Source: a virus. Taken from it: a stretch of 64,000 nucleotides of DNA. The notes under the pieces were generated by a model. It had not been told where the DNA came from. It searched no databases and was given only the letters and a program-made list of their open reading frames with translations. The stretch spans positions 1-64,000 of IMG/VR virus record IMGVR_UViG_3300009184_003751; one strand, written 5' to 3'. How positions within the stretch are numbered: position 1 is the stretch's first letter; each line of letters starts with the position of its first letter. Positions 1-64,000 of the stretch are shown piece by piece. The position numbers and the translations under genes are program-made.

Positions 1-1614
1 AACAGAACCAGTATTGATACCAAGACCCATACCGAAAGCAGGAATACCTTCGTTGGCGATTTCAGCATTGAAGCGATCCAAGTCGCCAAGCATTTCAAGA
101 GCTGTTTTAACTGCATGTTTAGCGTGATCCTTATCGTCTAGTGGTGCGTTCCAAAAAGCCATTTGAGCATCACCAATATATTTATCAAGCGTTCCTTCAT
201 TTTCAAGTATTTTCGCAGTCATCGCTGTCATGTAGCGATTCATAATCTCAGTAAGACCTTGAACGTTAGATCCATAATGCTCACTAATAGTAGTGAAACC
301 CCTAACATCAGTAAACATAATTGAAAGTTCTCTGGTTTCTCCGCCAAGGCGTAATAACTCCGGATTCTTTTGTAGTTTTTCTACAAGTGCTGGTGAAAGA
401 TAAGTTCCAAATTGTTTTTTAATTTGTTGTTTTAATCTGAATTCACGAGCGAAATTATTAAACGTCAATTGAAAAAATATTGCGATGCAACTAAGTAATA
501 TGTAGCTCGGATCCCACAGCTGCATATAATTTAAAAACATATAATACGAACCGCCGACAATGGAAACGACAAATGTTATCAAAACAGGTATGGTCCAAAA
601 GACCGAAGTACGAGGTATTAGAATTAGCAATGTGCCTAATAGCAATACTAGCAGCGCTGTCTCTAGTAGCTTACTCTCTGGTAAACGGCTTATAGAAGTT
701 CCGTCAATTAAAGTTTGAAGTGCTTGACCTTGCACTTCATGTGCCCACTTCTCCCCGATAGGTGTTGCAACTATACCACCAACACCTTCGATGGTCAATC
801 CTAAGATAACAATTTTCCCTTCGACGGTTTCTTTTGTAATTTCAGTTGCTTCAATCTTGCTGAAGTTGTTGTTCCATCCGAGCCAGATGCGACCGTTTTT
901 ATCTGTAGAGATGGCGGGGAACTGTGGGATGCGGACGGCTTCGACACCCGCTTCACCTGTTTTGATTTGGTAAGAGGGATCGCCAGCAGCTGTTCGTAAG
1001 GTTTCCAATACAAAAGAAGGATACAGTGTATCGCCAATCCGAGCCAACATAGGCATACGACGGACAACGCCATCGCGCTCGGGAGCAACTGCCAAAAGCC
1101 CAACACCATCCGCATTTCCTGCCAATGTTGGTAAAGGAGCCACAGCCCCCCTCCAAGTATACAACCATGGATCAGGAGCATTACCGATACTAGCAAACCC
1201 TCTGCGAGCAGCATCTGCTGGTCTTGATTGAGATGTAGGAGTTTGAGAAATGACAACGCTACCACCTCCTAAACTTTTTGCGAGCTCTTGGTCGCCACCA
1301 GCTCTATCTTTTTCAGAAAATAAAATAGGAACTGAAATAACTGCTGCACCTGAATCGCGGAGCGTATCAATCGTTTGAGCAATATCCCTTCGGTCAAATG
1401 GCCATTGACCAAATTTTTGAACTGACTTTTCGCCAAACTCAACGAAAACAACTTCATCCGACTGTTTCTTTTCTAGTGTTCCTATCAGATAGTCAAAGGT
1501 TTTCAGCTGTAGTGTTTCGATAGGACTTGGATTGATAACATACAATGTCAACAGGAGAAAGGCGCTGATAGCAGCTGCCCACGTACTTGTAAGATATTTG
1601 CCCAGATTTTCCAT
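1..1614 (-). CDS. CHASE2-domain adenylate/guanylate cyclase (C-terminus off window)
   Basis: The frame stays open from an ATG at 1614 to the window edge (538 codons), so the protein is partial at its C-terminus. Residues about 10-28 form a membrane segment, residues about 30-310 resemble the extracytoplasmic CHASE2 sensor, and three hydrophobic segments follow at about 315-395. A class III cyclase domain comes next. It keeps the first metal-binding Asp in IMFTDVRGFT (about residue 434), the second in DKYIGD (about 478) with the Lys that usually selects ATP, and the Asn of GINTGSV. The family makes cAMP (or cGMP) in response to an external signal. The gene starts 2 nt after the small curlin-like gene and ends the csg cassette. 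I infer cAMP signalling tied to the curli genes. The domain call is firm; the ligand is unknown. Confidence 0.9.
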   Translation of the reverse strand, partial: MENLGKYLTSTWAAAISAFLLLTLYVINPSPIETLQLKTFDYLIGTLEKKQSDEVVFVEFGEKSVQKFGQWPFDRRDIAQTIDTLRDSGAAVISVPILFSEKDRAGGDQELAKSLGGGSVVISQTPTSQSRPADAARRGFASIGNAPDPWLYTWRGAVAPLPTLAGNADGVGLLAVAPERDGVVRRMPMLARIGDTLYPSFVLETLRTAAGDPSYQIKTGEAGVEAVRIPQFPAISTDKNGRIWLGWNNNFSKIEATEITKETVEGKIVILGLTIEGVGGIVATPIGEKWAHEVQGQALQTLIDGTSISRLPESKLLETALLVLLLGTLLILIPRTSVFWTIPVLITFVVSIVGGSYYMFLNYMQLWDPSYILLSCIAIFFQLTFNNFAREFRLKQQIKKQFGTYLSPALVEKLQKNPELLRLGGETRELSIMFTDVRGFTTISEHYGSNVQGLTEIMNRYMTAMTAKILENEGTLDKYIGDAQMAFWNAPLDDKDHAKHAVKTALEMLGDLDRFNAEIANEGIPAFGMGLGINTGSV

Positions 1615-1616
1615 TT

Positions 1617-1880
1617 TCAGTACTGGTTGATGATATATGGACTATTAGGGCAGCTGCTACCACATACAACGCTAAGGCTAAAAGACTGTGCATTAATTCC
1701 AGACTGAGTGACTGAAACGCTAATCCCGTCGCCTGAAAGTTGCAAATTAGCAGAATGACCAGAAGCAGACTGAGTAATAATAACATTTTGATTTGCTCCT
1801 TGAATGTTCACGATTGCATTATTAATATTCTGCGAATAAGCAGCAGTAGTCATAAAAAGTAAAGCTAAAAGTGTTTTCAT
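1617..1880 (-). CDS. Small curlin-like secreted protein
   Basis: This 87-residue protein has a signal peptide (hydrophobic to about residue 15, TAAYSQ) and a mature part rich in N, Q, S, G and I. It carries curlin-type strand-turn repeats such as NIQGANQNVIITQ and DGISVSVTQSGIN. The C-terminus has two Cys (VVCGSSCPNSP), unusual for curlins and possibly a disulphide or cap. Curlin subunits are secreted through CsgG and polymerise as amyloid. The size and position suggest a minor or nucleator subunit (CsgB-like), which is inference. A good AGGG ribosome site precedes the ATG, which overlaps the FecR stop (TGATG). Confidence 0.7.
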   Translation of the reverse strand: MKTLLALLFMTTAAYSQNINNAIVNIQGANQNVIITQSASGHSANLQLSGDGISVSVTQSGINAQSFSLSVVCGSSCPNSPYIINQY

Positions 1881-2992
1881 CAGTTACCCTGCTTTATATT
1901 GATAGTTGTTGTTCCTCTACTATTTACAATTTGAGAAATAGTAATGTTTTCTTGGGTAATGTTTACGGTTAAACTGTTATTAGTAGATACCGTTACTTCT
2001 GCATATGCACCACTTACTTCGCGATATAATGTAACATAGTCATTTTCAACGAAATACTTCAATCCAGTTGCAGCATTATACTTAGGCAATAGAGCATTAT
2101 ATTCAGTTAATTCGTTACCTAGTAATTGAGAAGATGCTATATCCAAAAGGTTCATAAGGTAATCTGAATCGAGATAATTTCTATCTAACTTATTATACTC
2201 TGATAGGTAATTTTTACTTAACTCGGTATATATTAATAGGTCTTTTCCAAGTAGATCTTCATCAAGAAAATTGTAAGCTTTAGTTACTATATTTTCTTGA
2301 ACTGCCACCTGTTTCGGTGGGGTAACAATAATTAGGTTATTGATTTGATCTAAATTGAGATTAAGGATAGCTGACTTCGGTGTAGTCATTCTACTACCAA
2401 CTGCAACTGATTCGAATGGCTTTGTTAACCAAACCGTACCCATATCAGTCGTTACGGATATAGATCCTGTGATACAATCGCGTTCAACATTTCTCCACCC
2501 AACAGGGCAAGAAGGTAAAAGAATAACAGTACTGCGACCGATCTCGTCAACAGTTCCAGAAAAGTCAGTTCCTCTGACACCGATTGTAGCTGTGGGCGTC
2601 TCAACAACAACCTGTTGCGGATCAGATTTAGCGATTTGACCTGATGCATATTTAATAGTTCCCAAAGCCATCTTGATTCCAAGCTTACCAGTTTTCTTAG
2701 AATCATCGTAAACAAAGTTATCAATTACAAGTTTAGAATGCTCGGTTATTTGAACCTTAGTATCATCCTGAAATGTAATGCCAGCTTTACCATTAGCAGT
2801 TGTGATTGTATCTCTCATCTCAATGCCACTTTGAATGGCGCTTGAAATCACAGCTGTATTACGTTTAATTTCAGTTGGACCTGTTTGCTCTGTTACTTTA
2901 CCAACGTCAGCTTTAGTTGTGGTTGGATCTAATAGTAAGAGTGTTGCCAGAACCAGTGATTGTAGAAATGACCTTTGAATCAACGCCGCCAC
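1880..2992 (-). CDS. FecR-domain exported protein with curlin-like C-terminal tail
   Basis: The 370-residue protein starts with a signal peptide (LVLATLLLLDP...TTTKADVG) followed by a FecR-type beta domain at about residues 45-150 (GKAGITFQDDTKVQITEHS; TPTATIGVRGTDF). Charged helical sequence follows at about 225-310. The last 35 or so residues read like curlin strands (VNITQENITISQI...TINIKQGN). In bacteria such FecR proteins often sit beside CHASE2 cyclases. Here it lies between two curlin-like genes, so a fibre anchor or periplasmic sensor is plausible. The start is uncertain: GTG at 2992 overlaps the upstream gene by 80 nt, and a TTG at 2983 has a better-spaced AAGG. Confidence 0.8.
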   Translation of the reverse strand: MAALIQRSFLQSLVLATLLLLDPTTTKADVGKVTEQTGPTEIKRNTAVISSAIQSGIEMRDTITTANGKAGITFQDDTKVQITEHSKLVIDNFVYDDSKKTGKLGIKMALGTIKYASGQIAKSDPQQVVVETPTATIGVRGTDFSGTVDEIGRSTVILLPSCPVGWRNVERDCITGSISVTTDMGTVWLTKPFESVAVGSRMTTPKSAILNLNLDQINNLIIVTPPKQVAVQENIVTKAYNFLDEDLLGKDLLIYTELSKNYLSEYNKLDRNYLDSDYLMNLLDIASSQLLGNELTEYNALLPKYNAATGLKYFVENDYVTLYREVSGAYAEVTVSTNNSLTVNITQENITISQIVNSRGTTTINIKQGN

Positions 2993-3596
2993 CTTGCTTA
3001 ATATCTACCGTATTAGTAGCGCCCAGGATATTCACGTCTGCTTCATGTCCATTTATACCTGCTACACCAGTTTGTTTAATTGCTACTTCATTACCGCCGC
3101 CGCCATCGATAAGCACAGTGCTTTTTGCACCAGCAACTGATGATGAATCGTTCTGAATGTTTACTGTGTTATTATCTGTATTGATTGTAACTGTTGAAAG
3201 TGTAAAACCTTCGGCATTTTGAGTAACAGTATTGTTATCGCCTGTAATTGTATTAACTAGAGACGAACCTGAACAAGATCCGCCAGAACCACAGGAAATA
3301 CCTACTGCGTTGTTATCGCCAGTTACCAAAGAGTTTATAGTAACGCCATCACCAAAAACAACTACGTTGGCAACGTTAGTGTTACCTATTTGGTCGATTG
3401 TTACGATATTGTTTTGTCCGTTAAAAGTCGCTTTATTCGTTGCATTACCAATAGAATTAGTGTTACCAGTTTGGGTCATACTGATCGTAGAACCATCGCC
3501 TATCTGATCAACGTATACACTATTTCCTGCTGCGTTTGCATAATTTACCATAACCAAGAATGACAATAACGCCATCATTCTTGTTAATAGTTGCAT
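2913..3596 (-). CDS. Curlin-repeat amyloid subunit (CsgA-like)
   Basis: The 227-residue protein has a signal peptide (LLSFLVMVNYANAAG) and then many short Asn/Gln/Gly repeats typical of curlins: VDQIGDGSTISMTQTGNTN, VTIDQIGNTNVANVV, VDIKQGGGVD. It is longer than E. coli CsgA (about 150) and has a Cys/Gly/Ser-rich break at about residues 100-112. In curli systems this kind of subunit is exported through the CsgG pore and assembles as surface amyloid. The ATG directly abuts the csgG stop and has an AGGG ribosome site. Which of the two curlin-like proteins is major is inferred only from size. Confidence 0.8.
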   Translation of the reverse strand: MQLLTRMMALLSFLVMVNYANAAGNSVYVDQIGDGSTISMTQTGNTNSIGNATNKATFNGQNNIVTIDQIGNTNVANVVVFGDGVTINSLVTGDNNAVGISCGSGGSCSGSSLVNTITGDNNTVTQNAEGFTLSTVTINTDNNTVNIQNDSSSVAGAKSTVLIDGGGGNEVAIKQTGVAGINGHEADVNILGATNTVDIKQGGGVDSKVISTITGSGNTLTIRSNHN

Positions 3597-4421
3597 TTAT
3601 TTTCCCTTCTTAAAGCTCCATAAGTTTTTCTTAGCGCCTTCTTTAATCATCTCTGTAACTGCCGCCTCAATCGCGATTCTAACGGCATACGTTGTCGGTT
3701 CGTTGACAGAAGAACCAGCTTCGAACTCTACTGATTTAGTTCCAGCATCAACAAACTTAAATACGTTAGCATTAACACCTGTACTGAATACGGTTTTAGT
3801 AACGCCAGTAGATAAAAGTATCTCACCTGTATTTATAGAAATTAACCTTAACATTATAGTAACTTCGTCTTTTCTATACTCCTGAGTAGCTCCTACGCCA
3901 AGGAATCTAGCACCGATACCGCCAGTACCGATGTTAGAGTCATACCCGACGATACCACCATCAATCATAATACCAGCAACGATGAGAGGCGTCAAAGGCT
4001 TTGCCTGATCCTTCTCATAAAGCTCTCTCTGTGAACGAATAAGCTGTCTTTCTTTTACAAGGTTTTCAAGAGCAACACGTTCAACGGGCATAAACCATTG
4101 ACCCTTGCCAGCATCCTGTAAAGCTTTAATTAAAAGAACTTCGCCGCCCTGCGTTACTGCAGAACTGAACGAAGCATAGTTTTGCGATGGTTTTCTTTGG
4201 CCAGTTAAGTCAGCAAACTTATAAACAGCAATAGGAACCTTTGGCCCATCTACAGGAGCAAGGTTCGCTAATTCATTAAATCTCTTAGAAGTTTTAATTA
4301 CTTCTGGGGAATCAACTTGCGGCTCTACATGCCTTGCGCTTGTTATTTCTTTACCTGTGCAACTTGCAACAAGTAAGCCAGCAAATATAGCAATCCATAA
4401 TTTTTTTATCGTTTTTACCAT
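3597..4421 (-). CDS. csgG: CsgG outer-membrane curli secretion pore lipoprotein
   Basis: The 274-residue protein has a lipoprotein signal with lipobox LVASC (Cys21). The CsgG core is clear throughout: VAVYKFADLTGQRKPSQNY-type strand, FMPVERVALENLVKERQLIR, MIDGGIVGYDSNIGTGGIG and the transmembrane hairpin region. CsgG forms a nonameric pore in the outer membrane that secretes curlin subunits. At the E. coli constriction (Tyr51/Asn55/Phe56), Phe appears kept while Asn is replaced by Ser, so channel selectivity may differ. Length is close to E. coli CsgG (277). A GGGAG site lies 6 nt before the ATG, which overlaps the csgF stop by 7 nt. Confidence 0.95.
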   Translation of the reverse strand: MVKTIKKLWIAIFAGLLVASCTGKEITSARHVEPQVDSPEVIKTSKRFNELANLAPVDGPKVPIAVYKFADLTGQRKPSQNYASFSSAVTQGGEVLLIKALQDAGKGQWFMPVERVALENLVKERQLIRSQRELYEKDQAKPLTPLIVAGIMIDGGIVGYDSNIGTGGIGARFLGVGATQEYRKDEVTIMLRLISINTGEILLSTGVTKTVFSTGVNANVFKFVDAGTKSVEFEAGSSVNEPTTYAVRIAIEAAVTEMIKEGAKKNLWSFKKGK

Positions 4422-4852
4422 GCTAAACTCCCATACGGAACTACCACTTCAGTAACGCTACCAGCAGCATCTGTTATTCTTAATGTTATATTAGAACCAT
4501 CAGATGACCAAGCAACGTTATTAGATGCAATATCAAAAGACCCAGAAGTTTTGCCGTCGTCGCTAAAAAGCTGTTCGGCTATCTTCTGGGATAAGGTCGC
4601 ATAGACGCGACTTTCTAAATTGTTTAGAAACTTGGCTAGGTTTGTATTTTTAGCATCCGAAGCTGCTTTAGCTGCCTCGGCTTTTTTATCATCTAATAAC
4701 TTTTGTTTTCTTGTTTGTTCTAAATTTTCTATCGTAAGAACATGAGAAGAAAACCCTACGCCGTTAAAAGCAGGACTTCTAAACTGAAATTGAATTTCAT
4801 TAGCATATGAAACAGAAGAAAATAAACAAAATAATGCGACTAACTTTTTCAT
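4415..4852 (-). CDS. csgF: CsgF curli assembly factor
   Basis: The 145-residue protein has a signal peptide (cleavage after YA at about residue 17). The mature N-terminus NEIQFQFRSPAFNG matches the CsgF segment that inserts into the CsgG pore (E. coli TFQFRNPNFGG type). An Ala/Lys-rich helix follows at about 45-75, then a beta C-terminal domain. CsgF couples the pore to curlin nucleation at the cell surface. It is the first gene of the cassette, only 22 nt after the tRNA-Trp 3' end, with no obvious promoter between. I therefore infer transcription from the tRNA array. No csgE is visible in the window. Confidence 0.9.
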   Translation of the reverse strand: MKKLVALFCLFSSVSYANEIQFQFRSPAFNGVGFSSHVLTIENLEQTRKQKLLDDKKAEAAKAASDAKNTNLAKFLNNLESRVYATLSQKIAEQLFSDDGKTSGSFDIASNNVAWSSDGSNITLRITDAAGSVTEVVVPYGSLAW

Positions 4853-4874
4853 TACTTATTTTTCCCTATCTAAA

Positions 4875-4948
4875 TGGCACCAGTGGAAGGAGTCGAACCC
4901 TCGCCTAGATTTTTGGAGAATCCCGTGCTACCGTAACACTTCACTGAT
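4875..4948 (-). tRNA. tRNA-Trp (CCA)
   Basis: A cloverleaf with a 7-bp acceptor (ATCAGTG/CACTGGT), anticodon loop CTCCAAA and a TTCGACT T-loop is visible, and CCA is encoded. It is the last tRNA before csgF. Confidence 0.9.
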
Positions 4949-4964
4949 ATATAACTATTTAGGG

Positions 4965-5054
4965 TGGTGGAGAGTGTGAGATTCGAACTCACGGAACCTG
5001 TTAGGGTTCGAGCATTTAGCAAACGCTTGCCTTAAGCCTCTCGGCCAACTCTCC
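4965..5054 (-). tRNA. tRNA-Ser (GCT)
   Basis: A class II tRNA of 90 nt with acceptor GGAGAGT/ACTCTCC, anticodon loop TTGCTAA, a long variable arm (CGAACCCTAACAGGTTC) and encoded CCA. Confidence 0.93.
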
Positions 5055-5058
5055 GTAA

Positions 5059-5143
5059 TGGTGGAAGAGGATGGATTCGAACCAACTCACCGTACAGAAT
5101 CGATTTACAGTCGACCGCGACTCTCCAACTTCGCCGCTCTTCC
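5059..5143 (-). tRNA. tRNA-Tyr (GTA)
   Basis: A class II tRNA with acceptor GGAAGAG/CTCTTCC, anticodon stem GTCGA/TCGAT around CTGTAAA, and encoded CCA. Confidence 0.93.
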
Positions 5144-5149
5144 AATTCT

Positions 5150-5223
5150 TGGTACCATCTACTGGTTACGATCCAGTGCTAAGAGTGCCACAAACTCTTG
5201 TGCTACCATTACACTAAGATGGC
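5150..5223 (-). tRNA. tRNA-His (GTG)
   Basis: Acceptor GCCATCT pairs with AGATGGT, and the anticodon loop is TTGTGGC. The T-loop reads ATCGTAA instead of TTCGAAT, an oddity shared with the tRNA-Ile at 7480. CCA is encoded. Confidence 0.85.
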
Positions 5224-5224
5224 A

Positions 5225-5300
5225 TGGTGCTGCCTGAGAGGTTCGAACTCCCGACATCTCGATTACTAATCGAGTGCTCTACCAACTGAGCTAAGGCAGC
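5225..5300 (-). tRNA. tRNA-Thr (AGT)
   Basis: A full cloverleaf: acceptor GCTGCCT/AGGCAGC, anticodon stem CTCGA/TCGAG around TTAGTAA, T-loop TTCGAAC and CCA. The anticodon AGT has A at position 34, rare for bacterial Thr tRNAs. A second Thr tRNA (TGT) lies at 5707. Confidence 0.85.
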
Positions 5301-5305
5301 ATATT

Positions 5306-5382
5306 TGGTGCGCTTGGAGGGAGTCGAACCCCCAAAACTTGGTTTCTAAGACCAATACGTATACCAATTCCGTCACAAGCGC
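5306..5382 (-). tRNA. tRNA-Leu (TAG) with short variable region
   Basis: Acceptor GCGCTTG/CAAGCGC, a Leu-like D-arm (GACGGAATTGGTATACG), anticodon loop CTTAGAA and CCA are present. Only about 5 nt separate the anticodon stem from the T-stem, where a bacterial tRNA-Leu normally has a long variable arm. Confidence 0.85.
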
Positions 5383-5388
5383 ATTTAT

Positions 5389-5463
5389 TGGAGCGGACGA
5401 TGAGATTCGAACTCACGACAACTTGCTTGGCAAGCAAGGACTCTACCACTGAGCTACATCCGC
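5389..5463 (-). tRNA. tRNA-Gly (GCC)
   Basis: Acceptor GCGGATG pairs with CGTCCGC (one G-T pair), anticodon stem CTTGC/GCAAG encloses TTGCCAA, the T-loop is TTCGAAT and CCA is encoded. Confidence 0.93.
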
Positions 5464-5468
5464 ATTAA

Positions 5469-5543
5469 TGGAGTTGCCTCCCAGAATCGAACTGGGTTCT
5501 CAAGGATTTGCAGTCCCGTATATTACCATCCTACTCAGGCAAC
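5469..5543 (-). tRNA. tRNA-Cys (GCA)
   Basis: Acceptor GTTGCCT/AGGCAAC, anticodon loop CTGCAAA with an imperfect 5-bp stem, T-loop TTCGATT and encoded CCA. Confidence 0.88.
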
Positions 5544-5546
5544 AAT

Positions 5547-5620
5547 TGGCGATCCTGAAGGGACTCAAACCCTCCTTTTCCCGTAGACAGCGGGAAGCCT
5601 TCTCTGACGGCAACAGGATC
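5547..5620 (-). tRNA. tRNA-Asp (GTC)
   Basis: Acceptor GATCCTG/CAGGATC is perfect, and anticodon stem TCCCG/CGGGA encloses CTGTCTA. The T-loop TTTGAGT and the 3-bp D-stem are divergent. CCA is encoded. Confidence 0.85.
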
Positions 5621-5623
5621 AGA

Positions 5624-5700
5624 ACTCGTGATAGGACTTGAACCTATATGCTCCCGAATACTGCCGTAGACAAGAGAACTTACGCTTAGTTGACACGAGT
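5624..5700 (-). tRNA. tRNA-like element without a canonical anticodon arm
   Basis: A 7-bp acceptor (ACTCGTG/CACGAGT) and a perfect T-arm (ATAGG TTCAAGT CCTAT) are clear, with a possible D-stem AACT/AGTT. No proper anticodon stem-loop forms, the middle contains TGTCTACGG as in the adjacent tRNA-Asp, and CCA is absent. It ends 3 nt before tRNA-Asp. It may be a decayed tRNA or a small stable RNA. Confidence 0.5.
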
Positions 5701-5706
5701 ATAAAC

Positions 5707-5782
5707 TGGTGCTGTTGGAGAGAATCGAACTCCCGACCTGATGATTACAAATCAACTGTTCTACCAATTGAACTACAACAGC
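5707..5782 (-). tRNA. tRNA-Thr (TGT)
   Basis: Acceptor GCTGTTG/CAACAGC, anticodon loop TTTGTAA, T-loop TTCGATT and encoded CCA. Confidence 0.92.
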
Positions 5783-5880
5783 GAATAAGTGGGAGCTAAC
5801 CTTGGCTCCCGTCGGATCTATTTGTCGCGATCAACCGTTTGAGGGTTCCATGCATAAACGCTGTCTACCCACACCCATTT
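5783..5880. other. Structured tRNA-array spacer
   Basis: No gene is visible. A 6-bp hairpin lies at 5791-5810 (GGGAGC/GCTCCC). A 7-nt loop CTCAAAC closed by AACC/GGTT (minus strand, 5833-5847) looks like a Leu-CAA anticodon arm, but no acceptor or T-arm goes with it. This could be a decayed tRNA. Confidence 0.35.
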
Positions 5881-5956
5881 TGGTGGAGACATGCGGGATC
5901 GAACCGCAGACCTGAAGCTTGCAAAGCTACCGCTCTCCCAACTGAGCTATGTCCCC
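5881..5956 (-). tRNA. tRNA-Ala (TGC)
   Basis: Acceptor GGGGACA pairs with TGTCTCC (one G-T pair), anticodon loop TTTGCAA, T-loop TTCGATC and encoded CCA. Confidence 0.93.
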
Positions 5957-6056
5957 AAATTCATCCGCGTCTTTTATAGTGGCTAAGTTATCGCAGCCCC
6001 ACTACTGGTACGCACATCATCAGATCTAGAAACCGATGAATAGTAATCCAGCGACT

Positions 6057-6131
<75 letters not shown>

Positions 6132-6137
6132 ATATAA

Positions 6138-6216
6138 TGGCTCCCAGTGCCGGAATCGAACCGACCTAACCATTGCTTAACAGGCAAGTCCATGCACCAT
6201 GCTCGGATTTCTGGGA
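6138..6216 (-). tRNA. tRNA-Asn (GTT)
   Basis: Acceptor TCCCAGA pairs with ACTGGGA except for the last pair. The anticodon loop is CTGTTAA, the T-loop is TTCGATT and CCA is encoded. Confidence 0.85.
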
Positions 6217-6344
6217 ATAGAATTACTTTCCTCGTCTTTTACCGTTTTGCGGTTTAAATTCTGGAAGTAATTTTTTAAATCTTTGAACTAAATTTGGCTT
6301 AGATTTATCATAACCTGTTTGTTATAATTAACAGTATATAAACT

Positions 6345-6620
6345 TTAGTTACAAACTCGTTCTTGACGAATGCCGTAAGGAGTGCGGCGATCGACGATAT
6401 AGCAATGAGGACGACGAGGATAAACAGGAACATAACGTTCCTGATAAACTACTGGACGTCGCTCAACGTATACTGGACGAGGCTGAGACGCTTCATTAGC
6501 TACAACTGCACCAGCAGCAGCACCAACAACACCAGCAGCTACAAGTTGCTGTTCGCGTGCTGTACAGCCAGCCAATCCGAGAGCAATAAGTGGAACTAAT
6601 AGAATCTTACGCATTGTCAT
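6345..6620 (-). CDS. Small lipoprotein with glycine-zipper segment
   Basis: The 91-residue protein has a lipoprotein signal with lipobox LAGC (Cys19), then an Ala/Gly/Val stretch (AAGVVGAAAGAVVANEAS) like a glycine-zipper, and an Arg/Tyr/Pro-rich tail ending in C(X)13C-type spacing. It probably sits in the host envelope. It lies 8 nt downstream of the outer-membrane protein gene and should share its promoter. The function is unknown. An envelope change that excludes other phages is one possibility, and this is inference only. Confidence 0.75.
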   Translation of the reverse strand: MTMRKILLVPLIALGLAGCTAREQQLVAAGVVGAAAGAVVANEASQPRPVYVERRPVVYQERYVPVYPRRPHCYIVDRRTPYGIRQERVCN

Positions 6621-6628
6621 TCCCCAAA

Positions 6629-7156
6629 TTAGAACTTATAATTTACGCCAAGCGTGACAACGTTCTCATCGCGATCACGCTTACGGTCAGTGATATAACG
6701 GTAACGAACATCTGCTTCAATATCGCTTGTGATGTCATAACGGACACCAGCACCAGCAACGTAGATAGGCTCGCGCTTAAGATCAGACCAACGATAACCA
6801 ACGCCAGCAAGAGCATAAGGAACAACAGGAACGAAACCAATCTTATACTGACCGATTACGTTTGTAGTTGCTGTATGTGAACGAAGCTTTGATGATTCAT
6901 TCCAAGCATAATCATAATCAGCTTCTACACGAGCAAACTCTGAAAATTCCCAACCAGCGCGAGCATTAACGCGAAGAGCGTCGTACCAAGGATTGATATT
7001 TGTTACAGCCTTCGAACCCAAAGAACCGCCAACATAAAATTCAGCCGACTCTTGTGTAGGAGCAGGAGGTGCTGCTGGGGTCTTAGCAGGAATATCGCTA
7101 GCCGAAGCAGCGGTAGCAAAAATCAAACCAACAAATGTTACAACATACTTATTCAT
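6629..7156 (-). CDS. Outer-membrane beta-barrel protein (Omp25/RopB-like)
   Basis: The 175-residue protein has a signal peptide (ATAASASDIPAK) and a Pro/Ala linker, then FYVGGSLG and alternating amphipathic strands ending in NVVTLGVNYKF with a C-terminal Phe typical of porins. The layout matches small eight-strand barrels of alphaproteobacteria (Omp25/Omp31/RopB type). It has its own strong sigma70-like promoter (7187-7215) and lies between two tRNA blocks, so early expression is likely. A role in altering the host surface or blocking superinfection is inference. Confidence 0.8.
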   Translation of the reverse strand: MNKYVVTFVGLIFATAASASDIPAKTPAAPPAPTQESAEFYVGGSLGSKAVTNINPWYDALRVNARAGWEFSEFARVEADYDYAWNESSKLRSHTATTNVIGQYKIGFVPVVPYALAGVGYRWSDLKREPIYVAGAGVRYDITSDIEADVRYRYITDRKRDRDENVVTLGVNYKF

Positions 7157-7186
7157 ACTTTTTACTCCATTTCAAGTTATACACCT

Positions 7187-7215
7187 ATTATATAGGTGAT
7201 AGGTTTAAAAGTCAA
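7187..7215 (-). promoter_or_regulatory. Early sigma70-like promoter
   Basis: TTGACT, 17 nt and TATAAT are read leftwards. It begins one or two bases after the tRNA-Ser CCA and drives the outer-membrane protein and lipoprotein, and probably the left tRNA array and csg cassette. Confidence 0.8.
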
Positions 7216-7216
7216 G

Positions 7217-7306
7217 TGGAGGAAGCGGTGGGATTCGAACCCACGGGAGACTTTCGCCCCCGCTAGTTTTCAAGACTAGAACCTTAAACCACTCGGTCAC
7301 ACTTCC
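7217..7306 (-). tRNA. tRNA-Ser (TGA)
   Basis: A class II tRNA: acceptor GGAAGTG pairs with CGCTTCC, anticodon stem CTAGT/ACTAG encloses CTTGAAA, with a long variable arm, T-loop TTCGAAT and CCA. Confidence 0.93.
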
Positions 7307-7312
7307 ATTAAT

Positions 7313-7389
7313 TGGTCGGAGTGGCAAGACTCGAACTTGCGACCTCTGGTACCCAAAACCAGCGCACTACCAGGCTGTGCTACACTCCG
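7313..7389 (-). tRNA. tRNA-Pro (TGG)
   Basis: Acceptor CGGAGTG/CACTCCG, anticodon stem CTGGT/ACCAG around TTTGGGT, T-loop TTCGAGT and CCA. Confidence 0.93.
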
Positions 7390-7400
7390 TTATTCTTATT

Positions 7401-7476
7401 TGGTGATCTCTGTGGGATTCGAACCCACGACAATTCGATTAAAAGTCGAATGCTCTACCAACTGAGCTAAGAGATC
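7401..7476 (-). tRNA. tRNA-Lys (TTT)
   Basis: Acceptor GATCTCT pairs with AGAGATC, anticodon stem TTCGA/TCGAA encloses CTTTTAA, T-loop TTCGAAT and CCA. Confidence 0.93.
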
Positions 7477-7479
7477 TAA

Positions 7480-7554
7480 TGGTTGGCACAGGTGGTTACG
7501 ATCCACCGACCCCTGTCTTATCAGGACAGTGCTCTACCGCTGAGCTATGCGCCA
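7480..7554 (-). tRNA. tRNA-Ile (GAT)
   Basis: Acceptor TGGCGCA pairs with TGTGCCA, anticodon stem CTGTC/GACAG encloses CTGATAA, and CCA is encoded. The T-loop is ATCGTAA, as in the tRNA-His at 5150. Confidence 0.88.
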
Positions 7555-7559
7555 ATATT

Positions 7560-7860
7560 AAAAAAGTCCCCATCCTAGATCGCCAGTTATTCCCCTGCTA
7601 GGGCGATTCCACGCGACACCGAAGTGTTTCATGCCATTACAGGCAATCATCAGGCGTATAAGTGCAGGGCTAGATGTCCACAAGTTCGATGGGGTGGTGG
7701 ACCACACGCCTCTTATAATTGTCTCTTCAAGGATGCACCAGCTATCTAACTTCTGTCACCACCGTCGATTACAGCTGATTATACGGACTGAGAAGGCTAC
7801 CTCTGCGTTAAATATTCTGCAGACGCTTCGGGCTCTGATGCACCCATGAAGAGACAACCG
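7560..7860 (-). ncRNA. Candidate structured noncoding RNA
   Basis: No credible protein is encoded in this 300-nt stretch, but inverted repeats are dense. They are TTGTCTCTTCA/TGAAGAGACAA (7719-7729 with 7847-7857), TCTGC/GCAGA inside it, AGGCGT/ACGCCT (7652-7657 with 7706-7711) enclosing GTCCAC/GTGGAC, and ACAC-CGAA-GTGT (7616-7627). ATCGCC/GGCGAT (7579-7607) crosses CCTAG/CTAGG in pseudoknot fashion. On the minus strand the region ends in a run of six T just before tRNA-Ile, which favours that strand. No known RNA family was recognised. Confidence 0.5.
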
Positions 7861-7898
7861 AAGTTGCCTCAACAAGTTTCTAACAATTTCAAACAACA

Positions 7899-7926
7899 AT
7901 AAAAAAGGCGGGATTTTAGTCCCGCC
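7899..7926 (-). terminator. Rho-independent terminator
   Basis: On the minus strand GGCGGGA-CTAAAA-TCCCGCC is followed by TTTTTT. It lies just downstream of the 7950-8201 gene and separates it from the structured RNA region. Confidence 0.9.
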
Positions 7927-7949
7927 TCTTGAATCTTATATTAAGACTC

Positions 7950-8201
7950 TTAGACGAGACCAAGCTGCATGGCTTTGTAACCTGCAGCAATATGCTTGCG
8001 TGTTGGAGTACCCATACGGTACTTAGCAACAACTGTACCCTTCGAGTTACGCTTCTCGTTGAGATAGATGCAGTAACCCTGTTCACGAAGATAATGAACT
8101 ACGCGATGCGGGTTGCCAGCACCGAAACGTGCAGCAATCTGCTTTGCAGTAAGTTCTTCGCCATTCTTAAATGCTTCCAAAACGCGATTAGTCATAGTCA
8201 T
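7950..8201 (-). CDS. Small winged-helix/HTH-like protein
   Basis: The 83-residue basic protein contains a helix-turn-helix pattern at about residues 14-45 (ELTAKQIAARFGAGNPHRVVHYLREQG) with a wing-like strand pair after it (CIYLNEKRN...VVAKYRMG). The family is not identified. It is a single-gene unit with its own early promoter (8233-8261) and a strong terminator, which suggests high, self-contained early expression. A DNA-binding regulatory role is inference. Confidence 0.7.
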   Translation of the reverse strand: MTMTNRVLEAFKNGEELTAKQIAARFGAGNPHRVVHYLREQGYCIYLNEKRNSKGTVVAKYRMGTPTRKHIAAGYKAMQLGLV

Positions 8202-8232
8202 TAATGTTCTCCTAGATTCACTTTATTTAGTC

Positions 8233-8261
8233 ATTATACCGTAGTTTGGATTTAAAGTCAA
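8233..8261 (-). promoter_or_regulatory. Early sigma70-like promoter
   Basis: TTGACT-N17-TATAAT lies about 32 nt upstream of the ATG of the HTH protein. The spacer begins TTTAAA..., like the promoter at 8834. Confidence 0.8.
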
Positions 8262-8269
8262 CGCTTTTT

Positions 8270-8443
8270 TTAAAGAATGTCAACAATTCGTCCAACCATA
8301 TCCACAGCTCTTACTCTTTGTTCAGGAAAGCGAGAAGAGAGCAGTTTCATCTCAGAAAGGATCATCTGAGAATTGTTTAGAGTAATTTGGTATGTGCGCC
8401 AATTACCCGTAATATCTTGAAGTTGAATTTCAACTTGGTTCAT
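8270..8443 (-). CDS. Small hypothetical protein (57 aa)
   Basis: An ATG at 8443 overlaps the previous stop (TAATG) and opens a 57-residue frame beginning MNQVEIQLQDITGNWRTY and ending MVGRIVDIL. It is soluble and not recognised. Tight coupling to the 8443-8640 gene and full use of the space support it as a real gene. Its stop is only 9 nt before the -35 box of the next promoter. Confidence 0.7.
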   Translation of the reverse strand: MNQVEIQLQDITGNWRTYQITLNNSQMILSEMKLLSSRFPEQRVRAVDMVGRIVDIL

Positions 8444-8640
8444 TATCGTTTCTCGATACCGTCGAGTTCTTTTATGAAGGAAGTCAAGTCTTTAAGATCA
8501 GTGAAAACGATCTTAGAGCTAATCCAATCATCGTTAGAATCATTGCCGCTAATGTCAGCGACATAACCATTTTCACAAAGAGTGATTGTCAAGTTATCAT
8601 TGATCTTTGTAAATCGAGCAAGATGCTTATTATCAGCCAT
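8443..8640 (-). CDS. Small hypothetical protein (65 aa)
   Basis: An acidic 65-residue protein, MADNKHLARFTKINDNL..., with a beta-rich start and a helical C-terminus (LKDLTSFIKELDGIEKR). The family is unknown. It lies one base from the stop of the upstream gene and overlaps the next start, so it is part of a small early operon. Confidence 0.7.
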   Translation of the reverse strand: MADNKHLARFTKINDNLTITLCENGYVADISGNDSNDDWISSKIVFTDLKDLTSFIKELDGIEKR

Positions 8641-8641
8641 A

Positions 8642-9013
8642 TTAACCTCTCCTCATGCGAGCGATATCTTCAGCGTCGCTCTTAGCAAAAACAGGAACCA
8701 TATTAGATTTATGCATAGTAGCGATACCAAGAAGTTTACGTTCGCCGCTATACACTTTTTCTGCAGGTTTAGAAGTAGAACCGTTACCGAACCCTGCGGA
8801 AACATAATCGCTTCGATCAACCTTTATATCATCATTATACCGCGATTTCCATTTAAAGTCAAGTGCTTTTTTATCGGCTTTTTTACCGCCAGTCATAGAC
8901 TTAACCCAAGCTTCGTGTTCGGCTTGAGATTTAGCTAACCGCTTGTTGCTACTTGCTTTACGTTTACGGGTAGAAGTTGTAGTGTAGAATACTGGAAGAA
9001 GATGCATCGTCAT
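8642..9013 (-). CDS. Hypothetical basic protein carrying an internal promoter
   Basis: This 123-residue, Lys/Arg-rich protein of unknown function has SNKRLAKSQAEHEAWVKSM near the N-terminus and ALDFKWKSRYNDD in the middle, and I recall similar sequence in other T4-like phages. The codons for that middle segment contain a near-consensus sigma70 promoter (8834-8862), so part of the coding sequence also serves as a promoter. The start may be either ATG of MTM. Confidence 0.7.
   Translation of the reverse strand: MTMHLLPVFYTTTSTRKRKASSNKRLAKSQAEHEAWVKSMTGGKKADKKALDFKWKSRYNDDIKVDRSDYVSAGFGNGSTSKPAEKVYSGERKLLGIATMHKSNMVPVFAKSDAEDIARMRRG
8834..8862 (-). promoter_or_regulatory. Early promoter inside a coding sequence
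   Basis: TTGACT-N17-TATAAT is read leftwards within the 8642-9013 gene and would feed the two small genes downstream. Its sequence closely resembles that of the promoter at 8233. Confidence 0.75.
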
Positions 9014-9037
9014 TGGCTACTCCCCTATTATTACAAT

Positions 9038-9066
9038 AGTATACTATACTATCGTTTTAAAACCAA
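9038..9066 (-). promoter_or_regulatory. Possible early promoter
   Basis: TTGGTT-N17-TATACT precedes the 8642-9013 gene. The -35 box is weak. Confidence 0.35.
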
Positions 9067-9278
9067 GGAGTTTCGTCTATATCTTTCGAGAGGGTTTCTT
9101 CTATTACTCTCTTTAAACAAGAACGAACTAGTTCTTTAGCTGGAAGATATCTTTCTTCTTCTATCTTCATTTGCTTCTTATAATTATGATGCTGCTCTTC
9201 TTCCCACATATCATCGCGAGCATCTATCATCTCTTCGAGAGCTTCGATAAACTTATCAATCGTCTGCTGCTGTGACAT
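9057..9278 (-). CDS. Hypothetical acidic helical protein
   Basis: The 73-residue protein starts MSQQQTIDKFIEALEEM and is rich in Glu, Lys and Arg with a helical pattern throughout. An ATG at 9278 with a GGAG about 10 nt upstream is preferred over the TTG at 9305. The start overlaps the end of the next upstream gene by 23 nt. The function is unknown. Confidence 0.65.
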   Translation of the reverse strand: MSQQQTIDKFIEALEEMIDARDDMWEEEQHHNYKKQMKIEEERYLPAKELVRSCLKRVIEETLSKDIDETPWF

Positions 9279-9612
9279 CTTTATCGCGCTCCATATTATC
9301 GACAATTATATATTTTGCCTCGTCGTCGATTTGAGCATATGCTTCCAACATACGACGAACATTATTCAATCTTTCAATAACATTATTAATCGTCTTATGG
9401 GCTACTTCGTCGTTATGACCTTCTTGAAGGTCGATCAAAGCAGCGTCTAGATTAGAATCAGCAGAATAATCGATGTGATACTTCATCACGGAACCATCTT
9501 TTGCCAACTCTTGTTCTAACTTAAGAGGAGGGAAAAGCATAGCCTTGATTTGTTCAATCTTTTCTTCGGCTGGGGTATTAATTTTCTTTTGAACTGTCCA
9601 CGGGAATTTCAT
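9256..9612 (-). CDS. Hypothetical protein downstream of regA
   Basis: The 118-residue protein starts MKFPWTVQKKINTPAEEKIEQ and is mostly helical (HKTINNVIERLNNVRRMLEAY). It sits between regA and the small early genes. I do not recognise a family. The acidic C-terminus ends in DKDVTAADD. It is likely co-transcribed with regA. Confidence 0.65.
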   Translation of the reverse strand: MKFPWTVQKKINTPAEEKIEQIKAMLFPPLKLEQELAKDGSVMKYHIDYSADSNLDAALIDLQEGHNDEVAHKTINNVIERLNNVRRMLEAYAQIDDEAKYIIVDNMERDKDVTAADD

Positions 9613-9628
9613 TACAAATAATCCTTAG

Positions 9629-10030
9629 TTACTTCTTTTTACGACCCATATTATACTTAGCCTCAAGAGTCCACTCGTGCTTTTCTTTATGATTGATGAT
9701 CTTAATTTGACTCATCGAAGCTAGAGGGTCTTTTATCTTTTCGGATTCTACGACCTTTAGTAGACCCCAATCCTGAAGAAGCTCAATTATCTTATTACGG
9801 CGACCCATGTCTTCGTCGGAAAAGTTAGAAGGTTTGCCGTCGATTGTAAACATTTCTTTGAAATGAACGATATAATACTTACCCTGTTTATGAAAGATAT
9901 GGCAAGATTGATAGAGTTTTTTTTCTTTGCGGGAGGCGACACCGATTCGGGTAAGGGTTTCTTTAATCTTTAGAAAGTCCTCTTCTTCCGCTATTCTCAC
10001 CTCAATTAGCGTATCTAATAAATCATTCAT
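9629..10030 (-). CDS. regA: RegA translational repressor
   Basis: The 133-residue protein matches T4 RegA across its length: EEEDFLKIKETLTRIGVASRKEK, LYQSCHIFHKQGKYYIVHFKEM, a Lys/Arg-rich middle, LLQDWGLLKVVE and KHEWTLEAKYNMG. RegA binds the start regions of several early mRNAs (including clamp and loader genes in T4) and blocks ribosome access. It lies directly downstream of gene 62, the T4 order, with the ATG overlapping the end of 62. Confidence 0.95.
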   Translation of the reverse strand: MNDLLDTLIEVRIAEEEDFLKIKETLTRIGVASRKEKKLYQSCHIFHKQGKYYIVHFKEMFTIDGKPSNFSDEDMGRRNKIIELLQDWGLLKVVESEKIKDPLASMSQIKIINHKEKHEWTLEAKYNMGRKKK

Positions 10031-10500
10031 TTACTTCCACCTTTTTCTTGTTTTTTTCTTATAATATCAAGTTGCTCCTTGGATAGGAGCTTAAGCGCCT
10101 CTTTTGCTCGTACAACATTATATTTATAATATTCTTGAACTAAGGCGATAAGCTCCTGTTCCTTCTTAAGCTCCCTTTCCATCTTCTTTTCTTGTTCGGT
10201 TTTTTTCTTTCCATAACGATTTATCTTACGGACCGAATAGAAAAGGTAATGATAATGAAGCTTATCGGGCAGGTGGTAGTTTAGGTTCATATCCTGAACA
10301 TTAGAAAGCGTATCGGTATGATTCGATAACGAAAGGTTAGTTCTCCACTGGCTATACTTGAACTCCTGTGGATTGTCCAAGTCGATTAACTGTTTTCCGG
10401 AATTAATGTTATTTTCAAACCTCCAATCGTATTGGGGCTTGACTACTTCTTGTTCTTTCTTTTCTTCCTTTCGTGGCTTTAGCGTAACGTCGAGAAACAT
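10027..10500 (-). CDS. 62: Sliding-clamp loader small subunit (gp62)
   Basis: The 157-residue protein lies between 44 and regA as in T4. The segment DKLHYHYLFYSVRKINRYGKK corresponds to the gp62 part where the chain passes near the clamp-loader collar. The C-terminus is Lys/Glu-rich and helical. Sequence similarity to T4 gp62 (187 aa) is limited, so position carries much of the call. It acts with gp44 to load gp45 on DNA. Its start touches the gp44 stop. Confidence 0.85.
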   Translation of the reverse strand: MFLDVTLKPRKEEKKEQEVVKPQYDWRFENNINSGKQLIDLDNPQEFKYSQWRTNLSLSNHTDTLSNVQDMNLNYHLPDKLHYHYLFYSVRKINRYGKKKTEQEKKMERELKKEQELIALVQEYYKYNVVRAKEALKLLSKEQLDIIRKKQEKGGSK

Positions 10501-11438
10501 TACGCGAACTCCAAAGTCAACATTGCTTCTACTAGAAAAGCTACAAAGTTGATTTCGGCATTAGCAGCGAAAGCGTTTTGATATTGATAACGGGCAACCA
10601 GAAGCACCAGTTCCGGAATACTTTTCTTATCAAAGAAGTCAGAAGCAGTTTCATAAAACTGGGTGTAGAGTGAATTAACATCTGTGTCGATATTATTCTT
10701 TGCCCACTTACGAACTTCAGTAAAGTTTTTATCTTTCATAAAGGCAATAAGTTCGCGAATACTAGTTTCCTGAATGTTAGCTAGGATACCAGAATCGATC
10801 TTACCTGTAGCTGAATAACGCTGAAGCTCATTAAGAACACGACGCCAGTCAGGGAAATGCTTTTGAATAACTTCGGCAATTACAGCTTTGTCATACTCAA
10901 CGTTTTCAGTTTCAAGAATTACACCAATCCGCTTCATAAACTGCATAGCGAGCTTGGCCATATCCTTCTTGCTGATCTTAAAGTCAACTACGGAACAACG
11001 ACTATGTAACGGCTCAATGATTCTGTTTTTGAAGTTACAAGTGAGAATGAAGCCACAGTTCCGCGAGAACTCTTCCATAAAGTTTCTGAGTGCGGGTTGT
11101 GTAGAGTTAGCATTAAGGTAGTCTGCCTCATCAAGGATGACGTACTTTCGTCCACCTGATAGGGAAACAGAGCTAGCGAAGTTTAGGATTTCATTTCGGA
11201 GTGTGTCAATGTTGCCATTCATAGATCCGTTGATGACGATGTAGTCTGCTTTGACTTCTTCCAGCATGGCCATAGCCACTGTAGTTTTACCAACACCAGC
11301 ACTACCACTGAGAATAAGATTTGGAATATTACCATTTTTAACAAACTCCTGAAAAGTTGTTTTCAATTCTACAGGAAGGATAGTTTCTTCAATAGTTTTC
11401 GGGCGATACTTTTCTACCCAGAGAAATTCTTCATTCAT
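10500..11438 (-). CDS. 44: Sliding-clamp loader ATPase (gp44)
   Basis: The 312-residue AAA+ protein has Walker A GSAGVGKTT (about 45-53), Walker B ILDEADYL (about 101-108), sensor TCNFKNRI and the LHSRC arginine-finger (SRC) motif. The N-terminus LWVEKYRPKTIEE is typical of clamp loaders. It uses ATP to open and load gp45. Length is close to T4 gp44 (319). It is followed immediately by 62 and regA. Confidence 0.97.
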   Translation of the reverse strand: MNEEFLWVEKYRPKTIEETILPVELKTTFQEFVKNGNIPNLILSGSAGVGKTTVAMAMLEEVKADYIVINGSMNGNIDTLRNEILNFASSVSLSGGRKYVILDEADYLNANSTQPALRNFMEEFSRNCGFILTCNFKNRIIEPLHSRCSVVDFKISKKDMAKLAMQFMKRIGVILETENVEYDKAVIAEVIQKHFPDWRRVLNELQRYSATGKIDSGILANIQETSIRELIAFMKDKNFTEVRKWAKNNIDTDVNSLYTQFYETASDFFDKKSIPELVLLVARYQYQNAFAANAEINFVAFLVEAMLTLEFA

Positions 11439-11778
11439 TTACAGTTACCTCGTCAGTAAGAAACTTTTCAATAGTATTAGAGTTTTGTTTTTCTAAAACT
11501 TCTCTATCCGTCAACCAACCAAATCCATTACGTTGATTTTTGGTCATCTGATCCCATATCTCGATACAAACATTTCTAAAATCTGATTCTTTTAGATGTT
11601 CTCTTTTGATATGTTGACGGTCGCTTCTTACATAAAAATTTACAATAGGCTCGAACGCTTGATGATAATCACACCACTTTACTCTTGGAGCCGATGTACC
11701 GAAAACTGTATTAGAAAATGCATCTCCGATGTGCCTAGAAACAACAGGAATTACATCTTCCCTCTTCACTTGTTCCAT
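11431..11778 (-). CDS. Hypothetical protein between genes 45 and 44
   Basis: The 115-residue protein (MEQVKREDVIPVV...) contains Trp and His-rich segments (VKWCDYHQAFEPIVNFY; GFGWLTDREVL). It occupies the place where T4 has rpbA, but I see no clear similarity. The ATG is 36 nt downstream of a promoter -10, and the end overlaps the gp44 start by 8 nt. The function is unknown. Confidence 0.65.
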   Translation of the reverse strand: MEQVKREDVIPVVSRHIGDAFSNTVFGTSAPRVKWCDYHQAFEPIVNFYVRSDRQHIKREHLKESDFRNVCIEIWDQMTKNQRNGFGWLTDREVLEKQNSNTIEKFLTDEVTVNE

Positions 11779-11803
11779 AATATATACTCCATAATATAAA
11801 AGT

Positions 11804-11828
11804 GGGAGGAACCATTATAGCTCCTCCC
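11804..11828 (-). terminator. Hairpin downstream of gene 45 overlapping a promoter
   Basis: A perfect 7-bp stem GGGAGGA/TCCTCCC encloses an 11-nt loop that contains the TATAAT -10 box. CACTTTTATATT follows. It could attenuate clamp-gene transcripts while its loop serves as promoter for the next operon. Confidence 0.6.
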
Positions 11829-11842
11829 GAGTCAAAAGTCAA
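11814..11842 (-). promoter_or_regulatory. Early promoter for the 44-62-regA operon
   Basis: TTGACT-N17-TATAAT starts one base after the gp45 stop codon. A second TTGACT lies 7 nt further downstream but has poor spacing. Confidence 0.8.
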
Positions 11843-11843
11843 C

Positions 11844-12497
11844 TTAGAAAGTTGAGCTGGATTCAACAGCAATCCAGTATTCAGCCTCACTTCCCTTGAA
11901 GTGAGAGATACCACGCGAACAAATGCTTACATCGTAATCGCCTGGAATGATCTTAATATTTTCAGACTTAAAGATTGCCTTGAAGGTCTTATCAGTTTCG
12001 CCGATAGCGATAGAATAGATATCGCCAGAAGGATTCTTTGTATCAGCAGCCTGAAGATAAACCTTGCTACCGTCACCAGAAACAACGATCTCAGGAAGCT
12101 GAAGAACGCCAGAAGCCTTTTCGACATCCTTAAGATTTTCGTTGGTGAGACGGAAAGAAACGTCAACCGAAGGAAGTGTGATTTCCTTTTCGGGAACCTT
12201 AGTAATAGTAGACTCATCAGCATAGGTGTAATGAGTGCTCTTATTATTGTCACCGATATCAACAAACTTTTCGCTGAACTTCAACTCAGGCTCATTGAAA
12301 AGGCTAAGAGTTGAAATGAAACGATCAAGGTTGTAGATAGCGAAACGCTGACCAAACTGAGTTGGGACGTTTGCCTTTGCCATGATTGTCTTTGAAGGAG
12401 AAATGGTCTTCAAAGTATTACCTTCCTGGATAACGATGGAAGGATTAATCTTAGCGAAGTTCTTAAGAACACTAATTGTATTCGCATCAATTTTCAT
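11844..12497 (-). CDS. 45: DNA polymerase sliding clamp (gp45)
   Basis: The 217-residue protein is close to T4 gp45 (228 aa) in length and carries clamp-like features: an N-terminal MKIDANTISVLKNFAKINPSIVI, the alternation of helix and long strands, and YDVSICSRGISHFKG near the C-terminus. The family forms a trimeric ring that tethers the replicative polymerase and, in T4, activates late transcription with gp55 and gp33. Position next to 44/62 supports it. It ends one base before an early promoter. Confidence 0.95.
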   Translation of the reverse strand: MKIDANTISVLKNFAKINPSIVIQEGNTLKTISPSKTIMAKANVPTQFGQRFAIYNLDRFISTLSLFNEPELKFSEKFVDIGDNNKSTHYTYADESTITKVPEKEITLPSVDVSFRLTNENLKDVEKASGVLQLPEIVVSGDGSKVYLQAADTKNPSGDIYSIAIGETDKTFKAIFKSENIKIIPGDYDVSICSRGISHFKGSEAEYWIAVESSSTF

Positions 12498-12736
12498 TAT
12501 ACATTTCCTTTCGCAGTATTCATAATTTTAGATACAAGGTCCATAATTTGAGTAGGGGTTTCCTTGCAAGACATAATTTTACCAGACTTAAGAACCAATG
12601 CAGTAACATCGGGACGATCATCACTAGCTGTAATGATAATAGACTTTGGCTTAGTATATCTTTCCATAACAATAATTTCAGATGGATCGACCCAAAAATC
12701 GTAGTTTGGTTCTGGATGTGTCAGCGGAATCATCAT
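12497..12736 (-). CDS. Hypothetical protein upstream of gene 45
   Basis: The 79-residue protein starts MMIPLTHPEPNYDFWVDP and has a beta-rich middle (IIITASDDRPDVTALVLKSG) and a helical end (IMDLVSKIMNTAKGNV). It overlaps the gp45 start by one base (TAATG), so the two are likely translationally coupled. The family is not recognised. Confidence 0.65.
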   Translation of the reverse strand: MMIPLTHPEPNYDFWVDPSEIIVMERYTKPKSIIITASDDRPDVTALVLKSGKIMSCKETPTQIMDLVSKIMNTAKGNV

Positions 12737-12747
12737 AATATATTACC

Positions 12748-13599
12748 TCACTTCTTTTTCTTAAGAGCACCAGGATCGGCAGTTGCTGCTGCTCCGATAG
12801 CGGCCAAGTCAGCAAGCGAGCCACCAAAGATATAGCTACCGACATGCTGAAGCTTCATCCATGGGCAAAACCAAGTTTTGATTTGAGCAGCCTGTGCCTT
12901 CTGACAGAACCAATAATCTTCCGAAAGATAACGCTTTGACTCTGGATCAACTTCAGCCTGGAAGAACATCATAATTTCACGTGTACCATCGAAATGTTCT
13001 GTACGAACGTGATCAGGCTTGTACATATACTGATCCTTGTAGTGTTCGTAGAACTTTTGCATTGCCTTCTTTGTAACCATCATGAAGCCAGTTCCAATTT
13101 CAAGAACTTCACAAGGCTCGCTGATAGCGATGCTCTGCTGGCCACCCTTTGGATTGAAAACGTAATCGCCAACAAACTTTTCAAGGACGTTAGGATTTTC
13201 ATCAGCAAGACCCTTATCAACGGCAAGCTTAATCTTTTCCCAAGAGATACACTTCTTAGGATAAGGACCGCCAATGATCTCGTACTTTTCTTCTTCCTGT
13301 GCCTGAAGCGCCATCATTGCGATAACGTCCTGAGGATTAAATCCAATATCAGAGTCAATGAAAATCATATGACTTGCATCTGAACGCATAAACTCGTCGC
13401 AGCAATAGTTACGAGCACGAGTAATCAACGATTCGTTGAAAAGAAAATACATTTGAAGAGGAATGCCATACTGAGTGCAAAGAGCAGACAAATCTGCAAC
13501 AGACTTAGCAAACATACCTGCGCACTGACCGCCATACATTGGGGTAGCGATAAAAAGCTTACGCTGACGTAGTTCTTCGATTGGGATATTAATTTCCAT
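12748..13599 (-). CDS. Glycosyltransferase-like protein (GT-A fold)
   Basis: The 283-residue protein begins LFIATPMYGGQCAGMFAKS and carries an IDSDIGF motif at about 78, like the DXD metal/nucleotide-sugar site of GT-A enzymes. Later it has GTGFMMVTKKAM and SEDYWFCQKA, in the position of the usual acidic catalytic motif, and a His (KLQHVGSY) near the end. The C-terminus is Ala-rich and ends in Lys. Such genes are common in T4-like phages. Here it ends the modification cassette and could glycosylate hydroxylated bases, which is inference. Confidence 0.65.
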   Translation of the reverse strand: MEINIPIEELRQRKLFIATPMYGGQCAGMFAKSVADLSALCTQYGIPLQMYFLFNESLITRARNYCCDEFMRSDASHMIFIDSDIGFNPQDVIAMMALQAQEEEKYEIIGGPYPKKCISWEKIKLAVDKGLADENPNVLEKFVGDYVFNPKGGQQSIAISEPCEVLEIGTGFMMVTKKAMQKFYEHYKDQYMYKPDHVRTEHFDGTREIMMFFQAEVDPESKRYLSEDYWFCQKAQAAQIKTWFCPWMKLQHVGSYIFGGSLADLAAIGAAATADPGALKKKK

Positions 13600-13904
13600 T
13601 ATTTACCATCCTTATAGTGATCGTTATACAGACACATTATTGTGTAATGCAAGACCTTCATCAAGTCATCTTTGTTATTGCCATTCTTTTTACCATAACG
13701 CCATAGATACTTTATAGCGGTGTTACGGAAAGTAGGAGTGGCATCATCGAGAGCAATCCAAGCATCAAAACATTGAACGTTATTTTCTGTTTGGTAATGC
13801 TGCCCGTATGTCTTATCTATATAGGCATGAAAGTCAGCGATAATTCGACCTTCGGCATATTTATACTTAATTTCTTTTTCCTTATCAACTTTAGGAAGCC
13901 CCAT
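13599..13904 (-). CDS. DUF3310-like protein
   Basis: The 101-residue protein contains TFRNTAIKYLWRYGKKNG followed by DDLMKVLHYTIM, the pattern of DUF3310 phage proteins, whose function is unclear. I chose the ATG at 13904 because AAGGAG lies 7 nt upstream. The longer frame from 13964 would overlap the kinase by 74 nt without a ribosome site. It lies between the P-loop kinase and the glycosyltransferase-like gene. Confidence 0.75.
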   Translation of the reverse strand: MGLPKVDKEKEIKYKYAEGRIIADFHAYIDKTYGQHYQTENNVQCFDAWIALDDATPTFRNTAIKYLWRYGKKNGNNKDDLMKVLHYTIMCLYNDHYKDGK

Positions 13905-14433
13905 CAACCAACTCCTTAATCTTATCAAATACTTTCTGCTGTTCGCAGAGGGCATTGTTGTCATATTTTTCTATGTTAAACATTAAAGAAAAATTAGTTA
14001 GAATGTTAGCGATCTTAGTTTCACGACCCTGTAACCAAGTTTCGTTTTGTTCGCTACCACGTTCTTTATAGCGTTCTTTTCTCACCTCTTGTTTTGTTCC
14101 TAGATATATGATCTGGGTGTCGAACTTTTCAACACAGTTTTCTAGGAAAGAAGAGGTAAACAAACGATCACCCTCAAATAATAGTATACTATCATTTGGC
14201 AAAGAGTCAAGGAATTTTATTGCCTCTGGCTGAACCGCCATAGACATTCTATCAGTTCCTGAAAAGACCTCGCCTTCTTCATACTTACCAAGAACATAAA
14301 CATTGTTCTTTTGCATATAAGGAACGAGCTTAACTTCGTTATACTTCGGTTCAAGTTCGTAAAAAGAGATAATACGTTTCATAAGTGTGGTTTTACCGCT
14401 TCCAGGTTCACCACCAATCGCAATAACTTTCAT
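13891..14433 (-). CDS. P-loop kinase, possible base (5-hmU) kinase
   Basis: The 180-residue protein has Walker A GEPGSGKTT (residues 8-16), a probable Walker B at ILLFEGDRLF and an Arg-rich lid (RKERYKERGSEQNETWLQGR). In hypermodified-thymine phages, small P-loop kinases phosphorylate 5-hydroxymethyluracil in DNA, and they sit beside the same transferase-family gene seen here. A general nucleotide kinase is an alternative. The gene contains an internal promoter-like sequence (14183-14210). Confidence 0.75.
   Translation of the reverse strand: MKVIAIGGEPGSGKTTLMKRIISFYELEPKYNEVKLVPYMQKNNVYVLGKYEEGEVFSGTDRMSMAVQPEAIKFLDSLPNDSILLFEGDRLFTSSFLENCVEKFDTQIIYLGTKQEVRKERYKERGSEQNETWLQGRETKIANILTNFSLMFNIEKYDNNALCEQQKVFDKIKELVDGAS
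14183..14210 (-). promoter_or_regulatory. Possible internal promoter
   Basis: TTGACT-N16-TATACT lies within the kinase gene and would feed the DUF3310, glycosyltransferase and clamp genes. Confidence 0.45.
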
Positions 14434-14435
14434 AA

Positions 14436-15623
14436 TTACTCCATAAAGCTTTCAATGCCTTTCGGCTTATTAAAGTCGTTAGTAAAACAATCCCACTCTT
14501 TATCCATCATTATAACTTGACCTGTATGAAGATAGTGGTTTTGCTTTTCTTTCGTAAGTCCTGGATCTCCTGGCGTATCTTCTTGTCGTAGATGAACGGG
14601 TAAACAGTCTTTTCGCATTTGCCAGAATAGATCAAAGTTCGAACCCCATTCCGACTCTGCATATCTAATACGATCATGAAACATATCCATATAAACGTTT
14701 GGGTAACGGCGGTTGGGTCTGTGCCACGACTTGTAGCAACAGAATGTTGATTCTAGTGTAAAGAAACTTACATCTTCATGCTTAATGCGAGCTTTAGCTT
14801 CTTCAAAAAGAATATCTGCTTCTCGTTCAAGCCATTGAATTGTTTCTGGCTTATACTTTAGTTCTTGCTTCCACCAGTCTAAGTCGTCTCTTCCTAGGAC
14901 TTTACAAAGACCATTTCTATGACTACGAGAGCCATCAATATCCCCAAGAAAGAGACTATTGCAATCGAGATCGAGTCCTTGGATACGAAGATATTCCAAA
15001 TATGAAAAAGTAGAAAGGCGACCGAAGCTAAGAAAATTAGTTCTGACATAATCCCAAGTCCTTTCGAAATTTTTGTATTTATCTCCAGTGTTTTGAAGAT
15101 GTTCAAACAAAGCAGCTTGGGAGCCGAACTTATCAACTTGATTCTTATAAGCTTGAACGCATGCAGGGAAACCTGTTTTGCCAATCTTAAAGTATTTACG
15201 ATCTGTATCCCAACCAGAACCAGCTTTAAACTTCTGATGATTATCATTCCACCAAGAGTCTAGTTTATCAATATCAAGATCTTTGATAGTCGGAAACTTT
15301 TGTAGGATCATATAAGTCGTAACGATGTTTTGCGAACAACCATTAACGAAAGCGGTCCAAAGTTTCTGCTCTTTATCCATATTAAAATGTTTAGCGAGCC
15401 AAGGCATAGCAAAATACACAGCACCTGGATGCGACTTATTTTTCAAATGAAATTCATAAAAACGAAGGAAAACTTCGCGACGATAAATCGGTCGGCGAAA
15501 ATCCATTCCTTTTTCTAAATTAGATATTTCTGGTTGATTGTTTAGTTCGGACCAACGTCCAATAATTTGATCAGAAGAAGTTGTCAAGAGTACTCTTTTC
15601 CTCGCCCATGAAATAAAACCCAT
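14436..15623 (-). CDS. aGPT-Pplase/ADDT-family thymine hypermodification protein
   Basis: The 395-residue protein matches my memory of the family annotated as alpha-glutamyl/putrescinyl thymine pyrophosphorylase or amino acid:DNA transferase. Key segments are LSFGRLSTFSYLEYL (about residue 205), GDIDGSRSHRNGLCKVLGRD, FTLESTFCCYKSWHRPNRRY and RQEDTPGDPG...QNHYLHTG. The family acts on activated hydroxymethyl-pyrimidines in DNA, replacing the phosphate with another group. Adjacency to a P-loop kinase and a TET/JBP-like oxygenase supports this. The start is uncertain: the ATG overlaps the upstream gene by 53 nt, and a TTG at 15587 is an alternative. Confidence 0.75.
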   Translation of the reverse strand: MGFISWARKRVLLTTSSDQIIGRWSELNNQPEISNLEKGMDFRRPIYRREVFLRFYEFHLKNKSHPGAVYFAMPWLAKHFNMDKEQKLWTAFVNGCSQNIVTTYMILQKFPTIKDLDIDKLDSWWNDNHQKFKAGSGWDTDRKYFKIGKTGFPACVQAYKNQVDKFGSQAALFEHLQNTGDKYKNFERTWDYVRTNFLSFGRLSTFSYLEYLRIQGLDLDCNSLFLGDIDGSRSHRNGLCKVLGRDDLDWWKQELKYKPETIQWLEREADILFEEAKARIKHEDVSFFTLESTFCCYKSWHRPNRRYPNVYMDMFHDRIRYAESEWGSNFDLFWQMRKDCLPVHLRQEDTPGDPGLTKEKQNHYLHTGQVIMMDKEWDCFTNDFNKPKGIESFME

Positions 15624-16350
15624 CTAGATTATCAGCAACAGGAAACTCTTTTGTTTCAGTTTCGTGCTTACCAGGAATAGCAGCAAAGTAAACAGCATTC
15701 CTAGCTCTAAATGCAGCTCTAATTATACTATAACCAAAACGATTATACAACCAGTTTGAATAAGCACTTACATAATCATACTTATCATTAACTTGAGCCG
15801 AGAGAATTTCACCATACTTTTTGCCATGAATAGTCATAGGATAAGTTACTGATGTATCTGTCCAAACAACAAGCTTAGGATTAGATTCGAACATTTTATC
15901 GAAACCATTTTTCCACTTAGTTGTTATTTGAAGAATACTCGAGTTAGGCAAATCAAGAAACTTTAAATCGCTTTCGTCGTTTTTCTCAAGAGCCTTTTGA
16001 GCATCTTCAAGATCAACTGTAATAGGGCAATCCCATCTTGTGCTAAGAAGATGTTCTACGCACCCAGCATCAAGTTCGCCAACATTATGCTTAGAAATTT
16101 TAAACAGTTTTTGAATTAAAAGAGTTTGAACTCCGATACCAGCCATATATTCTCTAACAGAATAATTTTCATCTGGCTGTATAACATTTTGCAAAAGCCA
16201 CTTTGTAGCCCAGCACTTGGCGGCTACTAGATCCGTGTGCTGGGCTGCATAGTGAATATACGAACGATTGTGGAGGCTTACGCTATCTTCTGACTTAACA
16301 TCAATGTTAAACGGAAGGTCCCACTCATTACAAATTTTAGCAATTTTCAC
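15571..16350 (-). CDS. Rossmann-fold methyltransferase-like protein
   Basis: The 259-residue protein has a probable SAM-binding motif I (REYMAGIGVQTLLIQKLF, about residues 86-103), an acidic motif II (NVGELDAGCVEHL) and a VVWTDTSVTYPM segment in the place of motif IV. It lacks the Pro-Cys and ENV motifs of cytosine-C5 methyltransferases, so it is probably not the source of 5-methylcytosine. It is embedded in the modification cassette and may act on a base, an adduct or a small molecule. Fold is inferred; activity is unknown. Confidence 0.5.
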   Translation of the reverse strand: MKIAKICNEWDLPFNIDVKSEDSVSLHNRSYIHYAAQHTDLVAAKCWATKWLLQNVIQPDENYSVREYMAGIGVQTLLIQKLFKISKHNVGELDAGCVEHLLSTRWDCPITVDLEDAQKALEKNDESDLKFLDLPNSSILQITTKWKNGFDKMFESNPKLVVWTDTSVTYPMTIHGKKYGEILSAQVNDKYDYVSAYSNWLYNRFGYSIIRAAFRARNAVYFAAIPGKHETETKEFPVADNLDGFYFMGEEKSTLDNFF

Positions 16351-17669
16351 GCAAAGAAATCCTCAAGAGTAGATGTTTCATCCTTACCATAAGGATCCTT
16401 CATATCATGCTTATGAAGGTAATCATACCACTCTTGATCTTCCCACATTCCTGGGGAAACGCCATTCCAAAGAGGACGCCAAAACTTATGTTCCTTATTC
16501 ATGCGACGTTCGTCAACGTACTGCTTACGAAGCATTTCATAATCATATGACTTAAGTTCGAGCATCTTTTCGCGGAAATAACAAACCAACGAAATACGTT
16601 CTGCCTTATCGTGGTTTAAAACGATAGGAGTGTTACCGTGAATAATTTCATGATTGTTAACAAGAAGCAGATCGCCTGGACGAACGTTCACAGCAACGCG
16701 AACTTCTGGAAATACAAGATAGCCACCAGTATACTCGCCATCCCCAAGAACAAGAAGATTAGAAAGACCTTCATTCAAGTCACCAGCATCTCGGTGACAA
16801 GCAGTACGGAATGACTTATTAACTGTGATTGTAGTAAACACAGTTTCAGGAACAAGGAAACGAGGATCAATTTTATCGGCAGCTGCCTTCTGATTGCTCC
16901 AACGCCAGTTGAGAAGCTCCTTGAAACCTTTATTCAAAGTTTGCATGAAAGGATAGCAACCCTTGAACTTTTCAAAGTTCTTTTCAGTATAAGAAGTTGC
17001 GCGACCATAAGGGATACGAGGATAACGATCGTACCAACCAGCAACGCCAGACATAACAGACTTCGCATAGTTAGTTGTTGATGCCCACTTTTCAGCAACC
17101 ATCTTCGCTTCATCACGAACTGTTTCTTGTGGCTTGTTTGCGAGACCATCAACCCACTTATCGAACCAACCATGATACTCAGGATAAACCTTTTCAACTT
17201 CTGAACGAAGCCAAACTGTTCCGCGAGTTTCGTCGCTATCCTTAGGATTGCCGTTCTTATACTTCTCACGAATGCTTTCGATTGAAACGTCATCAATCAA
17301 ACGTGCGCCATCATCCATAAGGAAGTCAAGCACTTCATGCTGATAAGCAGTTACCCAATCACGACCACCACGACCTTCAACAGCTAGCATATCCCCACGA
17401 GGACCAGCGGCGATACCACGGTTTTGAGATTCAGTTGCTGCTTCGCGCAGAGCTTCATAAGCTGAATTTTGTTCTTCTTTACTAAAGTAATTTTTACGGA
17501 ACTTAAAAGCAATACGAAGTTCTTCGTTATCAGAATCGTCTAAGCTTGATGCAGCTAGAAAACAATCAGTATCTTCTTCAACCAGAATATCATAATGCGA
17601 CTCGTCAGGAAACTGACCGAGCATATCTTCTCTGTTAAACTTTTCTTTAGCTACAATTACCTTAACCAT
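16347..17669 (-). CDS. TET/JBP-like 2-oxoglutarate Fe(II) dioxygenase
   Basis: The 440-residue protein has a helical N-terminal half and a C-terminal double-stranded beta-helix of the TET/JBP type. Visible are the Fe ligands in TACHRDAGDLNEGL (His-X-Asp, about residue 291), GGYLVFPEVRVAVNVRPGDL, the distal His in NNHEIIHGNTP (about 343) and the 2OG-binding Arg in ERISLVCYF. TET/JBP enzymes oxidise the methyl group of thymine or 5-methylcytosine in DNA. It is the first gene of its operon, with promoter 17713-17741. The following genes suggest hydroxymethylated bases are further decorated. The oxygenase call is firm; the substrate is inferred. Confidence 0.85.
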   Translation of the reverse strand: MVKVIVAKEKFNREDMLGQFPDESHYDILVEEDTDCFLAASSLDDSDNEELRIAFKFRKNYFSKEEQNSAYEALREAATESQNRGIAAGPRGDMLAVEGRGGRDWVTAYQHEVLDFLMDDGARLIDDVSIESIREKYKNGNPKDSDETRGTVWLRSEVEKVYPEYHGWFDKWVDGLANKPQETVRDEAKMVAEKWASTTNYAKSVMSGVAGWYDRYPRIPYGRATSYTEKNFEKFKGCYPFMQTLNKGFKELLNWRWSNQKAAADKIDPRFLVPETVFTTITVNKSFRTACHRDAGDLNEGLSNLLVLGDGEYTGGYLVFPEVRVAVNVRPGDLLLVNNHEIIHGNTPIVLNHDKAERISLVCYFREKMLELKSYDYEMLRKQYVDERRMNKEHKFWRPLWNGVSPGMWEDQEWYDYLHKHDMKDPYGKDETSTLEDFFA

Positions 17670-17712
17670 TTCACTTCTCCTGTACTAGAATCGTCTTATT
17701 ATATATACGACA

Positions 17713-17741
17713 ATTATAGCTCGATTCATACATAATGTAAA
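17713..17741 (-). promoter_or_regulatory. Promoter of the modification cassette
   Basis: TTTACA-N17-TATAAT lies about 44 nt upstream of the dioxygenase ATG, with a GGAG ribosome site in between. Confidence 0.65.
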
Positions 17742-17745
17742 TATA

Positions 17746-18126
17746 TTATTCTTGTGACTTTTTTAATACGCCTTCGATATCAGGCGGTGTCCAGCTAGCT
17801 GGTTTTTGAATTTTACCATCTTCACGAAGAAGAACTTTACCGTCAACTAGCTTGGCCATGTTGCTGCGATGAACTTCTTCGAATACTTTATCAAGAGGAA
17901 TACCATATGACACAGCAGTACCACATGCAATGTAGATAATATCAGCCAAGGCATCTGCGATTTCAATAAGATCATTTTCGTTTTCCGCAATAGTATATTC
18001 ATACATTTCTTCAGAAAGAAGTCTCATCCTTAGTGTTCGTTCGGCAGTATCAGGAATCTCTGGCTTTTCGCCGATGCGCTGACCGAAAGCCTTATGAAAT
18101 TCTTTTACGTCTGTAAACATTGTCAT
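17746..18126 (-). CDS. MazG-like NTP pyrophosphohydrolase
   Basis: The protein of about 126 residues is all-helical, with a MazG/PRA-PH-like core: LRMRLLSEEMYEYTIAENENDLIEIADALADIIYIACGTA supplies the EExxE and ExxD acidic sets. A Lys/Pro-rich tail (KPASWTPPDI) is typical of phage MazG-like enzymes. These hydrolyse (d)NTPs or alarmones. I chose the ATG at 18126, overlapping the upstream stop by 4 nt (ATGA), rather than 18162. An ATG at 18120 is also possible. Confidence 0.8.
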   Translation of the reverse strand: MTMFTDVKEFHKAFGQRIGEKPEIPDTAERTLRMRLLSEEMYEYTIAENENDLIEIADALADIIYIACGTAVSYGIPLDKVFEEVHRSNMAKLVDGKVLLREDGKIQKPASWTPPDIEGVLKKSQE

Positions 18127-18677
18127 TGTGTAATCCATTCTGGTGGTTGGCGTTTTTTCCAATTATGCATCCTAGCTTTACCAATCTTATAATAATTTCG
18201 GTAATTAGTCAAGGGGTCGTCTGAAATAATATATTCCTCTGCCATGCAAGAAGGCATGGGAGTCCAATCATACTCTTGAAGATTCTTAGGAGGAGACTGC
18301 AGCATATAAGAAAGCTCGCCATTACACTTATGAACTTTTTCGTATCTGTGGATATACTCGTTCATAAGTGCAAAAAAATGTTCTACGAGCCAATTATAGT
18401 TTTCAACAGAAGTTCGACACCAAACAGCCGAAGGATGATTGACATGAGTTGCCGAATACATTACTGAATCGCGAGCATCGGGAAGGATATATGCTTTTGT
18501 TTTACGAGTTTTGCCCGTTTCAAAATTTACTTTAACAGCATCAACAAGCTCGCCATCTAGAACACGGTGAGCGGTCGAGAGCAACTGTGCGCTCTCGAGA
18601 ATCATTTTTACAACATGTTTATCGACCATCCATTCAGCAGCTTGAACAGGGTCATGACTGATGTAGAAGATATTCAT
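18123..18677 (-). CDS. Conserved phage protein with HVVKM motif
   Basis: The 184-residue protein starts MNIFYISHDPVQAAEW and contains DKHVVKMILESAQLLSTAHRV, HPSAVWCRTSVENYNWLVEHF and EYIHRYEKVHK. I recall this kind of protein from many T4-like marine phages, sometimes labelled as a pyrimidine-dimer glycosylase, but I see no clear DenV similarity and leave the function open. It overlaps the deformylase-like gene by 26 nt. Confidence 0.65.
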   Translation of the reverse strand: MNIFYISHDPVQAAEWMVDKHVVKMILESAQLLSTAHRVLDGELVDAVKVNFETGKTRKTKAYILPDARDSVMYSATHVNHPSAVWCRTSVENYNWLVEHFFALMNEYIHRYEKVHKCNGELSYMLQSPPKNLQEYDWTPMPSCMAEEYIISDDPLTNYRNYYKIGKARMHNWKKRQPPEWITQ

Positions 18678-19194
18678 AGGAACCTAGATCTACCTTTGTT
18701 TTGTTAACAGTTTTGACGCCTTTGCGCCATTTTTCCAAAGCACGATCTCGATGAACACGATTAGCTTTGTTATAAAAAACAATACCGTTTAGATGATCTA
18801 CTTGTTGTTGAAAGACACGAGCAGTCATACCAGTGAACTGTTTAGTAACAGTTTCGCCGTTCGGGTTTGTAAAACGAACACGAACATGTTGAGGTCTTTT
18901 TATTTTAACCGCTAACCCTATAAAAGTCAAGGAGGTTTCTTCAAGAGTAACTTCTTGTTCTGATGGTTGAATTACCTTGGGATTAAAGCATACGAAGTTT
19001 TCAGGAGACCCGCGCATAGCAAATACCCGATAAGGAAGTCCCAGTTGATTGGCAGCAAGGCCAATCCCGTTCCTATCATACATGAATTTAACCATTTCTT
19101 TGGCGAGTTCAATAGGGTCGCAAGGAGGATTGAGAAAGTCAAAATTTGGACATACGCTACTAAGAATTGGATCATTTGGTTTCACTAGTTCCAT
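18652..19194 (-). CDS. Peptide deformylase homologue with lost catalytic residues
   Basis: The 180-residue protein has the deformylase fold signature: GIGLAANQLGLP (motif I, intact), a conserved strand region (FVCFNPKVI) and DHLNG. Motif II, normally EGCLS, reads ETSLT, so the metal-binding Cys is Ser. Motif III, normally HExDH, reads QQVDH, so the first His and the catalytic Glu are both Gln. Codons were checked on the minus strand. Active enzymes remove formyl groups from nascent proteins with Fe or Zn; this one should not bind metal normally. The frame is intact, so a retained non-enzymatic role is likely. Confidence 0.85.
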   Translation of the reverse strand: MELVKPNDPILSSVCPNFDFLNPPCDPIELAKEMVKFMYDRNGIGLAANQLGLPYRVFAMRGSPENFVCFNPKVIQPSEQEVTLEETSLTFIGLAVKIKRPQHVRVRFTNPNGETVTKQFTGMTARVFQQQVDHLNGIVFYNKANRVHRDRALEKWRKGVKTVNKTKVDLGSYEYLLHQS

Positions 19195-19360
19195 TTTCTT
19201 TTTCCTTTATACTAAAAGTTCCATTTTCATTATCGACCCAAAACAATTCTGTTCCCTCAGCCCACCCCATCTGAGAAAGAAGGTCAGGAGGAAAAGGAAG
19301 GAGAAGTTCTCCAGTTTCTAGATCTTGTTCTAATTGCACTGCCCAAGTATTTGCTACCAA
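19172..19360 (-). CDS. Small AbrB-like protein
   Basis: The 62-residue protein contains GELLLPFPPDLLSQMGWAEGTELFW, which resembles the swapped-hairpin AbrB/MazE fold (strand, Pro-rich turn, helix, W-xxG). The start is a TTG at 19360 inside the end of the upstream gene, with GGAG about 10 nt before. It overlaps the deformylase-like gene start by 23 nt. A DNA-binding or antitoxin-like role is possible, but no toxin partner is obvious. Confidence 0.55.
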   Translation of the reverse strand: MVANTWAVQLEQDLETGELLLPFPPDLLSQMGWAEGTELFWVDNENGTFSIKEKENGTSETK

Positions 19361-19503
19361 TGTCTTATAACTCCCGCTACGATAAAGAAGTTAGTTATGA
19401 TATAGCATAGGACAATCGCTGTTCTAATCAAAGCAACTCTGTCTGCTTCTTCATTAGTTTTACCATTTTTTTCACCGAGTGCTTTTGCCCAAAGACGCCA
19501 CAT
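19354..19503 (-). CDS. Small single-pass membrane protein (49 aa)
   Basis: The ATG at 19503 overlaps the gp46 stop (TAATG) and opens a 49-residue frame. MWRLWAKALGEKNGKTNEEAD is followed by a hydrophobic segment (LIRTAIVLCYIITNFFIVAGV) with a short basic end. Coupled position and a clear transmembrane helix support it. The function is unknown. Confidence 0.65.
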   Translation of the reverse strand: MWRLWAKALGEKNGKTNEEADRVALIRTAIVLCYIITNFFIVAGVIRHW

Positions 19504-21209
19504 TAAACAACTCTACTGAAATTTTTATGTTTCTCGAACTTGATTACTTTGTTAAACTTATCATAAAGCTGATCTGTCTTATGACTTATTATAAACGTAT
19601 TTGTATCTAAAGTCAAATTATTTAAAATCTTAAGGAACTCTTCTGTTCCATTAGCATCTAGAGAAGAGTCAAAGACTTCGTCCATAATGAGTAGATTAGT
19701 ACTAATTGAATTACGGAGTTTAGCAATAGCACGCCAAGTAAAAAGGATCGCAAGGTTAATACGCATCTTTTCCCCTTCCGAGAAGGAAGCGTAAGAAAAC
19801 TCATCGCGGAATCTAGACTTAATTGTTTCGTTGAATTCCTCATCAAGCTCGAACTGGACAAAGAAATCCATAGCACTAAGATACTTATTAATGAGCTTAT
19901 TGATAACAGGAACATACTGTTTAATAATCCTTGATTTGATACCGCCGTCTTTCAAAAGAGAAGAAGCTGCAGTAAGAACAACTCTATCTTCGTTCAATTC
20001 ATTATATTTTGTTTTGAGCTCATCTAGCTCTTTTTCAATATCACCAATCTTAGTATCATCTTCAACAAAAGACTTTTTGCTTATGTTTGTTATTTCACTT
20101 TCAAGCGAATCGCGATATTCAATCAAAGAAGTAATCTTAGTTTTTACTCTATGAATTTCCATACGCTGATCGTTAATAGAAGTTTGAATATCTAAAATTT
20201 CACTCAAACGAGAGTTAGCTTCTTCGTACTGCTTAATGAGTTCAGAAAGACCGTTTTCAATTTCATCAATTTCACCTTTTTTATTTGAAAGAGTTGTTTC
20301 TTTGAAATCTTCATTAATTTCTTGTTTACATGTTGGGCAGTTATCGTGCTTTTTGAAAAACTCAACATCATTTTCAATCAAAGCTTTCTTAGCTTCGATT
20401 TGATGCCTCAACTTTTGAAGAGTATTAACACGTTTCGAAGTAGCCTCTTCATCTTCAATAGATTCAACTAAACTCTTACGCTTATTTTCAAACTTCCAAA
20501 ACTCTTCATTCAAATCGCTGATTTGTTTATTAGTGTCTTCAATACGGGACTTCTTATCAATAACGAGCTGGTCGTTATTGTTTTGCATCTCTTGAAGATG
20601 CTCTTTAATTAACTTGATTTTTTCTTCGGCAATTTTTCGGTTGTTTGTTGACTGAACGATATGCTCGTTGTTAATCATAATCTTTTCTTTTAACAACGTA
20701 TTCATAGTCGTAAAAATTTGAAGGTCCAAAAGGTCTTCAATAATTTCTCTTCTATTTGAAGTACTAAGTTGCATAAAAGGCATGAACGTGGCAGAGCCAA
20801 GAACAACTACTTGAGAAAACGATTTATGATTTACTTTAATAATTTGCTTTTCAAGAACTTCTTGATAGTCTTTCATTTCAGCAGATTGATTTAACAAGTC
20901 ACCGTTTTGATAAACTTCAAAAACAGTTGGCTTCACACCACGAACGATTTTATAATTATTAGGTCCGATAGAAAATTCAACTTCTACAACAAGGTTCTTT
21001 TGAGTTATTGAGTTAAGGAGTTGTGGCTTATTGATCTTTCTAAACGCCTTACCGAAAAGAGCGAATGAAAGAGCATCAAGCATAGTTGATTTACCCGCAC
21101 CGTTACCGCCAACGATGAGAGTGGTGTTATGCTCGTTTAGAACTATTTCTGTGAAAATATTACCTGTGGAAAGAAAGTTTTTCCAGCGTAGCTTTTTAAA
21201 TAAAATCAA
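19503..21209 (-). CDS. 46: Recombination nuclease ATPase subunit (gp46)
   Basis: The 568-residue SMC/Rad50-like protein has Walker A GGNGAGKST (about 34-42), long coiled coils around a zinc hook CPTC in the middle, the ABC signature FSEGEKMRINLA and Walker B LLIMDEVFDSSLD, with the H-loop ISHK. With gp47 it resects DNA ends for recombination-dependent replication. Length is close to T4 gp46 (560). Confidence 0.97.
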   Translation of the reverse strand: MILFKKLRWKNFLSTGNIFTEIVLNEHNTTLIVGGNGAGKSTMLDALSFALFGKAFRKINKPQLLNSITQKNLVVEVEFSIGPNNYKIVRGVKPTVFEVYQNGDLLNQSAEMKDYQEVLEKQIIKVNHKSFSQVVVLGSATFMPFMQLSTSNRREIIEDLLDLQIFTTMNTLLKEKIMINNEHIVQSTNNRKIAEEKIKLIKEHLQEMQNNNDQLVIDKKSRIEDTNKQISDLNEEFWKFENKRKSLVESIEDEEATSKRVNTLQKLRHQIEAKKALIENDVEFFKKHDNCPTCKQEINEDFKETTLSNKKGEIDEIENGLSELIKQYEEANSRLSEILDIQTSINDQRMEIHRVKTKITSLIEYRDSLESEITNISKKSFVEDDTKIGDIEKELDELKTKYNELNEDRVVLTAASSLLKDGGIKSRIIKQYVPVINKLINKYLSAMDFFVQFELDEEFNETIKSRFRDEFSYASFSEGEKMRINLAILFTWRAIAKLRNSISTNLLIMDEVFDSSLDANGTEEFLKILNNLTLDTNTFIISHKTDQLYDKFNKVIKFEKHKNFSRVV

Positions 21210-21211
21210 AG

Positions 21212-21475
21212 TTATTCACCTGTCAATTCTATGATGTCGATTCTTTTAACCCCAATTAATTCTACATCAGCATATGTTTCAATCCAAAGTTTAGCACCAC
21301 AGGGTCTTGGTTTCTCTGGTCTGTAAATCATATGCGATGGACCATTAATTTGAACTTCCATACAATACTTAACCTTACCATCTTTTTCAACACGACACAC
21401 TGGTTCATCTTTACCATGTTTTGCGTTTTGCTGAATGATGTTACGATTGATATGTATGATAGTTGGTTTAGTCAA
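21212..21475 (-). CDS. Conserved hypothetical protein between 46 and 47
   Basis: The 87-residue protein contains INRNIIQQNAKHG, PVCRVEKDGKVKYC and CGAKLWIETYADVELIG, segments I recall from small proteins at this locus in other T4-like marine phages. The start is a TTG overlapping the last codons of gp47 by 8 nt, and the end lies 2 nt from gp46. The function is unknown. Confidence 0.7.
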   Translation of the reverse strand: MTKPTIIHINRNIIQQNAKHGKDEPVCRVEKDGKVKYCMEVQINGPSHMIYRPEKPRPCGAKLWIETYADVELIGVKRIDIIELTGE

Positions 21476-22532
21476 CGGTCAAAGCCTCGTTATAAATCTC
21501 AACGATTTTCTTTTCAAGTTTAACCTTATTAACGGTCTTTTCATCAAACCCATTAATATACTTTTTGAAAATATCAATGGTCGATTCCGCTTCATTAACG
21601 ATATCAGAATCTTCTTCAAGATTAAGATTCAAATGATCTTCTACGATTTGAATATCAACTGGGTTTTCTGATTCGATATTTTCAATAAATTTATCGAACC
21701 AAAATACGTTACTCTTTTCCTGAACGATAACTTTCAATAGCGTTCCCTTAAACTGAGAGTAATCTATTTCCATATTCAAGAAGTCATCGCTAGAATCGTT
21801 ATACCAAACTTTCTTGAACATCTTATAAGGATTTTCAATGAAGGTTAGTTCCCTCGTTTCCGTATCCAAGATATGAAAGCCTCTGGGATCGTCATAATCA
21901 GACCAAGTAAACTCACCATGGCTACCCAAATAAAAGATAGTACCATCGCTGGAACGGTGATGATAATGCCCACTAAGAACCATATCGAAACGATCAAAAG
22001 TAGACCGATCGTCACCATGTGATACAATAGATCCTCTATACATTTCGAAACCTTGGATCTCAAGATGACCTGCAGCAATCGACGTGCCGCTGCTCCTGAT
22101 TCGCTCGATGCTCTCTTTTCTGTTTTCATCACATATCCATGGAATTAGTGTTATAGGAAGGTTATCAAATTTTACAACTTCTGGAGCCTTATCAAAAATT
22201 TTCATATAAGGATACATAGCAACGAGTTCTCTCAATGAGTTTACTTCATTGGTGTTCTTATAATAAGTATCATGGTTTCCAGCGACCATGTATACGTCGA
22301 GAGACTTTGCTGTGAGTGGTTCGAGAAAATTTTCTCTTAAACGCCGAGCAGTATGTATATTGATATATTTACGACGATCCACAAGATCGCCAAGATGAAG
22401 AACAGTATCAATACCATTTTTCTCAATATACGGAAAAAAGATCGTGTCCAAAAACTTCTTAGAATTGTCCAAGAACGCAATGTTGTCATTACGAACCCCC
22501 CAATGTGTATCAGTTATGATAGCAATTTTCAT
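21468..22532 (-). CDS. 47: Recombination nuclease subunit (gp47)
   Basis: The 354-residue Mre11-like phosphoesterase has the metal motifs in order: DTHWG (residues 8-12), GDLVDRR, GNHD, AAGHLE and SGHYHHR. It pairs with gp46 for DNA end processing and origin-independent replication initiation. Length matches T4 gp47 (339). Confidence 0.97.
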   Translation of the reverse strand: MKIAIITDTHWGVRNDNIAFLDNSKKFLDTIFFPYIEKNGIDTVLHLGDLVDRRKYINIHTARRLRENFLEPLTAKSLDVYMVAGNHDTYYKNTNEVNSLRELVAMYPYMKIFDKAPEVVKFDNLPITLIPWICDENRKESIERIRSSGTSIAAGHLEIQGFEMYRGSIVSHGDDRSTFDRFDMVLSGHYHHRSSDGTIFYLGSHGEFTWSDYDDPRGFHILDTETRELTFIENPYKMFKKVWYNDSSDDFLNMEIDYSQFKGTLLKVIVQEKSNVFWFDKFIENIESENPVDIQIVEDHLNLNLEEDSDIVNEAESTIDIFKKYINGFDEKTVNKVKLEKKIVEIYNEALTVD

Positions 22533-22720
22533 CGAAAATTGTTTTTCTTTCTAGTGGAAGGAAATACGACTGGCTTGGTCTTTAGAGCTTGATCTACGTA
22601 ATCTCTAATCGTTTCCAAACGAAGCTGATAGCTCATACGCTCATTTTCCCTAAGATTAGGTTGTCGGTATTTTTCAACCAAATCAATTATATTGACTGGT
22701 AATAGATGTTCATTCTTCAT
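22529..22720 (-). CDS. Small hypothetical protein between 55 and 47
   Basis: The 63-residue protein starts MKNEHLLPVNIIDLVEKY and is basic, with a helical centre (RLETIRDYVDQAL) and a Lys/Arg tail. The ATG at 22720 is inside the end of gene 55 and has GGAGAG upstream (GGAGAGTAACA). The longer GTG start at 22750 is less likely. In T4 the locus has similar small open frames (55.x/47.x). The function is unknown. Confidence 0.6.
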   Translation of the reverse strand: MKNEHLLPVNIIDLVEKYRQPNLRENERMSYQLRLETIRDYVDQALKTKPVVFPSTRKKNNFR

Positions 22721-23258
22721 TGTTACTCTCCGAGAATTTTTCAACTCCACTTAGTTTACTACTTTTTTTAGGTTTAGTCAACTTATTTTCATAGCTGCGA
22801 ACAACTTCCGAAGAATACTCGTTAGCCTTAAGATGCATATTTTCCGAATCGCTCCAAAGTTCATTCATAAGAAAGCTGTTTTCGAAATTCTTATGCTTGA
22901 TATATGTTTGTTTCTTTTCTTTTTGAATACGTCTAATAAAAGCGTTCCAAGCGATCTGAGTAAAGTAAGCAAAAGGATTATTGGTTTTATCAGGATCAAA
23001 GTTATCTACGGCTGCAATACAGTCGATAATACCGTCAGATATCATATCCTGCTTATATGTATAGCCAGAGAAATTAGGCTTCTTTGCCAAATTATTACAA
23101 ATCAAAAGAATAGATTGCCCGATGTAATTCGAAACTTGTGGCTTCGGTCTATCGTTTTTCAACGCTTCATTTAATTTCGTTTTATACTCGATCATTGAAG
23201 TATAAAGCGTTTTATTGTTGATATAATTTTTTGGCTTGCGTGGCTTTGATTCTGACAT
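22710..23258 (-). CDS. 55: Late-transcription sigma factor (gp55)
   Basis: The 182-residue protein matches T4 gp55 (185 aa) in length. Its core FSGYTYKQDMISDGIIDCIAAVDNFDPDKTNNPFAYFTQIAWNAFIRRIQKEKKQ is the sigma region 2-like part that recognises the TATAAATA late promoter. It directs host RNA polymerase to the late genes, whose TATAAATA boxes are visible in this window. Confidence 0.95.
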   Translation of the reverse strand: MSESKPRKPKNYINNKTLYTSMIEYKTKLNEALKNDRPKPQVSNYIGQSILLICNNLAKKPNFSGYTYKQDMISDGIIDCIAAVDNFDPDKTNNPFAYFTQIAWNAFIRRIQKEKKQTYIKHKNFENSFLMNELWSDSENMHLKANEYSSEVVRSYENKLTKPKKSSKLSGVEKFSESNNEE

Positions 23259-23286
23259 TTTTTCCCTTTACTTTTTTCTAGAGCAC

Positions 23287-23314
23287 ATTATAATCACGTT
23301 GTGGTTTTGATCAA
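23287..23314 (-). promoter_or_regulatory. Promoter of gene 55
   Basis: TTGATC-N16-TATAAT lies upstream of gp55. Its -35 overlaps the uvsW stop codon. A GGGAA stretch precedes the ATG. Confidence 0.55.
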
Positions 23315-24762
23315 ACATTTAAAGAGACTTTATAGAGCTTGTATGGAAACTTCTCTTCATTGTACATCTTAATACGCTCCATGAAGTGGAGCAATGTAAA
23401 GTTCTTCTTTTGTTTCCAACTCATGTCATCTGCAATGTCATATAACGTAGCGCTATCCTTAGTGTCTGATTTACGTAGTCCGCGACCAATTGACTGTAAA
23501 TTTCTAACTTTGGACTTTGAAGGACTTGAAAATATAACGTTATGCAAATTACGAATGTTAACACCTGTGGAGAAAGTTCCGAAAGAAGCAACGATAATTG
23601 CGTTCGATTCTGTTTCAACAATTTTACGAATTGCTTCACGTTCTTCTCCGTCGACTGAACCAGCAACATAATAAACATTACGATCTCCAGCTTCTTGTTT
23701 CAATTTATCATAAAGCACCTTTCCATGTTTATCGACAAACTGGAAAAGGAGCAAAGTATTACCTTCTAGGGATAATGTTAAATTTCTTATGAATTTATTT
23801 CTTTCTTCAAGCCGAACGATATAATCCATTTCAGCTTGGTAATCAGCAGCACGTGCAATCATTTTACGAACTTCGTCGGGATATGAAAGAACGATGCATT
23901 TAATTTTAAATGAAGCTAGATGTTTTTGCTCGATTAGCTCGGCAGTTGTAGTTACTTTTCTAACTGGTCCAAAAAGTCCTTCAAGTACCAGTTTGTGAGT
24001 TTGGGTGCCATCCAAGGTTCCAGTAAACCCAAAACGATACTTACAATTATCCAGCTTAGTAAGAATAGAAGTTAGTGACTTAGCTTTGAAAAGATGCGCT
24101 TCATCGCCTATGACCAAGTCAAATTGGTCGAAATACGTTTTATCCAATTTATAAATCGACTGCCATGTGCTGATTGTAACTTGCTTATCTGATTGTTTAT
24201 CTTGACCTGCAAAGATACGGTGTACTCCATTATCAACATTAAAACCGTAATCACCAAAGTCAGAGGCAAGTTGACTAACCAGAGAAGTAGTTGGCACAAT
24301 AATAAGAGTACGGGCATTATAGTATCTCGTAATTAGATAGATGATAAACGATTTACCAGAAGCTGTTGGGGATAGTAATAATGCTCTACGCTCTCTAACT
24401 GCATGAACAAAAGCCTCAAGCTGGTAATCTCGAGGTTGCATAGTTGGCTTTAATTTTAAAACGAATTCTTTTGCTTCTTTTACTGAAAACTCAGTTGCTG
24501 AAAAATCCGTAATATATTCTACTTCATAGTTTCTAGATTTACAAAACTCTTCGACATATCTATTTAACCCGCTATAGAGAGTGCAGGTCATAGCGTTGAA
24601 TAGACGAATCTTACCGTCCCAAAACTTGTTACGGTAAGCTGGCATAAACTTAGCGCCTGGAACATCAAACGTGAAGTAATCGTTTAGTTCGTAAGCAACG
24701 CTTGGTTCGCAATGTATTTTGTTATAAACTTCGTCAAGTTTTTCAATTTGAATTTTATCCAT
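23311..24762 (-). CDS. uvsW: UvsW recombination helicase
   Basis: The 483-residue SF2 helicase has PRDYQLEAFVHA (Q-like motif), SPTASGKS (motif I, about 131-138), GDEAH (motif II), FTGTLDG (motif III) and QSIGRGLRKS (motif VI). UvsW unwinds branched DNA and R-loops and moves T4 from origin- to recombination-dependent replication. Length is near T4 UvsW (503). It is co-directional with uvsY, which overlaps its start by one base. Confidence 0.95.
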   Translation of the reverse strand: MDKIQIEKLDEVYNKIHCEPSVAYELNDYFTFDVPGAKFMPAYRNKFWDGKIRLFNAMTCTLYSGLNRYVEEFCKSRNYEVEYITDFSATEFSVKEAKEFVLKLKPTMQPRDYQLEAFVHAVRERRALLLSPTASGKSFIIYLITRYYNARTLIIVPTTSLVSQLASDFGDYGFNVDNGVHRIFAGQDKQSDKQVTISTWQSIYKLDKTYFDQFDLVIGDEAHLFKAKSLTSILTKLDNCKYRFGFTGTLDGTQTHKLVLEGLFGPVRKVTTTAELIEQKHLASFKIKCIVLSYPDEVRKMIARAADYQAEMDYIVRLEERNKFIRNLTLSLEGNTLLLFQFVDKHGKVLYDKLKQEAGDRNVYYVAGSVDGEEREAIRKIVETESNAIIVASFGTFSTGVNIRNLHNVIFSSPSKSKVRNLQSIGRGLRKSDTKDSATLYDIADDMSWKQKKNFTLLHFMERIKMYNEEKFPYKLYKVSLNV

Positions 24763-25196
24763 TATGCCCCATTAGTAAATCTAAACCAATCGATAGCAGC
24801 TTTAATGTTATAACCTCTGTTATTTAAAGACTTAATGATTGATTCTAAAAATTCAACTTTCTCTTGAGCCAAACCAATTTTAAGAGAAAGCTTTATGATG
24901 TCTTTATCAGCTTCCATATACAATGGCATATCAGCTTTAAGAATAAGACCTTTAGCTGGAAGCTCCCATCCTCTTTCGCGACTTTCTTCGTTCGGACCTT
25001 GTGTATAGAACTCGTGCTTATCGAGCTTTAGTTGCTTCATTTCAGCTTCTAAAGAACGAAGAGCAAGACGCTCTACTACGAACATCTGATAGTATTTGCT
25101 ATGAAGTTTTGCTATCTTAATCGCTTCGTCGCCGAGCTCGGTACGATCGATATCACAGTCTTCTTTCCACAAATCGAAAATATCTTCAATCTTCAT
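24762..25196 (-). CDS. uvsY: UvsY recombination mediator
   Basis: The 144-residue protein has the UvsY layout. It starts MKIEDIFDLWKEDCDID, continues with ELGDEAIKIAKLHSKYY and RALRSLE-type helices, and has a C-terminal coiled-coil (EKVEFLESIIKSLNNRGYNIKAAIDW). UvsY loads the recombinase UvsX on SSB-coated DNA. Length agrees with T4 (137). A weak promoter-like TTAACT-N17-TATAGT precedes it at about 25220-25250. Confidence 0.92.
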   Translation of the reverse strand: MKIEDIFDLWKEDCDIDRTELGDEAIKIAKLHSKYYQMFVVERLALRSLEAEMKQLKLDKHEFYTQGPNEESRERGWELPAKGLILKADMPLYMEADKDIIKLSLKIGLAQEKVEFLESIIKSLNNRGYNIKAAIDWFRFTNGA

Positions 25197-25253
25197 AATA
25201 GTTCTCTCACATGTTAATAATATATAATACTATAGATTTTGAAAGAAGTAAAG

Positions 25254-25775
25254 TTAAATCTTTGTTATATCATAATAAACGTAGCGGAAAGTTGCTGAAG
25301 CGGTTACGTAATTAACGTCCGAATCTGTTGTATTGAAACTCAATCCAGATAAACTTACAGGAAAAGCGTCTGTATACGTAATATCGTAATTAGGAGTTTT
25401 TGTGCTTGCTAAAACAAGTAGCGAAATATCAGAAACGATACCGTCGCCTGTCCATGTAGGAATATCTTGAATATTTTTATATTGTTCAAAATCTTGTGGT
25501 TTACCGAGAGATTTTAACCAATTATGAATTTCAAGATAGTTTTCTAAATTTTCATCTACCTTAAATTCTATATTGAGAATACCGTAATTAATATGTTCAC
25601 CAGAATATGGAATCGTAACAAACGGGTTTGTCGATTCGGGAGCTCTAATGCTTATCTCTGGTATATTAACTTTCTGAATAAAAAAGTTAACATGCGGTGC
25701 TTTCTTAATCTGAAAACGAAAGTTCAGAGGCGAAAGAAAGTTTTTATTTTCAGGTGTAGAATCTAAAGCAGTCAT
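25254..25775 (-). CDS. Tail-tube-like structural protein
   Basis: The 173-residue protein starts MTALDSTPENKNFLSPLNFRF. The ATG at 25775 is chosen because GGAGG lies 5 nt upstream, unlike the ATG at 25787. Segments such as RFQIKKAPHVNFFIQKVNIPEI, YGILNIEFKVDENLENYLEIHNWL and ATFRYVYYDI recall the tube/baseplate-initiator fold (gp19/gp54 type). It has its own late promoter (25794-25801) and follows gp23. The exact role is not assigned. Confidence 0.6.
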   Translation of the reverse strand: MTALDSTPENKNFLSPLNFRFQIKKAPHVNFFIQKVNIPEISIRAPESTNPFVTIPYSGEHINYGILNIEFKVDENLENYLEIHNWLKSLGKPQDFEQYKNIQDIPTWTGDGIVSDISLLVLASTKTPNYDITYTDAFPVSLSGLSFNTTDSDVNYVTASATFRYVYYDITKI

Positions 25776-25793
25776 GAAATCCTCCATTGCTAC

Positions 25794-25801
25794 TATTTAT
25801 A
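25794..25801 (-). promoter_or_regulatory. Late promoter TATAAATA
   Basis: An exact T4-type late box about 19 nt before the chosen start of the tube-like gene. It directly abuts the T-tract of the terminator at 25803. Confidence 0.7.
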
Positions 25802-25802
25802 T

Positions 25803-25830
25803 AAAAAAAAGAGGGAGTCGAAGCCCCCTC
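25803..25830 (-). terminator. Terminator downstream of gp23
   Basis: On the minus strand GAGGGGGC...ACTCCCTC is followed by a run of eight T. It overlaps the region of the next late promoter. Confidence 0.8.
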
Positions 25831-25859
25831 AATTTGCGGTTTGAACCCGTCTTTTTCTT

Positions 25860-25876
25860 CCCTCCCACGTGGAGGG
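25860..25876 (-). terminator. Second hairpin after gp23
   Basis: CCCTCC-5 nt-GGAGGG lies 9 nt after the gp23 stop. It has no strong T-tract (GAAGAAAAAG follows), so it may be an mRNA-stabilising hairpin. Confidence 0.5.
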
Positions 25877-25884
25877 TTGTAATC

Positions 25885-27288
25885 TTACATGAGGTTGTTA
25901 ACGATCACGCGACGATAGTACTTGTTGGTGCTGACGATGTTTGCACGTCCAGAACCCTTAGTAGTACCTTCGGCGAATGGGTTTGCAACCATGCCGTAAC
26001 GAGTCTTAAAGCCGATCTTTGGCTGGAAGGTAGCCTGATCAACTGCACGAACCATCTGAAGTGGAACGTATGGGCAATAGAAGAGACCAGCGTCGAATGC
26101 TGACGAACCCTTATAGCCTACAGTTAAGTAGTTACCGCCGAGAGCGTATGGATCGATATAAACCTTGAGGCGACCATTGAGAACACCAGCGAAAGTGTTA
26201 CCAGTATCGTCAACCTGAAGGTTGTTTGAGTTAAGAGCAGGAGCGTAGTCAAGAACACCAGCCATCTGAAGTGCGGAAGCAACGTCCGAAGAACAGATAA
26301 CGATGTTACCCTTACCACGACGAGTCTGCTTGGCAATCTGGTTAGCTTCGCGTTCTAACTGGAACATAAGACCCTTGAACTTTTCAACTGACCAACGACC
26401 GTTTGAGTCAGTGTCAAGGTCGAATACACCAGCAGTAGTTGTATTGTCCTGAGCACCAGCTTCAGCAGTGATGTTGATAGTACGAACAACTTCACGGTTG
26501 ATTTCTGCAAGGATTTCAGCTGAAAGAATGTTAGCAAGTTCTGTCTCAGCGTCAAGACCGTGAATAGCCTTAAGATCCTGAGCGAGTTCCATAGTGTACT
26601 CAGCCTTGAGTGCACGAGTGTTAGCAGTTACAGTAACCTTCTCGATTGTGAAAGCCATCTGTGGGAATGCATTAGCGGAGTCACCACCAAGACCTTCAGC
26701 CGAAGTAGTCGACATAGCCTTACCAGTGTTATAGTAACCGTATGCAGTGTTGCTTGCTGCTAATGGCGAAGTGTTCGAAGCACCTGGGATAGTACCAGTG
26801 AATGCATTAACAGTAGTGTTACCAACACCGAATGCAGCGTTAGCTGTAGTGTTGTTACCAGTTACTGTCGAGAATGCAGTGTTAACTTCGTTGTAAAATG
26901 TTTCGTCACCAGTCTGGTTAGCATAGCGCGAACGCATTGCGAAAATGAGACCAGTTGGGCCAGTCATTGGCTGAACGCCGCAGATGTCATAAGCAATGAG
27001 GTTAGGCATTGCACGACGTACGAGCGAGATCAATACTGGATCGAACGTGTCGATACCACCAGCGCCAGCAGTTGAACTTGATGAACCCATGAAGTTAACT
27101 GGAGTGCTTGATGTAGTTTCTGTAAGAGTCTGATACTGACCGTGAGCAGCAGATTCTGAGAGAGCCTTTTCAGTGTTCTCAAGCATAACTGCAGTTACGG
27201 AACGGCGGTGCTGATCCTTGATAACGCCAAGAGCGTCATGGTCGAGAACAGGTGCCCACTTGTTTTGAATTTCCTCAGCTAGATACAT
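25885..27288 (-). CDS. 23: Major capsid protein (gp23)
   Basis: The 467-residue protein has HK97-fold major capsid features of the T4 family: an N-terminal prohead-protease-cleaved arm, PNLIAYDICGVQPMTGPTGLIFAMRSRY, FKGLMFQLEREANQIAKQTRRGKGN and FYCPYVPLQMVRAVDQATFQPKIGFKTRYGMV. It forms the icosahedral head lattice. It is shorter than T4 gp23 (521). No separate gp24 vertex gene is seen here. A late promoter lies at 27325-27332. Confidence 0.98.
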   Translation of the reverse strand: MYLAEEIQNKWAPVLDHDALGVIKDQHRRSVTAVMLENTEKALSESAAHGQYQTLTETTSSTPVNFMGSSSSTAGAGGIDTFDPVLISLVRRAMPNLIAYDICGVQPMTGPTGLIFAMRSRYANQTGDETFYNEVNTAFSTVTGNNTTANAAFGVGNTTVNAFTGTIPGASNTSPLAASNTAYGYYNTGKAMSTTSAEGLGGDSANAFPQMAFTIEKVTVTANTRALKAEYTMELAQDLKAIHGLDAETELANILSAEILAEINREVVRTINITAEAGAQDNTTTAGVFDLDTDSNGRWSVEKFKGLMFQLEREANQIAKQTRRGKGNIVICSSDVASALQMAGVLDYAPALNSNNLQVDDTGNTFAGVLNGRLKVYIDPYALGGNYLTVGYKGSSAFDAGLFYCPYVPLQMVRAVDQATFQPKIGFKTRYGMVANPFAEGTTKGSGRANIVSTNKYYRRVIVNNLM

Positions 27289-27324
27289 TTGTAGTCCTTT
27301 CGGTTTTGTATTAAGGTTTCAATT

Positions 27325-27332
27325 TATTTATA
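27325..27332 (-). promoter_or_regulatory. Late promoter of gene 23
   Basis: TATAAATA lies about 37 nt before the gp23 ATG, the position expected for the most strongly expressed late gene. Confidence 0.8.
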
Positions 27333-27337
27333 AAAAA

Positions 27338-28417
27338 TTACTTTTTAACTGAACGAGCGATTGCCTGAACGTAACGGCTAACGCTTGGATCTACGTTAAC
27401 AGTTGTGGTTCCGATGTCGCCCTCGAAGGTTTCTTCTTCAATGTTTGAAGAATATGAAGTAGTTTCACTACGGAAATAGTTTTCCTTAATGATCATTAAC
27501 TTCTTTGCATAAGTGTCGAGATCACCGTCAAATTCAATTCCTTCGGCGAGAGCTGCGAACTTTTCCTGCTGTGTTAGTGCAAGGTCAGAAGAAAGTTCTT
27601 CAAAAATGTCTCTTGCGTTATCTTCTACAAGAGCACCCTTGAGCTGTGCGTTTTCAGAAATTGTTTCGTCGAGTTTTTCTTCTAGGGCAGTTACTTTGTC
27701 AGCAAGAGCTTCTAGAATGTCGATCTTTTCTTGTGGAACATTGATGTAATGTTCTGCGAATAGACCCTTAAGACCATCGATAAATTCTTCCATAATTTCG
27801 TTACGGAGAGTTGATTCGATTGCTACTTCATTTTCTTTCATCCAGTTTTCAACAACATAGTCAAGGTATGTGTCGAGCTTTGATGTAAGTTCTTCGTTAA
27901 ATACTTCGAGCTCTTCATTGAGCTTTGTTTCGTATTCTTCTTCGAGGCGAGCAGTTTCAGCGATTAAACGTGCTGAAATTGCAGCTTCAAATAATGTTGA
28001 AGCTTGAACTTTGAAATCTTCTGAAAGGTCTTGACCAGCAAACATAGCTTCAACGTCTTCCTTAACGTTGATCTTTGGCATTGCGTCCTTAGTTTTTGGA
28101 CCAGCGCCACCCTTCATGTCGATAGTGGCTGAATTCTTTGCAGAATTGTCACCAACACCGTAATCCTTACCAGGACCGAACTGAGCCATAGTTGCAGCGA
28201 ACCAATGTGTAAGGTCGCCCTTTGACATTCCATTCATCTGACCGAGAACAGCTTGCATCATGCCGATTTTTGACTTAGGGTCAGAAATTGCTTTAGCGGC
28301 TGGGTGAAGGGACGAAGCAGCAAGAGTTTCTTCCTCAAGACCGTCTTCTTCTTTTTCGATTTGGTCTGCAGAAAGTTCTGACATATCTTCTAAATCCTTT
28401 TTATATTCGTTAGCCAT
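27338..28417 (-). CDS. 22: Prohead core scaffold protein (gp22)
   Basis: The 359-residue acidic, helical protein lies between 23 and 21, as in T4. It has long Glu/Lys heptads (residues about 160-260, e.g. EEYETKLNEELEVFNEELTSKLD) and ends with SRYVQAIARSVKK. It builds the internal core on which the capsid assembles and is then cut by gp21. It is longer than T4 gp22 (269), with an extra Gly/Asp/Lys-rich N-terminal part. Confidence 0.93.
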   Translation of the reverse strand: MANEYKKDLEDMSELSADQIEKEEDGLEEETLAASSLHPAAKAISDPKSKIGMMQAVLGQMNGMSKGDLTHWFAATMAQFGPGKDYGVGDNSAKNSATIDMKGGAGPKTKDAMPKINVKEDVEAMFAGQDLSEDFKVQASTLFEAAISARLIAETARLEEEYETKLNEELEVFNEELTSKLDTYLDYVVENWMKENEVAIESTLRNEIMEEFIDGLKGLFAEHYINVPQEKIDILEALADKVTALEEKLDETISENAQLKGALVEDNARDIFEELSSDLALTQQEKFAALAEGIEFDGDLDTYAKKLMIIKENYFRSETTSYSSNIEEETFEGDIGTTTVNVDPSVSRYVQAIARSVKK

Positions 28418-28445
28418 TAAGAGTCTCCTTAAATAGAATTTAAAT

Positions 28446-28453
28446 TATTTATA
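28446..28453 (-). promoter_or_regulatory. Late promoter of gene 22
   Basis: TATAAATA overlaps the last codons of gp21 and precedes gp22. Confidence 0.65.
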
Positions 28454-29123
28454 TAATTTTATTTTTTATTGCTAAAGAAGCAATATAATTTTCAAAGATA
28501 GCTAAACGCTGCTCTTCAATTTGGTTTATAGACATTTTATGGATTGTCTTTCTTGTTTCATGAAGCTGTTCTTCATGCCAAGTTCCCTTAACAGGGTCGT
28601 AAATCCACTCAACGCCTTCCATGATACCCTTAACAAAGGCATCTGGTGCAGAAGGGTCTGCAACAATATCTGCAGCTGTAGATAGCTTTAAGTCACCTTG
28701 AACTACCATAACACCATTAGATTCCTTTAAAGAACCCATAGCGCGAGAAGAAACGCCTAAATTAGCGCCAGACTCAAGTAAACCACGAGCTATATTTCCC
28801 ATTGGTGTTTCTGTAATCTTTGCCTTACCAATGAAATTTTTACCATCTTTTTTAAGTTCTGTAATGATATGTGAAACACGGTCTAAATTGATAGATGGTC
28901 CTGATGGATGACCAAGCTCGCCGTATGCACGGTTCTTTTCAACAGTTTCACGCATATAACGCTTAACTTCGTTTTCTAAAACGTCGATAGGATATACACG
29001 ACCATTACGGTTTTTAATTTCAGCTTGTAGGAAAATGCCTTCAATGAAGTGCTGCTTTTTTCCGTTTTCTGTAGCTTCTGTAACGTACTGAACGTCTTCA
29101 ACTAGTTCTGTAAAAAGTTTCAT
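28449..29123 (-). CDS. 21: Prohead core protease (gp21)
   Basis: The 224-residue S77-type serine protease shows GIFLQAEIKNRNGRVYP, the catalytic His in YGELGHPSGPSIN, and the Ser region LGVSSRAMGS. It matures the prohead by cleaving scaffold and capsid proteins. Length is close to T4 gp21 (212). Confidence 0.96.
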   Translation of the reverse strand: MKLFTELVEDVQYVTEATENGKKQHFIEGIFLQAEIKNRNGRVYPIDVLENEVKRYMRETVEKNRAYGELGHPSGPSINLDRVSHIITELKKDGKNFIGKAKITETPMGNIARGLLESGANLGVSSRAMGSLKESNGVMVVQGDLKLSTAADIVADPSAPDAFVKGIMEGVEWIYDPVKGTWHEEQLHETRKTIHKMSINQIEEQRLAIFENYIASLAIKNKII

Positions 29124-29128
29124 TTTCG

Positions 29129-29374
29129 TTAACCTCTGTAAGAAGCAGCTGTTGCTAATACAGCGACGTTAGCAGTAAGCGTATCGGTTGGATTCTTTTG
29201 AACGAAAATGTACTGATTTGCTGGAATAGTAAATGTTCCAGTTACAACTGCTGTATTAGTTGTAACAGTAATCAAAGCTGCAGCAGTTGCTGCAATATAA
29301 ACAACTGGTGAACCATAAATTGTATTCGCAGTTGTTAATGAAATTTGATTTGCGGTTGGCTTAATAAGTTGCAT
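29129..29374 (-). CDS. Small virion-associated hypothetical protein
   Basis: The 81-residue protein is Thr/Ala/Val-rich and beta-like (QISLTTANTIYGSPVVYIAATAAALITV; NQYIFVQKNPTDTLTANVAVLATA). It lies between gp21 and the zinc-ribbon gene. It resembles small head-decoration proteins at this place in other marine T4-like phages, but this is a guess from composition and position. Confidence 0.6.
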   Translation of the reverse strand: MQLIKPTANQISLTTANTIYGSPVVYIAATAAALITVTTNTAVVTGTFTIPANQYIFVQKNPTDTLTANVAVLATAASYRG

Positions 29375-30054
29375 TATACTCTCCCTGTATCGCCGACGTT
29401 GCCAGAAGGGAATCTCATAGGAGTATCGCCAGGAGCAGATTCTTTTTTCATTTTCTTTTTCTTGCCACTCTCAAGCATTGGCATAGCAAGATCTTCCTGA
29501 ACCTTCTTTGACTTTTCAGGATGCATTGAATAATATGCACCTAAAGCCATTTTAATACGTTCTTTTTTTGATTTGCCTTCGAATTTTGGATTATCAGAAT
29601 GAACAAAATCAGAAATAACTTCGCCAGTTGATGTTTTCTTAGTTAAAACTTCTTGAAGTTTTTTCTTATCAGCAATCATTCCTCTTTTACCATTGCCAGC
29701 AGCAGGAACTGATTTACCACAACCACATGACTCGCCTTCATACATAGTACCACAGGATTCACATTTCATGCTTTTAGCTTCATAAACTTTTTTATCATCG
29801 CCAATCTTATAACCATGGCGCTTTTCTTTTTTAGAATTTAAAACGTAATGTTCTGGGTTACCATTATAAACGTTTTCGCCATTACCTACGCGATCAGCAT
29901 GCTTTTCGATTTCATGCTTTTTAGCGAAATCCTGATTACCAGGCGCTGCATTAAAATCAGAAATATCCATAGGTTCTGTTTTGCTTTTTCTTACACCTGA
30001 AAATGCTCCTTCTTTAGGAGCCTTTGGTGCAACGTCTCTTAATGGTTTCGCCAT
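29374..30054 (-). CDS. Head-region protein with zinc-ribbon motif
   Basis: The 226-residue Lys-rich protein starts MAKPLRDVAPKAPKEG. The ATG at 30054 has GAGG 9 nt upstream and is preferred to 30105. CESCGTMYEGESCGCG near the middle is a probable zinc knuckle, followed by KKTSTGEVISDFVHSDNPKF with KIKMALGAYYSMHP-type helix. It lies between portal and protease genes where T4 has gp68. Core or DNA-binding head protein is inferred. Confidence 0.6.
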   Translation of the reverse strand: MAKPLRDVAPKAPKEGAFSGVRKSKTEPMDISDFNAAPGNQDFAKKHEIEKHADRVGNGENVYNGNPEHYVLNSKKEKRHGYKIGDDKKVYEAKSMKCESCGTMYEGESCGCGKSVPAAGNGKRGMIADKKKLQEVLTKKTSTGEVISDFVHSDNPKFEGKSKKERIKMALGAYYSMHPEKSKKVQEDLAMPMLESGKKKKMKKESAPGDTPMRFPSGNVGDTGRV

Positions 30055-30058
30055 ATTT

Positions 30059-30259
30059 TTATTCCTCTGAGTTATCTTCGTCGCTCGAGTCAGCATTATA
30101 ACCATACATTTGCTGCGCTATTTGAATTTTCTTATCATTGATAGCAGTTGAAATTCTATCAACAATAAGGTCATTAAAAGCGTTTTCAAAATCAAGTGGT
30201 TTCTGCTGGGCAGCGGCGACAACTAAATCTGACATATCGTATTTATAGGTATCGTTCAT
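30059..30259 (-). CDS. 67: Prohead core protein (gp67-like)
   Basis: The 66-residue protein has DRISTAINDKKIQIAQQMY followed by an acidic tail (SSDEDNSEE), the same plan as T4 gp67, and lies directly after the portal gene as in T4. It should form part of the scaffold core and be degraded by gp21. A TATAAATAC sequence inside the gene could serve the downstream head genes. Confidence 0.7.
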   Translation of the reverse strand: MNDTYKYDMSDLVVAAAQQKPLDFENAFNDLIVDRISTAINDKKIQIAQQMYGYNADSSDEDNSEE

Positions 30260-30270
30260 TTAATATCTCC

Positions 30271-32061
30271 TCACTGTACCTGTTGTTGTTGGTCAAATTC
30301 CTGATTAATTGCGGAACCTAATTGTTTGGCAATATCTGGATTTTTAGCTACAATTTGAACTGCTTGCTTATACTTAGACTGTTCTTGCATAGACCTGTTT
30401 TGAACACCCTTAAGCTTCATCTGCTTAACTAACAACATAGCCTGACGAACTTCCTCCATCTTATTATCTTGTTCTGTCGGAGGTTGTTGTCCCTGCTGTT
30501 GCTGTTGATCTGCTTCAGCCTGTTGCTGCATCATTTGAGCATTTTGTTCGATTACAGCATTATACCAACGTGGGTCGTTTGTATTTTGTTCTTTCGAAAT
30601 TTCGGCATCCTGTTCAGCGATATCCTGATCGGTTTGCTTAAGGATATTTCTACGAACCCACTGATGAGAATAATATTGACCAGCAATAGGTTGGAAAGAA
30701 GCTGCCAACTGAATACGACCCTGAGCAATTTCGTTATCCTTAAGCTCAGTGAAATAGTTATCTTTAGCAAAATCAAATCTAATATCGTTTTGAATGACTG
30801 CCCAATCTTCCGGAGTCATAATAGACTTTAAAATTAATTGCTTTTCTAACATCTTAGTGAAAAGATGTGTAAATCGTGAACGCAAACGAACAATGAAACG
30901 ACTAAACTTTAGTTCGTCTCTTGTAATTTCAGTTGCACGACCAATAGAAAATACAGCGTCTGAATTCAAACGACTTACTGGAACGTTAAGTGTCTGGAGA
31001 AATTTCTTTTGGAAATATAGAACGTCGTCCATTTGTCCAAGAGTTTGACCACCTGGTAAGGTAGTAACTTCCGTACCTCTACCGCCTTCACGACGAGGAA
31101 GCCAATAGTCTTCCAACATAGTCATGAATTTACGGTCGTCACGAATTTCACCAGACTGCGCATCATAGATCAAGCGGTTTTTATGCTTAACCATGATATC
31201 GCGCACATACTGTTCTGCTTTCATCTTAGGCAAGTTACCAACGTCGATATACCAAATACGACGTTCGGGTGCACGAGCAAGACGATAAATTACTAGAGCA
31301 TCTTCAAGAGTACGAAGCTGGTTTAGAGCTTTAATACCCTTATGAAGATATGAAAGAACCATGGTTCCTTGGTTATCAGTTAAACCAGAAACAACATGTA
31401 AAATAGAATCTTTTGCAATCTTTAAGCCAGAGGTCGAAGGACCAACTGCTTTGCTGCCGTAATTGAAACCTTTATCATTGAAAATAAAGTATTCGTTAGC
31501 AACCTTCGACATAATAGCGTCGCCCTGATTGCCGTTTTGAATACGCTTTTTAGCGATTTCTCTAACCTTACGGATCTTACGTGGATCTACGTAACGTAAT
31601 TCTTTAATTCCTTCTTTTGGGTTCTTTTCATCAACTACGACATGATAATAAAGACGCCCATCAACATACCAACGACGATATATATCATAAGCATGAGTTT
31701 TGAACTGAAGAATTTTTAAGCAATTATCGAACTCTTCTCTAATTACTTTTTTAATATTTTCGGAAATTTTAAGATCGTCTAAGTTAATAGTTACAATATT
31801 TTTTTCATCGATTGAAATAGATTCATTAACAATTTCATCAACCGCCGAATCAGTTTCTGGGTGAAGAGACATTTCACGATATTTTGTAACAAGCTCTGCT
31901 TCTGTTCTTACCGTACCATCAAGATCAACGTATGTACCAAACGCACCACCAGCGGCAACGACAACTGCACCATCATCTGTCTCTTTAGGAGCAAACGATG
32001 GTGCCGAGTCGACGACCTTTTGATCTTTTCTTTTAAATTCGAAACCGAATAATTCTGCCAT
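30271..32061 (-). CDS. 20: Portal vertex protein (gp20)
   Basis: The 596-residue protein carries the T4 portal core: YREMSLHPETDSAVDEIVNE, LRYVDPRKIRKVRE, TLPGGQTLGQMDDVLYFQKK and FSRFIVRLRSRFTHLF. The C-terminus is Gln-rich (QQQAEADQQQQQGQQP). It forms the dodecameric ring that initiates head assembly and passes DNA. It is longer than T4 gp20 (524). Confidence 0.97.
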   Translation of the reverse strand: MAELFGFEFKRKDQKVVDSAPSFAPKETDDGAVVVAAGGAFGTYVDLDGTVRTEAELVTKYREMSLHPETDSAVDEIVNESISIDEKNIVTINLDDLKISENIKKVIREEFDNCLKILQFKTHAYDIYRRWYVDGRLYYHVVVDEKNPKEGIKELRYVDPRKIRKVREIAKKRIQNGNQGDAIMSKVANEYFIFNDKGFNYGSKAVGPSTSGLKIAKDSILHVVSGLTDNQGTMVLSYLHKGIKALNQLRTLEDALVIYRLARAPERRIWYIDVGNLPKMKAEQYVRDIMVKHKNRLIYDAQSGEIRDDRKFMTMLEDYWLPRREGGRGTEVTTLPGGQTLGQMDDVLYFQKKFLQTLNVPVSRLNSDAVFSIGRATEITRDELKFSRFIVRLRSRFTHLFTKMLEKQLILKSIMTPEDWAVIQNDIRFDFAKDNYFTELKDNEIAQGRIQLAASFQPIAGQYYSHQWVRRNILKQTDQDIAEQDAEISKEQNTNDPRWYNAVIEQNAQMMQQQAEADQQQQQGQQPPTEQDNKMEEVRQAMLLVKQMKLKGVQNRSMQEQSKYKQAVQIVAKNPDIAKQLGSAINQEFDQQQQVQ

Positions 32062-32079
32062 TTATTTCTCCAAATTGAA

Positions 32080-32102
32080 GGGGCTTTTTTGCCCCTTCTT
32101 TA
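32080..32102. terminator. Hairpin between gp19 and gp20
   Basis: GAAGGGGC-TTTTTT-GCCCCTTC is a strong symmetrical stem-loop. A U-tract is weak on either side, so it may act as a terminator or as an mRNA-stabilising structure for gp19 transcripts. Confidence 0.6.
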
Positions 32103-32121
32103 ATCATAAAGTATATATTAA

Positions 32122-32736
32122 TTAAGCTGGACCCGAAATACCGTCTTGTTCAGCTTGAGCGGCGTAAGTGTTGATACCGCCAGCCTTCTTATCAGACGAT
32201 TCAACAACTGGTACCCAGTAATCGTATGAGAAGTTAACAGAAAATTCTTCAACTGCATTAGCTGCATCCCAGCCAAGGCTGATAGCACCAATTTGAGTTG
32301 GGAAAGCACCAACAAGCTGGTATGAACGAAGAATGCTGCCATCCTTACCGTACTGAATTACTTCAAGGTCAGCCTTGTAGTTTTCAGCAGAAACGTTAGG
32401 ATCACGAACGTTAGAAACGAGGCGATTCATTGCGTTTGACCAAGTTTCGAACATTGCACGTACTGAGAAGTCTTCGTCGTTTAGAACAGTTACGCCCCAA
32501 TCAGCGAATGTACGCTCACCAGCAACCTTAATTTTACGACCGAAGTAAGGAACTTCGATTGGTGAAATTGTTGACTCTGGAAGTTCCGCAGTCTTACATA
32601 GAAAACGGAACTTATCTACTGAAACGTTATCGATACCAAGACCACCAGGAACTGACATGAAAACGTTGAAGAGAGATGGTCTGGCGCCACCGTACACCAG
32701 ACCGTTTGTTTTGAATGCGCTAATATTAAATGGCAT
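32122..32736 (-). CDS. 19: Tail tube protein (gp19)
   Basis: The 204-residue protein matches the gp19 family: FRFLCKTAELPESTISPIEVPYFGRKIKVAGERTFADWGVTVLNDEDF, and near the end AISLGWDAANAVEEFSVNFSYDYWVP. It polymerises as the inner tail tube. Length is somewhat above T4 (163). GGAG lies close upstream of the start, and a weaker late box (TAATAAATA) lies at about 32765. Confidence 0.97.
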   Translation of the reverse strand: MPFNISAFKTNGLVYGGARPSLFNVFMSVPGGLGIDNVSVDKFRFLCKTAELPESTISPIEVPYFGRKIKVAGERTFADWGVTVLNDEDFSVRAMFETWSNAMNRLVSNVRDPNVSAENYKADLEVIQYGKDGSILRSYQLVGAFPTQIGAISLGWDAANAVEEFSVNFSYDYWVPVVESSDKKAGGINTYAAQAEQDGISGPA

Positions 32737-32769
32737 TTATTGTACTCCTTTTGAGCTTTTATCTATTTA

Positions 32770-35061
32770 TTAGAACTTGCCAACCACTTCGGAGAATTGA
32801 ACGCCAGTTGGTACAGCTACGAAGTTCAACTGGATGAAGTTGATCGAACGAGCTGGCTTAATATAGATATCGCCAACAAACTGGTTAGAATCAATTACCT
32901 GAGCGGTGTTATTTGTGTCGTCACAAATAACAAGGAAGTCAGTAATACCACGACGACCCTTGATAGTTCTAAGGTAAGGAGTTACAAGGTTTTTAAACTG
33001 TGCTCTAGTGAACGCATCGTTAAACTCGAATAGCGAGTACTTAGCAGCAGTCGAAATAGCCTTTTCAAGAACAATAAACAATCTGCGAACGTTAATATGA
33101 TCGAATGCAGATGGTTTTGTTTGCATTGTTTTATCACCATAAAGAACAGTTCCCTGACCAGGGAAAGTAACAACTGGGTTGATATTATTGCTGAAAAGAA
33201 TATCGCGTTCTGACTTGCGTGGATTAAATGCAAGCTTAACAAGGTTCTTAATTTGACCACGGTTGAAACCAGCTGGTGACCACCAAGCATCGTTTGTCTG
33301 GTCTGTACGAGCACATAGACCGCCGATATCGCCGTTTAGAGGGATCCAACGATATACGTCGTTATAACGATCGTACTGATACTTGTAACCAGAGTCAAGA
33401 ACTGCATAAGAAGTCGAACGAGTTGCGCTTCTCCAATTCTTAAGACTTACGGCTTCGTTACCAACGTTATTTAATACCATGCTCTTATCAGGTGAAATTA
33501 ATGCAACGCAATCCTTACGAATTTCGCAAATATTGTCGATGATGTAATTTGCAAGCTGGAAGTTAGTTACAGTTTGACCGCCTTGTGTACTAGTGCCGCC
33601 AAGTGGACGACCCTGAAGAACAAGAGAAATATCTACGTCTTCTGCAGAAGCAAACATGTCATAAGCAGCGCCGAGGATACCTAATGTTGCATTAGTTTCG
33701 TCGAGACCATCAGCACCAAGAGACATAGTTAAATTCAAAGGAGCTGTAGCAGTTGAACTTGTAAGACGAACTGCTGTATTCGAAACTGCAGTTGTGCGAT
33801 CGTTTGCCCACCAGATATATTCTGATGCATCATTGATCACAGTCTTATAATAATTTACAGTATTATCATCGTTCTTAGCATTAGTAGCTCTTGAAAGACC
33901 CTTATAAACTTCAAGAACAGTTCCTGGAGTACCAGTAAATGCGCCACCATTATCAACAACTACAACGTGCATTTCGTCCTGAGCCGAAGTATTACCGTTG
34001 TTTAACTGATAATTTGACTGACCAGGAGCAGAGTCAACAACGTTGAAGAATTCCCAATAACGGGAAATCGTGTTAGATGAATATGCAGTATGAAGTCTGT
34101 ATGGGTCTTCGAAACCGAAGCTTACAATAGTAGATGTTGCATTCGAAACAGTATTAACAGATTTAATTTGCATATACTGTAAGCCGATAGTAGAATTACC
34201 AGCTAGAATTTGGTCACCAATAGAGAAATTAGCTTCTAATGCAACACCAGCAACGTTAGCAGCACCAGAATATACTGCAGTTGCATTCGCAGAGCCGATA
34301 GTAAAATCTAAATTTGCAGTAGCATTTACATTTGATGTATACGAATTAGCATTATCGCAAACGCTGATTCTTAAAGAGTTACCGAGCTGTCCTGGGAACT
34401 TAGCAACATAATAAACGTCAGAGTCGAAACTACCATCTAATGAAGAATACTGGTTTTCGTTTTTAACGATTTGATTTATAAGGTTAGCAACGAAAGAAGT
34501 AGAATCTTTAGCAACAGCAGTATAAGAAGTTTCTGGACGACCGAAATATAGGGTTACTGTGTTACCAGAACCAGTATTCGCAGCTGTTGAAGTTGAAAGA
34601 GTAACAATGCTATGAGTTGCATTTGTAGTTATAGTAGAAACAGTTACGTTATTACCAGTGCCAACGATAGTAGCATTAGAAGTTTGTGTTACATACATAC
34701 CAGCTATAATACCAGTAGCTACGTTTGCAATTACGTATTGGTTATTTGCTACTGTTGAATTTGAAGAAGAAACAGCAGCAAAAGTTGGGGTAGCGCCGCT
34801 AGTGTTAGCTGCACGAGAAACCCAAAGACGGTTTGTATATGAAAGGAAGTTAGCAGCAGTAAAAAATGTTTCGGCGTTAAAGCTTGTTGGCTTTCCGTAT
34901 CTTGCAACAAGATTTGTTTCGCTATCGATTAAAAGTCTCTGTCCAATTGGACCCCAACGAAATACACCGCCAATAGCGCCGTCCGAAGTAGCAACTGCAG
35001 GTACAACTGTTGTAAGATCAATTTCCGAAACGTTTACGCCTGGACTTAGTTGAAATGCCAT
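32770..35061 (-). CDS. 18: Tail sheath protein (gp18)
   Basis: The 763-residue protein starts with the conserved GVNVSEIDLTTVVPAVATSDGAIGGVFRWGPIG and ends with the conserved sheath core (FNPRKSERDILFSNNINPVVTFPGQG; FVAVPTGVQFSEVVGKF). It forms the contractile sheath. It is about 100 residues longer than T4 gp18 (659). A Ser/Thr/Asn-rich stretch at about residues 95-175 looks like an inserted beta domain similar in composition to the fibre proteins. A late promoter lies at 35106-35113. Confidence 0.97.
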   Translation of the reverse strand: MAFQLSPGVNVSEIDLTTVVPAVATSDGAIGGVFRWGPIGQRLLIDSETNLVARYGKPTSFNAETFFTAANFLSYTNRLWVSRAANTSGATPTFAAVSSSNSTVANNQYVIANVATGIIAGMYVTQTSNATIVGTGNNVTVSTITTNATHSIVTLSTSTAANTGSGNTVTLYFGRPETSYTAVAKDSTSFVANLINQIVKNENQYSSLDGSFDSDVYYVAKFPGQLGNSLRISVCDNANSYTSNVNATANLDFTIGSANATAVYSGAANVAGVALEANFSIGDQILAGNSTIGLQYMQIKSVNTVSNATSTIVSFGFEDPYRLHTAYSSNTISRYWEFFNVVDSAPGQSNYQLNNGNTSAQDEMHVVVVDNGGAFTGTPGTVLEVYKGLSRATNAKNDDNTVNYYKTVINDASEYIWWANDRTTAVSNTAVRLTSSTATAPLNLTMSLGADGLDETNATLGILGAAYDMFASAEDVDISLVLQGRPLGGTSTQGGQTVTNFQLANYIIDNICEIRKDCVALISPDKSMVLNNVGNEAVSLKNWRSATRSTSYAVLDSGYKYQYDRYNDVYRWIPLNGDIGGLCARTDQTNDAWWSPAGFNRGQIKNLVKLAFNPRKSERDILFSNNINPVVTFPGQGTVLYGDKTMQTKPSAFDHINVRRLFIVLEKAISTAAKYSLFEFNDAFTRAQFKNLVTPYLRTIKGRRGITDFLVICDDTNNTAQVIDSNQFVGDIYIKPARSINFIQLNFVAVPTGVQFSEVVGKF

Positions 35062-35105
35062 TTTAATCTCTCCTTATTTGCGAGAATAGTTTAAATATTT
35101 TTTAT

Positions 35106-35113
35106 TATTTATA
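35106..35113 (-). promoter_or_regulatory. Late promoter of gene 18
   Basis: TATAAATA lies about 45 nt before the gp18 ATG, in the gap after gp17. Confidence 0.75.
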
Positions 35114-35125
35114 GAATGCTGGTGC

Positions 35126-36781
35126 TTAGAAATTTTGAGGAGAGTTCCACATCCAGCTGTCTGGCACGTATTTTTCTATGTTTTCGTCATAGTCTTCGTC
35201 GCGACGCCCATCGTCCATAAACCCAAACGGAGACATATCTTGCTCCATATCTTCTTCGGTTTTTTCTCGAAGGGACATAAGGGTATTTATGTTCGTATAG
35301 TCCTTGAAATATTGCTGCTCGGACAACCAAGCAAAAAGCACAAGACACATAACCAAGTCATCATGTTTACCTGACTCTGCCTCGTATGAAGTTCCCTTTT
35401 TAGAAAAAGTAGAAAGCTCATTGATTGTATGAAAATCGTTAATGATTAACTGGTTTTGTTCAATAAGAAGCTTCATAATCGAACAACCAACAGACTTAAC
35501 AATTTTAGTTGTTCTAATACCTTTATCTACGCTACCCCCACCGAAACCACCTGTAATCCTTTTACCAGAACGACCAGCATTTTCTGTAAACAGAACGTTT
35601 TCATAACCAAAATCATAATGAAGGGAATGTGAAACCTGCTCGCCGATATCGTTTACTTCAACCAAAACGGAAGCGTTATTATACGCCTTTGCTAATCTAT
35701 GAATAGTGTCGGCATAATCTATAGGAGCAATCGCATTATTCCTATAGACACAAACCTGATTGTAAGGCATCTGAGTTACGTCTAATAACTGGAACGCTGA
35801 ATAGTCTAATCCCTTACCTCTAGAAACGTCGCAAATCATAATGTAAACATGGTTTTGAAGAGGAGGAGCATATTGAACTAACCCCTCGCGCTCGACCATC
35901 GGAGCTTGGTGAACGAGCTCTTTAAGTTTCCAACCAGCGATAAGCGTACCAGAGCTACCAAGGAATTCACAGTTATATTCCTGATCGAACTTCTCGATAT
36001 CGAAGTTCATAGCAGCTAGAGTGTCTTGTTTCCACTTTTCATTTCGACCAGGAACATTTTGCCATAAAACTTTGATAGCTTTATATTGGTTCCTTTGTTC
36101 TACAGCATTTACCCAAATACTATAGAAATGGTTCAACCCATTAGGAGTTGAAACTAGAATAATTTTAGATTCTTGACCTGACGAAATCGTAGGATAAACC
36201 GAAGTGAAAAACTCGTCCCAGTTTTCGATAAAGGCAGATTCGTCGATGAAAAGAAGGTTGATAGAATAACCACGGATAGAATCAGTACTTGTAGCAGCAG
36301 CGATAACACGACTGTTGTTTTCAAGTTCGAATGAACCCTTATTCCATTCTTTGACGCCTTGCTGGAGCCATTTAGGAAGATGCTGGTAAGCCAACTGGAC
36401 ACGACCAAGAATTTCTCTTGCCGTGTCGCCTTTGTTAGCGAGTAAGGCTACGGTTTTATCTGGATTAAAAATAATATACCAAAGAATAAAAGCGCACGTA
36501 GTAGTTGACTTACCAGCCTGACGAGCAGTCGTCACAATATTAAAACGATTATTAGCAAAAGATTGTAACATCTCTTTTTGATAATCGTAAAGTTTGAAGT
36601 TAATCAAACCTTTATCAATACTAATAATTTTCATATATTTTTCTGTAAAATACACAACGTCCTGTGAGCATCTTACATATTCATTAACTAGATCGGGCGT
36701 CCACTCAATCGATTGGTTTTCTCGTTTGAGGTTTGCGTTTCCGTTGTACCCTTTAAGGTTATTAAACTGCTGATCCACCAT
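35126..36781 (-). CDS. 17: Terminase large subunit (gp17)
   Basis: The 551-residue packaging motor has Walker A TTARQAGKSTT (about residue 85-95), Walker B INLLFIDESAF, coupling motif LVSTPNG and an RNase H-like nuclease domain beginning MICDVSRGKGLDYSAF with later acidic residues (VEVNDIGEQ; KHDDLVMCLVL). It cuts concatemers and pumps DNA through gp20. Length is a little under T4 (610). Confidence 0.98.
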   Translation of the reverse strand: MVDQQFNNLKGYNGNANLKRENQSIEWTPDLVNEYVRCSQDVVYFTEKYMKIISIDKGLINFKLYDYQKEMLQSFANNRFNIVTTARQAGKSTTTCAFILWYIIFNPDKTVALLANKGDTAREILGRVQLAYQHLPKWLQQGVKEWNKGSFELENNSRVIAAATSTDSIRGYSINLLFIDESAFIENWDEFFTSVYPTISSGQESKIILVSTPNGLNHFYSIWVNAVEQRNQYKAIKVLWQNVPGRNEKWKQDTLAAMNFDIEKFDQEYNCEFLGSSGTLIAGWKLKELVHQAPMVEREGLVQYAPPLQNHVYIMICDVSRGKGLDYSAFQLLDVTQMPYNQVCVYRNNAIAPIDYADTIHRLAKAYNNASVLVEVNDIGEQVSHSLHYDFGYENVLFTENAGRSGKRITGGFGGGSVDKGIRTTKIVKSVGCSIMKLLIEQNQLIINDFHTINELSTFSKKGTSYEAESGKHDDLVMCLVLFAWLSEQQYFKDYTNINTLMSLREKTEEDMEQDMSPFGFMDDGRRDEDYDENIEKYVPDSWMWNSPQNF

Positions 36782-37190
36782 TTTTCATATTCTCAATTAC
36801 TTTTTGAAGTTCTGCAGTCGAGCCAACAAACAAATTATTATTAATTGTTTTGGCATGCTCGTTCGTAGGAGCATCTACAGCACTAATTTCACGAATTTTA
36901 GTTTGAAGTTCGAGCAGGTCTTTATTAGCCTGGAGCATAGTGTCCATAAGTTTAGCTAAAACTTCGAATGCTCTTGGGTTTTGAGACTGATCGGCAATTT
37001 GAGCCAAATTATATAAAGCTTCTTGACCGTTTTGTATAACTTCATAAACGTTTGATCTAGCAGCTTCGAAATCGTTTCTCGCGCTATCGTTATGAGCTTC
37101 AGCCATTATAGTTGCAACTGCTGTAGAATTAGTTTGTGTTTCTAAACCTAAAGCTTTGCCAATCGGATCATTATCTGAATTGTCTGTCAT
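36762..37190 (-). CDS. 16: Terminase small subunit (gp16)
   Basis: The 142-residue helical protein is upstream of and overlaps gp17 by 20 nt, as expected for gene 16. The middle (YEVIQNGQEALYNLAQIADQSQNPRAFEVLAKLMDTMLQANKDL) matches the gp16 coiled-coil core. It recognises DNA and stimulates gp17 ATPase. Confidence 0.9.
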   Translation of the reverse strand: MTDNSDNDPIGKALGLETQTNSTAVATIMAEAHNDSARNDFEAARSNVYEVIQNGQEALYNLAQIADQSQNPRAFEVLAKLMDTMLQANKDLLELQTKIREISAVDAPTNEHAKTINNNLFVGSTAELQKVIENMKNGGSAV

Positions 37191-38050
37191 TCTATCTCAT
37201 CTTCGTTGTAAACTTGAGTTATAAACCCATAGTCATCACTTATTTCGATTTCAGCATATGGGACAGAACCTGTATTCGAATTAGGACCGCCAAAATAATT
37301 TACAGGTAACCCATTAGCAGTTAATCCTGGTTGAACCGTTACACGTTCAGAAACAGGAAGTTCTCCCTTGACGCTCGATATTTTACCATCTTCAACATTA
37401 GATAGATAAAAGTTCGTTTCGACAAATTTAATAATTCCAGCTTTTTTAACTGGACCGTATATATAGCCTTTAAGAGTAAAGTCTAATGTCCAAATGATAG
37501 CTCGTCTCTTTTGAAACTGGCCGTCATAATTATCGCTGTATGATATATTATTTAATATGATTGGAATATCCATAACAACTTCAACTTCTGGAATTAAGTT
37601 TACTGTTGTTGTCCAATCAGGAGTAAAATAAGGAAGTATTTGTTCAATAATTTTAGTTCCATCTTCTGCATTTTTAGCATAGATGTAAACCTTAAATTCG
37701 ATATTATAAGGAACAGGGTTATACTGATATTTGAATTTATTAACATCATCAGCATTTTTTACTGAAATTTTATTGATGGTTGGAAGTTTTCTTGAACCAT
37801 CATATGTCATTTTTCCCATTTCAAAAGAAATAAGAGGCAACGGCGCTGTTGCTGTTGGGCGGTCGATAGCAGGATCCTGCGTAACTCGAGCAAGCATCTT
37901 ATCTTTTGGGGCGTAAGTTACAGGAACTTTAAGGAGAGCTGTTACATTACCGTCTTTATCGGTTCTTGTAATACGAATATTATTGACGAGTGTTCCCATC
38001 AAAATAACATATTTGCGGATAAGGCTAAAATAAAACGGTTGACCAAACAT
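37187..38050 (-). CDS. 15: Tail sheath stabiliser/completion protein (gp15)
   Basis: The 287-residue protein begins MFGQPFYFSLIRKYVILMGTLVNNIRITR, like T4 gp15 (MFGYFYNSSFRRYATLMG...). It also shares KVPVTYAPKDKML, IIEQILPYFTPDWTTTVN and RRAIIWTLDFTLKGYIYGP. It caps the tail and joins it to the head. Confidence 0.95.
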   Translation of the reverse strand: MFGQPFYFSLIRKYVILMGTLVNNIRITRTDKDGNVTALLKVPVTYAPKDKMLARVTQDPAIDRPTATAPLPLISFEMGKMTYDGSRKLPTINKISVKNADDVNKFKYQYNPVPYNIEFKVYIYAKNAEDGTKIIEQILPYFTPDWTTTVNLIPEVEVVMDIPIILNNISYSDNYDGQFQKRRAIIWTLDFTLKGYIYGPVKKAGIIKFVETNFYLSNVEDGKISSVKGELPVSERVTVQPGLTANGLPVNYFGGPNSNTGSVPYAEIEISDDYGFITQVYNEDEIE

Positions 38051-38772
38051 TAAATTGTTCTTTCGCTAAATGGGTCAAATGCCGTGAAATCGACAAATAG
38101 ATCTGACTCTGTTTGTATTTCGTCGTTATCTGCAGCCGCAATAAGATCGTTCAATGACGAACCTTCGAGAGTAAGGTAATCGCTATCTTCTGTTAGGATG
38201 TTATCGCCTTCTTCTGAAATAACAGTCCAATCGAGAATATTAGTGCTGAACTTTTTTTGAAGGACGTCTATTTCTGGTATACCAGTATTCATAGTTTCGC
38301 CAGAATACTCAAACAACTCACAAGTCATTTCCCAAGTTTGTAATGCACCTAATTGATAGAACATCTCAAACTTGTTAACATACTTAATTTGAAAACATTT
38401 ATTATTAAGCGGAAAGAAAATAAGGTCACCTTCGTTTGGTCTAACCTTAGTCGTGTAGTTTCCAACGTCTTCATTAAAACGTCTTTGAGCAACAGAAAAG
38501 ATAACTTGGTCACGAATTTCAAGACCAAACTTAGACATAAAATTGCCGTCGCCAGCAAACCCATCAACAGATTTAATGTAAATTTCAATAGGGTAAGCGT
38601 TTTCATAACTTGACTGATCGTCAGCGCCATAAACGTCATCGTAATTGTTTAACTTACGAGGAATGTAAAACATATCTTCACCATAGATGCGAATAGCCTC
38701 TATGATTAAATTTTCAAGTAAAAGTTGTTCTTGAGAAGCTTGAAAATTATTGAAGAAAAAATTAGTTGCCAT
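38050..38772 (-). CDS. 14: Neck protein (gp14)
   Basis: The 240-residue protein starts MATNFFFNNFQASQEQLLLENLIIEAIRIYGEDMFYIPR, a strong gp14 feature, and has GDLIFFPLNNKCFQIKYVNKFEMFYQLG and QTWEMTCELFEYSGE. It forms part of the neck between head and tail. It lies between 13 and 15 with overlapping ends. Confidence 0.95.
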   Translation of the reverse strand: MATNFFFNNFQASQEQLLLENLIIEAIRIYGEDMFYIPRKLNNYDDVYGADDQSSYENAYPIEIYIKSVDGFAGDGNFMSKFGLEIRDQVIFSVAQRRFNEDVGNYTTKVRPNEGDLIFFPLNNKCFQIKYVNKFEMFYQLGALQTWEMTCELFEYSGETMNTGIPEIDVLQKKFSTNILDWTVISEEGDNILTEDSDYLTLEGSSLNDLIAAADNDEIQTESDLFVDFTAFDPFSERTI

Positions 38773-39512
38773 TAGCCTATCATGTCCGTAACTGGAAGTG
38801 AATAGCTATAAACCATTTCTTTTTCTAATTCTTCTCTTTCTTTTGTAGCTTCGTTATAAATTTGCTGACCATTGAAAGTTAAGCCTCCAGGCATTTTCAT
38901 ACCTTCGAACTTTTTTAAGTTTGTTCCCCACTGCTGTTTAATTAAGCAAGCGGTATAACGTAGCAACCAACGATCCGACCAAGCATCTGTATATGTTGTA
39001 GGATCAAGAACTTCATAAGCTTCTACAATTAAATAATTACCTGTTTCTAATCTTTCCCAATCCATATCTAGATATAATTTGTTAACGTGACGATTATATC
39101 TCAATGGTTGCTGACCAACAAGCATCTGTTCAAGAAATTGAATATGGTTCATGGCCATATAGTATGGTACCATCGAAACAGATGTAAGGGTATAAAGATC
39201 GTTCAATGCGATCTGATAGCGGATATTAAAAAGGTTATTTGTATTGAGAGCATTTCCGATAGGGAAAATATTAACAGCGCCAATAATGTTTTCTGGTAAA
39301 GTTATATATTTGTTAGTTTTATCTGTATCAGTTACTAAATGTTTATAATATATTTTCGACGAGCCGTCAAAGTGATAATCCCAAAAATAACGTAGAGCTT
39401 CGTCAATACGATCTTCTACTTGATCGTCATCAACGTTAATTTCGATAACTGGTTTACCTAAACGACGTAAGCAATTTTCTTTAAAGTCGGCTCTAGTTGT
39501 TGGCGTTGCCAT
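38772..39512 (-). CDS. 13: Neck protein (gp13)
   Basis: The 246-residue protein starts with TRADFKENCLRRLGKPVIEINVDDDQVEDRIDEALRYFWDYHFDG, the gp13 hallmark, and contains LYLDMDWERLETGNYLIVEAYEVLDPTTYTD. It closes the filled head and binds gp14. It is the rightmost core neck gene; a weak late box (AATAAATAA) precedes it. Confidence 0.95.
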   Translation of the reverse strand: MATPTTRADFKENCLRRLGKPVIEINVDDDQVEDRIDEALRYFWDYHFDGSSKIYYKHLVTDTDKTNKYITLPENIIGAVNIFPIGNALNTNNLFNIRYQIALNDLYTLTSVSMVPYYMAMNHIQFLEQMLVGQQPLRYNRHVNKLYLDMDWERLETGNYLIVEAYEVLDPTTYTDAWSDRWLLRYTACLIKQQWGTNLKKFEGMKMPGGLTFNGQQIYNEATKEREELEKEMVYSYSLPVTDMIG

Positions 39513-39540
39513 TTTATAATCCTTAAAACGTTTTTATTAT

Positions 39541-39690
39541 TTATTCAGGTATCTCGACCCAATTTTTAATGGATTCGTCCCAATGATAAGTTTTACCGTC
39601 AGTAGGATATGGAACTGGGGGGTCCCATGCACCGTTTACGAAAATCCAGCTATCATATGGTTTTGGAACACTAGCCTGGGAAACTGCCAT
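39541..39690 (-). CDS. Small Trp/Pro-rich protein (49 aa)
   Basis: The ATG at 39690 opens MAVSQASVPKPYDSWIFVNG..., ending WDESIKNWVEIPE. Short proteins with this W-xxP plan occur beside T4-like fibre and neck genes in other marine phages, as I recall. A GGACC stretch and a late promoter (39725-39732) precede it. The function is unknown. Confidence 0.7.
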   Translation of the reverse strand: MAVSQASVPKPYDSWIFVNGAWDPPVPYPTDGKTYHWDESIKNWVEIPE

Positions 39691-39701
39691 TTTATGGTCC
39701 T

Positions 39702-39709
39702 TATAAATA
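39702..39709 (+). promoter_or_regulatory. Late promoter on plus strand
   Basis: TATAAATA points right towards the three-gene plus-strand island. It faces the minus-strand late box at 39725 with only 15 nt between. Confidence 0.65.
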
Positions 39710-39724
39710 TATATGATTTTTTAG

Positions 39725-39732
39725 TATTTATA
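39725..39732 (-). promoter_or_regulatory. Late promoter on minus strand
   Basis: TATAAATA points left towards the 49-aa gene and neck genes. Its transcript start should fall between the two opposed boxes. Confidence 0.65.
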
Positions 39733-39747
39733 AAACTAGGAAGCTGT

Positions 39748-40239
39748 ATGAATTTTGATTTTCTTTACAATAAACGTTTTTTACAAGCTCGAAACGCCAA
39801 AAAATCCTATTTTTTCGATTCTATTGATATACCTGTTTTATCTTGGGAAACAGTTTTAGAAGAACTCGAAACCCATATAACTGGTGGGCTAGATTACGAG
39901 AGCAAAAACAACTTAAGGTTTATTTTGTTCGAAATGCGTAATAAAACCGTTTCGCAGTTCGTAAAACAATACTCAAAACTAGACCCGAAATTACACTGTG
40001 GTGCTCATTGTTATGTAAACCTGATGTCTAAGTCGGGGGAAAACGGAAGGCATAAAGACCCAGCCGATGTTTTATTTTGGCAAGTTGTTGGTTCTACACA
40101 ATGGTCTATAGAAGACGATAATATAAAAACATATATACTAGAGCCAGGTAAAGCTGTATATGTTCCAGCTGGAATGTATCATAGCGTTACTTCATTATCC
40201 CCTCGTGCTGGCATTTCTTTTGGATTAGATTATGAGTAA
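39748..40239 (+). CDS. JmjC/cupin-like dioxygenase
   Basis: The 163-residue protein starts MNFDFLYNKRFLQARNAKK; AGGA lies 6 nt before the ATG at 39748, preferred over the upstream ATG at 39583. It has a cupin core with His-X-Asp (GRHKDPADVLFWQV), the metal-site His in PAGMYHSV, and a C-terminal strand (RAGISFGLDYE). JmjC-type cupins are Fe(II)/2OG hydroxylases. It is the first gene of the plus-strand island. The substrate is unknown. Confidence 0.7.
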   Translation: MNFDFLYNKRFLQARNAKKSYFFDSIDIPVLSWETVLEELETHITGGLDYESKNNLRFILFEMRNKTVSQFVKQYSKLDPKLHCGAHCYVNLMSKSGENGRHKDPADVLFWQVVGSTQWSIEDDNIKTYILEPGKAVYVPAGMYHSVTSLSPRAGISFGLDYE

Positions 40240-40747
40240 TATGTTTCATAAAATATTTACGCTCGAAAACCACAACGAGCTAAAACCTAAAATCATAAAA
40301 TCAATTAAAGAGTTTTCAGCGAAATCTTTAACCAACTCGACAGATTCTATAACTAGAACTGATTGGAATATACCTGAAAACGTTCCAAGACCGTATTTCG
40401 ATTATATCAAACCTTTTATCGAAAACGAGTATATGGATTATGTAAGATACCTTGGTGGAAAAAGCGCAGAGATTCATAACTTATGGTTTCAGCAATATTA
40501 TAAAACAGACACCCATACAACGCACTGCCATCCAGGTTCTCATTTCAGTAACATCTATTATGTAGAACTTCCTCATAAGTTTCAACGAACGGAGTTTTAT
40601 AATCCGTTTGAAAAAACATTTTTTCAATTTAATGCCGAAGAGGGAGATATATTAACTTTCCCTGCTTACTACGCTCACAGGTCGCCAGTAAATAATAGCG
40701 ACGATAGGAAAACTGTTGTTGTTTTCAATAGTTCGATAGAGGTTTAA
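40232..40747 (+). CDS. 2OG-Fe(II) oxygenase-like protein
   Basis: The 171-residue protein has THCHPGSHFSNIYYVELP, probably the first metal ligands. Later come EGDILTFPAYYAHRSPV with the distal His and RKTVVVFNSSI with a basic residue for 2OG. It overlaps the previous gene by 8 nt. This is a phage hydroxylase-like protein of unknown substrate. Confidence 0.7.
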   Translation: MSNMFHKIFTLENHNELKPKIIKSIKEFSAKSLTNSTDSITRTDWNIPENVPRPYFDYIKPFIENEYMDYVRYLGGKSAEIHNLWFQQYYKTDTHTTHCHPGSHFSNIYYVELPHKFQRTEFYNPFEKTFFQFNAEEGDILTFPAYYAHRSPVNNSDDRKTVVVFNSSIEV

Positions 40748-40748
40748 T

Positions 40749-41381
40749 ATGAACGTTGTTGGTCTATTTCCTACGCCATTTTATGTTGAAAATATAGAAC
40801 AAAAATTAGACATGAAAGAGATCGATCTATTAGTCGAGCTTTCAACTCAAAAAGAAAACCTTATAGAAAATATAGGAAACGGTAATTCTTTTTATAAAGA
40901 TACTAAAATATTGAAATCGTTACCAAACCTTAACTTAGAACTAACAAAAAAAGTTAATGAGTTTCTCTCAAACATTTTTGGCGAACATAATTCTAAATTA
41001 ACAATAACTCAATCTTGGTTGAATATAAACCCTACAGATACGTATCATCATATGCATTCCCATAAGAATAGCATAGTAAGTGGAGTTTTATATATCGAAT
41101 GCGATGAAAATAGCGGAGCTTTCAAATTATATAAACCAGAAGCTTTGTGTCGAAACGTAGGAGGGATTATAAACGAACATAATCCATTTACATATGATTT
41201 TGTAAAGTTCGTCCCTAATAAATTTGATCTTTATTTATTTCCAAGTAACTTGAAGCATTCGGTTGATACTAACAAATCAACTACAAGTAGACTTTCGCTA
41301 GCGTTTAATACGTTTTATATCGGAGAAGTTGATTCAGTATACGATTCTTTATCGCAGCTTACTATTACTGAATGTTCATAA
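40749..41381 (+). CDS. 2OG-Fe(II) oxygenase (Oxy_5-like)
   Basis: The 210-residue protein starts MNVVGLFPTPFYVENIE, a typical opening of the phage 2OG-FeII_Oxy_5 family. It contains SWLNINPTDTYHHMHSHKNSIVSGVLYI (His-X-His ligands), FDLYLFPSNLKHSVDTN (distal His) and SRLSLAFN. The family is common in marine T4-like phages with unknown targets. Its 3' end overlaps the next, convergent gene by 17 nt. Confidence 0.8.
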   Translation: MNVVGLFPTPFYVENIEQKLDMKEIDLLVELSTQKENLIENIGNGNSFYKDTKILKSLPNLNLELTKKVNEFLSNIFGEHNSKLTITQSWLNINPTDTYHHMHSHKNSIVSGVLYIECDENSGAFKLYKPEALCRNVGGIINEHNPFTYDFVKFVPNKFDLYLFPSNLKHSVDTNKSTTSRLSLAFNTFYIGEVDSVYDSLSQLTITECS

Positions 41382-41964
41382 ACTGACTTAAACAGTAACG
41401 ACCGTTTCCTTTGTAACCGCAGTATTCGGGATCCATTTTAACTTCCGTAACTTCGTGTTTTACATGAGAAGGAAACATAATCATCATATTGTTTTCTATT
41501 TCAACAGTTTCGTTATATTTCGTAAAAATAAGGTTACCACCAGTGAACTTTTTAGGCTCTTTAAACACCCATTGAAGCGCCGTTATAGAAGCTACATCTC
41601 TGTGTGATTTGTAATAACCACTATTTTCATAATAACTTAATAACGTAGAATCATTATTAATCATAAAAATGTTTTCATACATTTCATGTAAGTTGCTATA
41701 GAGTTTAAAAATATCTGCAGAAAATGTTTTTCTATTTATTTTTAAAATATTAGAAAAAGATCTATCGCAATAAACTTCGTCAATAAAAACACCATGATTG
41801 TGTTTCATATCAATTTTCTGTTGACCAGTTTTTTGAGGAGGTTGTAGCTTATTTTGGTAAGTTAAGAAATCTAACTCTTGCCATATTAATTTAAGCTCTT
41901 CTTCTGTATAATAATTTTTAATTTTCAAATATGGAAATGATTTTTTATCGTTACATACGTCCAT
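41365..41964 (-). CDS. 2OG-Fe(II) oxygenase (prolyl-hydroxylase-like)
   Basis: The 199-residue protein has the P4H-type core: YYKSHRDVASITALQWV (His-X-Asp), FTGGNLIF, MMIMFPSHVKHEVTEV (distal His) and NGRYCLSQF (2OG Arg). It lies tail to tail with the plus-strand oxygenase and next to fibre genes. Hydroxylation of fibre or host proteins is possible but not shown. Confidence 0.8.
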   Translation of the reverse strand: MDVCNDKKSFPYLKIKNYYTEEELKLIWQELDFLTYQNKLQPPQKTGQQKIDMKHNHGVFIDEVYCDRSFSNILKINRKTFSADIFKLYSNLHEMYENIFMINNDSTLLSYYENSGYYKSHRDVASITALQWVFKEPKKFTGGNLIFTKYNETVEIENNMMIMFPSHVKHEVTEVKMDPEYCGYKGNGRYCLSQFMNIQ

Positions 41965-42485
41965 TAAATAATTTCCTTCAACTTAAACGCAATCGTAACT
42001 CTAAGTTCAGGGCAGTATCTAGTAGGTTCTAAACCAACATGATTCAATGTACTATTAAACAATATACCTGTATTTTTAATAGGAATGATTGTATCTATTT
42101 GGCCATTTGTTTGTACAATTTGAGTTCCACCTCCCCAATTTAAATTCCAAATCGGGTTAGCATAATAAACAAACGTATAATATAGTTCTGGAGCATAATC
42201 TGTATGTACGTCTGTATGTAGATTTCCAGGCTGGCCATATGTTTGGCCATTTGCATAAACTCTTTTTATTTCAAATTTTTTATCAGATATTGTTTCGATA
42301 ATTTTTAAAAAGTCGTTTTTAAAAAAAAGATCGTTTTCTAAATCCATATACCAAAATTTATAATCGGATGGGTTTTTGCTATAACCGATATATTTCCACT
42401 GACCGTTTAAAATTGTTTTTTCTAAAACGTAATTATATTGTTCGTCATTTAATACATTATAAAAGTATTTCACATTAAACTCCAT
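41964..42485 (-). CDS. 2OG-Fe(II) oxygenase (prolyl-hydroxylase-like)
   Basis: The 173-residue protein carries NLHTDVHTDYAPELYYTFVYY (His-X-Asp), NLNWGGGTQIV, GILFNSTLNHVGLEPT (distal His) and ELRVTIAFKL (2OG-binding Arg). Its fold matches 2OG hydroxylases acting on peptides or small molecules. It precedes the 41365-41964 gene with overlapping stop/start and follows a glycine-rich fibre gene. Confidence 0.8.
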   Translation of the reverse strand: MEFNVKYFYNVLNDEQYNYVLEKTILNGQWKYIGYSKNPSDYKFWYMDLENDLFFKNDFLKIIETISDKKFEIKRVYANGQTYGQPGNLHTDVHTDYAPELYYTFVYYANPIWNLNWGGGTQIVQTNGQIDTIIPIKNTGILFNSTLNHVGLEPTRYCPELRVTIAFKLKEII

Positions 42486-42488
42486 AAA

Positions 42489-43361
42489 TTAAATATTATT
42501 TTGAGACCCGTAAATTGTTCCTACTTGAGCAAACTGAACATAATTCGAACCTAATATAGAAGCACCACCTTCTCCTGGAGTTGTTGAAGAACCCTGTTGC
42601 CCCGCTCCGCCCGCTTGACCTAAACCGCCACCAGAACCACCTTGGCCACCACTATTAAACGCTTGACCGTTTGTGCCACCTGGTAAACCACCAGCAGTTA
42701 ACGAACCCACTTGACCTTCACCACCACCAGCGTGCTGACCACCAGAACCAACTACATAACCTGCACCACCGCCACCGCCAGCACCACCGTGACCTCTTCT
42801 TGGTCGTTGGTTGTCTTCATAACCACGACCTCCGTTACCACCGCCTCCGCCTCCGCCAATAACGCCAACGTTATAAAGGATAGTTGGTGCACCATTTATT
42901 AAAAGCGCAGTACCACCTGCTTGACCTTGACCGCCTTGTGATGGTCCTGGGTTTGAATAAGTTCCTGTACCACCATTACCGCCTTTGCCGACGATATAAC
43001 CAGCATTTTGTATAGTTATAAGATCGCCTGTAGCACCTTGTATGTTTAAACCATAATTAGAAGTAGTAGTTGCTCCTAATACAACTTCAGAACCAATACT
43101 AACAACTCCATATGTTTTCCCTGGGGATGGAGATGTAAATACGTAATCTGTTTGATTAGTATTAAGCGTTGTTATTAAAGCTGCATGACTTAGCAAATTA
43201 TTTGATGATATAATAGTTCCGGAATTTGTTTGAACACCAGTTCCGCCAACTGATGCAAGGTTTCTTACATCAGCATCATTGAAAGACAAGGTTGCTGTAG
43301 CTTGTCTCCCTAATTCCGTATTAATAGCCGAAAAACTTAGTGAACTTGCGGGTAAAGTCAT
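42489..43361 (-). CDS. Glycine-rich tail-fibre/adhesin protein
   Basis: The 290-residue protein has an N-terminal fibre-type part (SSLSFSAINTELGRQATA...) and a central glycine-rich region (about residues 150-260, e.g. GGGGGGNGGRGYEDNQ, GHGGAGGGGGAGYVVG). Gly-rich stretches like these form polyglycine II helices in some phage tip adhesins (S16 gp38 type). It ends FAQVGTIYGSQNNI. Receptor binding at the fibre tip is inferred. It overlaps the previous fibre gene by 4 nt. Confidence 0.75.
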   Translation of the reverse strand: MTLPASSLSFSAINTELGRQATATLSFNDADVRNLASVGGTGVQTNSGTIISSNNLLSHAALITTLNTNQTDYVFTSPSPGKTYGVVSIGSEVVLGATTTSNYGLNIQGATGDLITIQNAGYIVGKGGNGGTGTYSNPGPSQGGQGQAGGTALLINGAPTILYNVGVIGGGGGGGNGGRGYEDNQRPRRGHGGAGGGGGAGYVVGSGGQHAGGGEGQVGSLTAGGLPGGTNGQAFNSGGQGGSGGGLGQAGGAGQQGSSTTPGEGGASILGSNYVQFAQVGTIYGSQNNI

Positions 43362-44692
43362 TTAGACTCTAACTCCTTAACTCTGTTTTCTAGTTCTTTA
43401 ATTGCTTCGATAAGAAGAGGTACAAGCTTTTCGTAACGAACAGTAAGATACTTATCGTCAATAGGAGCTGGTACGACAATCTCTGGCATAACAGCTTGAA
43501 CTTCTTGAGCCGATACACCAACTTCTGGAGTTGCTTCATACCCTAATGACTGAGCTAATTCGTTTGCTTCGTAATAAAAGCCAGAGAGTGCCTTGACCTT
43601 TTCAAGAGCATTTTCGATATTGCCCTTACGAATCTTAAGACGTTCGTCTGAATAGTAAGCAGTAATGTTACCAGTTGCGTAAATAGCGCCAGCGCCTGGA
43701 TCGGCAGTCGTTCCAACAGAAAAACCACCACCAGCAGGAAGACGTGCACGTTCAGAACCACCAGTAAATAATGCCATAGCGCCAGATGCAGGTCCAACAC
43801 GACAAACTGCAGAGCTTACGCCAGGAGCAACAATAAAATCTGAAGTAGATGAATCAGTTACAACTAAACCGTTATTTCCTGCGCTAGCAACTACTTTTAA
43901 TTTTGAATCTGTTGCTGTTGAGCCGATACCAACGTTACCAGTTGCAGTAATACGCATACGTTCTTGAAAGCTATCAGAACCGTTGCCTGTATTGAATCGG
44001 ATAGAACCTAAATCGGTTCCTTCCATAACACCATCGATACTAGCAACCTTTTCAGCAGTATTTGCACCAGTCCATTTAATGTAACTACCATCGCCAGATG
44101 CGCCAGCCGCTGTTTGTAAATTGATACCAGATGTAACACCAGAACCAGCCGAACGGTTGATTATTAACACATCTGACAAAGTGTTACTTGCAGTAATAGA
44201 AACTTGACCATTAGCAACAACAGTCATACGAGCAGCATTATTACTAAACAAAACTAAACTATCAGCTGTTTGTGTACCAACAGCAAACCCACCTAAATCA
44301 GATGGACCAATAAAGCCATTGAGCGTACCGCCGCTTTGATTGATTTTCAAACCACCATTAAGCGCTGGGGTTATTTTTACGTTTCCGTTTACTTCTAATT
44401 TTTCACTTGGACTATTGTTAGCAATACCTAAATTACCATTAGCAACGAAATAAGAAGCAGTGCCTACAGTAAATGTATTACTTACTGTAGCAGTAACTGC
44501 TGAAGTTCCGGAAAATGCTGTTGAGTTGATTGTAGCGTTTACAGAAGAATTACCGATGGTAATTAATGACGGGGTAAACACAATACCATTTGAAGTAGAA
44601 TTGATAGTCCCTAAACCAACTACAGTTGAGTTAGCTACGAAACTTGTGTTTACTATCAGACCGTTTTTTACTACGAAATCTTTACCTGCCAT
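43358..44692 (-). CDS. Tail fibre with C-terminal peptidase S74 chaperone
   Basis: The 444-residue protein has an N-terminal shared fibre module (GNSSVNATINSTAF), a repetitive beta shaft and, from about residue 345, a peptidase S74/intramolecular chaperone domain: SDERLKIRKGNIENALEKV, GVSAQEVQAVMPEIV, YLTVRYEKLVPLLIEAIKELE. These domains trimerise fibres and then cut themselves off at the Ser-Asp junction. The S-D of SDERLK is intact. Confidence 0.9.
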   Translation of the reverse strand: MAGKDFVVKNGLIVNTSFVANSTVVGLGTINSTSNGIVFTPSLITIGNSSVNATINSTAFSGTSAVTATVSNTFTVGTASYFVANGNLGIANNSPSEKLEVNGNVKITPALNGGLKINQSGGTLNGFIGPSDLGGFAVGTQTADSLVLFSNNAARMTVVANGQVSITASNTLSDVLIINRSAGSGVTSGINLQTAAGASGDGSYIKWTGANTAEKVASIDGVMEGTDLGSIRFNTGNGSDSFQERMRITATGNVGIGSTATDSKLKVVASAGNNGLVVTDSSTSDFIVAPGVSSAVCRVGPASGAMALFTGGSERARLPAGGGFSVGTTADPGAGAIYATGNITAYYSDERLKIRKGNIENALEKVKALSGFYYEANELAQSLGYEATPEVGVSAQEVQAVMPEIVVPAPIDDKYLTVRYEKLVPLLIEAIKELENRVKELESK

Positions 44693-44726
44693 TGTGGTTC
44701 CCTTTCCCCTGGCTTTTTATTTTTAT

Positions 44727-44969
44727 TTAGGTGTTTAAAACTTCTGGCCACACAGCTTTAAGTTCTTCTACTGTTTGAGCAGCTTCAATAGCTGGATCAG
44801 ATGTTACATCCCTAAGAGCTTGTTTTTGAGCCACAATTGTAGCAGTATTTGCATTTTGTTCTAGTGCTCGTTGAAAAGCTACATCTAATGCAGCAAGTAA
44901 TGGTGCACGAGCAGCACGCATTTTTTCACGATGAATATTACGAGCTTTTTCCATATTAACAGTAATCAT
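44727..44969 (-). CDS. Small tail-fibre-associated protein
   Basis: The 80-residue helical protein (MITVNMEKARNIHREKMRAAR...) ends QALRDVTSDPAIEAAQTVEELKAVWPEVLNT. The LRDVT...P...WP plan resembles the C-terminus of phage tail assembly chaperone-like proteins near fibre genes. The exact role is uncertain. Confidence 0.65.
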   Translation of the reverse strand: MITVNMEKARNIHREKMRAARAPLLAALDVAFQRALEQNANTATIVAQKQALRDVTSDPAIEAAQTVEELKAVWPEVLNT

Positions 44970-45214
44970 TGACTATTTCCCTGTTTTGCAAACCAAGCTT
45001 CGTGACCGACACCATATCCATCAGGCGTGGTAAAGTCGGCTTCCCATGCATTAAAAAAACTATCGTCAGGAAGTTCTACGGTGTCTTCTACAAACAAATA
45101 AGGTATACCAGCTGGAACATCTTTGCGAGCAACTTCTTCAATTGCAAGTTCGCCAGTTGGTATAATCATTGCAATACCACCAGTATCATTTGGAAAAATA
45201 ATATATTTTCTCAT
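44966..45214 (-). CDS. Conserved fibre-locus hypothetical protein
   Basis: The 82-residue protein starts MRKYIIFPNDTGGIAMIIPTG; GAGG lies 5 nt upstream of the ATG at 45214, preferred over 45274. It contains EEVARKDVPAGIPYLFVED and ends ADFTTPDGYGVGHEAWFAKQ, a pattern I recall from fibre regions of other marine myoviruses. It overlaps the next gene by 4 nt. Confidence 0.65.
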   Translation of the reverse strand: MRKYIIFPNDTGGIAMIIPTGELAIEEVARKDVPAGIPYLFVEDTVELPDDSFFNAWEADFTTPDGYGVGHEAWFAKQGNSQ

Positions 45215-45221
45215 ATTTGCC

Positions 45222-45641
45222 TCATCTAATAACAGCAGCGTTAAAGGTGTAAATATCGTTTGTAGCGTAAACAACCAAACGAACTTGTGTAGTTGACATT
45301 AAAGTCGGAGCTGCTGTGATAGCTGATGCTAAAATACGAGCATTAACAGTACCACCAGCAACATCTCCAATTATAGCGCTTACGCAATAACTTGTATCGG
45401 GCATAGCAGTAGTAAAATTAAGCGTGTAATCACCTATACCGTTTCTAGTAACAGATGAAATATTTCCACTAGCGTTAACAGCTACTGTAGCAGTACCTTT
45501 ATAACTTACCCATGCACGGCAACCATAAGCAACAGCAGCTGAACCAAAACCAGAGTTAAAAGAACAGTTAGCACCAACACTAAGATTGGTGTCGACAGTA
45601 GCCGTTCCATATACTCTTGTTCCACTTAAAAGTTTTGCCAT
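45222..45641 (-). CDS. Short tail-fibre tip-like protein
   Basis: The 139-residue protein has the fibre-knob pattern ACRAWVSYKGTATVAVNASGNISSVTRNGIGDYTLNFTTAMPDTSYCV, written here in part, which occurs at the C-terminal tip of many phage fibres. It likely binds a surface ligand or caps the fibre. A weak late box (TAATAAATAA) lies before it. Confidence 0.7.
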   Translation of the reverse strand: MAKLLSGTRVYGTATVDTNLSVGANCSFNSGFGSAAVAYGCRAWVSYKGTATVAVNASGNISSVTRNGIGDYTLNFTTAMPDTSYCVSAIIGDVAGGTVNARILASAITAAPTLMSTTQVRLVVYATNDIYTFNAAVIR

Positions 45642-45660
45642 TATAGTCCTCTTTAAATTA

Positions 45661-45828
45661 TTATTTATTACTTAATTCTTTTATTTGATTATCAAGATCT
45701 GTTATTATAGATTTTAATGCTTCATTTGCAGCCATATAAATGACTAGCTCATCAACACACTGCGAAAGCAATACCTTTGGATCCCAGTTATCAACATCAG
45801 TACCACCAAGTTTATACTGTAACTTCAT
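45661..45828 (-). CDS. Small hypothetical protein (55 aa)
   Basis: The ATG at 45828 opens MKLQYKLGGTDVDNWDPKV..., ending TDLDNQIKELSNK with a helical second half. It overlaps the end of the large Gly-rich fibre gene by 17 nt. No strong ribosome site is visible. The function is unknown; a fibre-assembly helper is possible from position. Confidence 0.55.
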   Translation of the reverse strand: MKLQYKLGGTDVDNWDPKVLLSQCVDELVIYMAANEALKSIITDLDNQIKELSNK

Positions 45829-48196
45829 CAAAAGAACCATTTACAGATAATGTACCATCTGAAAACAATTTTTGAACTACACCATCTGTTGATGCAACTG
45901 GTGCAAAATGCTTATAAAGAGCAGTGTTATTATTTGTTATTGTAAGCGAATTAGTACTAGAATCTGTGACAATTGCAGAACTATTAGCAACTTTAAGAAG
46001 TAGTGCTGTATTAGTTATTGCTTGCAACACATCTGTCGGTGGTGTAAAACTTGTAGTATAAACTGCTGTGCCTTTTACCCAACGAATATTAGTAAGATAG
46101 CCAGTAAAATATGGTGTGCCTGAAGTATCCCATCTTCTTCCAATATTCCAACCATCGCCATTGCTGTTTAATGTACCATCCCAAGTACTAGCAGCCCCCG
46201 CTGCAGTTGAATCAACCCCATTTATATAAATTTTAAACGTGCTACCAGTAAAAACAAAAGCAATATGATACCAAGTATTAAGTGCAAGTGCTGAAGTAGA
46301 CACTGCAGATCTTACCCATGCAGATCCATTATAATATCCAATATATGGAAATAATCCAAGTACTTGTGGATCAGTTCCACCATCATTTAACCCTATATAA
46401 AGATTTACTGGATTACTAGTACCTGTAAAAGTTTCAGAAAGTATAGAGGCTTGTGTTGCTGAAGAACCAACATTTATCCAACATTCAAAAGTAAACGGTG
46501 TTGTATTTGTTGGAATAGAAAATGCGGAAGTAGCGGCAAAAGACAGATATTGAGATAATCCGTTAAACAATATACTGCCGCATGTAGTAGTAGTAAATGG
46601 GCTTATTTTATTAAAACCTGTATTACCAGGATTTGTTACTAAAACTCTAGTGTTTGCACCACCAGAAGCTGTAATACTATTTGCTTCAGCAGTTTCTAAT
46701 AATAAAATTGTATTTGCTGTTGCGCCTAAATTATATTTTGATGGAGTAAAATTTGTTGTATATAGAGCAGTATTTGTTAATCTAAGATTACTTATACTAC
46801 CATTCCAAAAAGTACTTGTTTGGTTTCTTCCAATATAAGCAGTTGAAACAGTTGTATTACCAGAAATAGTAGCAGAACCATTAGCAGTACCATTAAGATA
46901 CTGAGTTAATGTTGTACCATTTCTTACAAGAGCAACGTGATACCAAGTATTATTAGCTAATGCTGTACCAGTTATTGTTGCAGAACCGCTATTATAATAT
47001 GCAGAGAGGACGTTATTAACTAATCTAATTTCATAGTTGTTAGTACCAGAGTTGTATGCTTTAAAAACTGGCCCTTCAGCTACCGATGTAGCAGGATTAA
47101 TCCACGCTTCGAGTGTAAAATTGCTACCAGTTAAAGATGGTAAAGTTGTTGTTGTAAAATAATTATTAACACCATTGAAATAAGCACTACCACCATTTAA
47201 TGTTACTTCATCAAAACCTTTAACTACTTGCACCGAATTATTTGAATATATTCTTTGTGTTGGTGTATAACTATTAGTAACAAATGTACCATTAGATGTA
47301 AATGTATGGACTTGATATGTACCAGAAGAATTTGAAAATGATGTTATTGTTCCACCAGTTGCAGCAGGTCCAAAAGCTTTGTATGCAATAATAACAGCGC
47401 CGTTTGAACCAGCTTTACCTGGACCATCGGCACCACCTGCGCCAGCACCGCCACCACCACCAGAACCAATGCCTGTACCAACTGTTGCTGCTTTATTATT
47501 TTGCGATGTAGCGCCTTCACCACCACCGCCTGTTCCACCAGTACCAATTGTTGTGGAGCTACTACTGAAGTTACCACCACCACCACCAGCGCCGTAATAA
47601 ACAGTAGCACCAGTTATGGTAAGTGGAATACCAGCACCACCATTTAACGTACCTACAGCACCACCACCACCACCGCCACCGCCTCTGCTGCCGTTACCAG
47701 CGCCACCTCTGTTGCCATAACCGCCAGTTGCAGAAGAAGCTTGTTGATCGTTACTAGGTGCACCTGTCGCATTATCACCGTTACCACCACCGGAACCACC
47801 AGATCGACCAACAGCACTAGATAATCTATTGATACCGCCACCACCACCGCCAATAGCAGTATAAGTTGTTGCACCAATAGTTACTGTAGTATTTGAACCA
47901 TCACCGCCCTGTGTATAGGTAGTACTTGAAGTAGATACACCACCACTACCAGATGTTCCGACAACAATCGGTATTGAACAAGCAATTGGAATTGTTACGT
48001 CTGTTAAGTAAAATACACCACCGCCGCCACCACCACCGCCAGCGTTACCATAACCTGCACCACCACCACCGCCACCGCCAGCACCTAATATATCAAAAAT
48101 TGTTGCATTATATACACCATTTATAGTATACTCATCAAAATCGCCACTACCACCAGTAGTTAAAATACCTACATTACTAATACTAACGTTAGCCAT
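45812..48196 (-). CDS. Large adhesin: glycine-rich region plus LamG-like lectin domains
   Basis: The 794-residue protein has an N-terminal Gly-rich part (about 30-270, with GGGGGGGAGYGN and GSGGGGGAGAGG). Two LamG/concanavalin-like domains follow: about 340-500 (YFTTTTLPSLTGSNFTLEAWINP; NNTWYHVALVRNG; AYIGRN) and about 560-740 (SFAATSAFSIPTNTTPFTFECWI; LNTWYHIAFVF; WNIGRRWD). The lectin folds suggest glycan binding, so it is a good receptor-binding candidate. It ends NGSFDEVTV. Confidence 0.8.
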   Translation of the reverse strand: MANVSISNVGILTTGGSGDFDEYTINGVYNATIFDILGAGGGGGGGAGYGNAGGGGGGGGVFYLTDVTIPIACSIPIVVGTSGSGGVSTSSTTYTQGGDGSNTTVTIGATTYTAIGGGGGGINRLSSAVGRSGGSGGGNGDNATGAPSNDQQASSATGGYGNRGGAGNGSRGGGGGGGGAVGTLNGGAGIPLTITGATVYYGAGGGGGNFSSSSTTIGTGGTGGGGEGATSQNNKAATVGTGIGSGGGGGAGAGGADGPGKAGSNGAVIIAYKAFGPAATGGTITSFSNSSGTYQVHTFTSNGTFVTNSYTPTQRIYSNNSVQVVKGFDEVTLNGGSAYFNGVNNYFTTTTLPSLTGSNFTLEAWINPATSVAEGPVFKAYNSGTNNYEIRLVNNVLSAYYNSGSATITGTALANNTWYHVALVRNGTTLTQYLNGTANGSATISGNTTVSTAYIGRNQTSTFWNGSISNLRLTNTALYTTNFTPSKYNLGATANTILLLETAEANSITASGGANTRVLVTNPGNTGFNKISPFTTTTCGSILFNGLSQYLSFAATSAFSIPTNTTPFTFECWINVGSSATQASILSETFTGTSNPVNLYIGLNDGGTDPQVLGLFPYIGYYNGSAWVRSAVSTSALALNTWYHIAFVFTGSTFKIYINGVDSTAAGAASTWDGTLNSNGDGWNIGRRWDTSGTPYFTGYLTNIRWVKGTAVYTTSFTPPTDVLQAITNTALLLKVANSSAIVTDSSTNSLTITNNNTALYKHFAPVASTDGVVQKLFSDGTLSVNGSFDEVTV

Positions 48197-49119
48197 TATC
48201 CAAAAACCGTATCAAGAGAACCTGTTGTTGCGTTATATATTTGATAAACAACACTACTAGTTGTGTTAGCAAAACCAACACGACCGCCAACATATAAATT
48301 ATTTGCTACACCAAGACCACCAGCAGTTGTAATTGCACCAGAAGTAGCATTAGCGGAAGCTGTTACATTGGTAAATGCATATGACGAAGCAAGGTTAACA
48401 CCACCACCGGAAACAGTTGACCAATACACATTACCAGAAGCACCAGAGGTTAATACTTGACCTGCAGTACCAACACTAGCATTAGCTGTGATGGTAGTAG
48501 ATATTACTACGTTACCAGAGAACGTAATAGTATTTGTAAACGATTGAGTATTAGACCACGTATACTGTGCAGCAGTATTAACACCTGCAGCAGCTGCAGC
48601 CCAATATGGCGAACCTGTTGTGCCATTCGAGGTTAACACTTGTCCAGAAGTTCCCGAACCGCCATTAGAAATAAGCGGCGTAGTTAATACAATATTAGCA
48701 TTATGAGTATAAACACCAGATATAGTAAATGAACCAGTGCTATTAACAACGTTAACGCCTAATTGAGCATAAGGCAAAGTGCCAGTAGTAATATTAGTAG
48801 CGTTCGTATAATATGCTGGTAATTGTCCACCAAGGTTGTTAGCATTATTAGCTGTACCATTAATTACTTGAGAAAATGTAATAGTATTAGAAAATGTTTG
48901 GGTATTTGACCAAGTATATTGCGCAGCTGTGTTAGTACCAACAATAGTAGACCAGTAAACAGCAGATCCATTAGTTGTTAATGCTTGCCCAGATGTACCA
49001 AGAGTACCGTTAGCCGAAACTGTTGTAACTGCAAGCGTATTTGCAATCGACACAGTACCTGATGCTGTGTTAACGGTTACATACTGTCCAAATAAACTTA
49101 ACTGTTGATTCTGTGCCAT
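48196..49119 (-). CDS. Tail-fibre protein with repeats
   Basis: The 307-residue protein is made of fibre repeats (NTAAQYTWSNTQ x2; TSGQVLTSNG x2; NTITFSGNVVIST). It ends RVGFANTTSSVVYQIYNATTGSLDTVFG. The ATGG start and stop of the Gly-rich adhesin overlap, so both are probably translated together. It shares modules with the 51937-54465 and 56405-58192 proteins. Confidence 0.75.
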   Translation of the reverse strand: MAQNQQLSLFGQYVTVNTASGTVSIANTLAVTTVSANGTLGTSGQALTTNGSAVYWSTIVGTNTAAQYTWSNTQTFSNTITFSQVINGTANNANNLGGQLPAYYTNATNITTGTLPYAQLGVNVVNSTGSFTISGVYTHNANIVLTTPLISNGGSGTSGQVLTSNGTTGSPYWAAAAAGVNTAAQYTWSNTQSFTNTITFSGNVVISTTITANASVGTAGQVLTSGASGNVYWSTVSGGGVNLASSYAFTNVTASANATSGAITTAGGLGVANNLYVGGRVGFANTTSSVVYQIYNATTGSLDTVFG

Positions 49120-49138
49120 TGGTTGCCTTTTTAACTAT

Positions 49139-49312
49139 TTATTCGTTTGGCGTATCGGCAGGTAACGGTTCGTTGCCTTCAGCAAGCCAGCGCACATACT
49201 CTTCAGCAGTCACAAGGCACGACTCTTGATGACCATCAGGCCACTCGCGCCAAACGACTTGAATAGATTGCATAGGTCGAATAGGTAAAAGTTTCCAAAT
49301 TGGTTCGCTCAT
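49139..49312 (-). CDS. Small fibre-locus protein (57 aa)
   Basis: The ATG at 49312 opens MSEPIWKLLPIRPMQSIQVV..., containing WREWPDGHQESCLV and ending EPLPADTPNE. It overlaps the upstream fibre gene by 4 nt. The Trp/Pro-rich layout is like other small fibre-adjacent proteins. The function is unknown. Confidence 0.6.
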   Translation of the reverse strand: MSEPIWKLLPIRPMQSIQVVWREWPDGHQESCLVTAEEYVRWLAEGNEPLPADTPNE

Positions 49313-50415
49313 AATTCACACCCTGTAAAATACATTAATGCGCCGGAATTGCTCATATAAATCATAGTTGCATTACCAGCAACTAGTCCGCTCATACCAC
49401 TAAGTAAAATAAACGCAGCTGAATCATTCGAACCACCAAAAGTAACACCTGTTGAATTGCTAGTTGCTGTAGAAGCTAAAAAACCAGCAAAATGAGAAGC
49501 ACTACTTACAAAAATGCCAGTAGCTGGAATACGCGGGCGAACCATATATGGTATAACATAATAAGCGGAAGTGGTTGAACCAGCCATTCCGGAACCAATA
49601 TATGGGTTTGCTCCACCAGCGTAGGAAAATGATGGAAGATATCTCTGACACTTTGCCAGCGTATTGGAATAAATCTCCCGCTCAAACGGCGTTGCCACAG
49701 AGCCAACTTCAAGCTGGACGCCTGTAAGATACCAAGTAGCACCATTGTTAGCAACAATATTTTGCGAACCCGATACACTTAATGCGCCGCCAGCACCCCA
49801 TACGTTTGCCGTAGAATTAAAATTTGAACCAGATCCAAGACTAAACCAAAAACCAAAACCACGACCATTTGTTGTTCCAAATGTTCCAGTTGTTGGTCCT
49901 GGAATCGTAATTGTTTTCTTTTCCCAAGTATTTGCCGCGTTGATTGTATAGGTGGCTGGATATGCCGCATCATCACTACCAGAACGAACTGCAACAACAA
50001 ATGTTCCTGTCAAACTGGAACGTATCCAAAACGATAATGTTGCACTTAATGCACTAGATGTTCCCCACATTAAATCGGCAGCATTAAATCCTTCCACATA
50101 TTGAACCATATAGAAGTAATCACTCGCACCAATAGTATAAGCAGACAAAGAAGTCACAAGAAGACTATTGGAAAAACCCTGACCAGATGGAACAGTGCTA
50201 GATTGTTGCACTGAATACTTAGATGACTGAGCATTGGTTGCAACCCAACGATCAAGAGTATATGTTGAACCAATAGTGGTTGGCGTAACACTTGCCCCCG
50301 CATTACGCTGGTCAATGACCATCGCGCCGTTGATGATGCGATTGCGCATGAATCCGCCAGTGTTAACACCACCAGCACCACCAGCAAGGACAGCAAGATC
50401 GTTAGTAATTGTCAT
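49309..50415 (-). CDS. Tail-fibre protein with carbohydrate-binding-like domain
   Basis: The 368-residue protein has GFMRNRIINGAMVIDQRNAG near the N-terminus, the opening of a widespread phage fibre domain, then jelly-roll-like strands (SATLSFWIRSSLTGTFVVAV; ANTWEKKTITIPGP) and LTGVQLEVGSVATPFERE typical of carbohydrate-binding modules. The last 90 residues form a tip. Host glycan recognition is inferred. Confidence 0.8.
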   Translation of the reverse strand: MTITNDLAVLAGGAGGVNTGGFMRNRIINGAMVIDQRNAGASVTPTTIGSTYTLDRWVATNAQSSKYSVQQSSTVPSGQGFSNSLLVTSLSAYTIGASDYFYMVQYVEGFNAADLMWGTSSALSATLSFWIRSSLTGTFVVAVRSGSDDAAYPATYTINAANTWEKKTITIPGPTTGTFGTTNGRGFGFWFSLGSGSNFNSTANVWGAGGALSVSGSQNIVANNGATWYLTGVQLEVGSVATPFEREIYSNTLAKCQRYLPSFSYAGGANPYIGSGMAGSTTSAYYVIPYMVRPRIPATGIFVSSASHFAGFLASTATSNSTGVTFGGSNDSAAFILLSGMSGLVAGNATMIYMSNSGALMYFTGCEL

Positions 50416-50445
50416 TTATTGTTTCCCCTCTGTCTACCAGTTATT

Positions 50446-50727
50446 TTAATCAAGAATGCTTATATTTTTTACAATATTGAGAAACCTAGAGTTTGGCTCT
50501 AAGGCTACAAACTCATGAGCTTGACCAGGCTTCCAATCAAGGAAATTCCCAGCCTTTGCTATAATCTCCCATCCAGCACCATGAACGCGAATACAACCTT
50601 CAAGAACGAAGGAAACATGAGCGGATGCTTCATCGTGGTTGTGCATGGGAAGCTTATCCCCGACATCCTCAAGCGTGTACAAAGCACCTTTTAGACCACC
50701 AAATGTTTTTGGTTCTGCTTGTAGCAT
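50446..50727 (-). CDS. Cupin-domain protein
   Basis: The 93-residue protein is a single small cupin: MHNHDEASAHVSFVLEG (His-X-His and Glu/His ligands) and KPGQAHEFVALEP (second motif with His). It may bind a metal and act as isomerase, dioxygenase or sensor. It lies among fibre genes and overlaps the 50727-51065 gene by one base. No substrate is suggested. Confidence 0.75.
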   Translation of the reverse strand: MLQAEPKTFGGLKGALYTLEDVGDKLPMHNHDEASAHVSFVLEGCIRVHGAGWEIIAKAGNFLDWKPGQAHEFVALEPNSRFLNIVKNISILD

Positions 50728-51065
50728 CAGATCACCACCGGAGGTTCGCCAACGACAGGCTCAACTTTTACCCAGCGATAGGTCGTTGTATCCAAATACC
50801 AGCCGCGACCAGGATACGGTGGAATAAAAGCACCACTTGGTGCTGCTGACGCATCAAACGTATAATCAATTCCGGCATAGTTATACCGGAAGTTGGCGTT
50901 ATAGCTTGTCTGCGCCCAGATCGTGTCAATGCCAAAAATGCTTTGCAGATATGCAATTCCGACAGGTTCGCTATCTGGAAACGGCAAATTTCCAATAGAA
51001 CTATTGTCCACGACAAGCACTTGTTTCACGACGTTGTTCTGATCAAGTTCAGCAAAATTTGCCAT
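50727..51065 (-). CDS. Conserved fibre-region protein (MANFAELD type)
   Basis: The 112-residue protein starts MANFAELDQNNVVKQVLVVDN and has IWAQTSYNANFRYNYAGIDYTFD and GAFIPPYPGRGWYLDTTTYRWVK. I recall this family from the fibre/assembly loci of many marine T4-like phages. The function is unknown. Confidence 0.75.
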   Translation of the reverse strand: MANFAELDQNNVVKQVLVVDNSSIGNLPFPDSEPVGIAYLQSIFGIDTIWAQTSYNANFRYNYAGIDYTFDASAAPSGAFIPPYPGRGWYLDTTTYRWVKVEPVVGEPPVVI

Positions 51066-51073
51066 GTTTCACC

Positions 51074-51937
51074 TTATTGATACAGATAGCGGATGATGAC
51101 AACACCGGAACCGCCGTTACCACCGACAGAGCCACAGCAGCCAAAGTCTTGCCCACCGCCGCCGCCGCCAGAGCCTGTATTGGGAGACCCAGAACCACCG
51201 CTAGGTGATCCTGCGTTTCCACCCGCACCAGCTCCGCCCCCGCCGCCTGACCCACCAAAGTTTGCTCCACCGCCGCCTCCGCCGCCAGCATATGCAACGG
51301 ATGACCCGCTAATAGAGTTTGATGTAGAGGAGCCGCCATTGGCTCCACCCTTTATCGTTACACCAGATGCCGTAATAGATGCGCCTACAGAACCGCTACC
51401 GCCGCCGCCAGCAGCGCCGTTGACATTGTCTGTTCTTCCGTTGCCGCCATTATTGCCTTGCCCTGATGTTCCAGCGCCCCCAGTAGTAGTTCCGGCTCGT
51501 GGATTACCGCCACCACCTGACCCGCCAGATTGAGCAGCAACAGCGTTCCAATTGTCGCAACCAGCACCGCCGCCTGTTGATGTAGTAGAAATAGCTGAAG
51601 AGTTAGAACCATTACTGTTTTGTGATCCACCACTACCAACTGTGACAGTATAGCCCTGAACAGAAACTGATTGTCCTGTCGTGTACTGATAACCACCAGC
51701 GCCACCCCCGCCAGCGGGCAGGGCGGCACCGCCGCCGCCTTGCCCACCACCACCGCCGCCAGCGATGACAAGATAATCAACAGCCTGACCAACAGGAGCA
51801 TTGGTTACTGTAAACGTGCCTGTGCCAGTAAACGTATGGATTTTGTAATTACCGCTAGTCGTGATTGTGCCACCCGTTGCTTGGATAAACGGACTAGCAG
51901 CCGCAGCCGCGCCAAGCAGCATTGAATAAGCAGTCAT
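51074..51937 (-). CDS. Glycine-rich tail-fibre/adhesin protein
   Basis: The 287-residue protein starts MTAYSMLLGAAAAASPF; the ATG at 51937 overlaps the upstream stop (TAATG), better than 51985. It has an N-terminal beta part and long Gly-rich tracts (GGGGGGQGGGGAALPAGGGG; GGSGGGGGAGAGGNAG), ending GGNGGSGVVIIRYLYQ. This is the Gly-rich domain plan of phage adhesins, as in the genes at 42489 and 45812. Confidence 0.75.
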   Translation of the reverse strand: MTAYSMLLGAAAAASPFIQATGGTITTSGNYKIHTFTGTGTFTVTNAPVGQAVDYLVIAGGGGGGQGGGGAALPAGGGGAGGYQYTTGQSVSVQGYTVTVGSGGSQNSNGSNSSAISTTSTGGGAGCDNWNAVAAQSGGSGGGGNPRAGTTTGGAGTSGQGNNGGNGRTDNVNGAAGGGGSGSVGASITASGVTIKGGANGGSSTSNSISGSSVAYAGGGGGGGANFGGSGGGGGAGAGGNAGSPSGGSGSPNTGSGGGGGGQDFGCCGSVGGNGGSGVVIIRYLYQ

Positions 51938-54465
51938 TAGGTTAGTCCCCCGCCTGTGATGACGTAAGTATTGGAACCAACGCAAAGAATTGTGCAGAGG
52001 CCATACTGAGCTAATGTACGGTTGCCAGTATTAGCTGTGCCAACCTGACGAAGCGTGACAGAGCTGCCTTGCGTGATCGTCTGATTGGAGCCGCTATCGT
52101 TGTAGATTGAAACAGACTGGCCAGCCGTCAAAGCAGTTGATGTCGCAACTGTAACTCCACCCGTTGTAATGCTGATGTATTTACCAGCATCGCCTGAGGT
52201 CAACGTGTAAGCGCCTCCTTGGCTGTTTAGCGGAACAGTGCGAACATTGCCAAGTGCATCACTTACACTGCCATAAGTAGTACTAATATCAAAATTAGCA
52301 GTTAACGTCCCAGAAACTGTTAAAGTATTTGACGTTAAAGTCACGGCGGTTTGATAACCGTAAACGTCAATAATATAGTTATTAGCTGGAGTTACAGTAA
52401 AGTTAACATTGCTACCAGAAGTAATAATTACGTCAGTTCCAGGTATCTGCTTAACACCGTTTAAGAATACTTGAACAGCATTAGCAATATAACCACCAGT
52501 AATAGCGAAACTATTAGCAGTACCGTTTGCAGTAATTTGCTGAGATACAAGCGTATTAACACCATTGGCCATTAACCCAGAAAGCGCATACGTATCAATA
52601 ACAGCATTAGTTGGTGGCGTTGTGACGAACTGGAATGTAGAACCGTTCAATCCTGTAATTTCAGTATTGGTAGCAAGCACACCATTCATAAACACAAGCA
52701 ATGCATTTGACTGATAACCAGCGGTAAACGTAAAGGTGTTTTGTGTTCCATCAGCAGTAAATGTCTGACGCGACATTAAACCACTAGTTGTTCCACCACC
52801 AGCAGCAGTAGACCAATAAACAGACGAGCCATTAGAAGTTAATACCTGACCCGATGTACCGTTTGAACTATTGGCAGTCATTGCGCCAGTAATTACAAAA
52901 TTATTTACTGATATTGACTGACCATTAGTAAACCCACCGCTAGCGCCAGTAGTCCAATATACCGAAGTACCATTAGAAGCCAAATATTGGCCAGCAGTAC
53001 CAAAACCGCCATTAGCAGAAACGCCAGCTGTTGTGCCGATTACTAAATTACCGCTATGGGTGTGAACCCCAGATATTGTATATGAGCCAGAAGTATTAAC
53101 ATAAGAAGCAGCTGCAACACCACCTAGATATGATGTATTGTTAGCGGTTAATGCGTTATTTACATTAAGATTAGATTCTGTTTTACCATTGAGGTAAGTT
53201 GCAGCATTAGCAGTTAATGTAGCAACGTTTGACGAGAGCCCAGCAGTCGTTTGATAGTTTGCTAAATTGTTCGTTAGGTTTGTAGCCGTTACGTAGTTAG
53301 AAAGATTACCTGATAGCTGTGCATTAGATACAACGTTAGCAGCGGATACTGTTCCTACAAAAGAAGTATTGTTAGCTGTCAATGTAGCTACGTTTGCAGA
53401 CAATCCAGCAGTAGTTTGATAGTTGGCTAGATTGTTTGTTAAATTAGTTGCTGTAACATAATTTGCTAGGTTACCAGATAGTTGAGCATTAGAAACAACA
53501 TTAGCAGCTGATACAGAACCAACAAAACTAGTGTTATTTGAAGTCAGTGCATTGTTAACGTTGAGATTAGATTCTGTTTTACCATTGAGATAAGTTGCAG
53601 CGTTTGCAGTGAGGGTAGCAACGTTTGCTGATAAGCCAGCGCTAGTTTGGTAATTAGCTAAATTGTTCGTTAGGTTTGTAGCCGTTACGTAGTTAGAAAG
53701 ATTACCTGATAGCTGTGCATTAGATACAACGTTAGCAGCGGATACTGTTCCTACAAAATTAGTATTGTTTGATGTAAGAGCTTGACCAGAAAAATATGTT
53801 GAATTTGCTACTAAAGAACCGTTAATTGAAATAGCGCTACTATTAGCAACAACATTTTGAGATGTGTTACCAATTGTTACAAAAGTGTTTACTGTAATTT
53901 TACCAGTAAATGCTGGGTCAGATATTGTAGCATAATTAGCTAAGTTATTAGAAAGATTAAACGATGTTACGTAATTAACGAGATTACCAGATAGTTGCGC
54001 ATTAGATACAACGTTAGCAGCTGATACTGAACCAACGAATGATGTATTATTAGCAGTATCTGACCAATACGGAGTTGAACCATTTGAAACTAATACTTGA
54101 CCAGTATTACCTGGTAGCCCATTTGCATTTAATTCACCATTTAATATAAGACCATTATTAGCAGTAACAATTCCGGAAAAAGTTGCTTCATACGCATCGA
54201 TATATGTGTTTGATCCGCCATAAGAAGTAACACTGAATGCTGTAGAATTTATATTAACATTTGTATTTAAATTACCAACGCTAATTGCTGGTGTTATAAT
54301 AACATCTGGTGCTATTGTAGTTAAAACTTGTGTATTTCCAACAGTAATGCTACTAGTATTAGCAAACAATGCGTTTGCGTTTGAATCCACTGCACCATCA
54401 AGCTCTTGAAGAGTTTGTATAGTCAAATATTCGGATGTTAAAAATGATACTTGATTTGTAGTCAT
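51937..54465 (-). CDS. Long repetitive tail-fibre protein
   Basis: The 842-residue protein has an N-terminal shared module, then three to four tandem repeats built on SAANVVSNAQLSGNL and YVTATNLTNNLANYQT with NAATYLNGKTESNLNVNNAL, then CBM-like segments (QTFTADGTQNTFTFTAGYQ; VFLNGVKQIPGTDV) and a Gly/Ser-rich end. The DNA of two repeats (53261-53362, 53657-53758) is identical. It is probably a long fibre shaft. Confidence 0.8.
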   Translation of the reverse strand: MTTNQVSFLTSEYLTIQTLQELDGAVDSNANALFANTSSITVGNTQVLTTIAPDVIITPAISVGNLNTNVNINSTAFSVTSYGGSNTYIDAYEATFSGIVTANNGLILNGELNANGLPGNTGQVLVSNGSTPYWSDTANNTSFVGSVSAANVVSNAQLSGNLVNYVTSFNLSNNLANYATISDPAFTGKITVNTFVTIGNTSQNVVANSSAISINGSLVANSTYFSGQALTSNNTNFVGTVSAANVVSNAQLSGNLSNYVTATNLTNNLANYQTSAGLSANVATLTANAATYLNGKTESNLNVNNALTSNNTSFVGSVSAANVVSNAQLSGNLANYVTATNLTNNLANYQTTAGLSANVATLTANNTSFVGTVSAANVVSNAQLSGNLSNYVTATNLTNNLANYQTTAGLSSNVATLTANAATYLNGKTESNLNVNNALTANNTSYLGGVAAASYVNTSGSYTISGVHTHSGNLVIGTTAGVSANGGFGTAGQYLASNGTSVYWTTGASGGFTNGQSISVNNFVITGAMTANSSNGTSGQVLTSNGSSVYWSTAAGGGTTSGLMSRQTFTADGTQNTFTFTAGYQSNALLVFMNGVLATNTEITGLNGSTFQFVTTPPTNAVIDTYALSGLMANGVNTLVSQQITANGTANSFAITGGYIANAVQVFLNGVKQIPGTDVIITSGSNVNFTVTPANNYIIDVYGYQTAVTLTSNTLTVSGTLTANFDISTTYGSVSDALGNVRTVPLNSQGGAYTLTSGDAGKYISITTGGVTVATSTALTAGQSVSIYNDSGSNQTITQGSSVTLRQVGTANTGNRTLAQYGLCTILCVGSNTYVITGGGLT
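53261..53362. repeat. Exact 102-nt direct repeat, copy 1
   Basis: By eye identical to 53657-53758 within the same fibre gene. It encodes SAANVVSNAQLSGNLSNYV and the following TATNLTNNLA. Confidence 0.85.
53657..53758. repeat. Exact 102-nt direct repeat, copy 2
   Basis: Second copy of the 53261 repeat. A third protein-level copy at about 53410-53520 is diverged at many synonymous positions. Confidence 0.85.
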
Positions 54466-55874
54466 TATACTTTAACCGTTCTTGGGCCAGTTTGATCGAA
54501 TATTGTACCAATGCTTGTATTACCAACATAAATTAAAGTATCCGTAACTCTAATTAAAGTATTACCATTATTAATAGATATACCAACTGGGTTATTAATT
54601 GTAAACCCACCAGTTATTGAAGTATTTGTTGGCAATAATTGTCCAATATGAGAATCAAATATTCCTCCATTAAAGGGTCCTTCATTAGAAGATCGTTTAA
54701 TAGTTCCTGCACTAAATGTGCCTGATCTAGCGTTTACAGCACTGGTGTTTAATTTTTTAAATCCAAGGATAGTTGTAAACGATGTACTTGGTACTACAGA
54801 AGCTATTAAAAATTTCCCATTTATTGTAAATGTTTGCGTACCACAAATAAACGAGTTTGGAGTTAACCCAGTTATATCAACAGTATCACCAACTGATAAT
54901 GTATGACCAGGATAAGTAAACGTCATTGAAATACTACCTTGGAAATAAAATTCGATACCAGGTATCGAATAACTTTTGTTAAACATATTTAAAGTTAAAT
55001 CCGATGGTCCATTAGTGTAAGAAAACGCTGTTGAATTAATCACATTTGCGGTTGAACCAGTAGTAGAAAAAGGAATTATTGTAGTGCCTTTAGTAGGAGT
55101 AAATTTAGGAATAAAAATTTGCGTTCCGTTTGCAAATTCATGTGATCCAGTAGTAACAACTGTTGCAACACCATTTGCTCTTTGAATTGTCTTAATATTA
55201 CGATCTCCTGTAGATGCTTTATAATTACCAATCGGGATAGTAAAAGATACAGTATTTGCAGTTGGTATATCTAAAATATTAAACCCACTCTTATAACTAA
55301 CACTATAATTTTCTGTATTAAGAGTGTTAAGCGAACTATTAATAATAATTTTAGAATTTAAAATTTTCGTAAGCCCATGCGCAGTCGTTGTTTGTATTGT
55401 AGCTTTACCAGTTGAATCTATATTTGCACTATAAATTGTAAATGTCGAAGTTCCACCTGTTGTATCAATAAGGGTATTAACAGTAGAATTACCAACAAAT
55501 ATGATTCTTGGCGAAAGGCTAGAATTACTAATTGTATTTGAAACAGAGATATATGTCGTATTAACAACAGTATTTACTGCACTGTTACCAGCAAACAAAG
55601 ATGTTGAATTAATAGAAGCATTTACTGTAGAGTTACCAACGGAAATACCATTGGCAATAGTAACGCTATTTGCTGCAAGCGTTTCTGCTGAAAGGTTTTT
55701 TTGAGACGCACCAACAATAATTGAGCTCGTACCATTTGACGTGTAAAGAAGTCCATCTGCCATATTAAGGGCAAACTCACCTGGGGCGATATACGAGGTG
55801 TTTGATGGATTCGAAACGTTAGGTGTACGTCCAGAAACGGAAGAACGCTTCACCTGAATTCTAGTATTGGCCAT
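54465..55874 (-). CDS. Tail-fibre/structural protein
   Basis: The 469-residue protein starts MANTRIQVKRSSVSGRTPNVSN, then PGEFALNMADGLLYTSNG, a common phage fibre N-terminus. Repeats VGNSTVNASINSTSLF and VGNSTVNTLIDTT follow, then beta-rich domains (FIPKFTPTKGTTIIPF). It overlaps the 51937-54465 gene by one base. It is probably the proximal fibre piece that attaches to the baseplate. Confidence 0.75.
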   Translation of the reverse strand: MANTRIQVKRSSVSGRTPNVSNPSNTSYIAPGEFALNMADGLLYTSNGTSSIIVGASQKNLSAETLAANSVTIANGISVGNSTVNASINSTSLFAGNSAVNTVVNTTYISVSNTISNSSLSPRIIFVGNSTVNTLIDTTGGTSTFTIYSANIDSTGKATIQTTTAHGLTKILNSKIIINSSLNTLNTENYSVSYKSGFNILDIPTANTVSFTIPIGNYKASTGDRNIKTIQRANGVATVVTTGSHEFANGTQIFIPKFTPTKGTTIIPFSTTGSTANVINSTAFSYTNGPSDLTLNMFNKSYSIPGIEFYFQGSISMTFTYPGHTLSVGDTVDITGLTPNSFICGTQTFTINGKFLIASVVPSTSFTTILGFKKLNTSAVNARSGTFSAGTIKRSSNEGPFNGGIFDSHIGQLLPTNTSITGGFTINNPVGISINNGNTLIRVTDTLIYVGNTSIGTIFDQTGPRTVKV

Positions 55875-55906
55875 ATGGCTCCTTTACAGCTCAGTATATA
55901 CTGAGA

Positions 55907-56386
55907 TTAAAAAATATCTTCTTCGGTCATTTTAGCCTCATTTGGGCGTTTAACAACCTTTTTCTTATTTATAGTTTTTAAAGATTCGTTTTCATCGTTT
56001 ATTATTTTCATTTCAGCGTTTTGGCGCTCAATTTCTCGTTCTAAATCTTTAATACGAGAATTAGCATTATTTAATTCGTTTTGAACTTTTGTTTTTTCAT
56101 TAAAAACATTATGGTGTTCAGAAGTTTTTCTATTCGAATCTTCTATAGCTCTATCGAGTTGACTACTCAACGATTTATTTTCAATACTAAGTTTTTCTAA
56201 ACTACTCAAAACTTCGTTCTTTAAGTTTTCAGAAGCTTCTAATTGACTTGTAATCAATTCAAGTCGATCGGAAGTTATTTTATTTCTAACTTCCAGATCG
56301 ATCGTTTTCCTAACATACTCGATGAATAAAAACTCTTGACGTTGTGCAAATAATAGGTTATAATTAGACTGTTCGTTTGAATCCAT
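55907..56386 (-). CDS. Coiled-coil protein in fibre locus
   Basis: The 159-residue, highly charged protein is predicted coiled coil from about residue 35 to 135 (ELITSQLEASENLKNEVLSS; LNNANSRIKDLEREIERQNA). The Lys-rich C-terminus (KKKVVKRPNEAKMTEEDIF) follows. It could be a fibre-assembly chaperone or a virion linker; no family is recognised. Confidence 0.65.
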   Translation of the reverse strand: MDSNEQSNYNLLFAQRQEFLFIEYVRKTIDLEVRNKITSDRLELITSQLEASENLKNEVLSSLEKLSIENKSLSSQLDRAIEDSNRKTSEHHNVFNEKTKVQNELNNANSRIKDLEREIERQNAEMKIINDENESLKTINKKKVVKRPNEAKMTEEDIF

Positions 56387-56404
56387 AATATAGTAACCTT
56401 ATCG

Positions 56405-58192
56405 TTAGAACGTACCGCCATCCAATGCATCATACACCAATGCAGTGCCGTTAGATTGTAGGACGTAACCAGTGGTTCCTAGAGTTAATTCATTATAACC
56501 ATTTGTCGAATTCCCAACAAGAATAGCATTATTAGTTACAGTAGCTTTACCAGTACCGCCAGAAGTTCCTGGTAGTGCAGTCGACAGCGATAATGTGTTA
56601 GCTACGAAATTAACACCAACTGAGCTATTTGCAGTAATTTGAACATTAGAGCTATTAGCAACGAACCCTTTACCGCTATTAAGATATGCTTTTAATGTGC
56701 CTTGATTAGTAAAATCAACAGTTGTTGTTGGTTCAGTCGTGGTTGTGAAGAGCTTGAATAAGCCATCAGCATGGTCACGAGCAAGACCAGCAAAGTTTGT
56801 TGTGCCGTATGTTGCATAGAAACCAGAGTCAAGAGTATCTGCAGAGTTATTAGCGGCAACAGCAATCATGTTGTCCTTAACAACTAGATTGTTTGTATTA
56901 ACAGTGCTTAGTGTACCATTAATTGTCAAATTACCAGAAATAACAGCATCAGCAACTTTAAGCGTTGCAGATGTTGCATCGATATTAGCACCAGTAAATG
57001 TTATTTTGGTTGTATTAGCAATAAAGTTCGTGCTAATATTATAAGAATTCGATGCGTAGCTAGTTGTTGTATTTGTAGCTACAGAATTTATTGTATTGGC
57101 GAGGATAGAGCCATTAAACGTGATTGTATTAGAAAACGTTTGCGTATTGGTCCAAGAATATTGAGCGCCTTGGTCAACACCAGCAACGCTAGTCCAATAT
57201 AGAGCCGAACCATTAGAAGCAAGAAGCTGGCCAGCAGTACCTATGCTACCATTTGCAGTAATACCAACTGTATTAGCGATAGTGATAGAAGAGTCGGTAA
57301 TACGTAAACGTTCGTTAGCTGCAAGCCCGCCACCAGTGAAAAAATTAATGTATTTTGAAGCAGTATTAGTGCCGATAGAAAGGTTTCCACCGCCAGTATA
57401 AAGATACCCGTCATTCGCGCCATTAATTGTCCATTGAGCATTTGACCAACCAGAACTATTGATACCCATATCAACGAAAACAGCATAAGCAGCGACATCA
57501 TTATAAAGCGCAAGGTCCATCGAAGCAGATGCGCCAGTATTAGAATTTTGACCTGCTATTTGAAGGTAACTATTGATATTACCTTGGTTTTCTTGCGTAG
57601 CTTGAAGGTCAGAAATATATCCAAGATGAACGTGTGAAGTAGTATTACCAACAAAAATATCACCTGTATCTTTATTGTAAGTAAAGTTCGTAGTACCAGC
57701 TAATACACCAGAGTCGTTATATTGGAACTGTCCGTTTGAACCCTGTGGATTTGAAGCAGCGGCTGTTTTACCATCTACGTAAGTTTTAATAGCCCAAGAT
57801 GTAACAAGTTCGTTATTAGAAGCACCTGTACCATTTACACCAAGAACAGTAGAATTTGCAAATTTTGAAATAGCATTAACGAAAGCGTTGTTGCCCGTAG
57901 CACCGCTTCCATTAGAAGGAACAATTGTTAAACCCTGCGTAAAGGTATTTGTAGTGAAAGAGTTGGCGTCTGTAATAACAACAGCATTAGAAGTTGTTAC
58001 GCCTGGATTACCAGCTTGGTGTAAGTAAGGGTACTTACCACCAGCGATACGATAACTAGTTCCAGATCCATCTGGAGCTCCAACGAATAACGAATTAGAA
58101 GTACTTTCTGATGAAAACGCTAATTCGCCGTTTGACAAACCAGTTGGCGTAGCAGTTGCAGTACTTCTTTTAATTTGAATTTTATTAGACAT
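56405..58192 (-). CDS. Tail-fibre/structural protein
   Basis: The 595-residue protein starts MSNKIQIKRSTATATPTGLSNGELAFS and carries the shared fibre repeats (GAQYSWTNTQTFSNTITFNG; SIGTAGQLLASNGSALYW). It ends NELTLGTTGYVLQSNGTALVYDALDGGTF. LDGGTF-type ends recur in the neighbour at 58225 (VGLDGGDF). A late promoter lies at 58215-58222. Confidence 0.75.
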   Translation of the reverse strand: MSNKIQIKRSTATATPTGLSNGELAFSSESTSNSLFVGAPDGSGTSYRIAGGKYPYLHQAGNPGVTTSNAVVITDANSFTTNTFTQGLTIVPSNGSGATGNNAFVNAISKFANSTVLGVNGTGASNNELVTSWAIKTYVDGKTAAASNPQGSNGQFQYNDSGVLAGTTNFTYNKDTGDIFVGNTTSHVHLGYISDLQATQENQGNINSYLQIAGQNSNTGASASMDLALYNDVAAYAVFVDMGINSSGWSNAQWTINGANDGYLYTGGGNLSIGTNTASKYINFFTGGGLAANERLRITDSSITIANTVGITANGSIGTAGQLLASNGSALYWTSVAGVDQGAQYSWTNTQTFSNTITFNGSILANTINSVATNTTTSYASNSYNISTNFIANTTKITFTGANIDATSATLKVADAVISGNLTINGTLSTVNTNNLVVKDNMIAVAANNSADTLDSGFYATYGTTNFAGLARDHADGLFKLFTTTTEPTTTVDFTNQGTLKAYLNSGKGFVANSSNVQITANSSVGVNFVANTLSLSTALPGTSGGTGKATVTNNAILVGNSTNGYNELTLGTTGYVLQSNGTALVYDALDGGTF

Positions 58193-58214
58193 TTGGGCTC
58201 GGTCCTTTTTTATC

Positions 58215-58222
58215 TATTTATA
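58215..58222 (-). promoter_or_regulatory. Late promoter
   Basis: TATAAATA lies about 23 nt before the 56405-58192 gene start, overlapping the gap after the 58225 gene. Confidence 0.65.
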
Positions 58223-58224
58223 TT

Positions 58225-58491
58225 TTAAAAGTCCCCACCATCTAAACCTACATTTCCAAAATCAATTTTACGAACCACATATTTGTCAGTATTTGCATTG
58301 TATATAAGAGTTGAGCCATCTAGTTCTGTAGTAGCATCAACGTCCTTTAAATGGTCCAATCTATCTACCCCACCGCTGGTTAAAGTTGGGTTGTTTTTTA
58401 ATGTTACAGGAGTCGTAGAGTCGATAATGCCAGCTGTAGCATTAGTCGAAACCTGTATTGTTCTTTTTCTGGCTACTACTACGTTTACCAT
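58225..58491 (-). CDS. Small structural protein (88 aa)
   Basis: The 88-residue protein contains DRLDHLKDVDATTELDGSTLIYNANTDKYVVRKID, a pattern also seen in phage fibre and baseplate proteins, and ends in VGLDGGDF like the fibre at 56405. It overlaps nothing and abuts the next gene by 2 nt. It may be a fibre connector. Confidence 0.65.
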   Translation of the reverse strand: MVNVVVARKRTIQVSTNATAGIIDSTTPVTLKNNPTLTSGGVDRLDHLKDVDATTELDGSTLIYNANTDKYVVRKIDFGNVGLDGGDF

Positions 58492-58493
58492 TT

Positions 58494-58823
58494 TTATCTC
58501 GTAACTTGAGGCGTAACCGTAACAATACCTTCAACAATACGCGAAGTTGTACTGCCATCATTTATTTCTACATCATAAACATATCTACCAGAAGTCATAG
58601 CACTGGTTTGGTTCGCAGTCAATGAAAGTGTAATCACAGCACTACCTACGTTAATAGAAGTTGTAAAAGTTGCAGTTGCGTTAGTTGATGTATACCACTT
58701 TCTAACTTGAGAATTAGCAGTATAACCAGACAGTATTAAAGTATCACCGTTCTCGTCAGTTAAGTTGAGATCAGCTGAAAAAGTAGCACCTTGGTCTATT
58801 ACTAAATTAGCTTTCGTTGCCAT
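58494..58823 (-). CDS. Ig-like structural protein
   Basis: The 109-residue, all-beta protein starts MATKANLVIDQGATFSADLNL and has GDTLILSGYTANSQVRKWY and TSGRYVYDVEIND. The plan resembles BppU-like or Ig-like phage adhesin modules. It sits in the baseplate/fibre operon. Confidence 0.65.
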   Translation of the reverse strand: MATKANLVIDQGATFSADLNLTDENGDTLILSGYTANSQVRKWYTSTNATATFTTSINVGSAVITLSLTANQTSAMTSGRYVYDVEINDGSTTSRIVEGIVTVTPQVTR

Positions 58824-59410
58824 TAGATATTGAACCTTAAAAACTTAACTGATGTGTTAGTAGAAGTTGGTGTAAAATTAAGTTTTACGTGAGTTGAATT
58901 TGCATTAGCGACAAATACACCTAAAGTACCATTTGAAAGTAAGGTAGCATATTCTGTTGAAAACGCATCGCCACTATTGTGAGTTGTCATAATTTTTGTA
59001 GAAACATAAGCGTTTGCATTGTTATCGATAACATGGACAATATATTCTACAGCTCTATAAGAAGCAAAATCATAGTAATCTATGATAGTGGCTGACGTTC
59101 CTGTAGTAGTTGTATTAGAAGAAGCTGCTATCGATGAGATCGCTGACCAGCTGCCATTAGCATTTAAATAATACTGACCGTTTGACTGTTGCACAGAATT
59201 TGCTGTTGAAATTGCAACGTTAACTGAAGAATTGCCAATAGAAATAGAATTAGCATTAAAGTTACCACTTATAGCAGCATTGCCAACAGCCGTGTTAGTT
59301 CCGCCAGCAGTAACAGCATAGGTAGACATAGCATATGCTAGTTCGTTAGTTCGATTACGCCAATAATCAAACGTATTAGTATTAGCTGTATTTGCTACTG
59401 TTACTGTCAT
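58823..59410 (-). CDS. Hypothetical structural protein
   Basis: The 195-residue beta-rich protein has an N-terminal helix (TFDYWRNRTNELAYAMSTYAV), the shared ISIGNSSVNVAIST module, and a C-terminal domain (YYDFASYRAVEYIVHVIDNN) with VKFLRFNI at the end. I recall similar proteins in the T4-like marine baseplate region. The function is unknown. Confidence 0.65.
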   Translation of the reverse strand: MTVTVANTANTNTFDYWRNRTNELAYAMSTYAVTAGGTNTAVGNAAISGNFNANSISIGNSSVNVAISTANSVQQSNGQYYLNANGSWSAISSIAASSNTTTTGTSATIIDYYDFASYRAVEYIVHVIDNNANAYVSTKIMTTHNSGDAFSTEYATLLSNGTLGVFVANANSTHVKLNFTPTSTNTSVKFLRFNI

Positions 59411-59613
59411 TTATTAGATCCGTTTTCTAAGAGCTTTGTAAGCAAACCTTTAATATCATCCAATGATGATTCTATACTTTTAATTCTTTCTTCGTGTGTC
59501 CCAACATTTCTCATAATTTCTCTTTGCCTTTTATAAGCAGCTAATCCAGGATTGTCAACATTTAGCAACGCTCCTGGATTGCTTTCTTGTCTTTCATATT
59601 CTTTTGTTTTCAT
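59407..59613 (-). CDS. Small helical protein (68 aa)
   Basis: The 68-residue protein contains NPGALLNVDNPGLAAYKRQRE and a coiled-coil end (ERIKSIESSLDDIKGLLTKLLENG). It overlaps the next gene by 4 nt and lies 2 nt after the large structural gene. It is probably a small virion or assembly protein. Confidence 0.6.
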   Translation of the reverse strand: MKTKEYERQESNPGALLNVDNPGLAAYKRQREIMRNVGTHEERIKSIESSLDDIKGLLTKLLENGSNK

Positions 59614-59614
59614 A

Positions 59615-62600
59615 TTATACCTGTAGGGCTATAGCTCTAAGATCACTTACCTTTGGAACATAAACTCTGTTAGAACTCAATAGAACAATTTTAATCATAA
59701 ATGATTTATATGATCTATAGATAGCTCCAGTCGAATCAGTATATTCTAGGATATAAGAATTGCTTGCATTCTTGTAACCAGCATACGGATTTGTTGATGG
59801 TACAGAAGTTGGAATATTAAATTCATATTCTCTAAAATCATAGATATCGATAGGACTACTTCTTGTAGCTGGATTAGCATTTTCAAGTTTTGTCCAAACT
59901 TTACTATTGATATTAGAACCATCGTCAGCGTTTAAAAACTTTACATATACTTCAACATCTGTATTTATTGGTCTGTATGCACCAACAATTACCTTGATAT
60001 CTTCTGCATCTTGTCCATCAGCTAGAACAACTGGCTTGCTAACATATTTCGATATAGCAGAACCATAACGAGTGTTAGCTTCGTTTGTGCTATCGTTATT
60101 AATTAAGTTTTCAACAACCAATGCTGATTTTCTAGAAAGGTCGATTACTGGCGAAATATACTTATTCGTAGTAGTCATAGTAGATCTAATAGTAAGGGAT
60201 TTTGTTGCACCCTCATTAGATTTACTATAAACAACTCTTTCATAATCGAGCATTTCTCTTTCTTCGTCCATTGAAAGAGTGTTCCAATTTATATCAACAA
60301 CGTTTGTATTAGAAATTCCTTTATAATCTAAGTTTAAAGTCGTATTCATAGGCAACATAGTTGCGAAACGAGGAACTATTGAATGTAGTAAAGGATTACT
60401 AATAGTATTAATAGTCGCAGTTGCAATTAACGTTGTTGTATTTGCCTGTGTTGTATTACTTTGCTGAGGTAAACGGAATATACCAATAGTTTTTCCTGTG
60501 CTAAATCCTCCGTTAGAAGAATCTAAAGTAAGAATTGATTGTGTAGTATCATAACTTTGTAGATAACCGCTTACAGAAGTGTTAGTAATAGAAATATTAG
60601 AAGTTGAGTTGATCATGTATACTTGATCGCCAACGCTAAGAGATCTTAAACTTGTATTCGCATTAGGATAAGTTAATCCACTATACTTAAAATATTCATC
60701 GTTTTCGTTAGTGAATAATGCCGTTCCTGTTCCAACTGTAAAGTTAGCAACATAAAGGTTGAACTTAACATCTTCTTTTGGTAAAGAAGTCCAAGTACGA
60801 GCGTTTGAAGAACGGAATGCTTCGCCAGTGTATGGATTACCGAATACCTGAGCGCCAGTAATAATATCAGTTCCACCAGTTTCTGCCATCCACAATTTAT
60901 ATTCTGGTGAACCGCCTTCTGGCTCAACATAGAAAGCATATTCCTTATTTGCTGCAAGGAAAATTGGCTGTTCTAACACGAATGTTGTCGCAGTAGCAGC
61001 AGTATTGCTGACATTAACAGCACTCGAAGCTAATCTAGAAACACCATAGGTCATAGTAGCATCAGGAACGCCGTTATTCATACCAACAATAGCAAGTTTA
61101 ACACCAAGAGTTGGATCTTTAGATTTAAAGAAAAGATCTAACTTTGTAATGTATACGCCTGACTGTTCGTTTGGTGGTTCAACATAAAAAGACTGACCGA
61201 GTGGATCTTCTCTCGGAACAGGGCTCTCTGATGTTACAGTTCTGTTGTCTGTCATAGCACTTTGAGTGAATACAGGTTCAACAGCTGTGATCGTTGCATT
61301 ACGAGTTGAAAGAGAAATACTAGAAGCTGTAAACACAGCGCTAGCTCTTGTAAGAGCAGCATCAGCACCAGTAATTAAGCTATCAGAATCGATAAGCTGT
61401 AATTGACGATCACCAACGCGGAACTGACCTTCTGGGATTACGAATACCCCGTAAAGAGCACCGCTTGAATCTGTAACTAACTGAGTGCCTAAAGTCGCTG
61501 TTCTTGTTAATATAGAATCAAGACGACCTGTTTTATTAGCTGCTTCGACAATATCTTTTAAAGTTGCACCAAGAGCTGTATTAAGCGTAGCAGGTGCACA
61601 ATATTGGCTTACCGCTGTGTCATCAAAATAAGCATAGATCTTAGTATTTGGCTTTAAGTTACGAGCAATGAACGCGACAGTTCTTGACTTCATATAAGGT
61701 TGGATTGTAATATCAGTTACATACTTGCCGAGGTCAAAAGTTTTTTTAGTCGAAGTTACAAAGGTATTTGTACCATTTCTTACTTGTTCAGTAGTCGTAG
61801 TTATAGTTTCGCCATCTGAAGATGAACTTGATTTTGTAGTTCTCCAATCGCCCCAACGAGTTCCAAAAATTGTAGTATTCGTTGATTTAGATAACACATT
61901 AGCAAAATTTAAAAATGGAGTAGTTAAATCAATAGAAGCATCAACGTTTGGAAGATTTTTCTCGTCGCGGTTCATATCGTATGACGGATATAAATCTACG
62001 CTACCTTTCCAAGACCAAATTTCTTGAGTAGTATTACGATATTTTGTAGCAAACGGTTGATTAATATACTTTTCATGAGTATATGGAAGTGTAATAATTT
62101 TACCAGTTAACGTAATACCAGAGCTATTAGTAGAATCGTATATTAAATCGATATTTTCAGAATCGAAAAGTGGACGACCATAACCACGATCAAAATCTAT
62201 GCTATAACGATATTCAATATCATCAGATTGAGCAAGAGCATGGCTATTCATAGGATCGGCAAAAATACCGTTTTTAAATCTATTCAAACCGTTAGAATCT
62301 GGCGTTTGAAGAGAATTAGCTTTTTGTTCAAGAAGATTTAATGTTGTATAGTATTCTAAACGATTGATACGGGCTTCGATAGTACCAATATCTTTCATAG
62401 TATAGCCACGATTTGTGACCAATTGAGTACGTACAGCATAATCTTTTCTATTGTATGCTTCGGCTTCTCTTACGCTTAACGATGGGTAAGGTGGAACGAA
62501 ACCATAAGAAAGAATCATAGTATCAGTGTCGTTAATAGGACGAACTGGTTTTTCAGAAGGGGTGCCCTTGATAACACCAAGACCACCAGTGCTATTCATT

Positions 62601-64000
62601 GTCACAAGATCGATACGACCAAGATAATATTCAATATCAGCTTGGAAATTTGTATCAGGCTCAGCAATATATGTTGTGCTATAACTAATGAAGTTATTAG
62701 TTGTTGCTGGGTTTAAAGTAGCATTAGCAACAGATGTAGAGCTATTCGCAGTGTTAGCTTTAAACGGGCGGAAATCGGCTGAATCTCTCAAGTCGATAAA
62801 TGTATTATCCGATGAGATATAGTAAGGAATTTGAGCTGTTTGAATTGCATTTGTGTTGGCAGTGTTAGCATCATCTCTTGGATAAGAATCGACGGAGAAA
62901 AAGCCAACACCATTATTCAAATTAGCTGTGAAGTGATCTAACTTAACAGTTAGATATTCGTTACCGAGAAACCCAACGTATTTTGGGTTTAAAACAAGTT
63001 TACCATGGTCATACATCTCATCTCTTTGACCATTGTCAAGATAAAAATAATTTGTAACATCGGTGCCCGTTGTTGAAAACGAAGCAGTGTTTGAAGTTAC
63101 TGATACAATTCTGAATACGTCTGGTAAACCAAGGTTCCAAGAATTACCAACGGCAGCGTTAGCATAGATCTTAACGTAGCGATCTCTATTGATATCTTTC
63201 TTAGCCTGAACTGCTTGAGTTCTAAGCATTCTAAACTGAACCCAAACATTAGCTGATGATGTTAAAGCAGCTGCCGATGCAGTACCAGAATTAATTTCAA
63301 AAGAAGAACTATCAATTACATTAATGCTTCTTGATCCAGGATAAGTGTTATCCAATGGAATATAATAACCAGCTGGATAATGTTTACCAAAAGAAGCAGC
63401 AGTGTTTGAAGTTCCAGGAGCCGAACTAAGAACAATTTTAGTTGTATTTGAAGTTACGACTCTATAATAGTCTGTTGTAGTTGTATTAGCATGAATTCTT
63501 ATAAATTCACCATTTGCAAAAAACGTATTAAGGTTTGTGCCTGTTATATGAGTACAACCAGAAGTAATAGCAACGGTATTTGCCGAAACGTTTGCGCTTG
63601 AAACGTTTGATTGTAAAGATACAATAAATTCTTTTTCAAGCGTATCACCAACAGTACCATTGCTATAGCCAATACTATCGGTACCACCAGCATATCCAGC
63701 AGCTGCAGCAACGGAAATATACCCATTTGTTTGAAGAGTAGCTTGAACTGTTTCGCGGAAATAAAATTGAGTTCTGTTATTTGCACCATTATTACTACGA
63801 AGAGTTTTAAGAGCTTTTTTACCGAATGGGAAAATAAGAGTTGATTTTCCGCTTTCTTCTAAAATTGCTTTTGAAGAGGTAAGAACAATATCACCAAAGA
63901 ATTTACCATAAGTTGCATCTGAATTGTAAATTGCCTTAGCATCAGTTGTAAAACTTTTACCGCTATTCATTATGATATCGGTTAAGTAAATACGATAAGT
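59615..64000 (-). CDS. Large baseplate/fibre structural protein (DUF4815-like), N-terminus off window
   Basis: The frame stays open to the right edge; the codons before the first Met at 63970 read TYRIYLTDII, so that Met is internal and the gene is partial at its 5' end. At least 1461 residues are visible. They include NSGKSFTTDAKAIYNSD, RDSADFRPF and AEPDTNFQADIEYYLGRIDLV, features I recall from DUF4815-type structural proteins of marine T4-like phages, and a C-terminal part with PLGQSFYVEPPNEQSGVYI and VKFLNADDGSN. It is probably a baseplate or fibre anchor. Confidence 0.75.
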   Translation of the reverse strand, partial: TYRIYLTDIIMNSGKSFTTDAKAIYNSDATYGKFFGDIVLTSSKAILEESGKSTLIFPFGKKALKTLRSNNGANNRTQFYFRETVQATLQTNGYISVAAAAGYAGGTDSIGYSNGTVGDTLEKEFIVSLQSNVSSANVSANTVAITSGCTHITGTNLNTFFANGEFIRIHANTTTTDYYRVVTSNTTKIVLSSAPGTSNTAASFGKHYPAGYYIPLDNTYPGSRSINVIDSSSFEINSGTASAAALTSSANVWVQFRMLRTQAVQAKKDINRDRYVKIYANAAVGNSWNLGLPDVFRIVSVTSNTASFSTTGTDVTNYFYLDNGQRDEMYDHGKLVLNPKYVGFLGNEYLTVKLDHFTANLNNGVGFFSVDSYPRDDANTANTNAIQTAQIPYYISSDNTFIDLRDSADFRPFKANTANSSTSVANATLNPATTNNFISYSTTYIAEPDTNFQADIEYYLGRIDLVTMNSTGGLGVIKGTPSEKPVRPINDTDTMILSYGFVPPYPSLSVREAEAYNRKDYAVRTQLVTNRGYTMKDIGTIEARINRLEYYTTLNLLEQKANSLQTPDSNGLNRFKNGIFADPMNSHALAQSDDIEYRYSIDFDRGYGRPLFDSENIDLIYDSTNSSGITLTGKIITLPYTHEKYINQPFATKYRNTTQEIWSWKGSVDLYPSYDMNRDEKNLPNVDASIDLTTPFLNFANVLSKSTNTTIFGTRWGDWRTTKSSSSSDGETITTTTEQVRNGTNTFVTSTKKTFDLGKYVTDITIQPYMKSRTVAFIARNLKPNTKIYAYFDDTAVSQYCAPATLNTALGATLKDIVEAANKTGRLDSILTRTATLGTQLVTDSSGALYGVFVIPEGQFRVGDRQLQLIDSDSLITGADAALTRASAVFTASSISLSTRNATITAVEPVFTQSAMTDNRTVTSESPVPREDPLGQSFYVEPPNEQSGVYITKLDLFFKSKDPTLGVKLAIVGMNNGVPDATMTYGVSRLASSAVNVSNTAATATTFVLEQPIFLAANKEYAFYVEPEGGSPEYKLWMAETGGTDIITGAQVFGNPYTGEAFRSSNARTWTSLPKEDVKFNLYVANFTVGTGTALFTNENDEYFKYSGLTYPNANTSLRSLSVGDQVYMINSTSNISITNTSVSGYLQSYDTTQSILTLDSSNGGFSTGKTIGIFRLPQQSNTTQANTTTLIATATINTISNPLLHSIVPRFATMLPMNTTLNLDYKGISNTNVVDINWNTLSMDEEREMLDYERVVYSKSNEGATKSLTIRSTMTTTNKYISPVIDLSRKSALVVENLINNDSTNEANTRYGSAISKYVSKPVVLADGQDAEDIKVIVGAYRPINTDVEVYVKFLNADDGSNINSKVWTKLENANPATRSSPIDIYDFREYEFNIPTSVPSTNPYAGYKNASNSYILEYTDSTGAIYRSYKSFMIKIVLLSSNRVYVPKVSDLRAIALQV

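Follow-up and report, generated by a model that had tools for sequence, protein, structure and literature searches.

What is a set of curli (type VIII) secretion genes, packed together with a FecR-domain protein and a CHASE2 cyclase, doing in a phage genome? The answer that we favour, and to which we give about an even chance, is that the phage carries, in this operon, a minimal curli secretion module whose FecR hybrid links the fibre to the cyclase.

A six-gene curli operon behind the tRNA array of a T4-like phage

The stretch of DNA analysed here (the window) comprises bases 1-64000 of an 86,472-bp IMG/VR record, window base 1 being contig base 1. A gp44 clamp loader and a gp20 portal are present, which confirms the T4-like genome described in the earlier note on this sequence. 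The tight operon that the same note had placed here is likewise real: all six open reading frames lie on the minus strand at bases 4852-1, in the order csgF-csgG-curlin-FecR-curlin-CHASE2/adenylate cyclase. The features are:

4875..4948, minus strand: tRNA-Trp (ARAGORN), final gene of a tRNA array just upstream of csgF; context, outside the module
4415..4852, minus strand: csgF homologue, 145 aa (Pfam CsgF, E=1.6e-17; NCBIfam CsgF over residues 2-40, E=0.0014)
4760..4801, minus strand: mature CsgF N-terminus NEIQFQFRSPAFNG, counterpart of E. coli GTMTFQFRNPNFGG (aligned to PDB 6l7a CsgF and to translated E. coli CsgF)
3597..4421, minus strand: csgG, outer-membrane pore lipoprotein, 274 aa, lipobox LVAS|C (Pfam CsgG, E=1.5e-53)
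2913..3596, minus strand: curlin-1, 227 aa, repeated Q-x-G-x-x-N units (Pfam Curlin_rpt, E=2.6e-6, above cut-off; NCBIfam CsgA, E=3.6e-4, below cut-off)
1880..2992, minus strand: FecR-domain protein, 370 aa, GTG start (Pfam FecR, E=3.9e-11; phrog_37870)
1883..1972, minus strand: curlin/CsgB-like C-terminal tail of the FecR protein, ...NITQENITISQIVNSRGTTTINIKQGN (strand-Gln pattern)
1617..1880, minus strand: curlin-2, 87 aa, conserved Cys pair, terminal NQY (NCBIfam CsgB, E=0.0035, far below cut-off; operon position)
1..1614, minus strand: CHASE2/class III adenylate cyclase, first 538 aa (Pfam CHASE2, 1.6e-39; Guanylate_cyc, 1.5e-8)

The genes are closely packed, with overlaps of 7 nt between csgF and csgG, 80 nt between curlin-1 and FecR and 1 nt between FecR and curlin-2, and a gap of 2 nt from curlin-2 to the cyclase; Pfam backs five of the six, the exception being curlin-2. 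The CHASE2 cyclase named in the earlier note is there, but its gene is incomplete: the contig begins at base 1, which cuts the protein at residue 538. Upstream of csgF stand the tRNA array, a lipoprotein gene and beta-barrel genes, and the cassette lies directly behind the array, with 22 nt separating tRNA-Trp from csgF. No exact T4 late promoter (TATAAATA) precedes csgF; exact sites are found close before several structural genes. Control by a riboswitch or tmRNA, as in Melnitz, was rejected, since tRNAs were all that Rfam called in the window.

The cassette is shared with cultured phages and maintained by purifying selection

The cyclase, FecR, CsgG and CsgF match existing PHROGs families (E=1e-45 to 1e-181), and a tblastn search placed homologues of CsgG and of the cyclase, 42-48% identical, in Pelagibacter phage HTVC008M and in four isolates of Melnitz. 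HTVC008M and the Methylophilales phage Melnitz each carry the same six genes in the order F-G-curlin-FecR-curlin-cyclase. The statement in the earlier note that csgG/csgF-like genes occur in some SAR11 myophages agrees with their report in pelagimyophages (PMC7029224); a CsgGF pore has been discussed for Melnitz, in which csgA and csgB were said to be missing (PMC9004378), and the full set, including FecR, the second curlin and the adenylate cyclase, has been described in SAR11 podophages and myophages (PMC9599517, Wittmers et al. 2022). The additional curlin, FecR and cyclase genes, which the note had considered unusual, are thus published, besides being present in HTVC008M and Melnitz. The cassette is not new as a kind, but an added member of a clade ~45% CsgG-identical to cultured phages (44-47% CsgG identity to HTVC008M and Melnitz).

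The pelagiphage curli (T8SS) cassette (PMC9599517), HTVC008M and Melnitz have the six genes and their order in common with the window, and the curlin-like tail of FecR is common to the window, HTVC008M and Melnitz; the second curlin has 87 aa here and 341-441 aa in those two phages. The podophage form of the cassette has a histidine kinase upstream of csgF (PMC9599517), whereas here we saw none just upstream, where the tRNA array lies, so that the cassette is not of the podophage form. With the E. coli K-12 csgDEFG-csgBAC system the window shares CsgG and CsgF homologues, curlin repeats, a possibly CsgB-like terminal repeat (on FecR) and a CsgA-like terminal QY (on curlin-2), but it has one operon instead of two divergent ones, no CsgE, and FecR and the cyclase in addition.

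A scan for close relatives recovered 35 viral loci with the same gene order, and a CsgG profile scan found at least 591 viral stretches that encode CsgG of this type, the best 80 of which read F-G-curlin-FecR, usually followed, on contigs of sufficient length, by a curlin and the cyclase. Median dN/dS was 0.122 for CsgG, 0.130 for CsgF, 0.136 for the cyclase, 0.145 for FecR, 0.235 for curlin-1 and 0.257 for curlin-2: purifying selection acts on each of the six genes, and the module is maintained. Assembly chimerism or contamination was rejected, since dozens of other viral contigs repeat the gene set and its order and since the genes are under this selection. Although the cassette touches the contig end, we hold it to be scarcely conceivable that it is a chimera or a degenerating block acquired from a bacterium, given that many separate contigs, several of them over 100 kb, and two sequenced phage isolates carry it, that its reading frames are intact and that dN/dS is far below 1. 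Viral contigs, isolates and purifying selection together bear out the claim of a phage-borne curli module that comprises a pore, an accessory factor, fibre-like subunits and a cyclase, and the database search proposed along with that claim recovers the same gene set from HTVC008M, Melnitz and dozens of viral contigs.

CsgF retains the N-terminal peptide that fills the CsgG barrel in E. coli

By inspection, the N-terminus of CsgF resembles a signal peptide, and the homologue in HTVC008M carries the annotation CsgF. In CsgG:CsgF structures such as 6l7a, the E. coli segment GTMTFQFRNPNFGG of CsgF sits in and plugs the CsgG barrel. Its counterpart in the window is NEIQFQFRSPAFNG, and the N-terminal motif FxF[KR][SN]P[AS]FxG recurs across the phage CsgFs examined; we found no mention of the retention of this plug motif in PMC7029224, PMC9004378 or PMC9599517. 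That the CsgG-plugging N-terminus is kept argues for an ordinary CsgG:CsgF complex; it speaks against the proposal, made for Melnitz, of a CsgF that is inverted or acts independently. In CsgG itself the lipobox Cys21 is invariant, and the phage CsgG profile matches the solved E. coli CsgG in the PDB at E=2e-64. CsgE was found neither in the contig itself nor in 10 other phage records (11 in total), with a positive E. coli control; in E. coli, CsgE is not essential (PMC7029224).

The AlphaFold2 model of curlin-1 is repetitive, all-beta and solenoid-like (mean pLDDT 85.7), and Foldseek returned no PDB match for it at E<=0.001. Curlin-2 has no Pfam match and is called a curlin because of its operon position and a weak NCBIfam CsgB match, far below cut-off; its terminal NQY may be compared with the ...HQY terminus of E. 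coli CsgA, and relatives, Melnitz and HTVC008M among them, carry long curlin-repeat proteins in the same operon slot.

The FecR protein ends in a conserved curlin-like tail

By inspection, the FecR protein opens with a secretion-signal-like segment, followed by the FecR domain at residues 62-156 (about 2809-2525), and we saw no cytoplasmic or DNA-binding part, the FecR domain being all that Pfam calls. A signal-like start, a FecR domain only and csg genes as neighbours do not make up the anti-sigma layout of the FecIRA type, in which a cytoplasmic N-terminal part is combined with one membrane helix and the gene is accompanied by a sigma factor and a TonB receptor, and the nearest NCBIfam models are, by weak matches, the surface proteins Lsa33/LipL45.

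The tail of the protein (...NITQENITISQIVNSRGTTTINIKQGN) looks like the C-terminus of E. coli CsgB, which reads ...TAIVVQRQSQMAIRVTQR. Using a strand-Gln pattern that was defined after the sequences had been seen, we found this ending in 82 of 83 full-length phage FecR proteins, compared to 5 of 725 control ORFs; it was missing from every bacterial FecR protein checked that was not phage-like, partners of CHASE2 cyclases included. FecR domains occur in 140 of 385 alphaproteobacterial genomes, where none of the matches listed reaches beyond profile position 238 of 371. Relative to the dS of the gene, the nonsynonymous rate is 0.072 in the tail, 0.077 in the FecR domain and 0.142 in the linker; the tail is as constrained as the domain, and the linker about twice as loose. 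A Pfam scan of ten members called only the FecR domain and no curlin repeats, and the AlphaFold model of the protein is poor (pLDDT 55), so that any fold of the tail is conjectural. We found no description of this tail in the pelagiphage and Melnitz papers (PMC7029224, PMC9004378, PMC9599517).

The conserved tail is the part of the cassette most worth following. Tentatively, and with some doubt, we suggest that the phage FecR proteins may each combine a FecR sensor domain with a nucleator or anchor of CsgB type, which would make the cassette a self-monitoring amyloid exporter in which assembly is sensed by the periplasmic CHASE2 and passed on as cAMP in the infected cell.

The module probably joins two units that stand apart in the bacterial loci examined

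Three alphaproteobacterial csg loci, each read over about 18-20 kb, contain csgF, csgG and curlin-like genes and neither FecR nor cyclase within that span; the four clearly bacterial csgF-csgG loci have no FecR or cyclase nearby. Conversely, the cyclase adjoins FecR in most of the Rhodobacteraceae FecR loci fetched, and six extended FecR+cyclase loci from this family hold no csg genes. The bacterial loci examined, a small sample, have either csg genes or the FecR+CHASE2-cyclase pair, never both, and no operon joining the two was seen among them. We did not find this never-both pattern reported in PMC7029224 or PMC9004378; PMC9599517 states of curli operons that FecR and the cyclase are not in the bacterial ones. 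A bacterial chromosome bearing the whole cassette was rejected as an explanation: in the scan of genome contigs, whole or partial cassettes stood only on short MAG contigs whose content looks viral or whose genes resemble the phage versions, and several of the cassette-bearing MAG contigs have the appearance of phage contigs that ended up in bacterial bins. Bacterial csg loci without FecR or cyclase, and FecR+cyclase loci without csg genes, fit a joining of two units on the phage side, and the module probably arose by the union of a bacterial csgF-csgG-curlin unit with a bacterial FecR-CHASE2-cyclase unit.

As in the phages, an exported FecR protein is encoded beside a CHASE2 class III cyclase in Rhodobacteraceae and at S. 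meliloti cyaD1/smc02177, where the CHASE2 cyclase adjoins a FecR gene that is needed to limit secondary infection and not for signal perception (PMC5498481). Bacterial FecR proteins have Pro/Glu- or Gly-rich ends, whereas the phage ones end curlin-like. In the Burkholderia contaminans BiofilmReg operon, an exported FecR-domain protein is likewise encoded with a CHASE2 sensor and linked to biofilm, but there the CHASE2 domain belongs to a histidine kinase, and the FecR protein is a fusion with LysM (PMC5192318).

The cyclase is 667-706 aa long in most related loci. Both metal Asp residues and the substrate Lys are present in the window, and the transition-state Asn/Arg motif GDSVNLASRLE, found in the full-length relatives, falls beyond the contig end here. 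No cAMP receptor domain was detected in the contig itself or in 10 other phage records; a cAMP target would therefore have to be host-borne or absent.

A model of the module and its alternatives

From gene content, gene order, selection and motifs, which are read from the sequence, we infer export, a fibre, contacts of FecR with curlin and with CHASE2, and a benefit to the phage. The infected cell would export curlins through CsgG:CsgF to form a surface fibre. The FecR hybrid would not be an iron regulator but would be exported to work with the fibre as its nucleator, anchor or assembly gauge, and the periplasmic CHASE2 domain would read the FecR domain, as in bacterial FecR+CHASE2 pairs, so that fibre export would change cAMP. 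Least certain of all, the fibre might aggregate nearby hosts or mask the cell against other phages; clumping, surface masking and pore roles have already been proposed (PMC7029224, PMC9004378, PMC9599517). We favour this model because gene order is fixed where loci are long enough, at least 591 viral stretches encode this CsgG, purifying selection acts on the genes, the FecR tail is constrained and missing from bacterial FecR partners of the cyclase, the two units stand apart in the bacterial loci examined, the CsgF N-terminus is kept, the cyclase motifs are intact in relatives, the curlin-1 model is all-beta, and FecR-CHASE2 pairs are known from S. meliloti and B. contaminans. Counted against it are the lack of clumping in Melnitz cultures (PMC9004378), the absence of CsgE, the poor FecR model and the silence of Pfam on the tail, as well as the dispensability of the S. 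meliloti FecR for signal perception, the lack of a phage cAMP receptor and the lack of a PDB match for curlin-1.

The lack of a CsgE gate and the position of CsgG and CsgF as the best-conserved members could also point to CsgG, with or without CsgF, having been turned into an outer-membrane channel that serves uptake or the timing of lysis, with the curlins secondary; a pinholin or an inverted secretin has been proposed for the Melnitz CsgGF from AlphaFold models (PMC9004378). We consider this unlikely, since every contig of sufficient length keeps the curlins and FecR in order, purifying selection acts on them, and the CsgF N-terminus that seats in the E. coli CsgG barrel is conserved. Just as improbable, in our estimate, is the suggestion in PMC9599517 that FecR works as an iron-dependent regulator, with the cyclase controlling transcription of the curli genes. 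The domain names and the enteric CsgD/cAMP regulation cited in that paper speak for it, while the secretion signal, the curlin-like tail, the weak resemblance to surface proteins, a Pfam content of one FecR domain with no cytoplasmic or DNA-binding part by inspection, and the absence of a cAMP receptor domain from the phage records all speak against it. The FecR hybrid and the cyclase might instead act apart from the fibre, for example through a rise in cAMP that slows or redirects host metabolism: standalone FecR+CHASE2-cyclase pairs are common in alphaproteobacteria, and the catalytic motifs are intact. To this, too, we assign a low probability, because in phages the pair is always inside the csg operon and FecR has gained its curlin-like tail.

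No curli system is reported in SAR11, and no curli genes in the OM43 host strain (PMC7029224, PMC9004378), so that with a fibre-forming module infection would confer a surface property entirely new to the cells. The FecR tail, the CsgF plug and the evidence for a joining of two units turn vague roles into testable ones, namely nucleation, CHASE2 binding and cAMP output, and they cast doubt on the role of iron regulator under which FecR has been published. As a separate observation, a cAMP receptor domain occurs in one of two Pelagibacter MAGs, within proteins of about 1000 aa.

Distribution of the curli cassette

Phage-type curli cassettes, whole or partial, are present on six short MAG contigs from our genome-contig scan (L041, L042, L044, L045, L046 and L051), which carry the taxon labels Rhodobacteraceae, Flavobacteriaceae or Pelagibacter. 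These contigs look like phage contamination and are a trap for anyone assigning curli cassette genes to bacteria. The cassette is also borne by L173, a viral contig of 306,714 bases that possibly derives from a jumbo phage, and in two further relatives it is followed downstream by a phage tmRNA gene and then tRNA-Gln:

L023, 15000-15671, tmRNA and tRNA-Gln
L028, 19234-19914, tmRNA and tRNA-Gln

A CsgG relative (37% identity) is encoded by GenBank OR851715.1, a 1,499 bp record titled Salmonella phage S.Kent 1-2-1, which is possibly bacterial DNA.

Curlin cysteines and promoters

The mature chains of E. coli CsgA and CsgB contain no cysteine, whereas phage curlin-1 has an invariant cysteine pair at residues 102 and 108 and phage curlin-2 a conserved pair close to its C-terminus. 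No exact T4-type late promoter site (TATAAATA) lies in front of csgF, and the data give no sign of late timing for the cassette. Five such sites stand at most about 45 nt upstream of structural genes, and the overall number of sites shows no excess over chance:

25794, 27325, 28446, 35106 and 58215, minus strand, T4-type late promoter

Other genes in the window

Two oxygenase features were found elsewhere:

16347-17669, minus strand, Tet/JBP-type 2OG-Fe(II) oxygenase (E=9.6e-25)
39583-42485, both strands, gene cluster with five JmjC/cupin-like or 2OG-Fe(II) oxygenase-like members

The former suggests that DNA bases are modified; the latter sits between baseplate and tail-fibre-like genes. The tRNA array upstream of csgF encloses two protein-coding genes:

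6345-7156, minus strand, small lipoprotein and OmpA-like outer-membrane beta-barrel protein (the latter Pfam OMP_b-brl, E=1e-13)

Distant relatives are present in rhizobial jumbo phages, and at one relative locus, L006, a homologue adjoins tRNAs.

Follow-up and report, generated by a model that had tools for sequence, protein, structure and literature searches.

What is a receptor-type adenylate cyclase gene doing at the end of a curli cassette in a phage genome, and is its product likely to be active? The question arises at the left end of IMG/VR record IMGVR_UViG_3300009184_003751, of which we analyzed a window of 64,000 nucleotides (bases 1-64000 of the 86,472-base record), with base 1 of the window being the left end of the record itself. 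The window codes for phage families including a major head protein, scaffold, portal, tail sheath, terminase, and helicase, as well as RegA and clamp-loader genes; the T4-like head, portal, sheath, and terminase genes bear out the initial annotation of the cyclase as phage-borne, and the carrier is a T4-like myovirus. T4 Gp23 was found in 11 of the 18 related records asked, HTVC008M and Melnitz among them, and not found in the other 7 (six virus records and the bacterial MAG G016). Sixteen tRNA genes lie at 4875-7554, upstream of csgF (ARAGORN), one of them a tRNA-Thr called with anticodon agt, and a further tRNA-Arg is located at the right end of the record. Between the tRNA clusters, at 6345-7156, are a lipoprotein-signal gene and a gene for an OmpA-like outer-membrane beta-barrel. 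Elsewhere in the window, the protein coded at 16347-17669 has a weak match to phrog_6059 (queuine tRNA-ribosyltransferase; E 1.7e-7) and a strong match to phrog_24024 (function unassigned), and is possibly involved in 7-deazaguanine chemistry; three large proteins (842, 469, and 595 aa) coded within 51937-58192 have no PHROGs match at 1e-5.

The cassette and the parts of its cyclase gene are as follows.

4415..4852, minus strand: CsgF curli assembly factor (PF10614, E 1.6e-17)
3597..4421, minus strand: CsgG curli export pore (PF03783, E 1.5e-53)
2913..3596, minus strand: curlin-repeat protein, CsgA/B-like (PF07012, E 2.6e-6)
1880..2992, minus strand: FecR-domain protein (PF04773, E 3.9e-11)
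1617..1880, minus strand: "minicurlin," a putative secreted curlin-like protein of 87 aa (from position and sequence)
1..1614, minus strand: CHASE2 adenylate cyclase, 538 residues, 3' end removed by the contig end
634..1551, minus strand: CHASE2 periplasmic sensor domain, residues 22-327 (PF05226, E 1.6e-39)
406..675, minus strand: three predicted membrane/coupling helices 3' of CHASE2 (AlphaFold2 model of the L006 protein)
1..333, minus strand: N-terminal ~60% of the class III cyclase catalytic domain (PF00211, E 1.5e-8)
307..309, minus strand: codon of metal-binding Asp436 (alignment with relatives and structures)
181..183, minus strand: codon of adenine-site Lys478 (alignment with relatives and structures)
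169..171, minus strand: codon of metal-binding Asp482 (alignment with relatives and structures)

The genes are thus ordered CsgF-CsgG-curlin-FecR-minicurlin-cyclase, with the cyclase last. The minicurlin has no match in Pfam or PHROGs, and is probably curlin-like. A sequence search with the FecR-domain protein found no relative in the PDB, and its structural model (low to moderate confidence, mean pLDDT 61) has a signal-peptide-like helix, a FecR beta domain, a linker, and a C-terminal beta domain. The whole model matches a putative anti-sigma factor (4m0h, Z 8.6) and also resembles a "cell surface anchoring domain" over 73 of 76 residues (5ix9, presumably from a Marinomonas adhesin; Z 7.2, and a Z under 8 may reflect a common arrangement). 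The cassette is well conserved: in 47 of 82 phage loci the sequence reaches 5.9 kb or more upstream of the cyclase gene (the other 35 are too short), and all 47 carry FecR and curlin genes there, with both CsgG and CsgF in 40 and the identical order in all 40, using profiles built from the very loci counted, with which BLASTP searches using the window's own proteins agree for most. In the seven loci without CsgG the FecR gene lies ~4.6-5.5 kb upstream, and CsgG is present in all 20 virus records asked, including those of these seven loci. CsgF, CsgG, curlin, FecR, and cyclase genes are co-located in conserved order on phages, as in the T8SS, FecR, and AC module of PMC9599517.

The cyclase reading frame extends from an ATG at 1614 to base 1, with 538 codons and no stop, and residues 7-538 match positions 4-540 of the 681-position profile of phrog_35576 (E 2.3e-181), a PHROGs family with the CHASE2 plus cyclase architecture of this gene. 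Because the record ends at base 1 the gene is cut, so that ~150 residues are absent, including half of the six catalytic positions: the purine-site residue (552), the transition-state Asn (559), and the Arg (563) all lie past the contig end. The cyclase had been described as intact and complete, which cannot be claimed when the left edge of the window is the left end of the contig, although the copy in nature is presumably whole. The missing piece is not at the right end of the record, where there are other genes and a tRNA, and extending the contig leftwards is ruled out by the record stopping at base 1. The 73 complete frames among the 82 phage loci have a median length of 686 aa (range 563-706); one frame (L013:2197-3888) stops early at 563 aa, through truncation or a sequencing error.

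The designation as a CHASE2 receptor cyclase is upheld by the domain matches. The PF05226 match scores 136.5 bits, far above the Pfam cut-off of 26.3, and the PF00211 (Guanylate_cyc) match of residues 428-538 scores 34.9 bits against a cut-off of 21.9, even though just positions 7-111 of the 183-position profile are present. Four membrane helices are predicted in all. The AlphaFold2 model of the L006 protein (80% identical to the window protein; mean pLDDT 85.9) has helices at residues 314-335, 338-363, and 370-403 following CHASE2, and these are probably membrane helices.

The class III catalytic site has six key residues: two metal-binding Asp, a purine-site pair, and the transition-state Asn and Arg. 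Both Asp (D436 and D482), Lys478, and the GINTG motif are present in the window, as first claimed. In an alignment of 83 rows (the window and 82 relatives), D436, K478, and D482 are each found in 83/83; among the 80 rows extending to positions 552-563 (three do not), T552 is conserved in 78 (S in one, D in one), N559 in 79 (S in one), and R563 in all 80. Melnitz is the row in which Ser replaces the transition-state Asn and Asp replaces the purine-site Thr, and at least one homologue may thus be weak. These residues align with those of CyaC (1wc1) and Pseudomonas aeruginosa CyaB (3r5g), and the catalytic domain of the L006 model superposes on the CyaC and CyaB structures with TM scores of 0.81-0.86 by target length. 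Across the whole frame (538 codons), comparison with nine close relatives gives dN of 0.135-0.208 and dS of 0.73-1.32; restricting this comparison to the catalytic part gives dN of 0.024-0.141, with dS saturated in one pair. The cyclase gene is under purifying selection, and because dN is far below dS over 538 codons, a chance open frame is excluded. Judged by its relatives, this CHASE2 receptor cyclase is predicted to be active.

The nearest bacterial cyclases are generally in a different setting. We surveyed the best 80 genome loci, many with short fetched flanks, and found curli genes in the fetched flank of one: a 32-kb Caulobacteraceae MAG contig (L086) with the order CsgF-CsgG-curlin-curlin-FecR-cyclase. 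We considered that this could be a misfiled phage contig, but the remaining genes (acyl-CoA dehydrogenase, amidohydrolase, Cys/Met PLP enzyme, TonB receptor, and S9 peptidase) are bacterial, and we take it as such, noting that it is a single MAG contig. A PycTM gene (PF18967, E 8.8e-25) is located 442 bases downstream of its cyclase on the same strand (L086:10497-11090). In a 61-row tree, the 33 phage rows fall together on the same side of a single branch (100/99), with L086 joining adjacent to them (100/100). The tree is midpoint rooted and so gives no direction of transfer: L086, which makes at least one exception to a statement in print, could represent the donor type or have received its cassette from a phage. 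CsgF is coded by 34 of 299 genomes of the same order, 8 of which also code for CHASE2, and by 7 of 385 genomes in a class sample (one below the Pfam cut-off); in both samples CHASE2 is close to CsgF only in the L086 genome, although draft contigs may hide others. The cassette in bacteria is rare. FecR proteins are encoded directly upstream of the cyclase in 28 of the 73 other bacterial loci with >1.5 kb upstream. In a Pfam test of six proteins selected from many, those of L110, L144, and L107, chosen for a FecR match, combine FecR with cadherin-like or RTX repeats, and HlyD is the direct cyclase neighbor in L110, L144, and L109. FecR is also reported beside CHASE2 kinases in a Burkholderia biofilm operon (PMC5192318).

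We favor a model, which we consider the probable explanation of the locus as a whole, in which the cyclase of a phage curli cassette senses envelope state through CHASE2 and makes cAMP that acts on host receptors. During infection, the phage would make CsgG/CsgF pores, secrete curlin proteins, and place its FecR-domain protein in the periplasm, where the CHASE2 domain of the membrane-anchored cyclase would sense the state of the envelope, the cue possibly being pore or fiber occupancy or a FecR-bound signal. A phage-encoded cAMP receptor was considered and rejected, as PF00027 cyclic-nucleotide-binding domains are found in 0/18 virus records, including that of the window (many of these records are fragments), and with no such domain on the phages, cAMP, if made, must act via host receptors. 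Sinorhizobium meliloti CHASE2 cyclases respond to a protein cue relayed by an outer-membrane barrel, according to PMC13001267. The initial annotation had proposed that the cyclase could reset host cAMP and so affect host physiology or curli expression; the curli part of this is reversed, in that curli genes are supplied by the phage itself, in the cassette that also holds the cyclase, and are absent from the published hosts of related phages (PMC9599517, PMC9004378).

The strongest competitor, although one to which we give well under half the weight, is that the cyclase is a general gene for reprogramming host cAMP that travels beside the curli cassette and responds to a cue unrelated to curli or FecR. 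Pairwise distances among 43 phage loci with all genes whole bear on this, with shared descent ignored and the catalytic part having a small range: FecR distances correlate closely with those of CsgG (r 0.96), CsgF (0.96), and curlin (0.94), whereas correlations with the curli genes and FecR are only 0.56-0.69 for CHASE2 and 0.34-0.47 for the catalytic part. Furthermore, the cyclase of L006 is closer to that of L023 (CHASE2 0.67, catalytic part 0.91) than to that of L052 (0.52, 0.78), while its FecR, CsgG, and CsgF are closer to L052 (0.61, 0.67, and 0.66) than to L023 (0.35, 0.48, and 0.34), a topology conflict between the cyclase and the other three. Because of the r values of 0.34-0.69, we count a strict partnership of the cyclase with FecR and curli as disfavored; we instead read FecR as probably belonging to the curli machinery, with the cyclase as an exchangeable sensor. 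Against full independence, none of the 47 loci with sufficient room lacks the upstream FecR and curlin genes, and the single bacterial cassette likewise has the cyclase adjoining FecR.

A second alternative, which we regard as improbable, concerns the product, which could be cGMP or a pyrimidine cyclic nucleotide, perhaps acting in phage-host conflict in a Pycsar-like manner. Pycsar systems combine a cyclase with a PycTM or TIR effector, and the PycTM gene downstream of the Caulobacteraceae cassette is consistent with this, as is the presence of guanylate cyclase 2w01 among the structure matches. However, PF18967 is found in 0/18 virus records including that of the window (which may be fragments), leading us to reject a PycTM effector on the phages, and phmmer finds nothing matching the L086 PycTM among the phage loci or the remaining 79 loci from bacteria. 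Class IIIb adenylate cyclases pair Lys with Thr or Ser, rather than Asp, in the purine site, and some are stimulated by bicarbonate. The Lys is seen in the window itself and its partner Thr in the relatives only (78/80), and this Lys-Thr pair is that of the adenylate cyclase CyaC. Least likely of all is that the cyclase is a functionless, decaying passenger, as the altered Melnitz active site and the one short frame of 73 could suggest, since dN/dS is well below 1 and the catalytic residues are near-invariant across relatives.

The envelope-sensing cyclase of our preferred model may belong to a broader arrangement, and we tentatively suggest that FecR-domain proteins and CHASE2 cyclases could work as a pair with a general role in sensing exported surface appendages. 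The alphaproteobacterial FecR near the start of giant adhesins would then serve for retention in the periplasm, with type I secretion genes alongside; FecR and a CHASE2 cyclase would have become attached to curli in phages and one Caulobacteraceae lineage, with FecR joining the curli machine and the cyclase moving from one cassette to another and reading the state of export. If so, the cAMP of an infected cell would report whether fibers are out. Phage curli cassettes are widespread, in that IMG/VR contains at least 599 stretches that match a pattern and code for a relative of the window cyclase, and printed work calls their role unclear; the CHASE2 naming, the cassette on a bacterial contig, and the covariation of FecR with curli alongside cyclase exchange are testable handles on the cue and the origin.

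A phage-encoded cyclase is not new. T8SS, FecR, and cyclase genes were reported in pelagiphages in 2022 (PMC9599517), and the HTVC008M and Melnitz records have the same gene order with the last gene annotated as adenylate/guanylate cyclase; the core of our finding is thus already known. CsgF and CsgG are described in pelagimyophages and Melnitz, with function left open, in PMC7029224 and PMC9004378. A text search does not find the term CHASE2 in PMC9599517, and we did not find in print that the sensor is CHASE2, that FecR varies with the curli proteins and the cyclase does not, that the nearest bacterial cyclases have FecR-bearing adhesin genes or type I secretion genes as neighbors, that a Caulobacteraceae MAG has the whole cassette, or that PF00027 is in none of the 18 virus records.

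Among known systems, alphaproteobacterial CHASE2 adenylate cyclases (Bradyrhizobium and others) resemble that of the window in joining CHASE2 to a class III catalytic domain and have the same catalytic residues, with Lys-Ser/Thr, in 27/27 rows other than L086, but are ~33-37% identical and are beside FecR-bearing giant adhesins or HlyD, not curli. Spirulina CyaC (1wc0-1wc6) and P. aeruginosa CyaB (3r5g) share the catalytic fold and active-site residues, the matched chains being catalytic domains only, with the CHASE2 sensor outside the match. In the podophage modules described in PMC9599517, a histidine kinase gene precedes csgF; in the window none does, as tRNA genes are directly upstream of csgF. 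HTVC008M has CsgF, CsgG, curlin, a gene at the FecR position, a second curlin-like gene, and a cyclase (41.7% identical over 99%) in the same order, although its second curlin-like gene codes for 441 aa and that of the window for just 87. The Methylophilales phage Melnitz likewise has the same curli gene order and a cyclase 46.3% identical, and its GenBank record (L004, MZ577097) lists two proteins of the cassette as curlin-associated repeat proteins, at odds with PMC9004378, which describes Melnitz as lacking csgA/csgB. Its second curlin-repeat gene is larger than the minicurlin gene in the same place, and its active site, with Ser and Asp at the transition-state Asn and purine-site positions, sets it apart from the window's other relatives.
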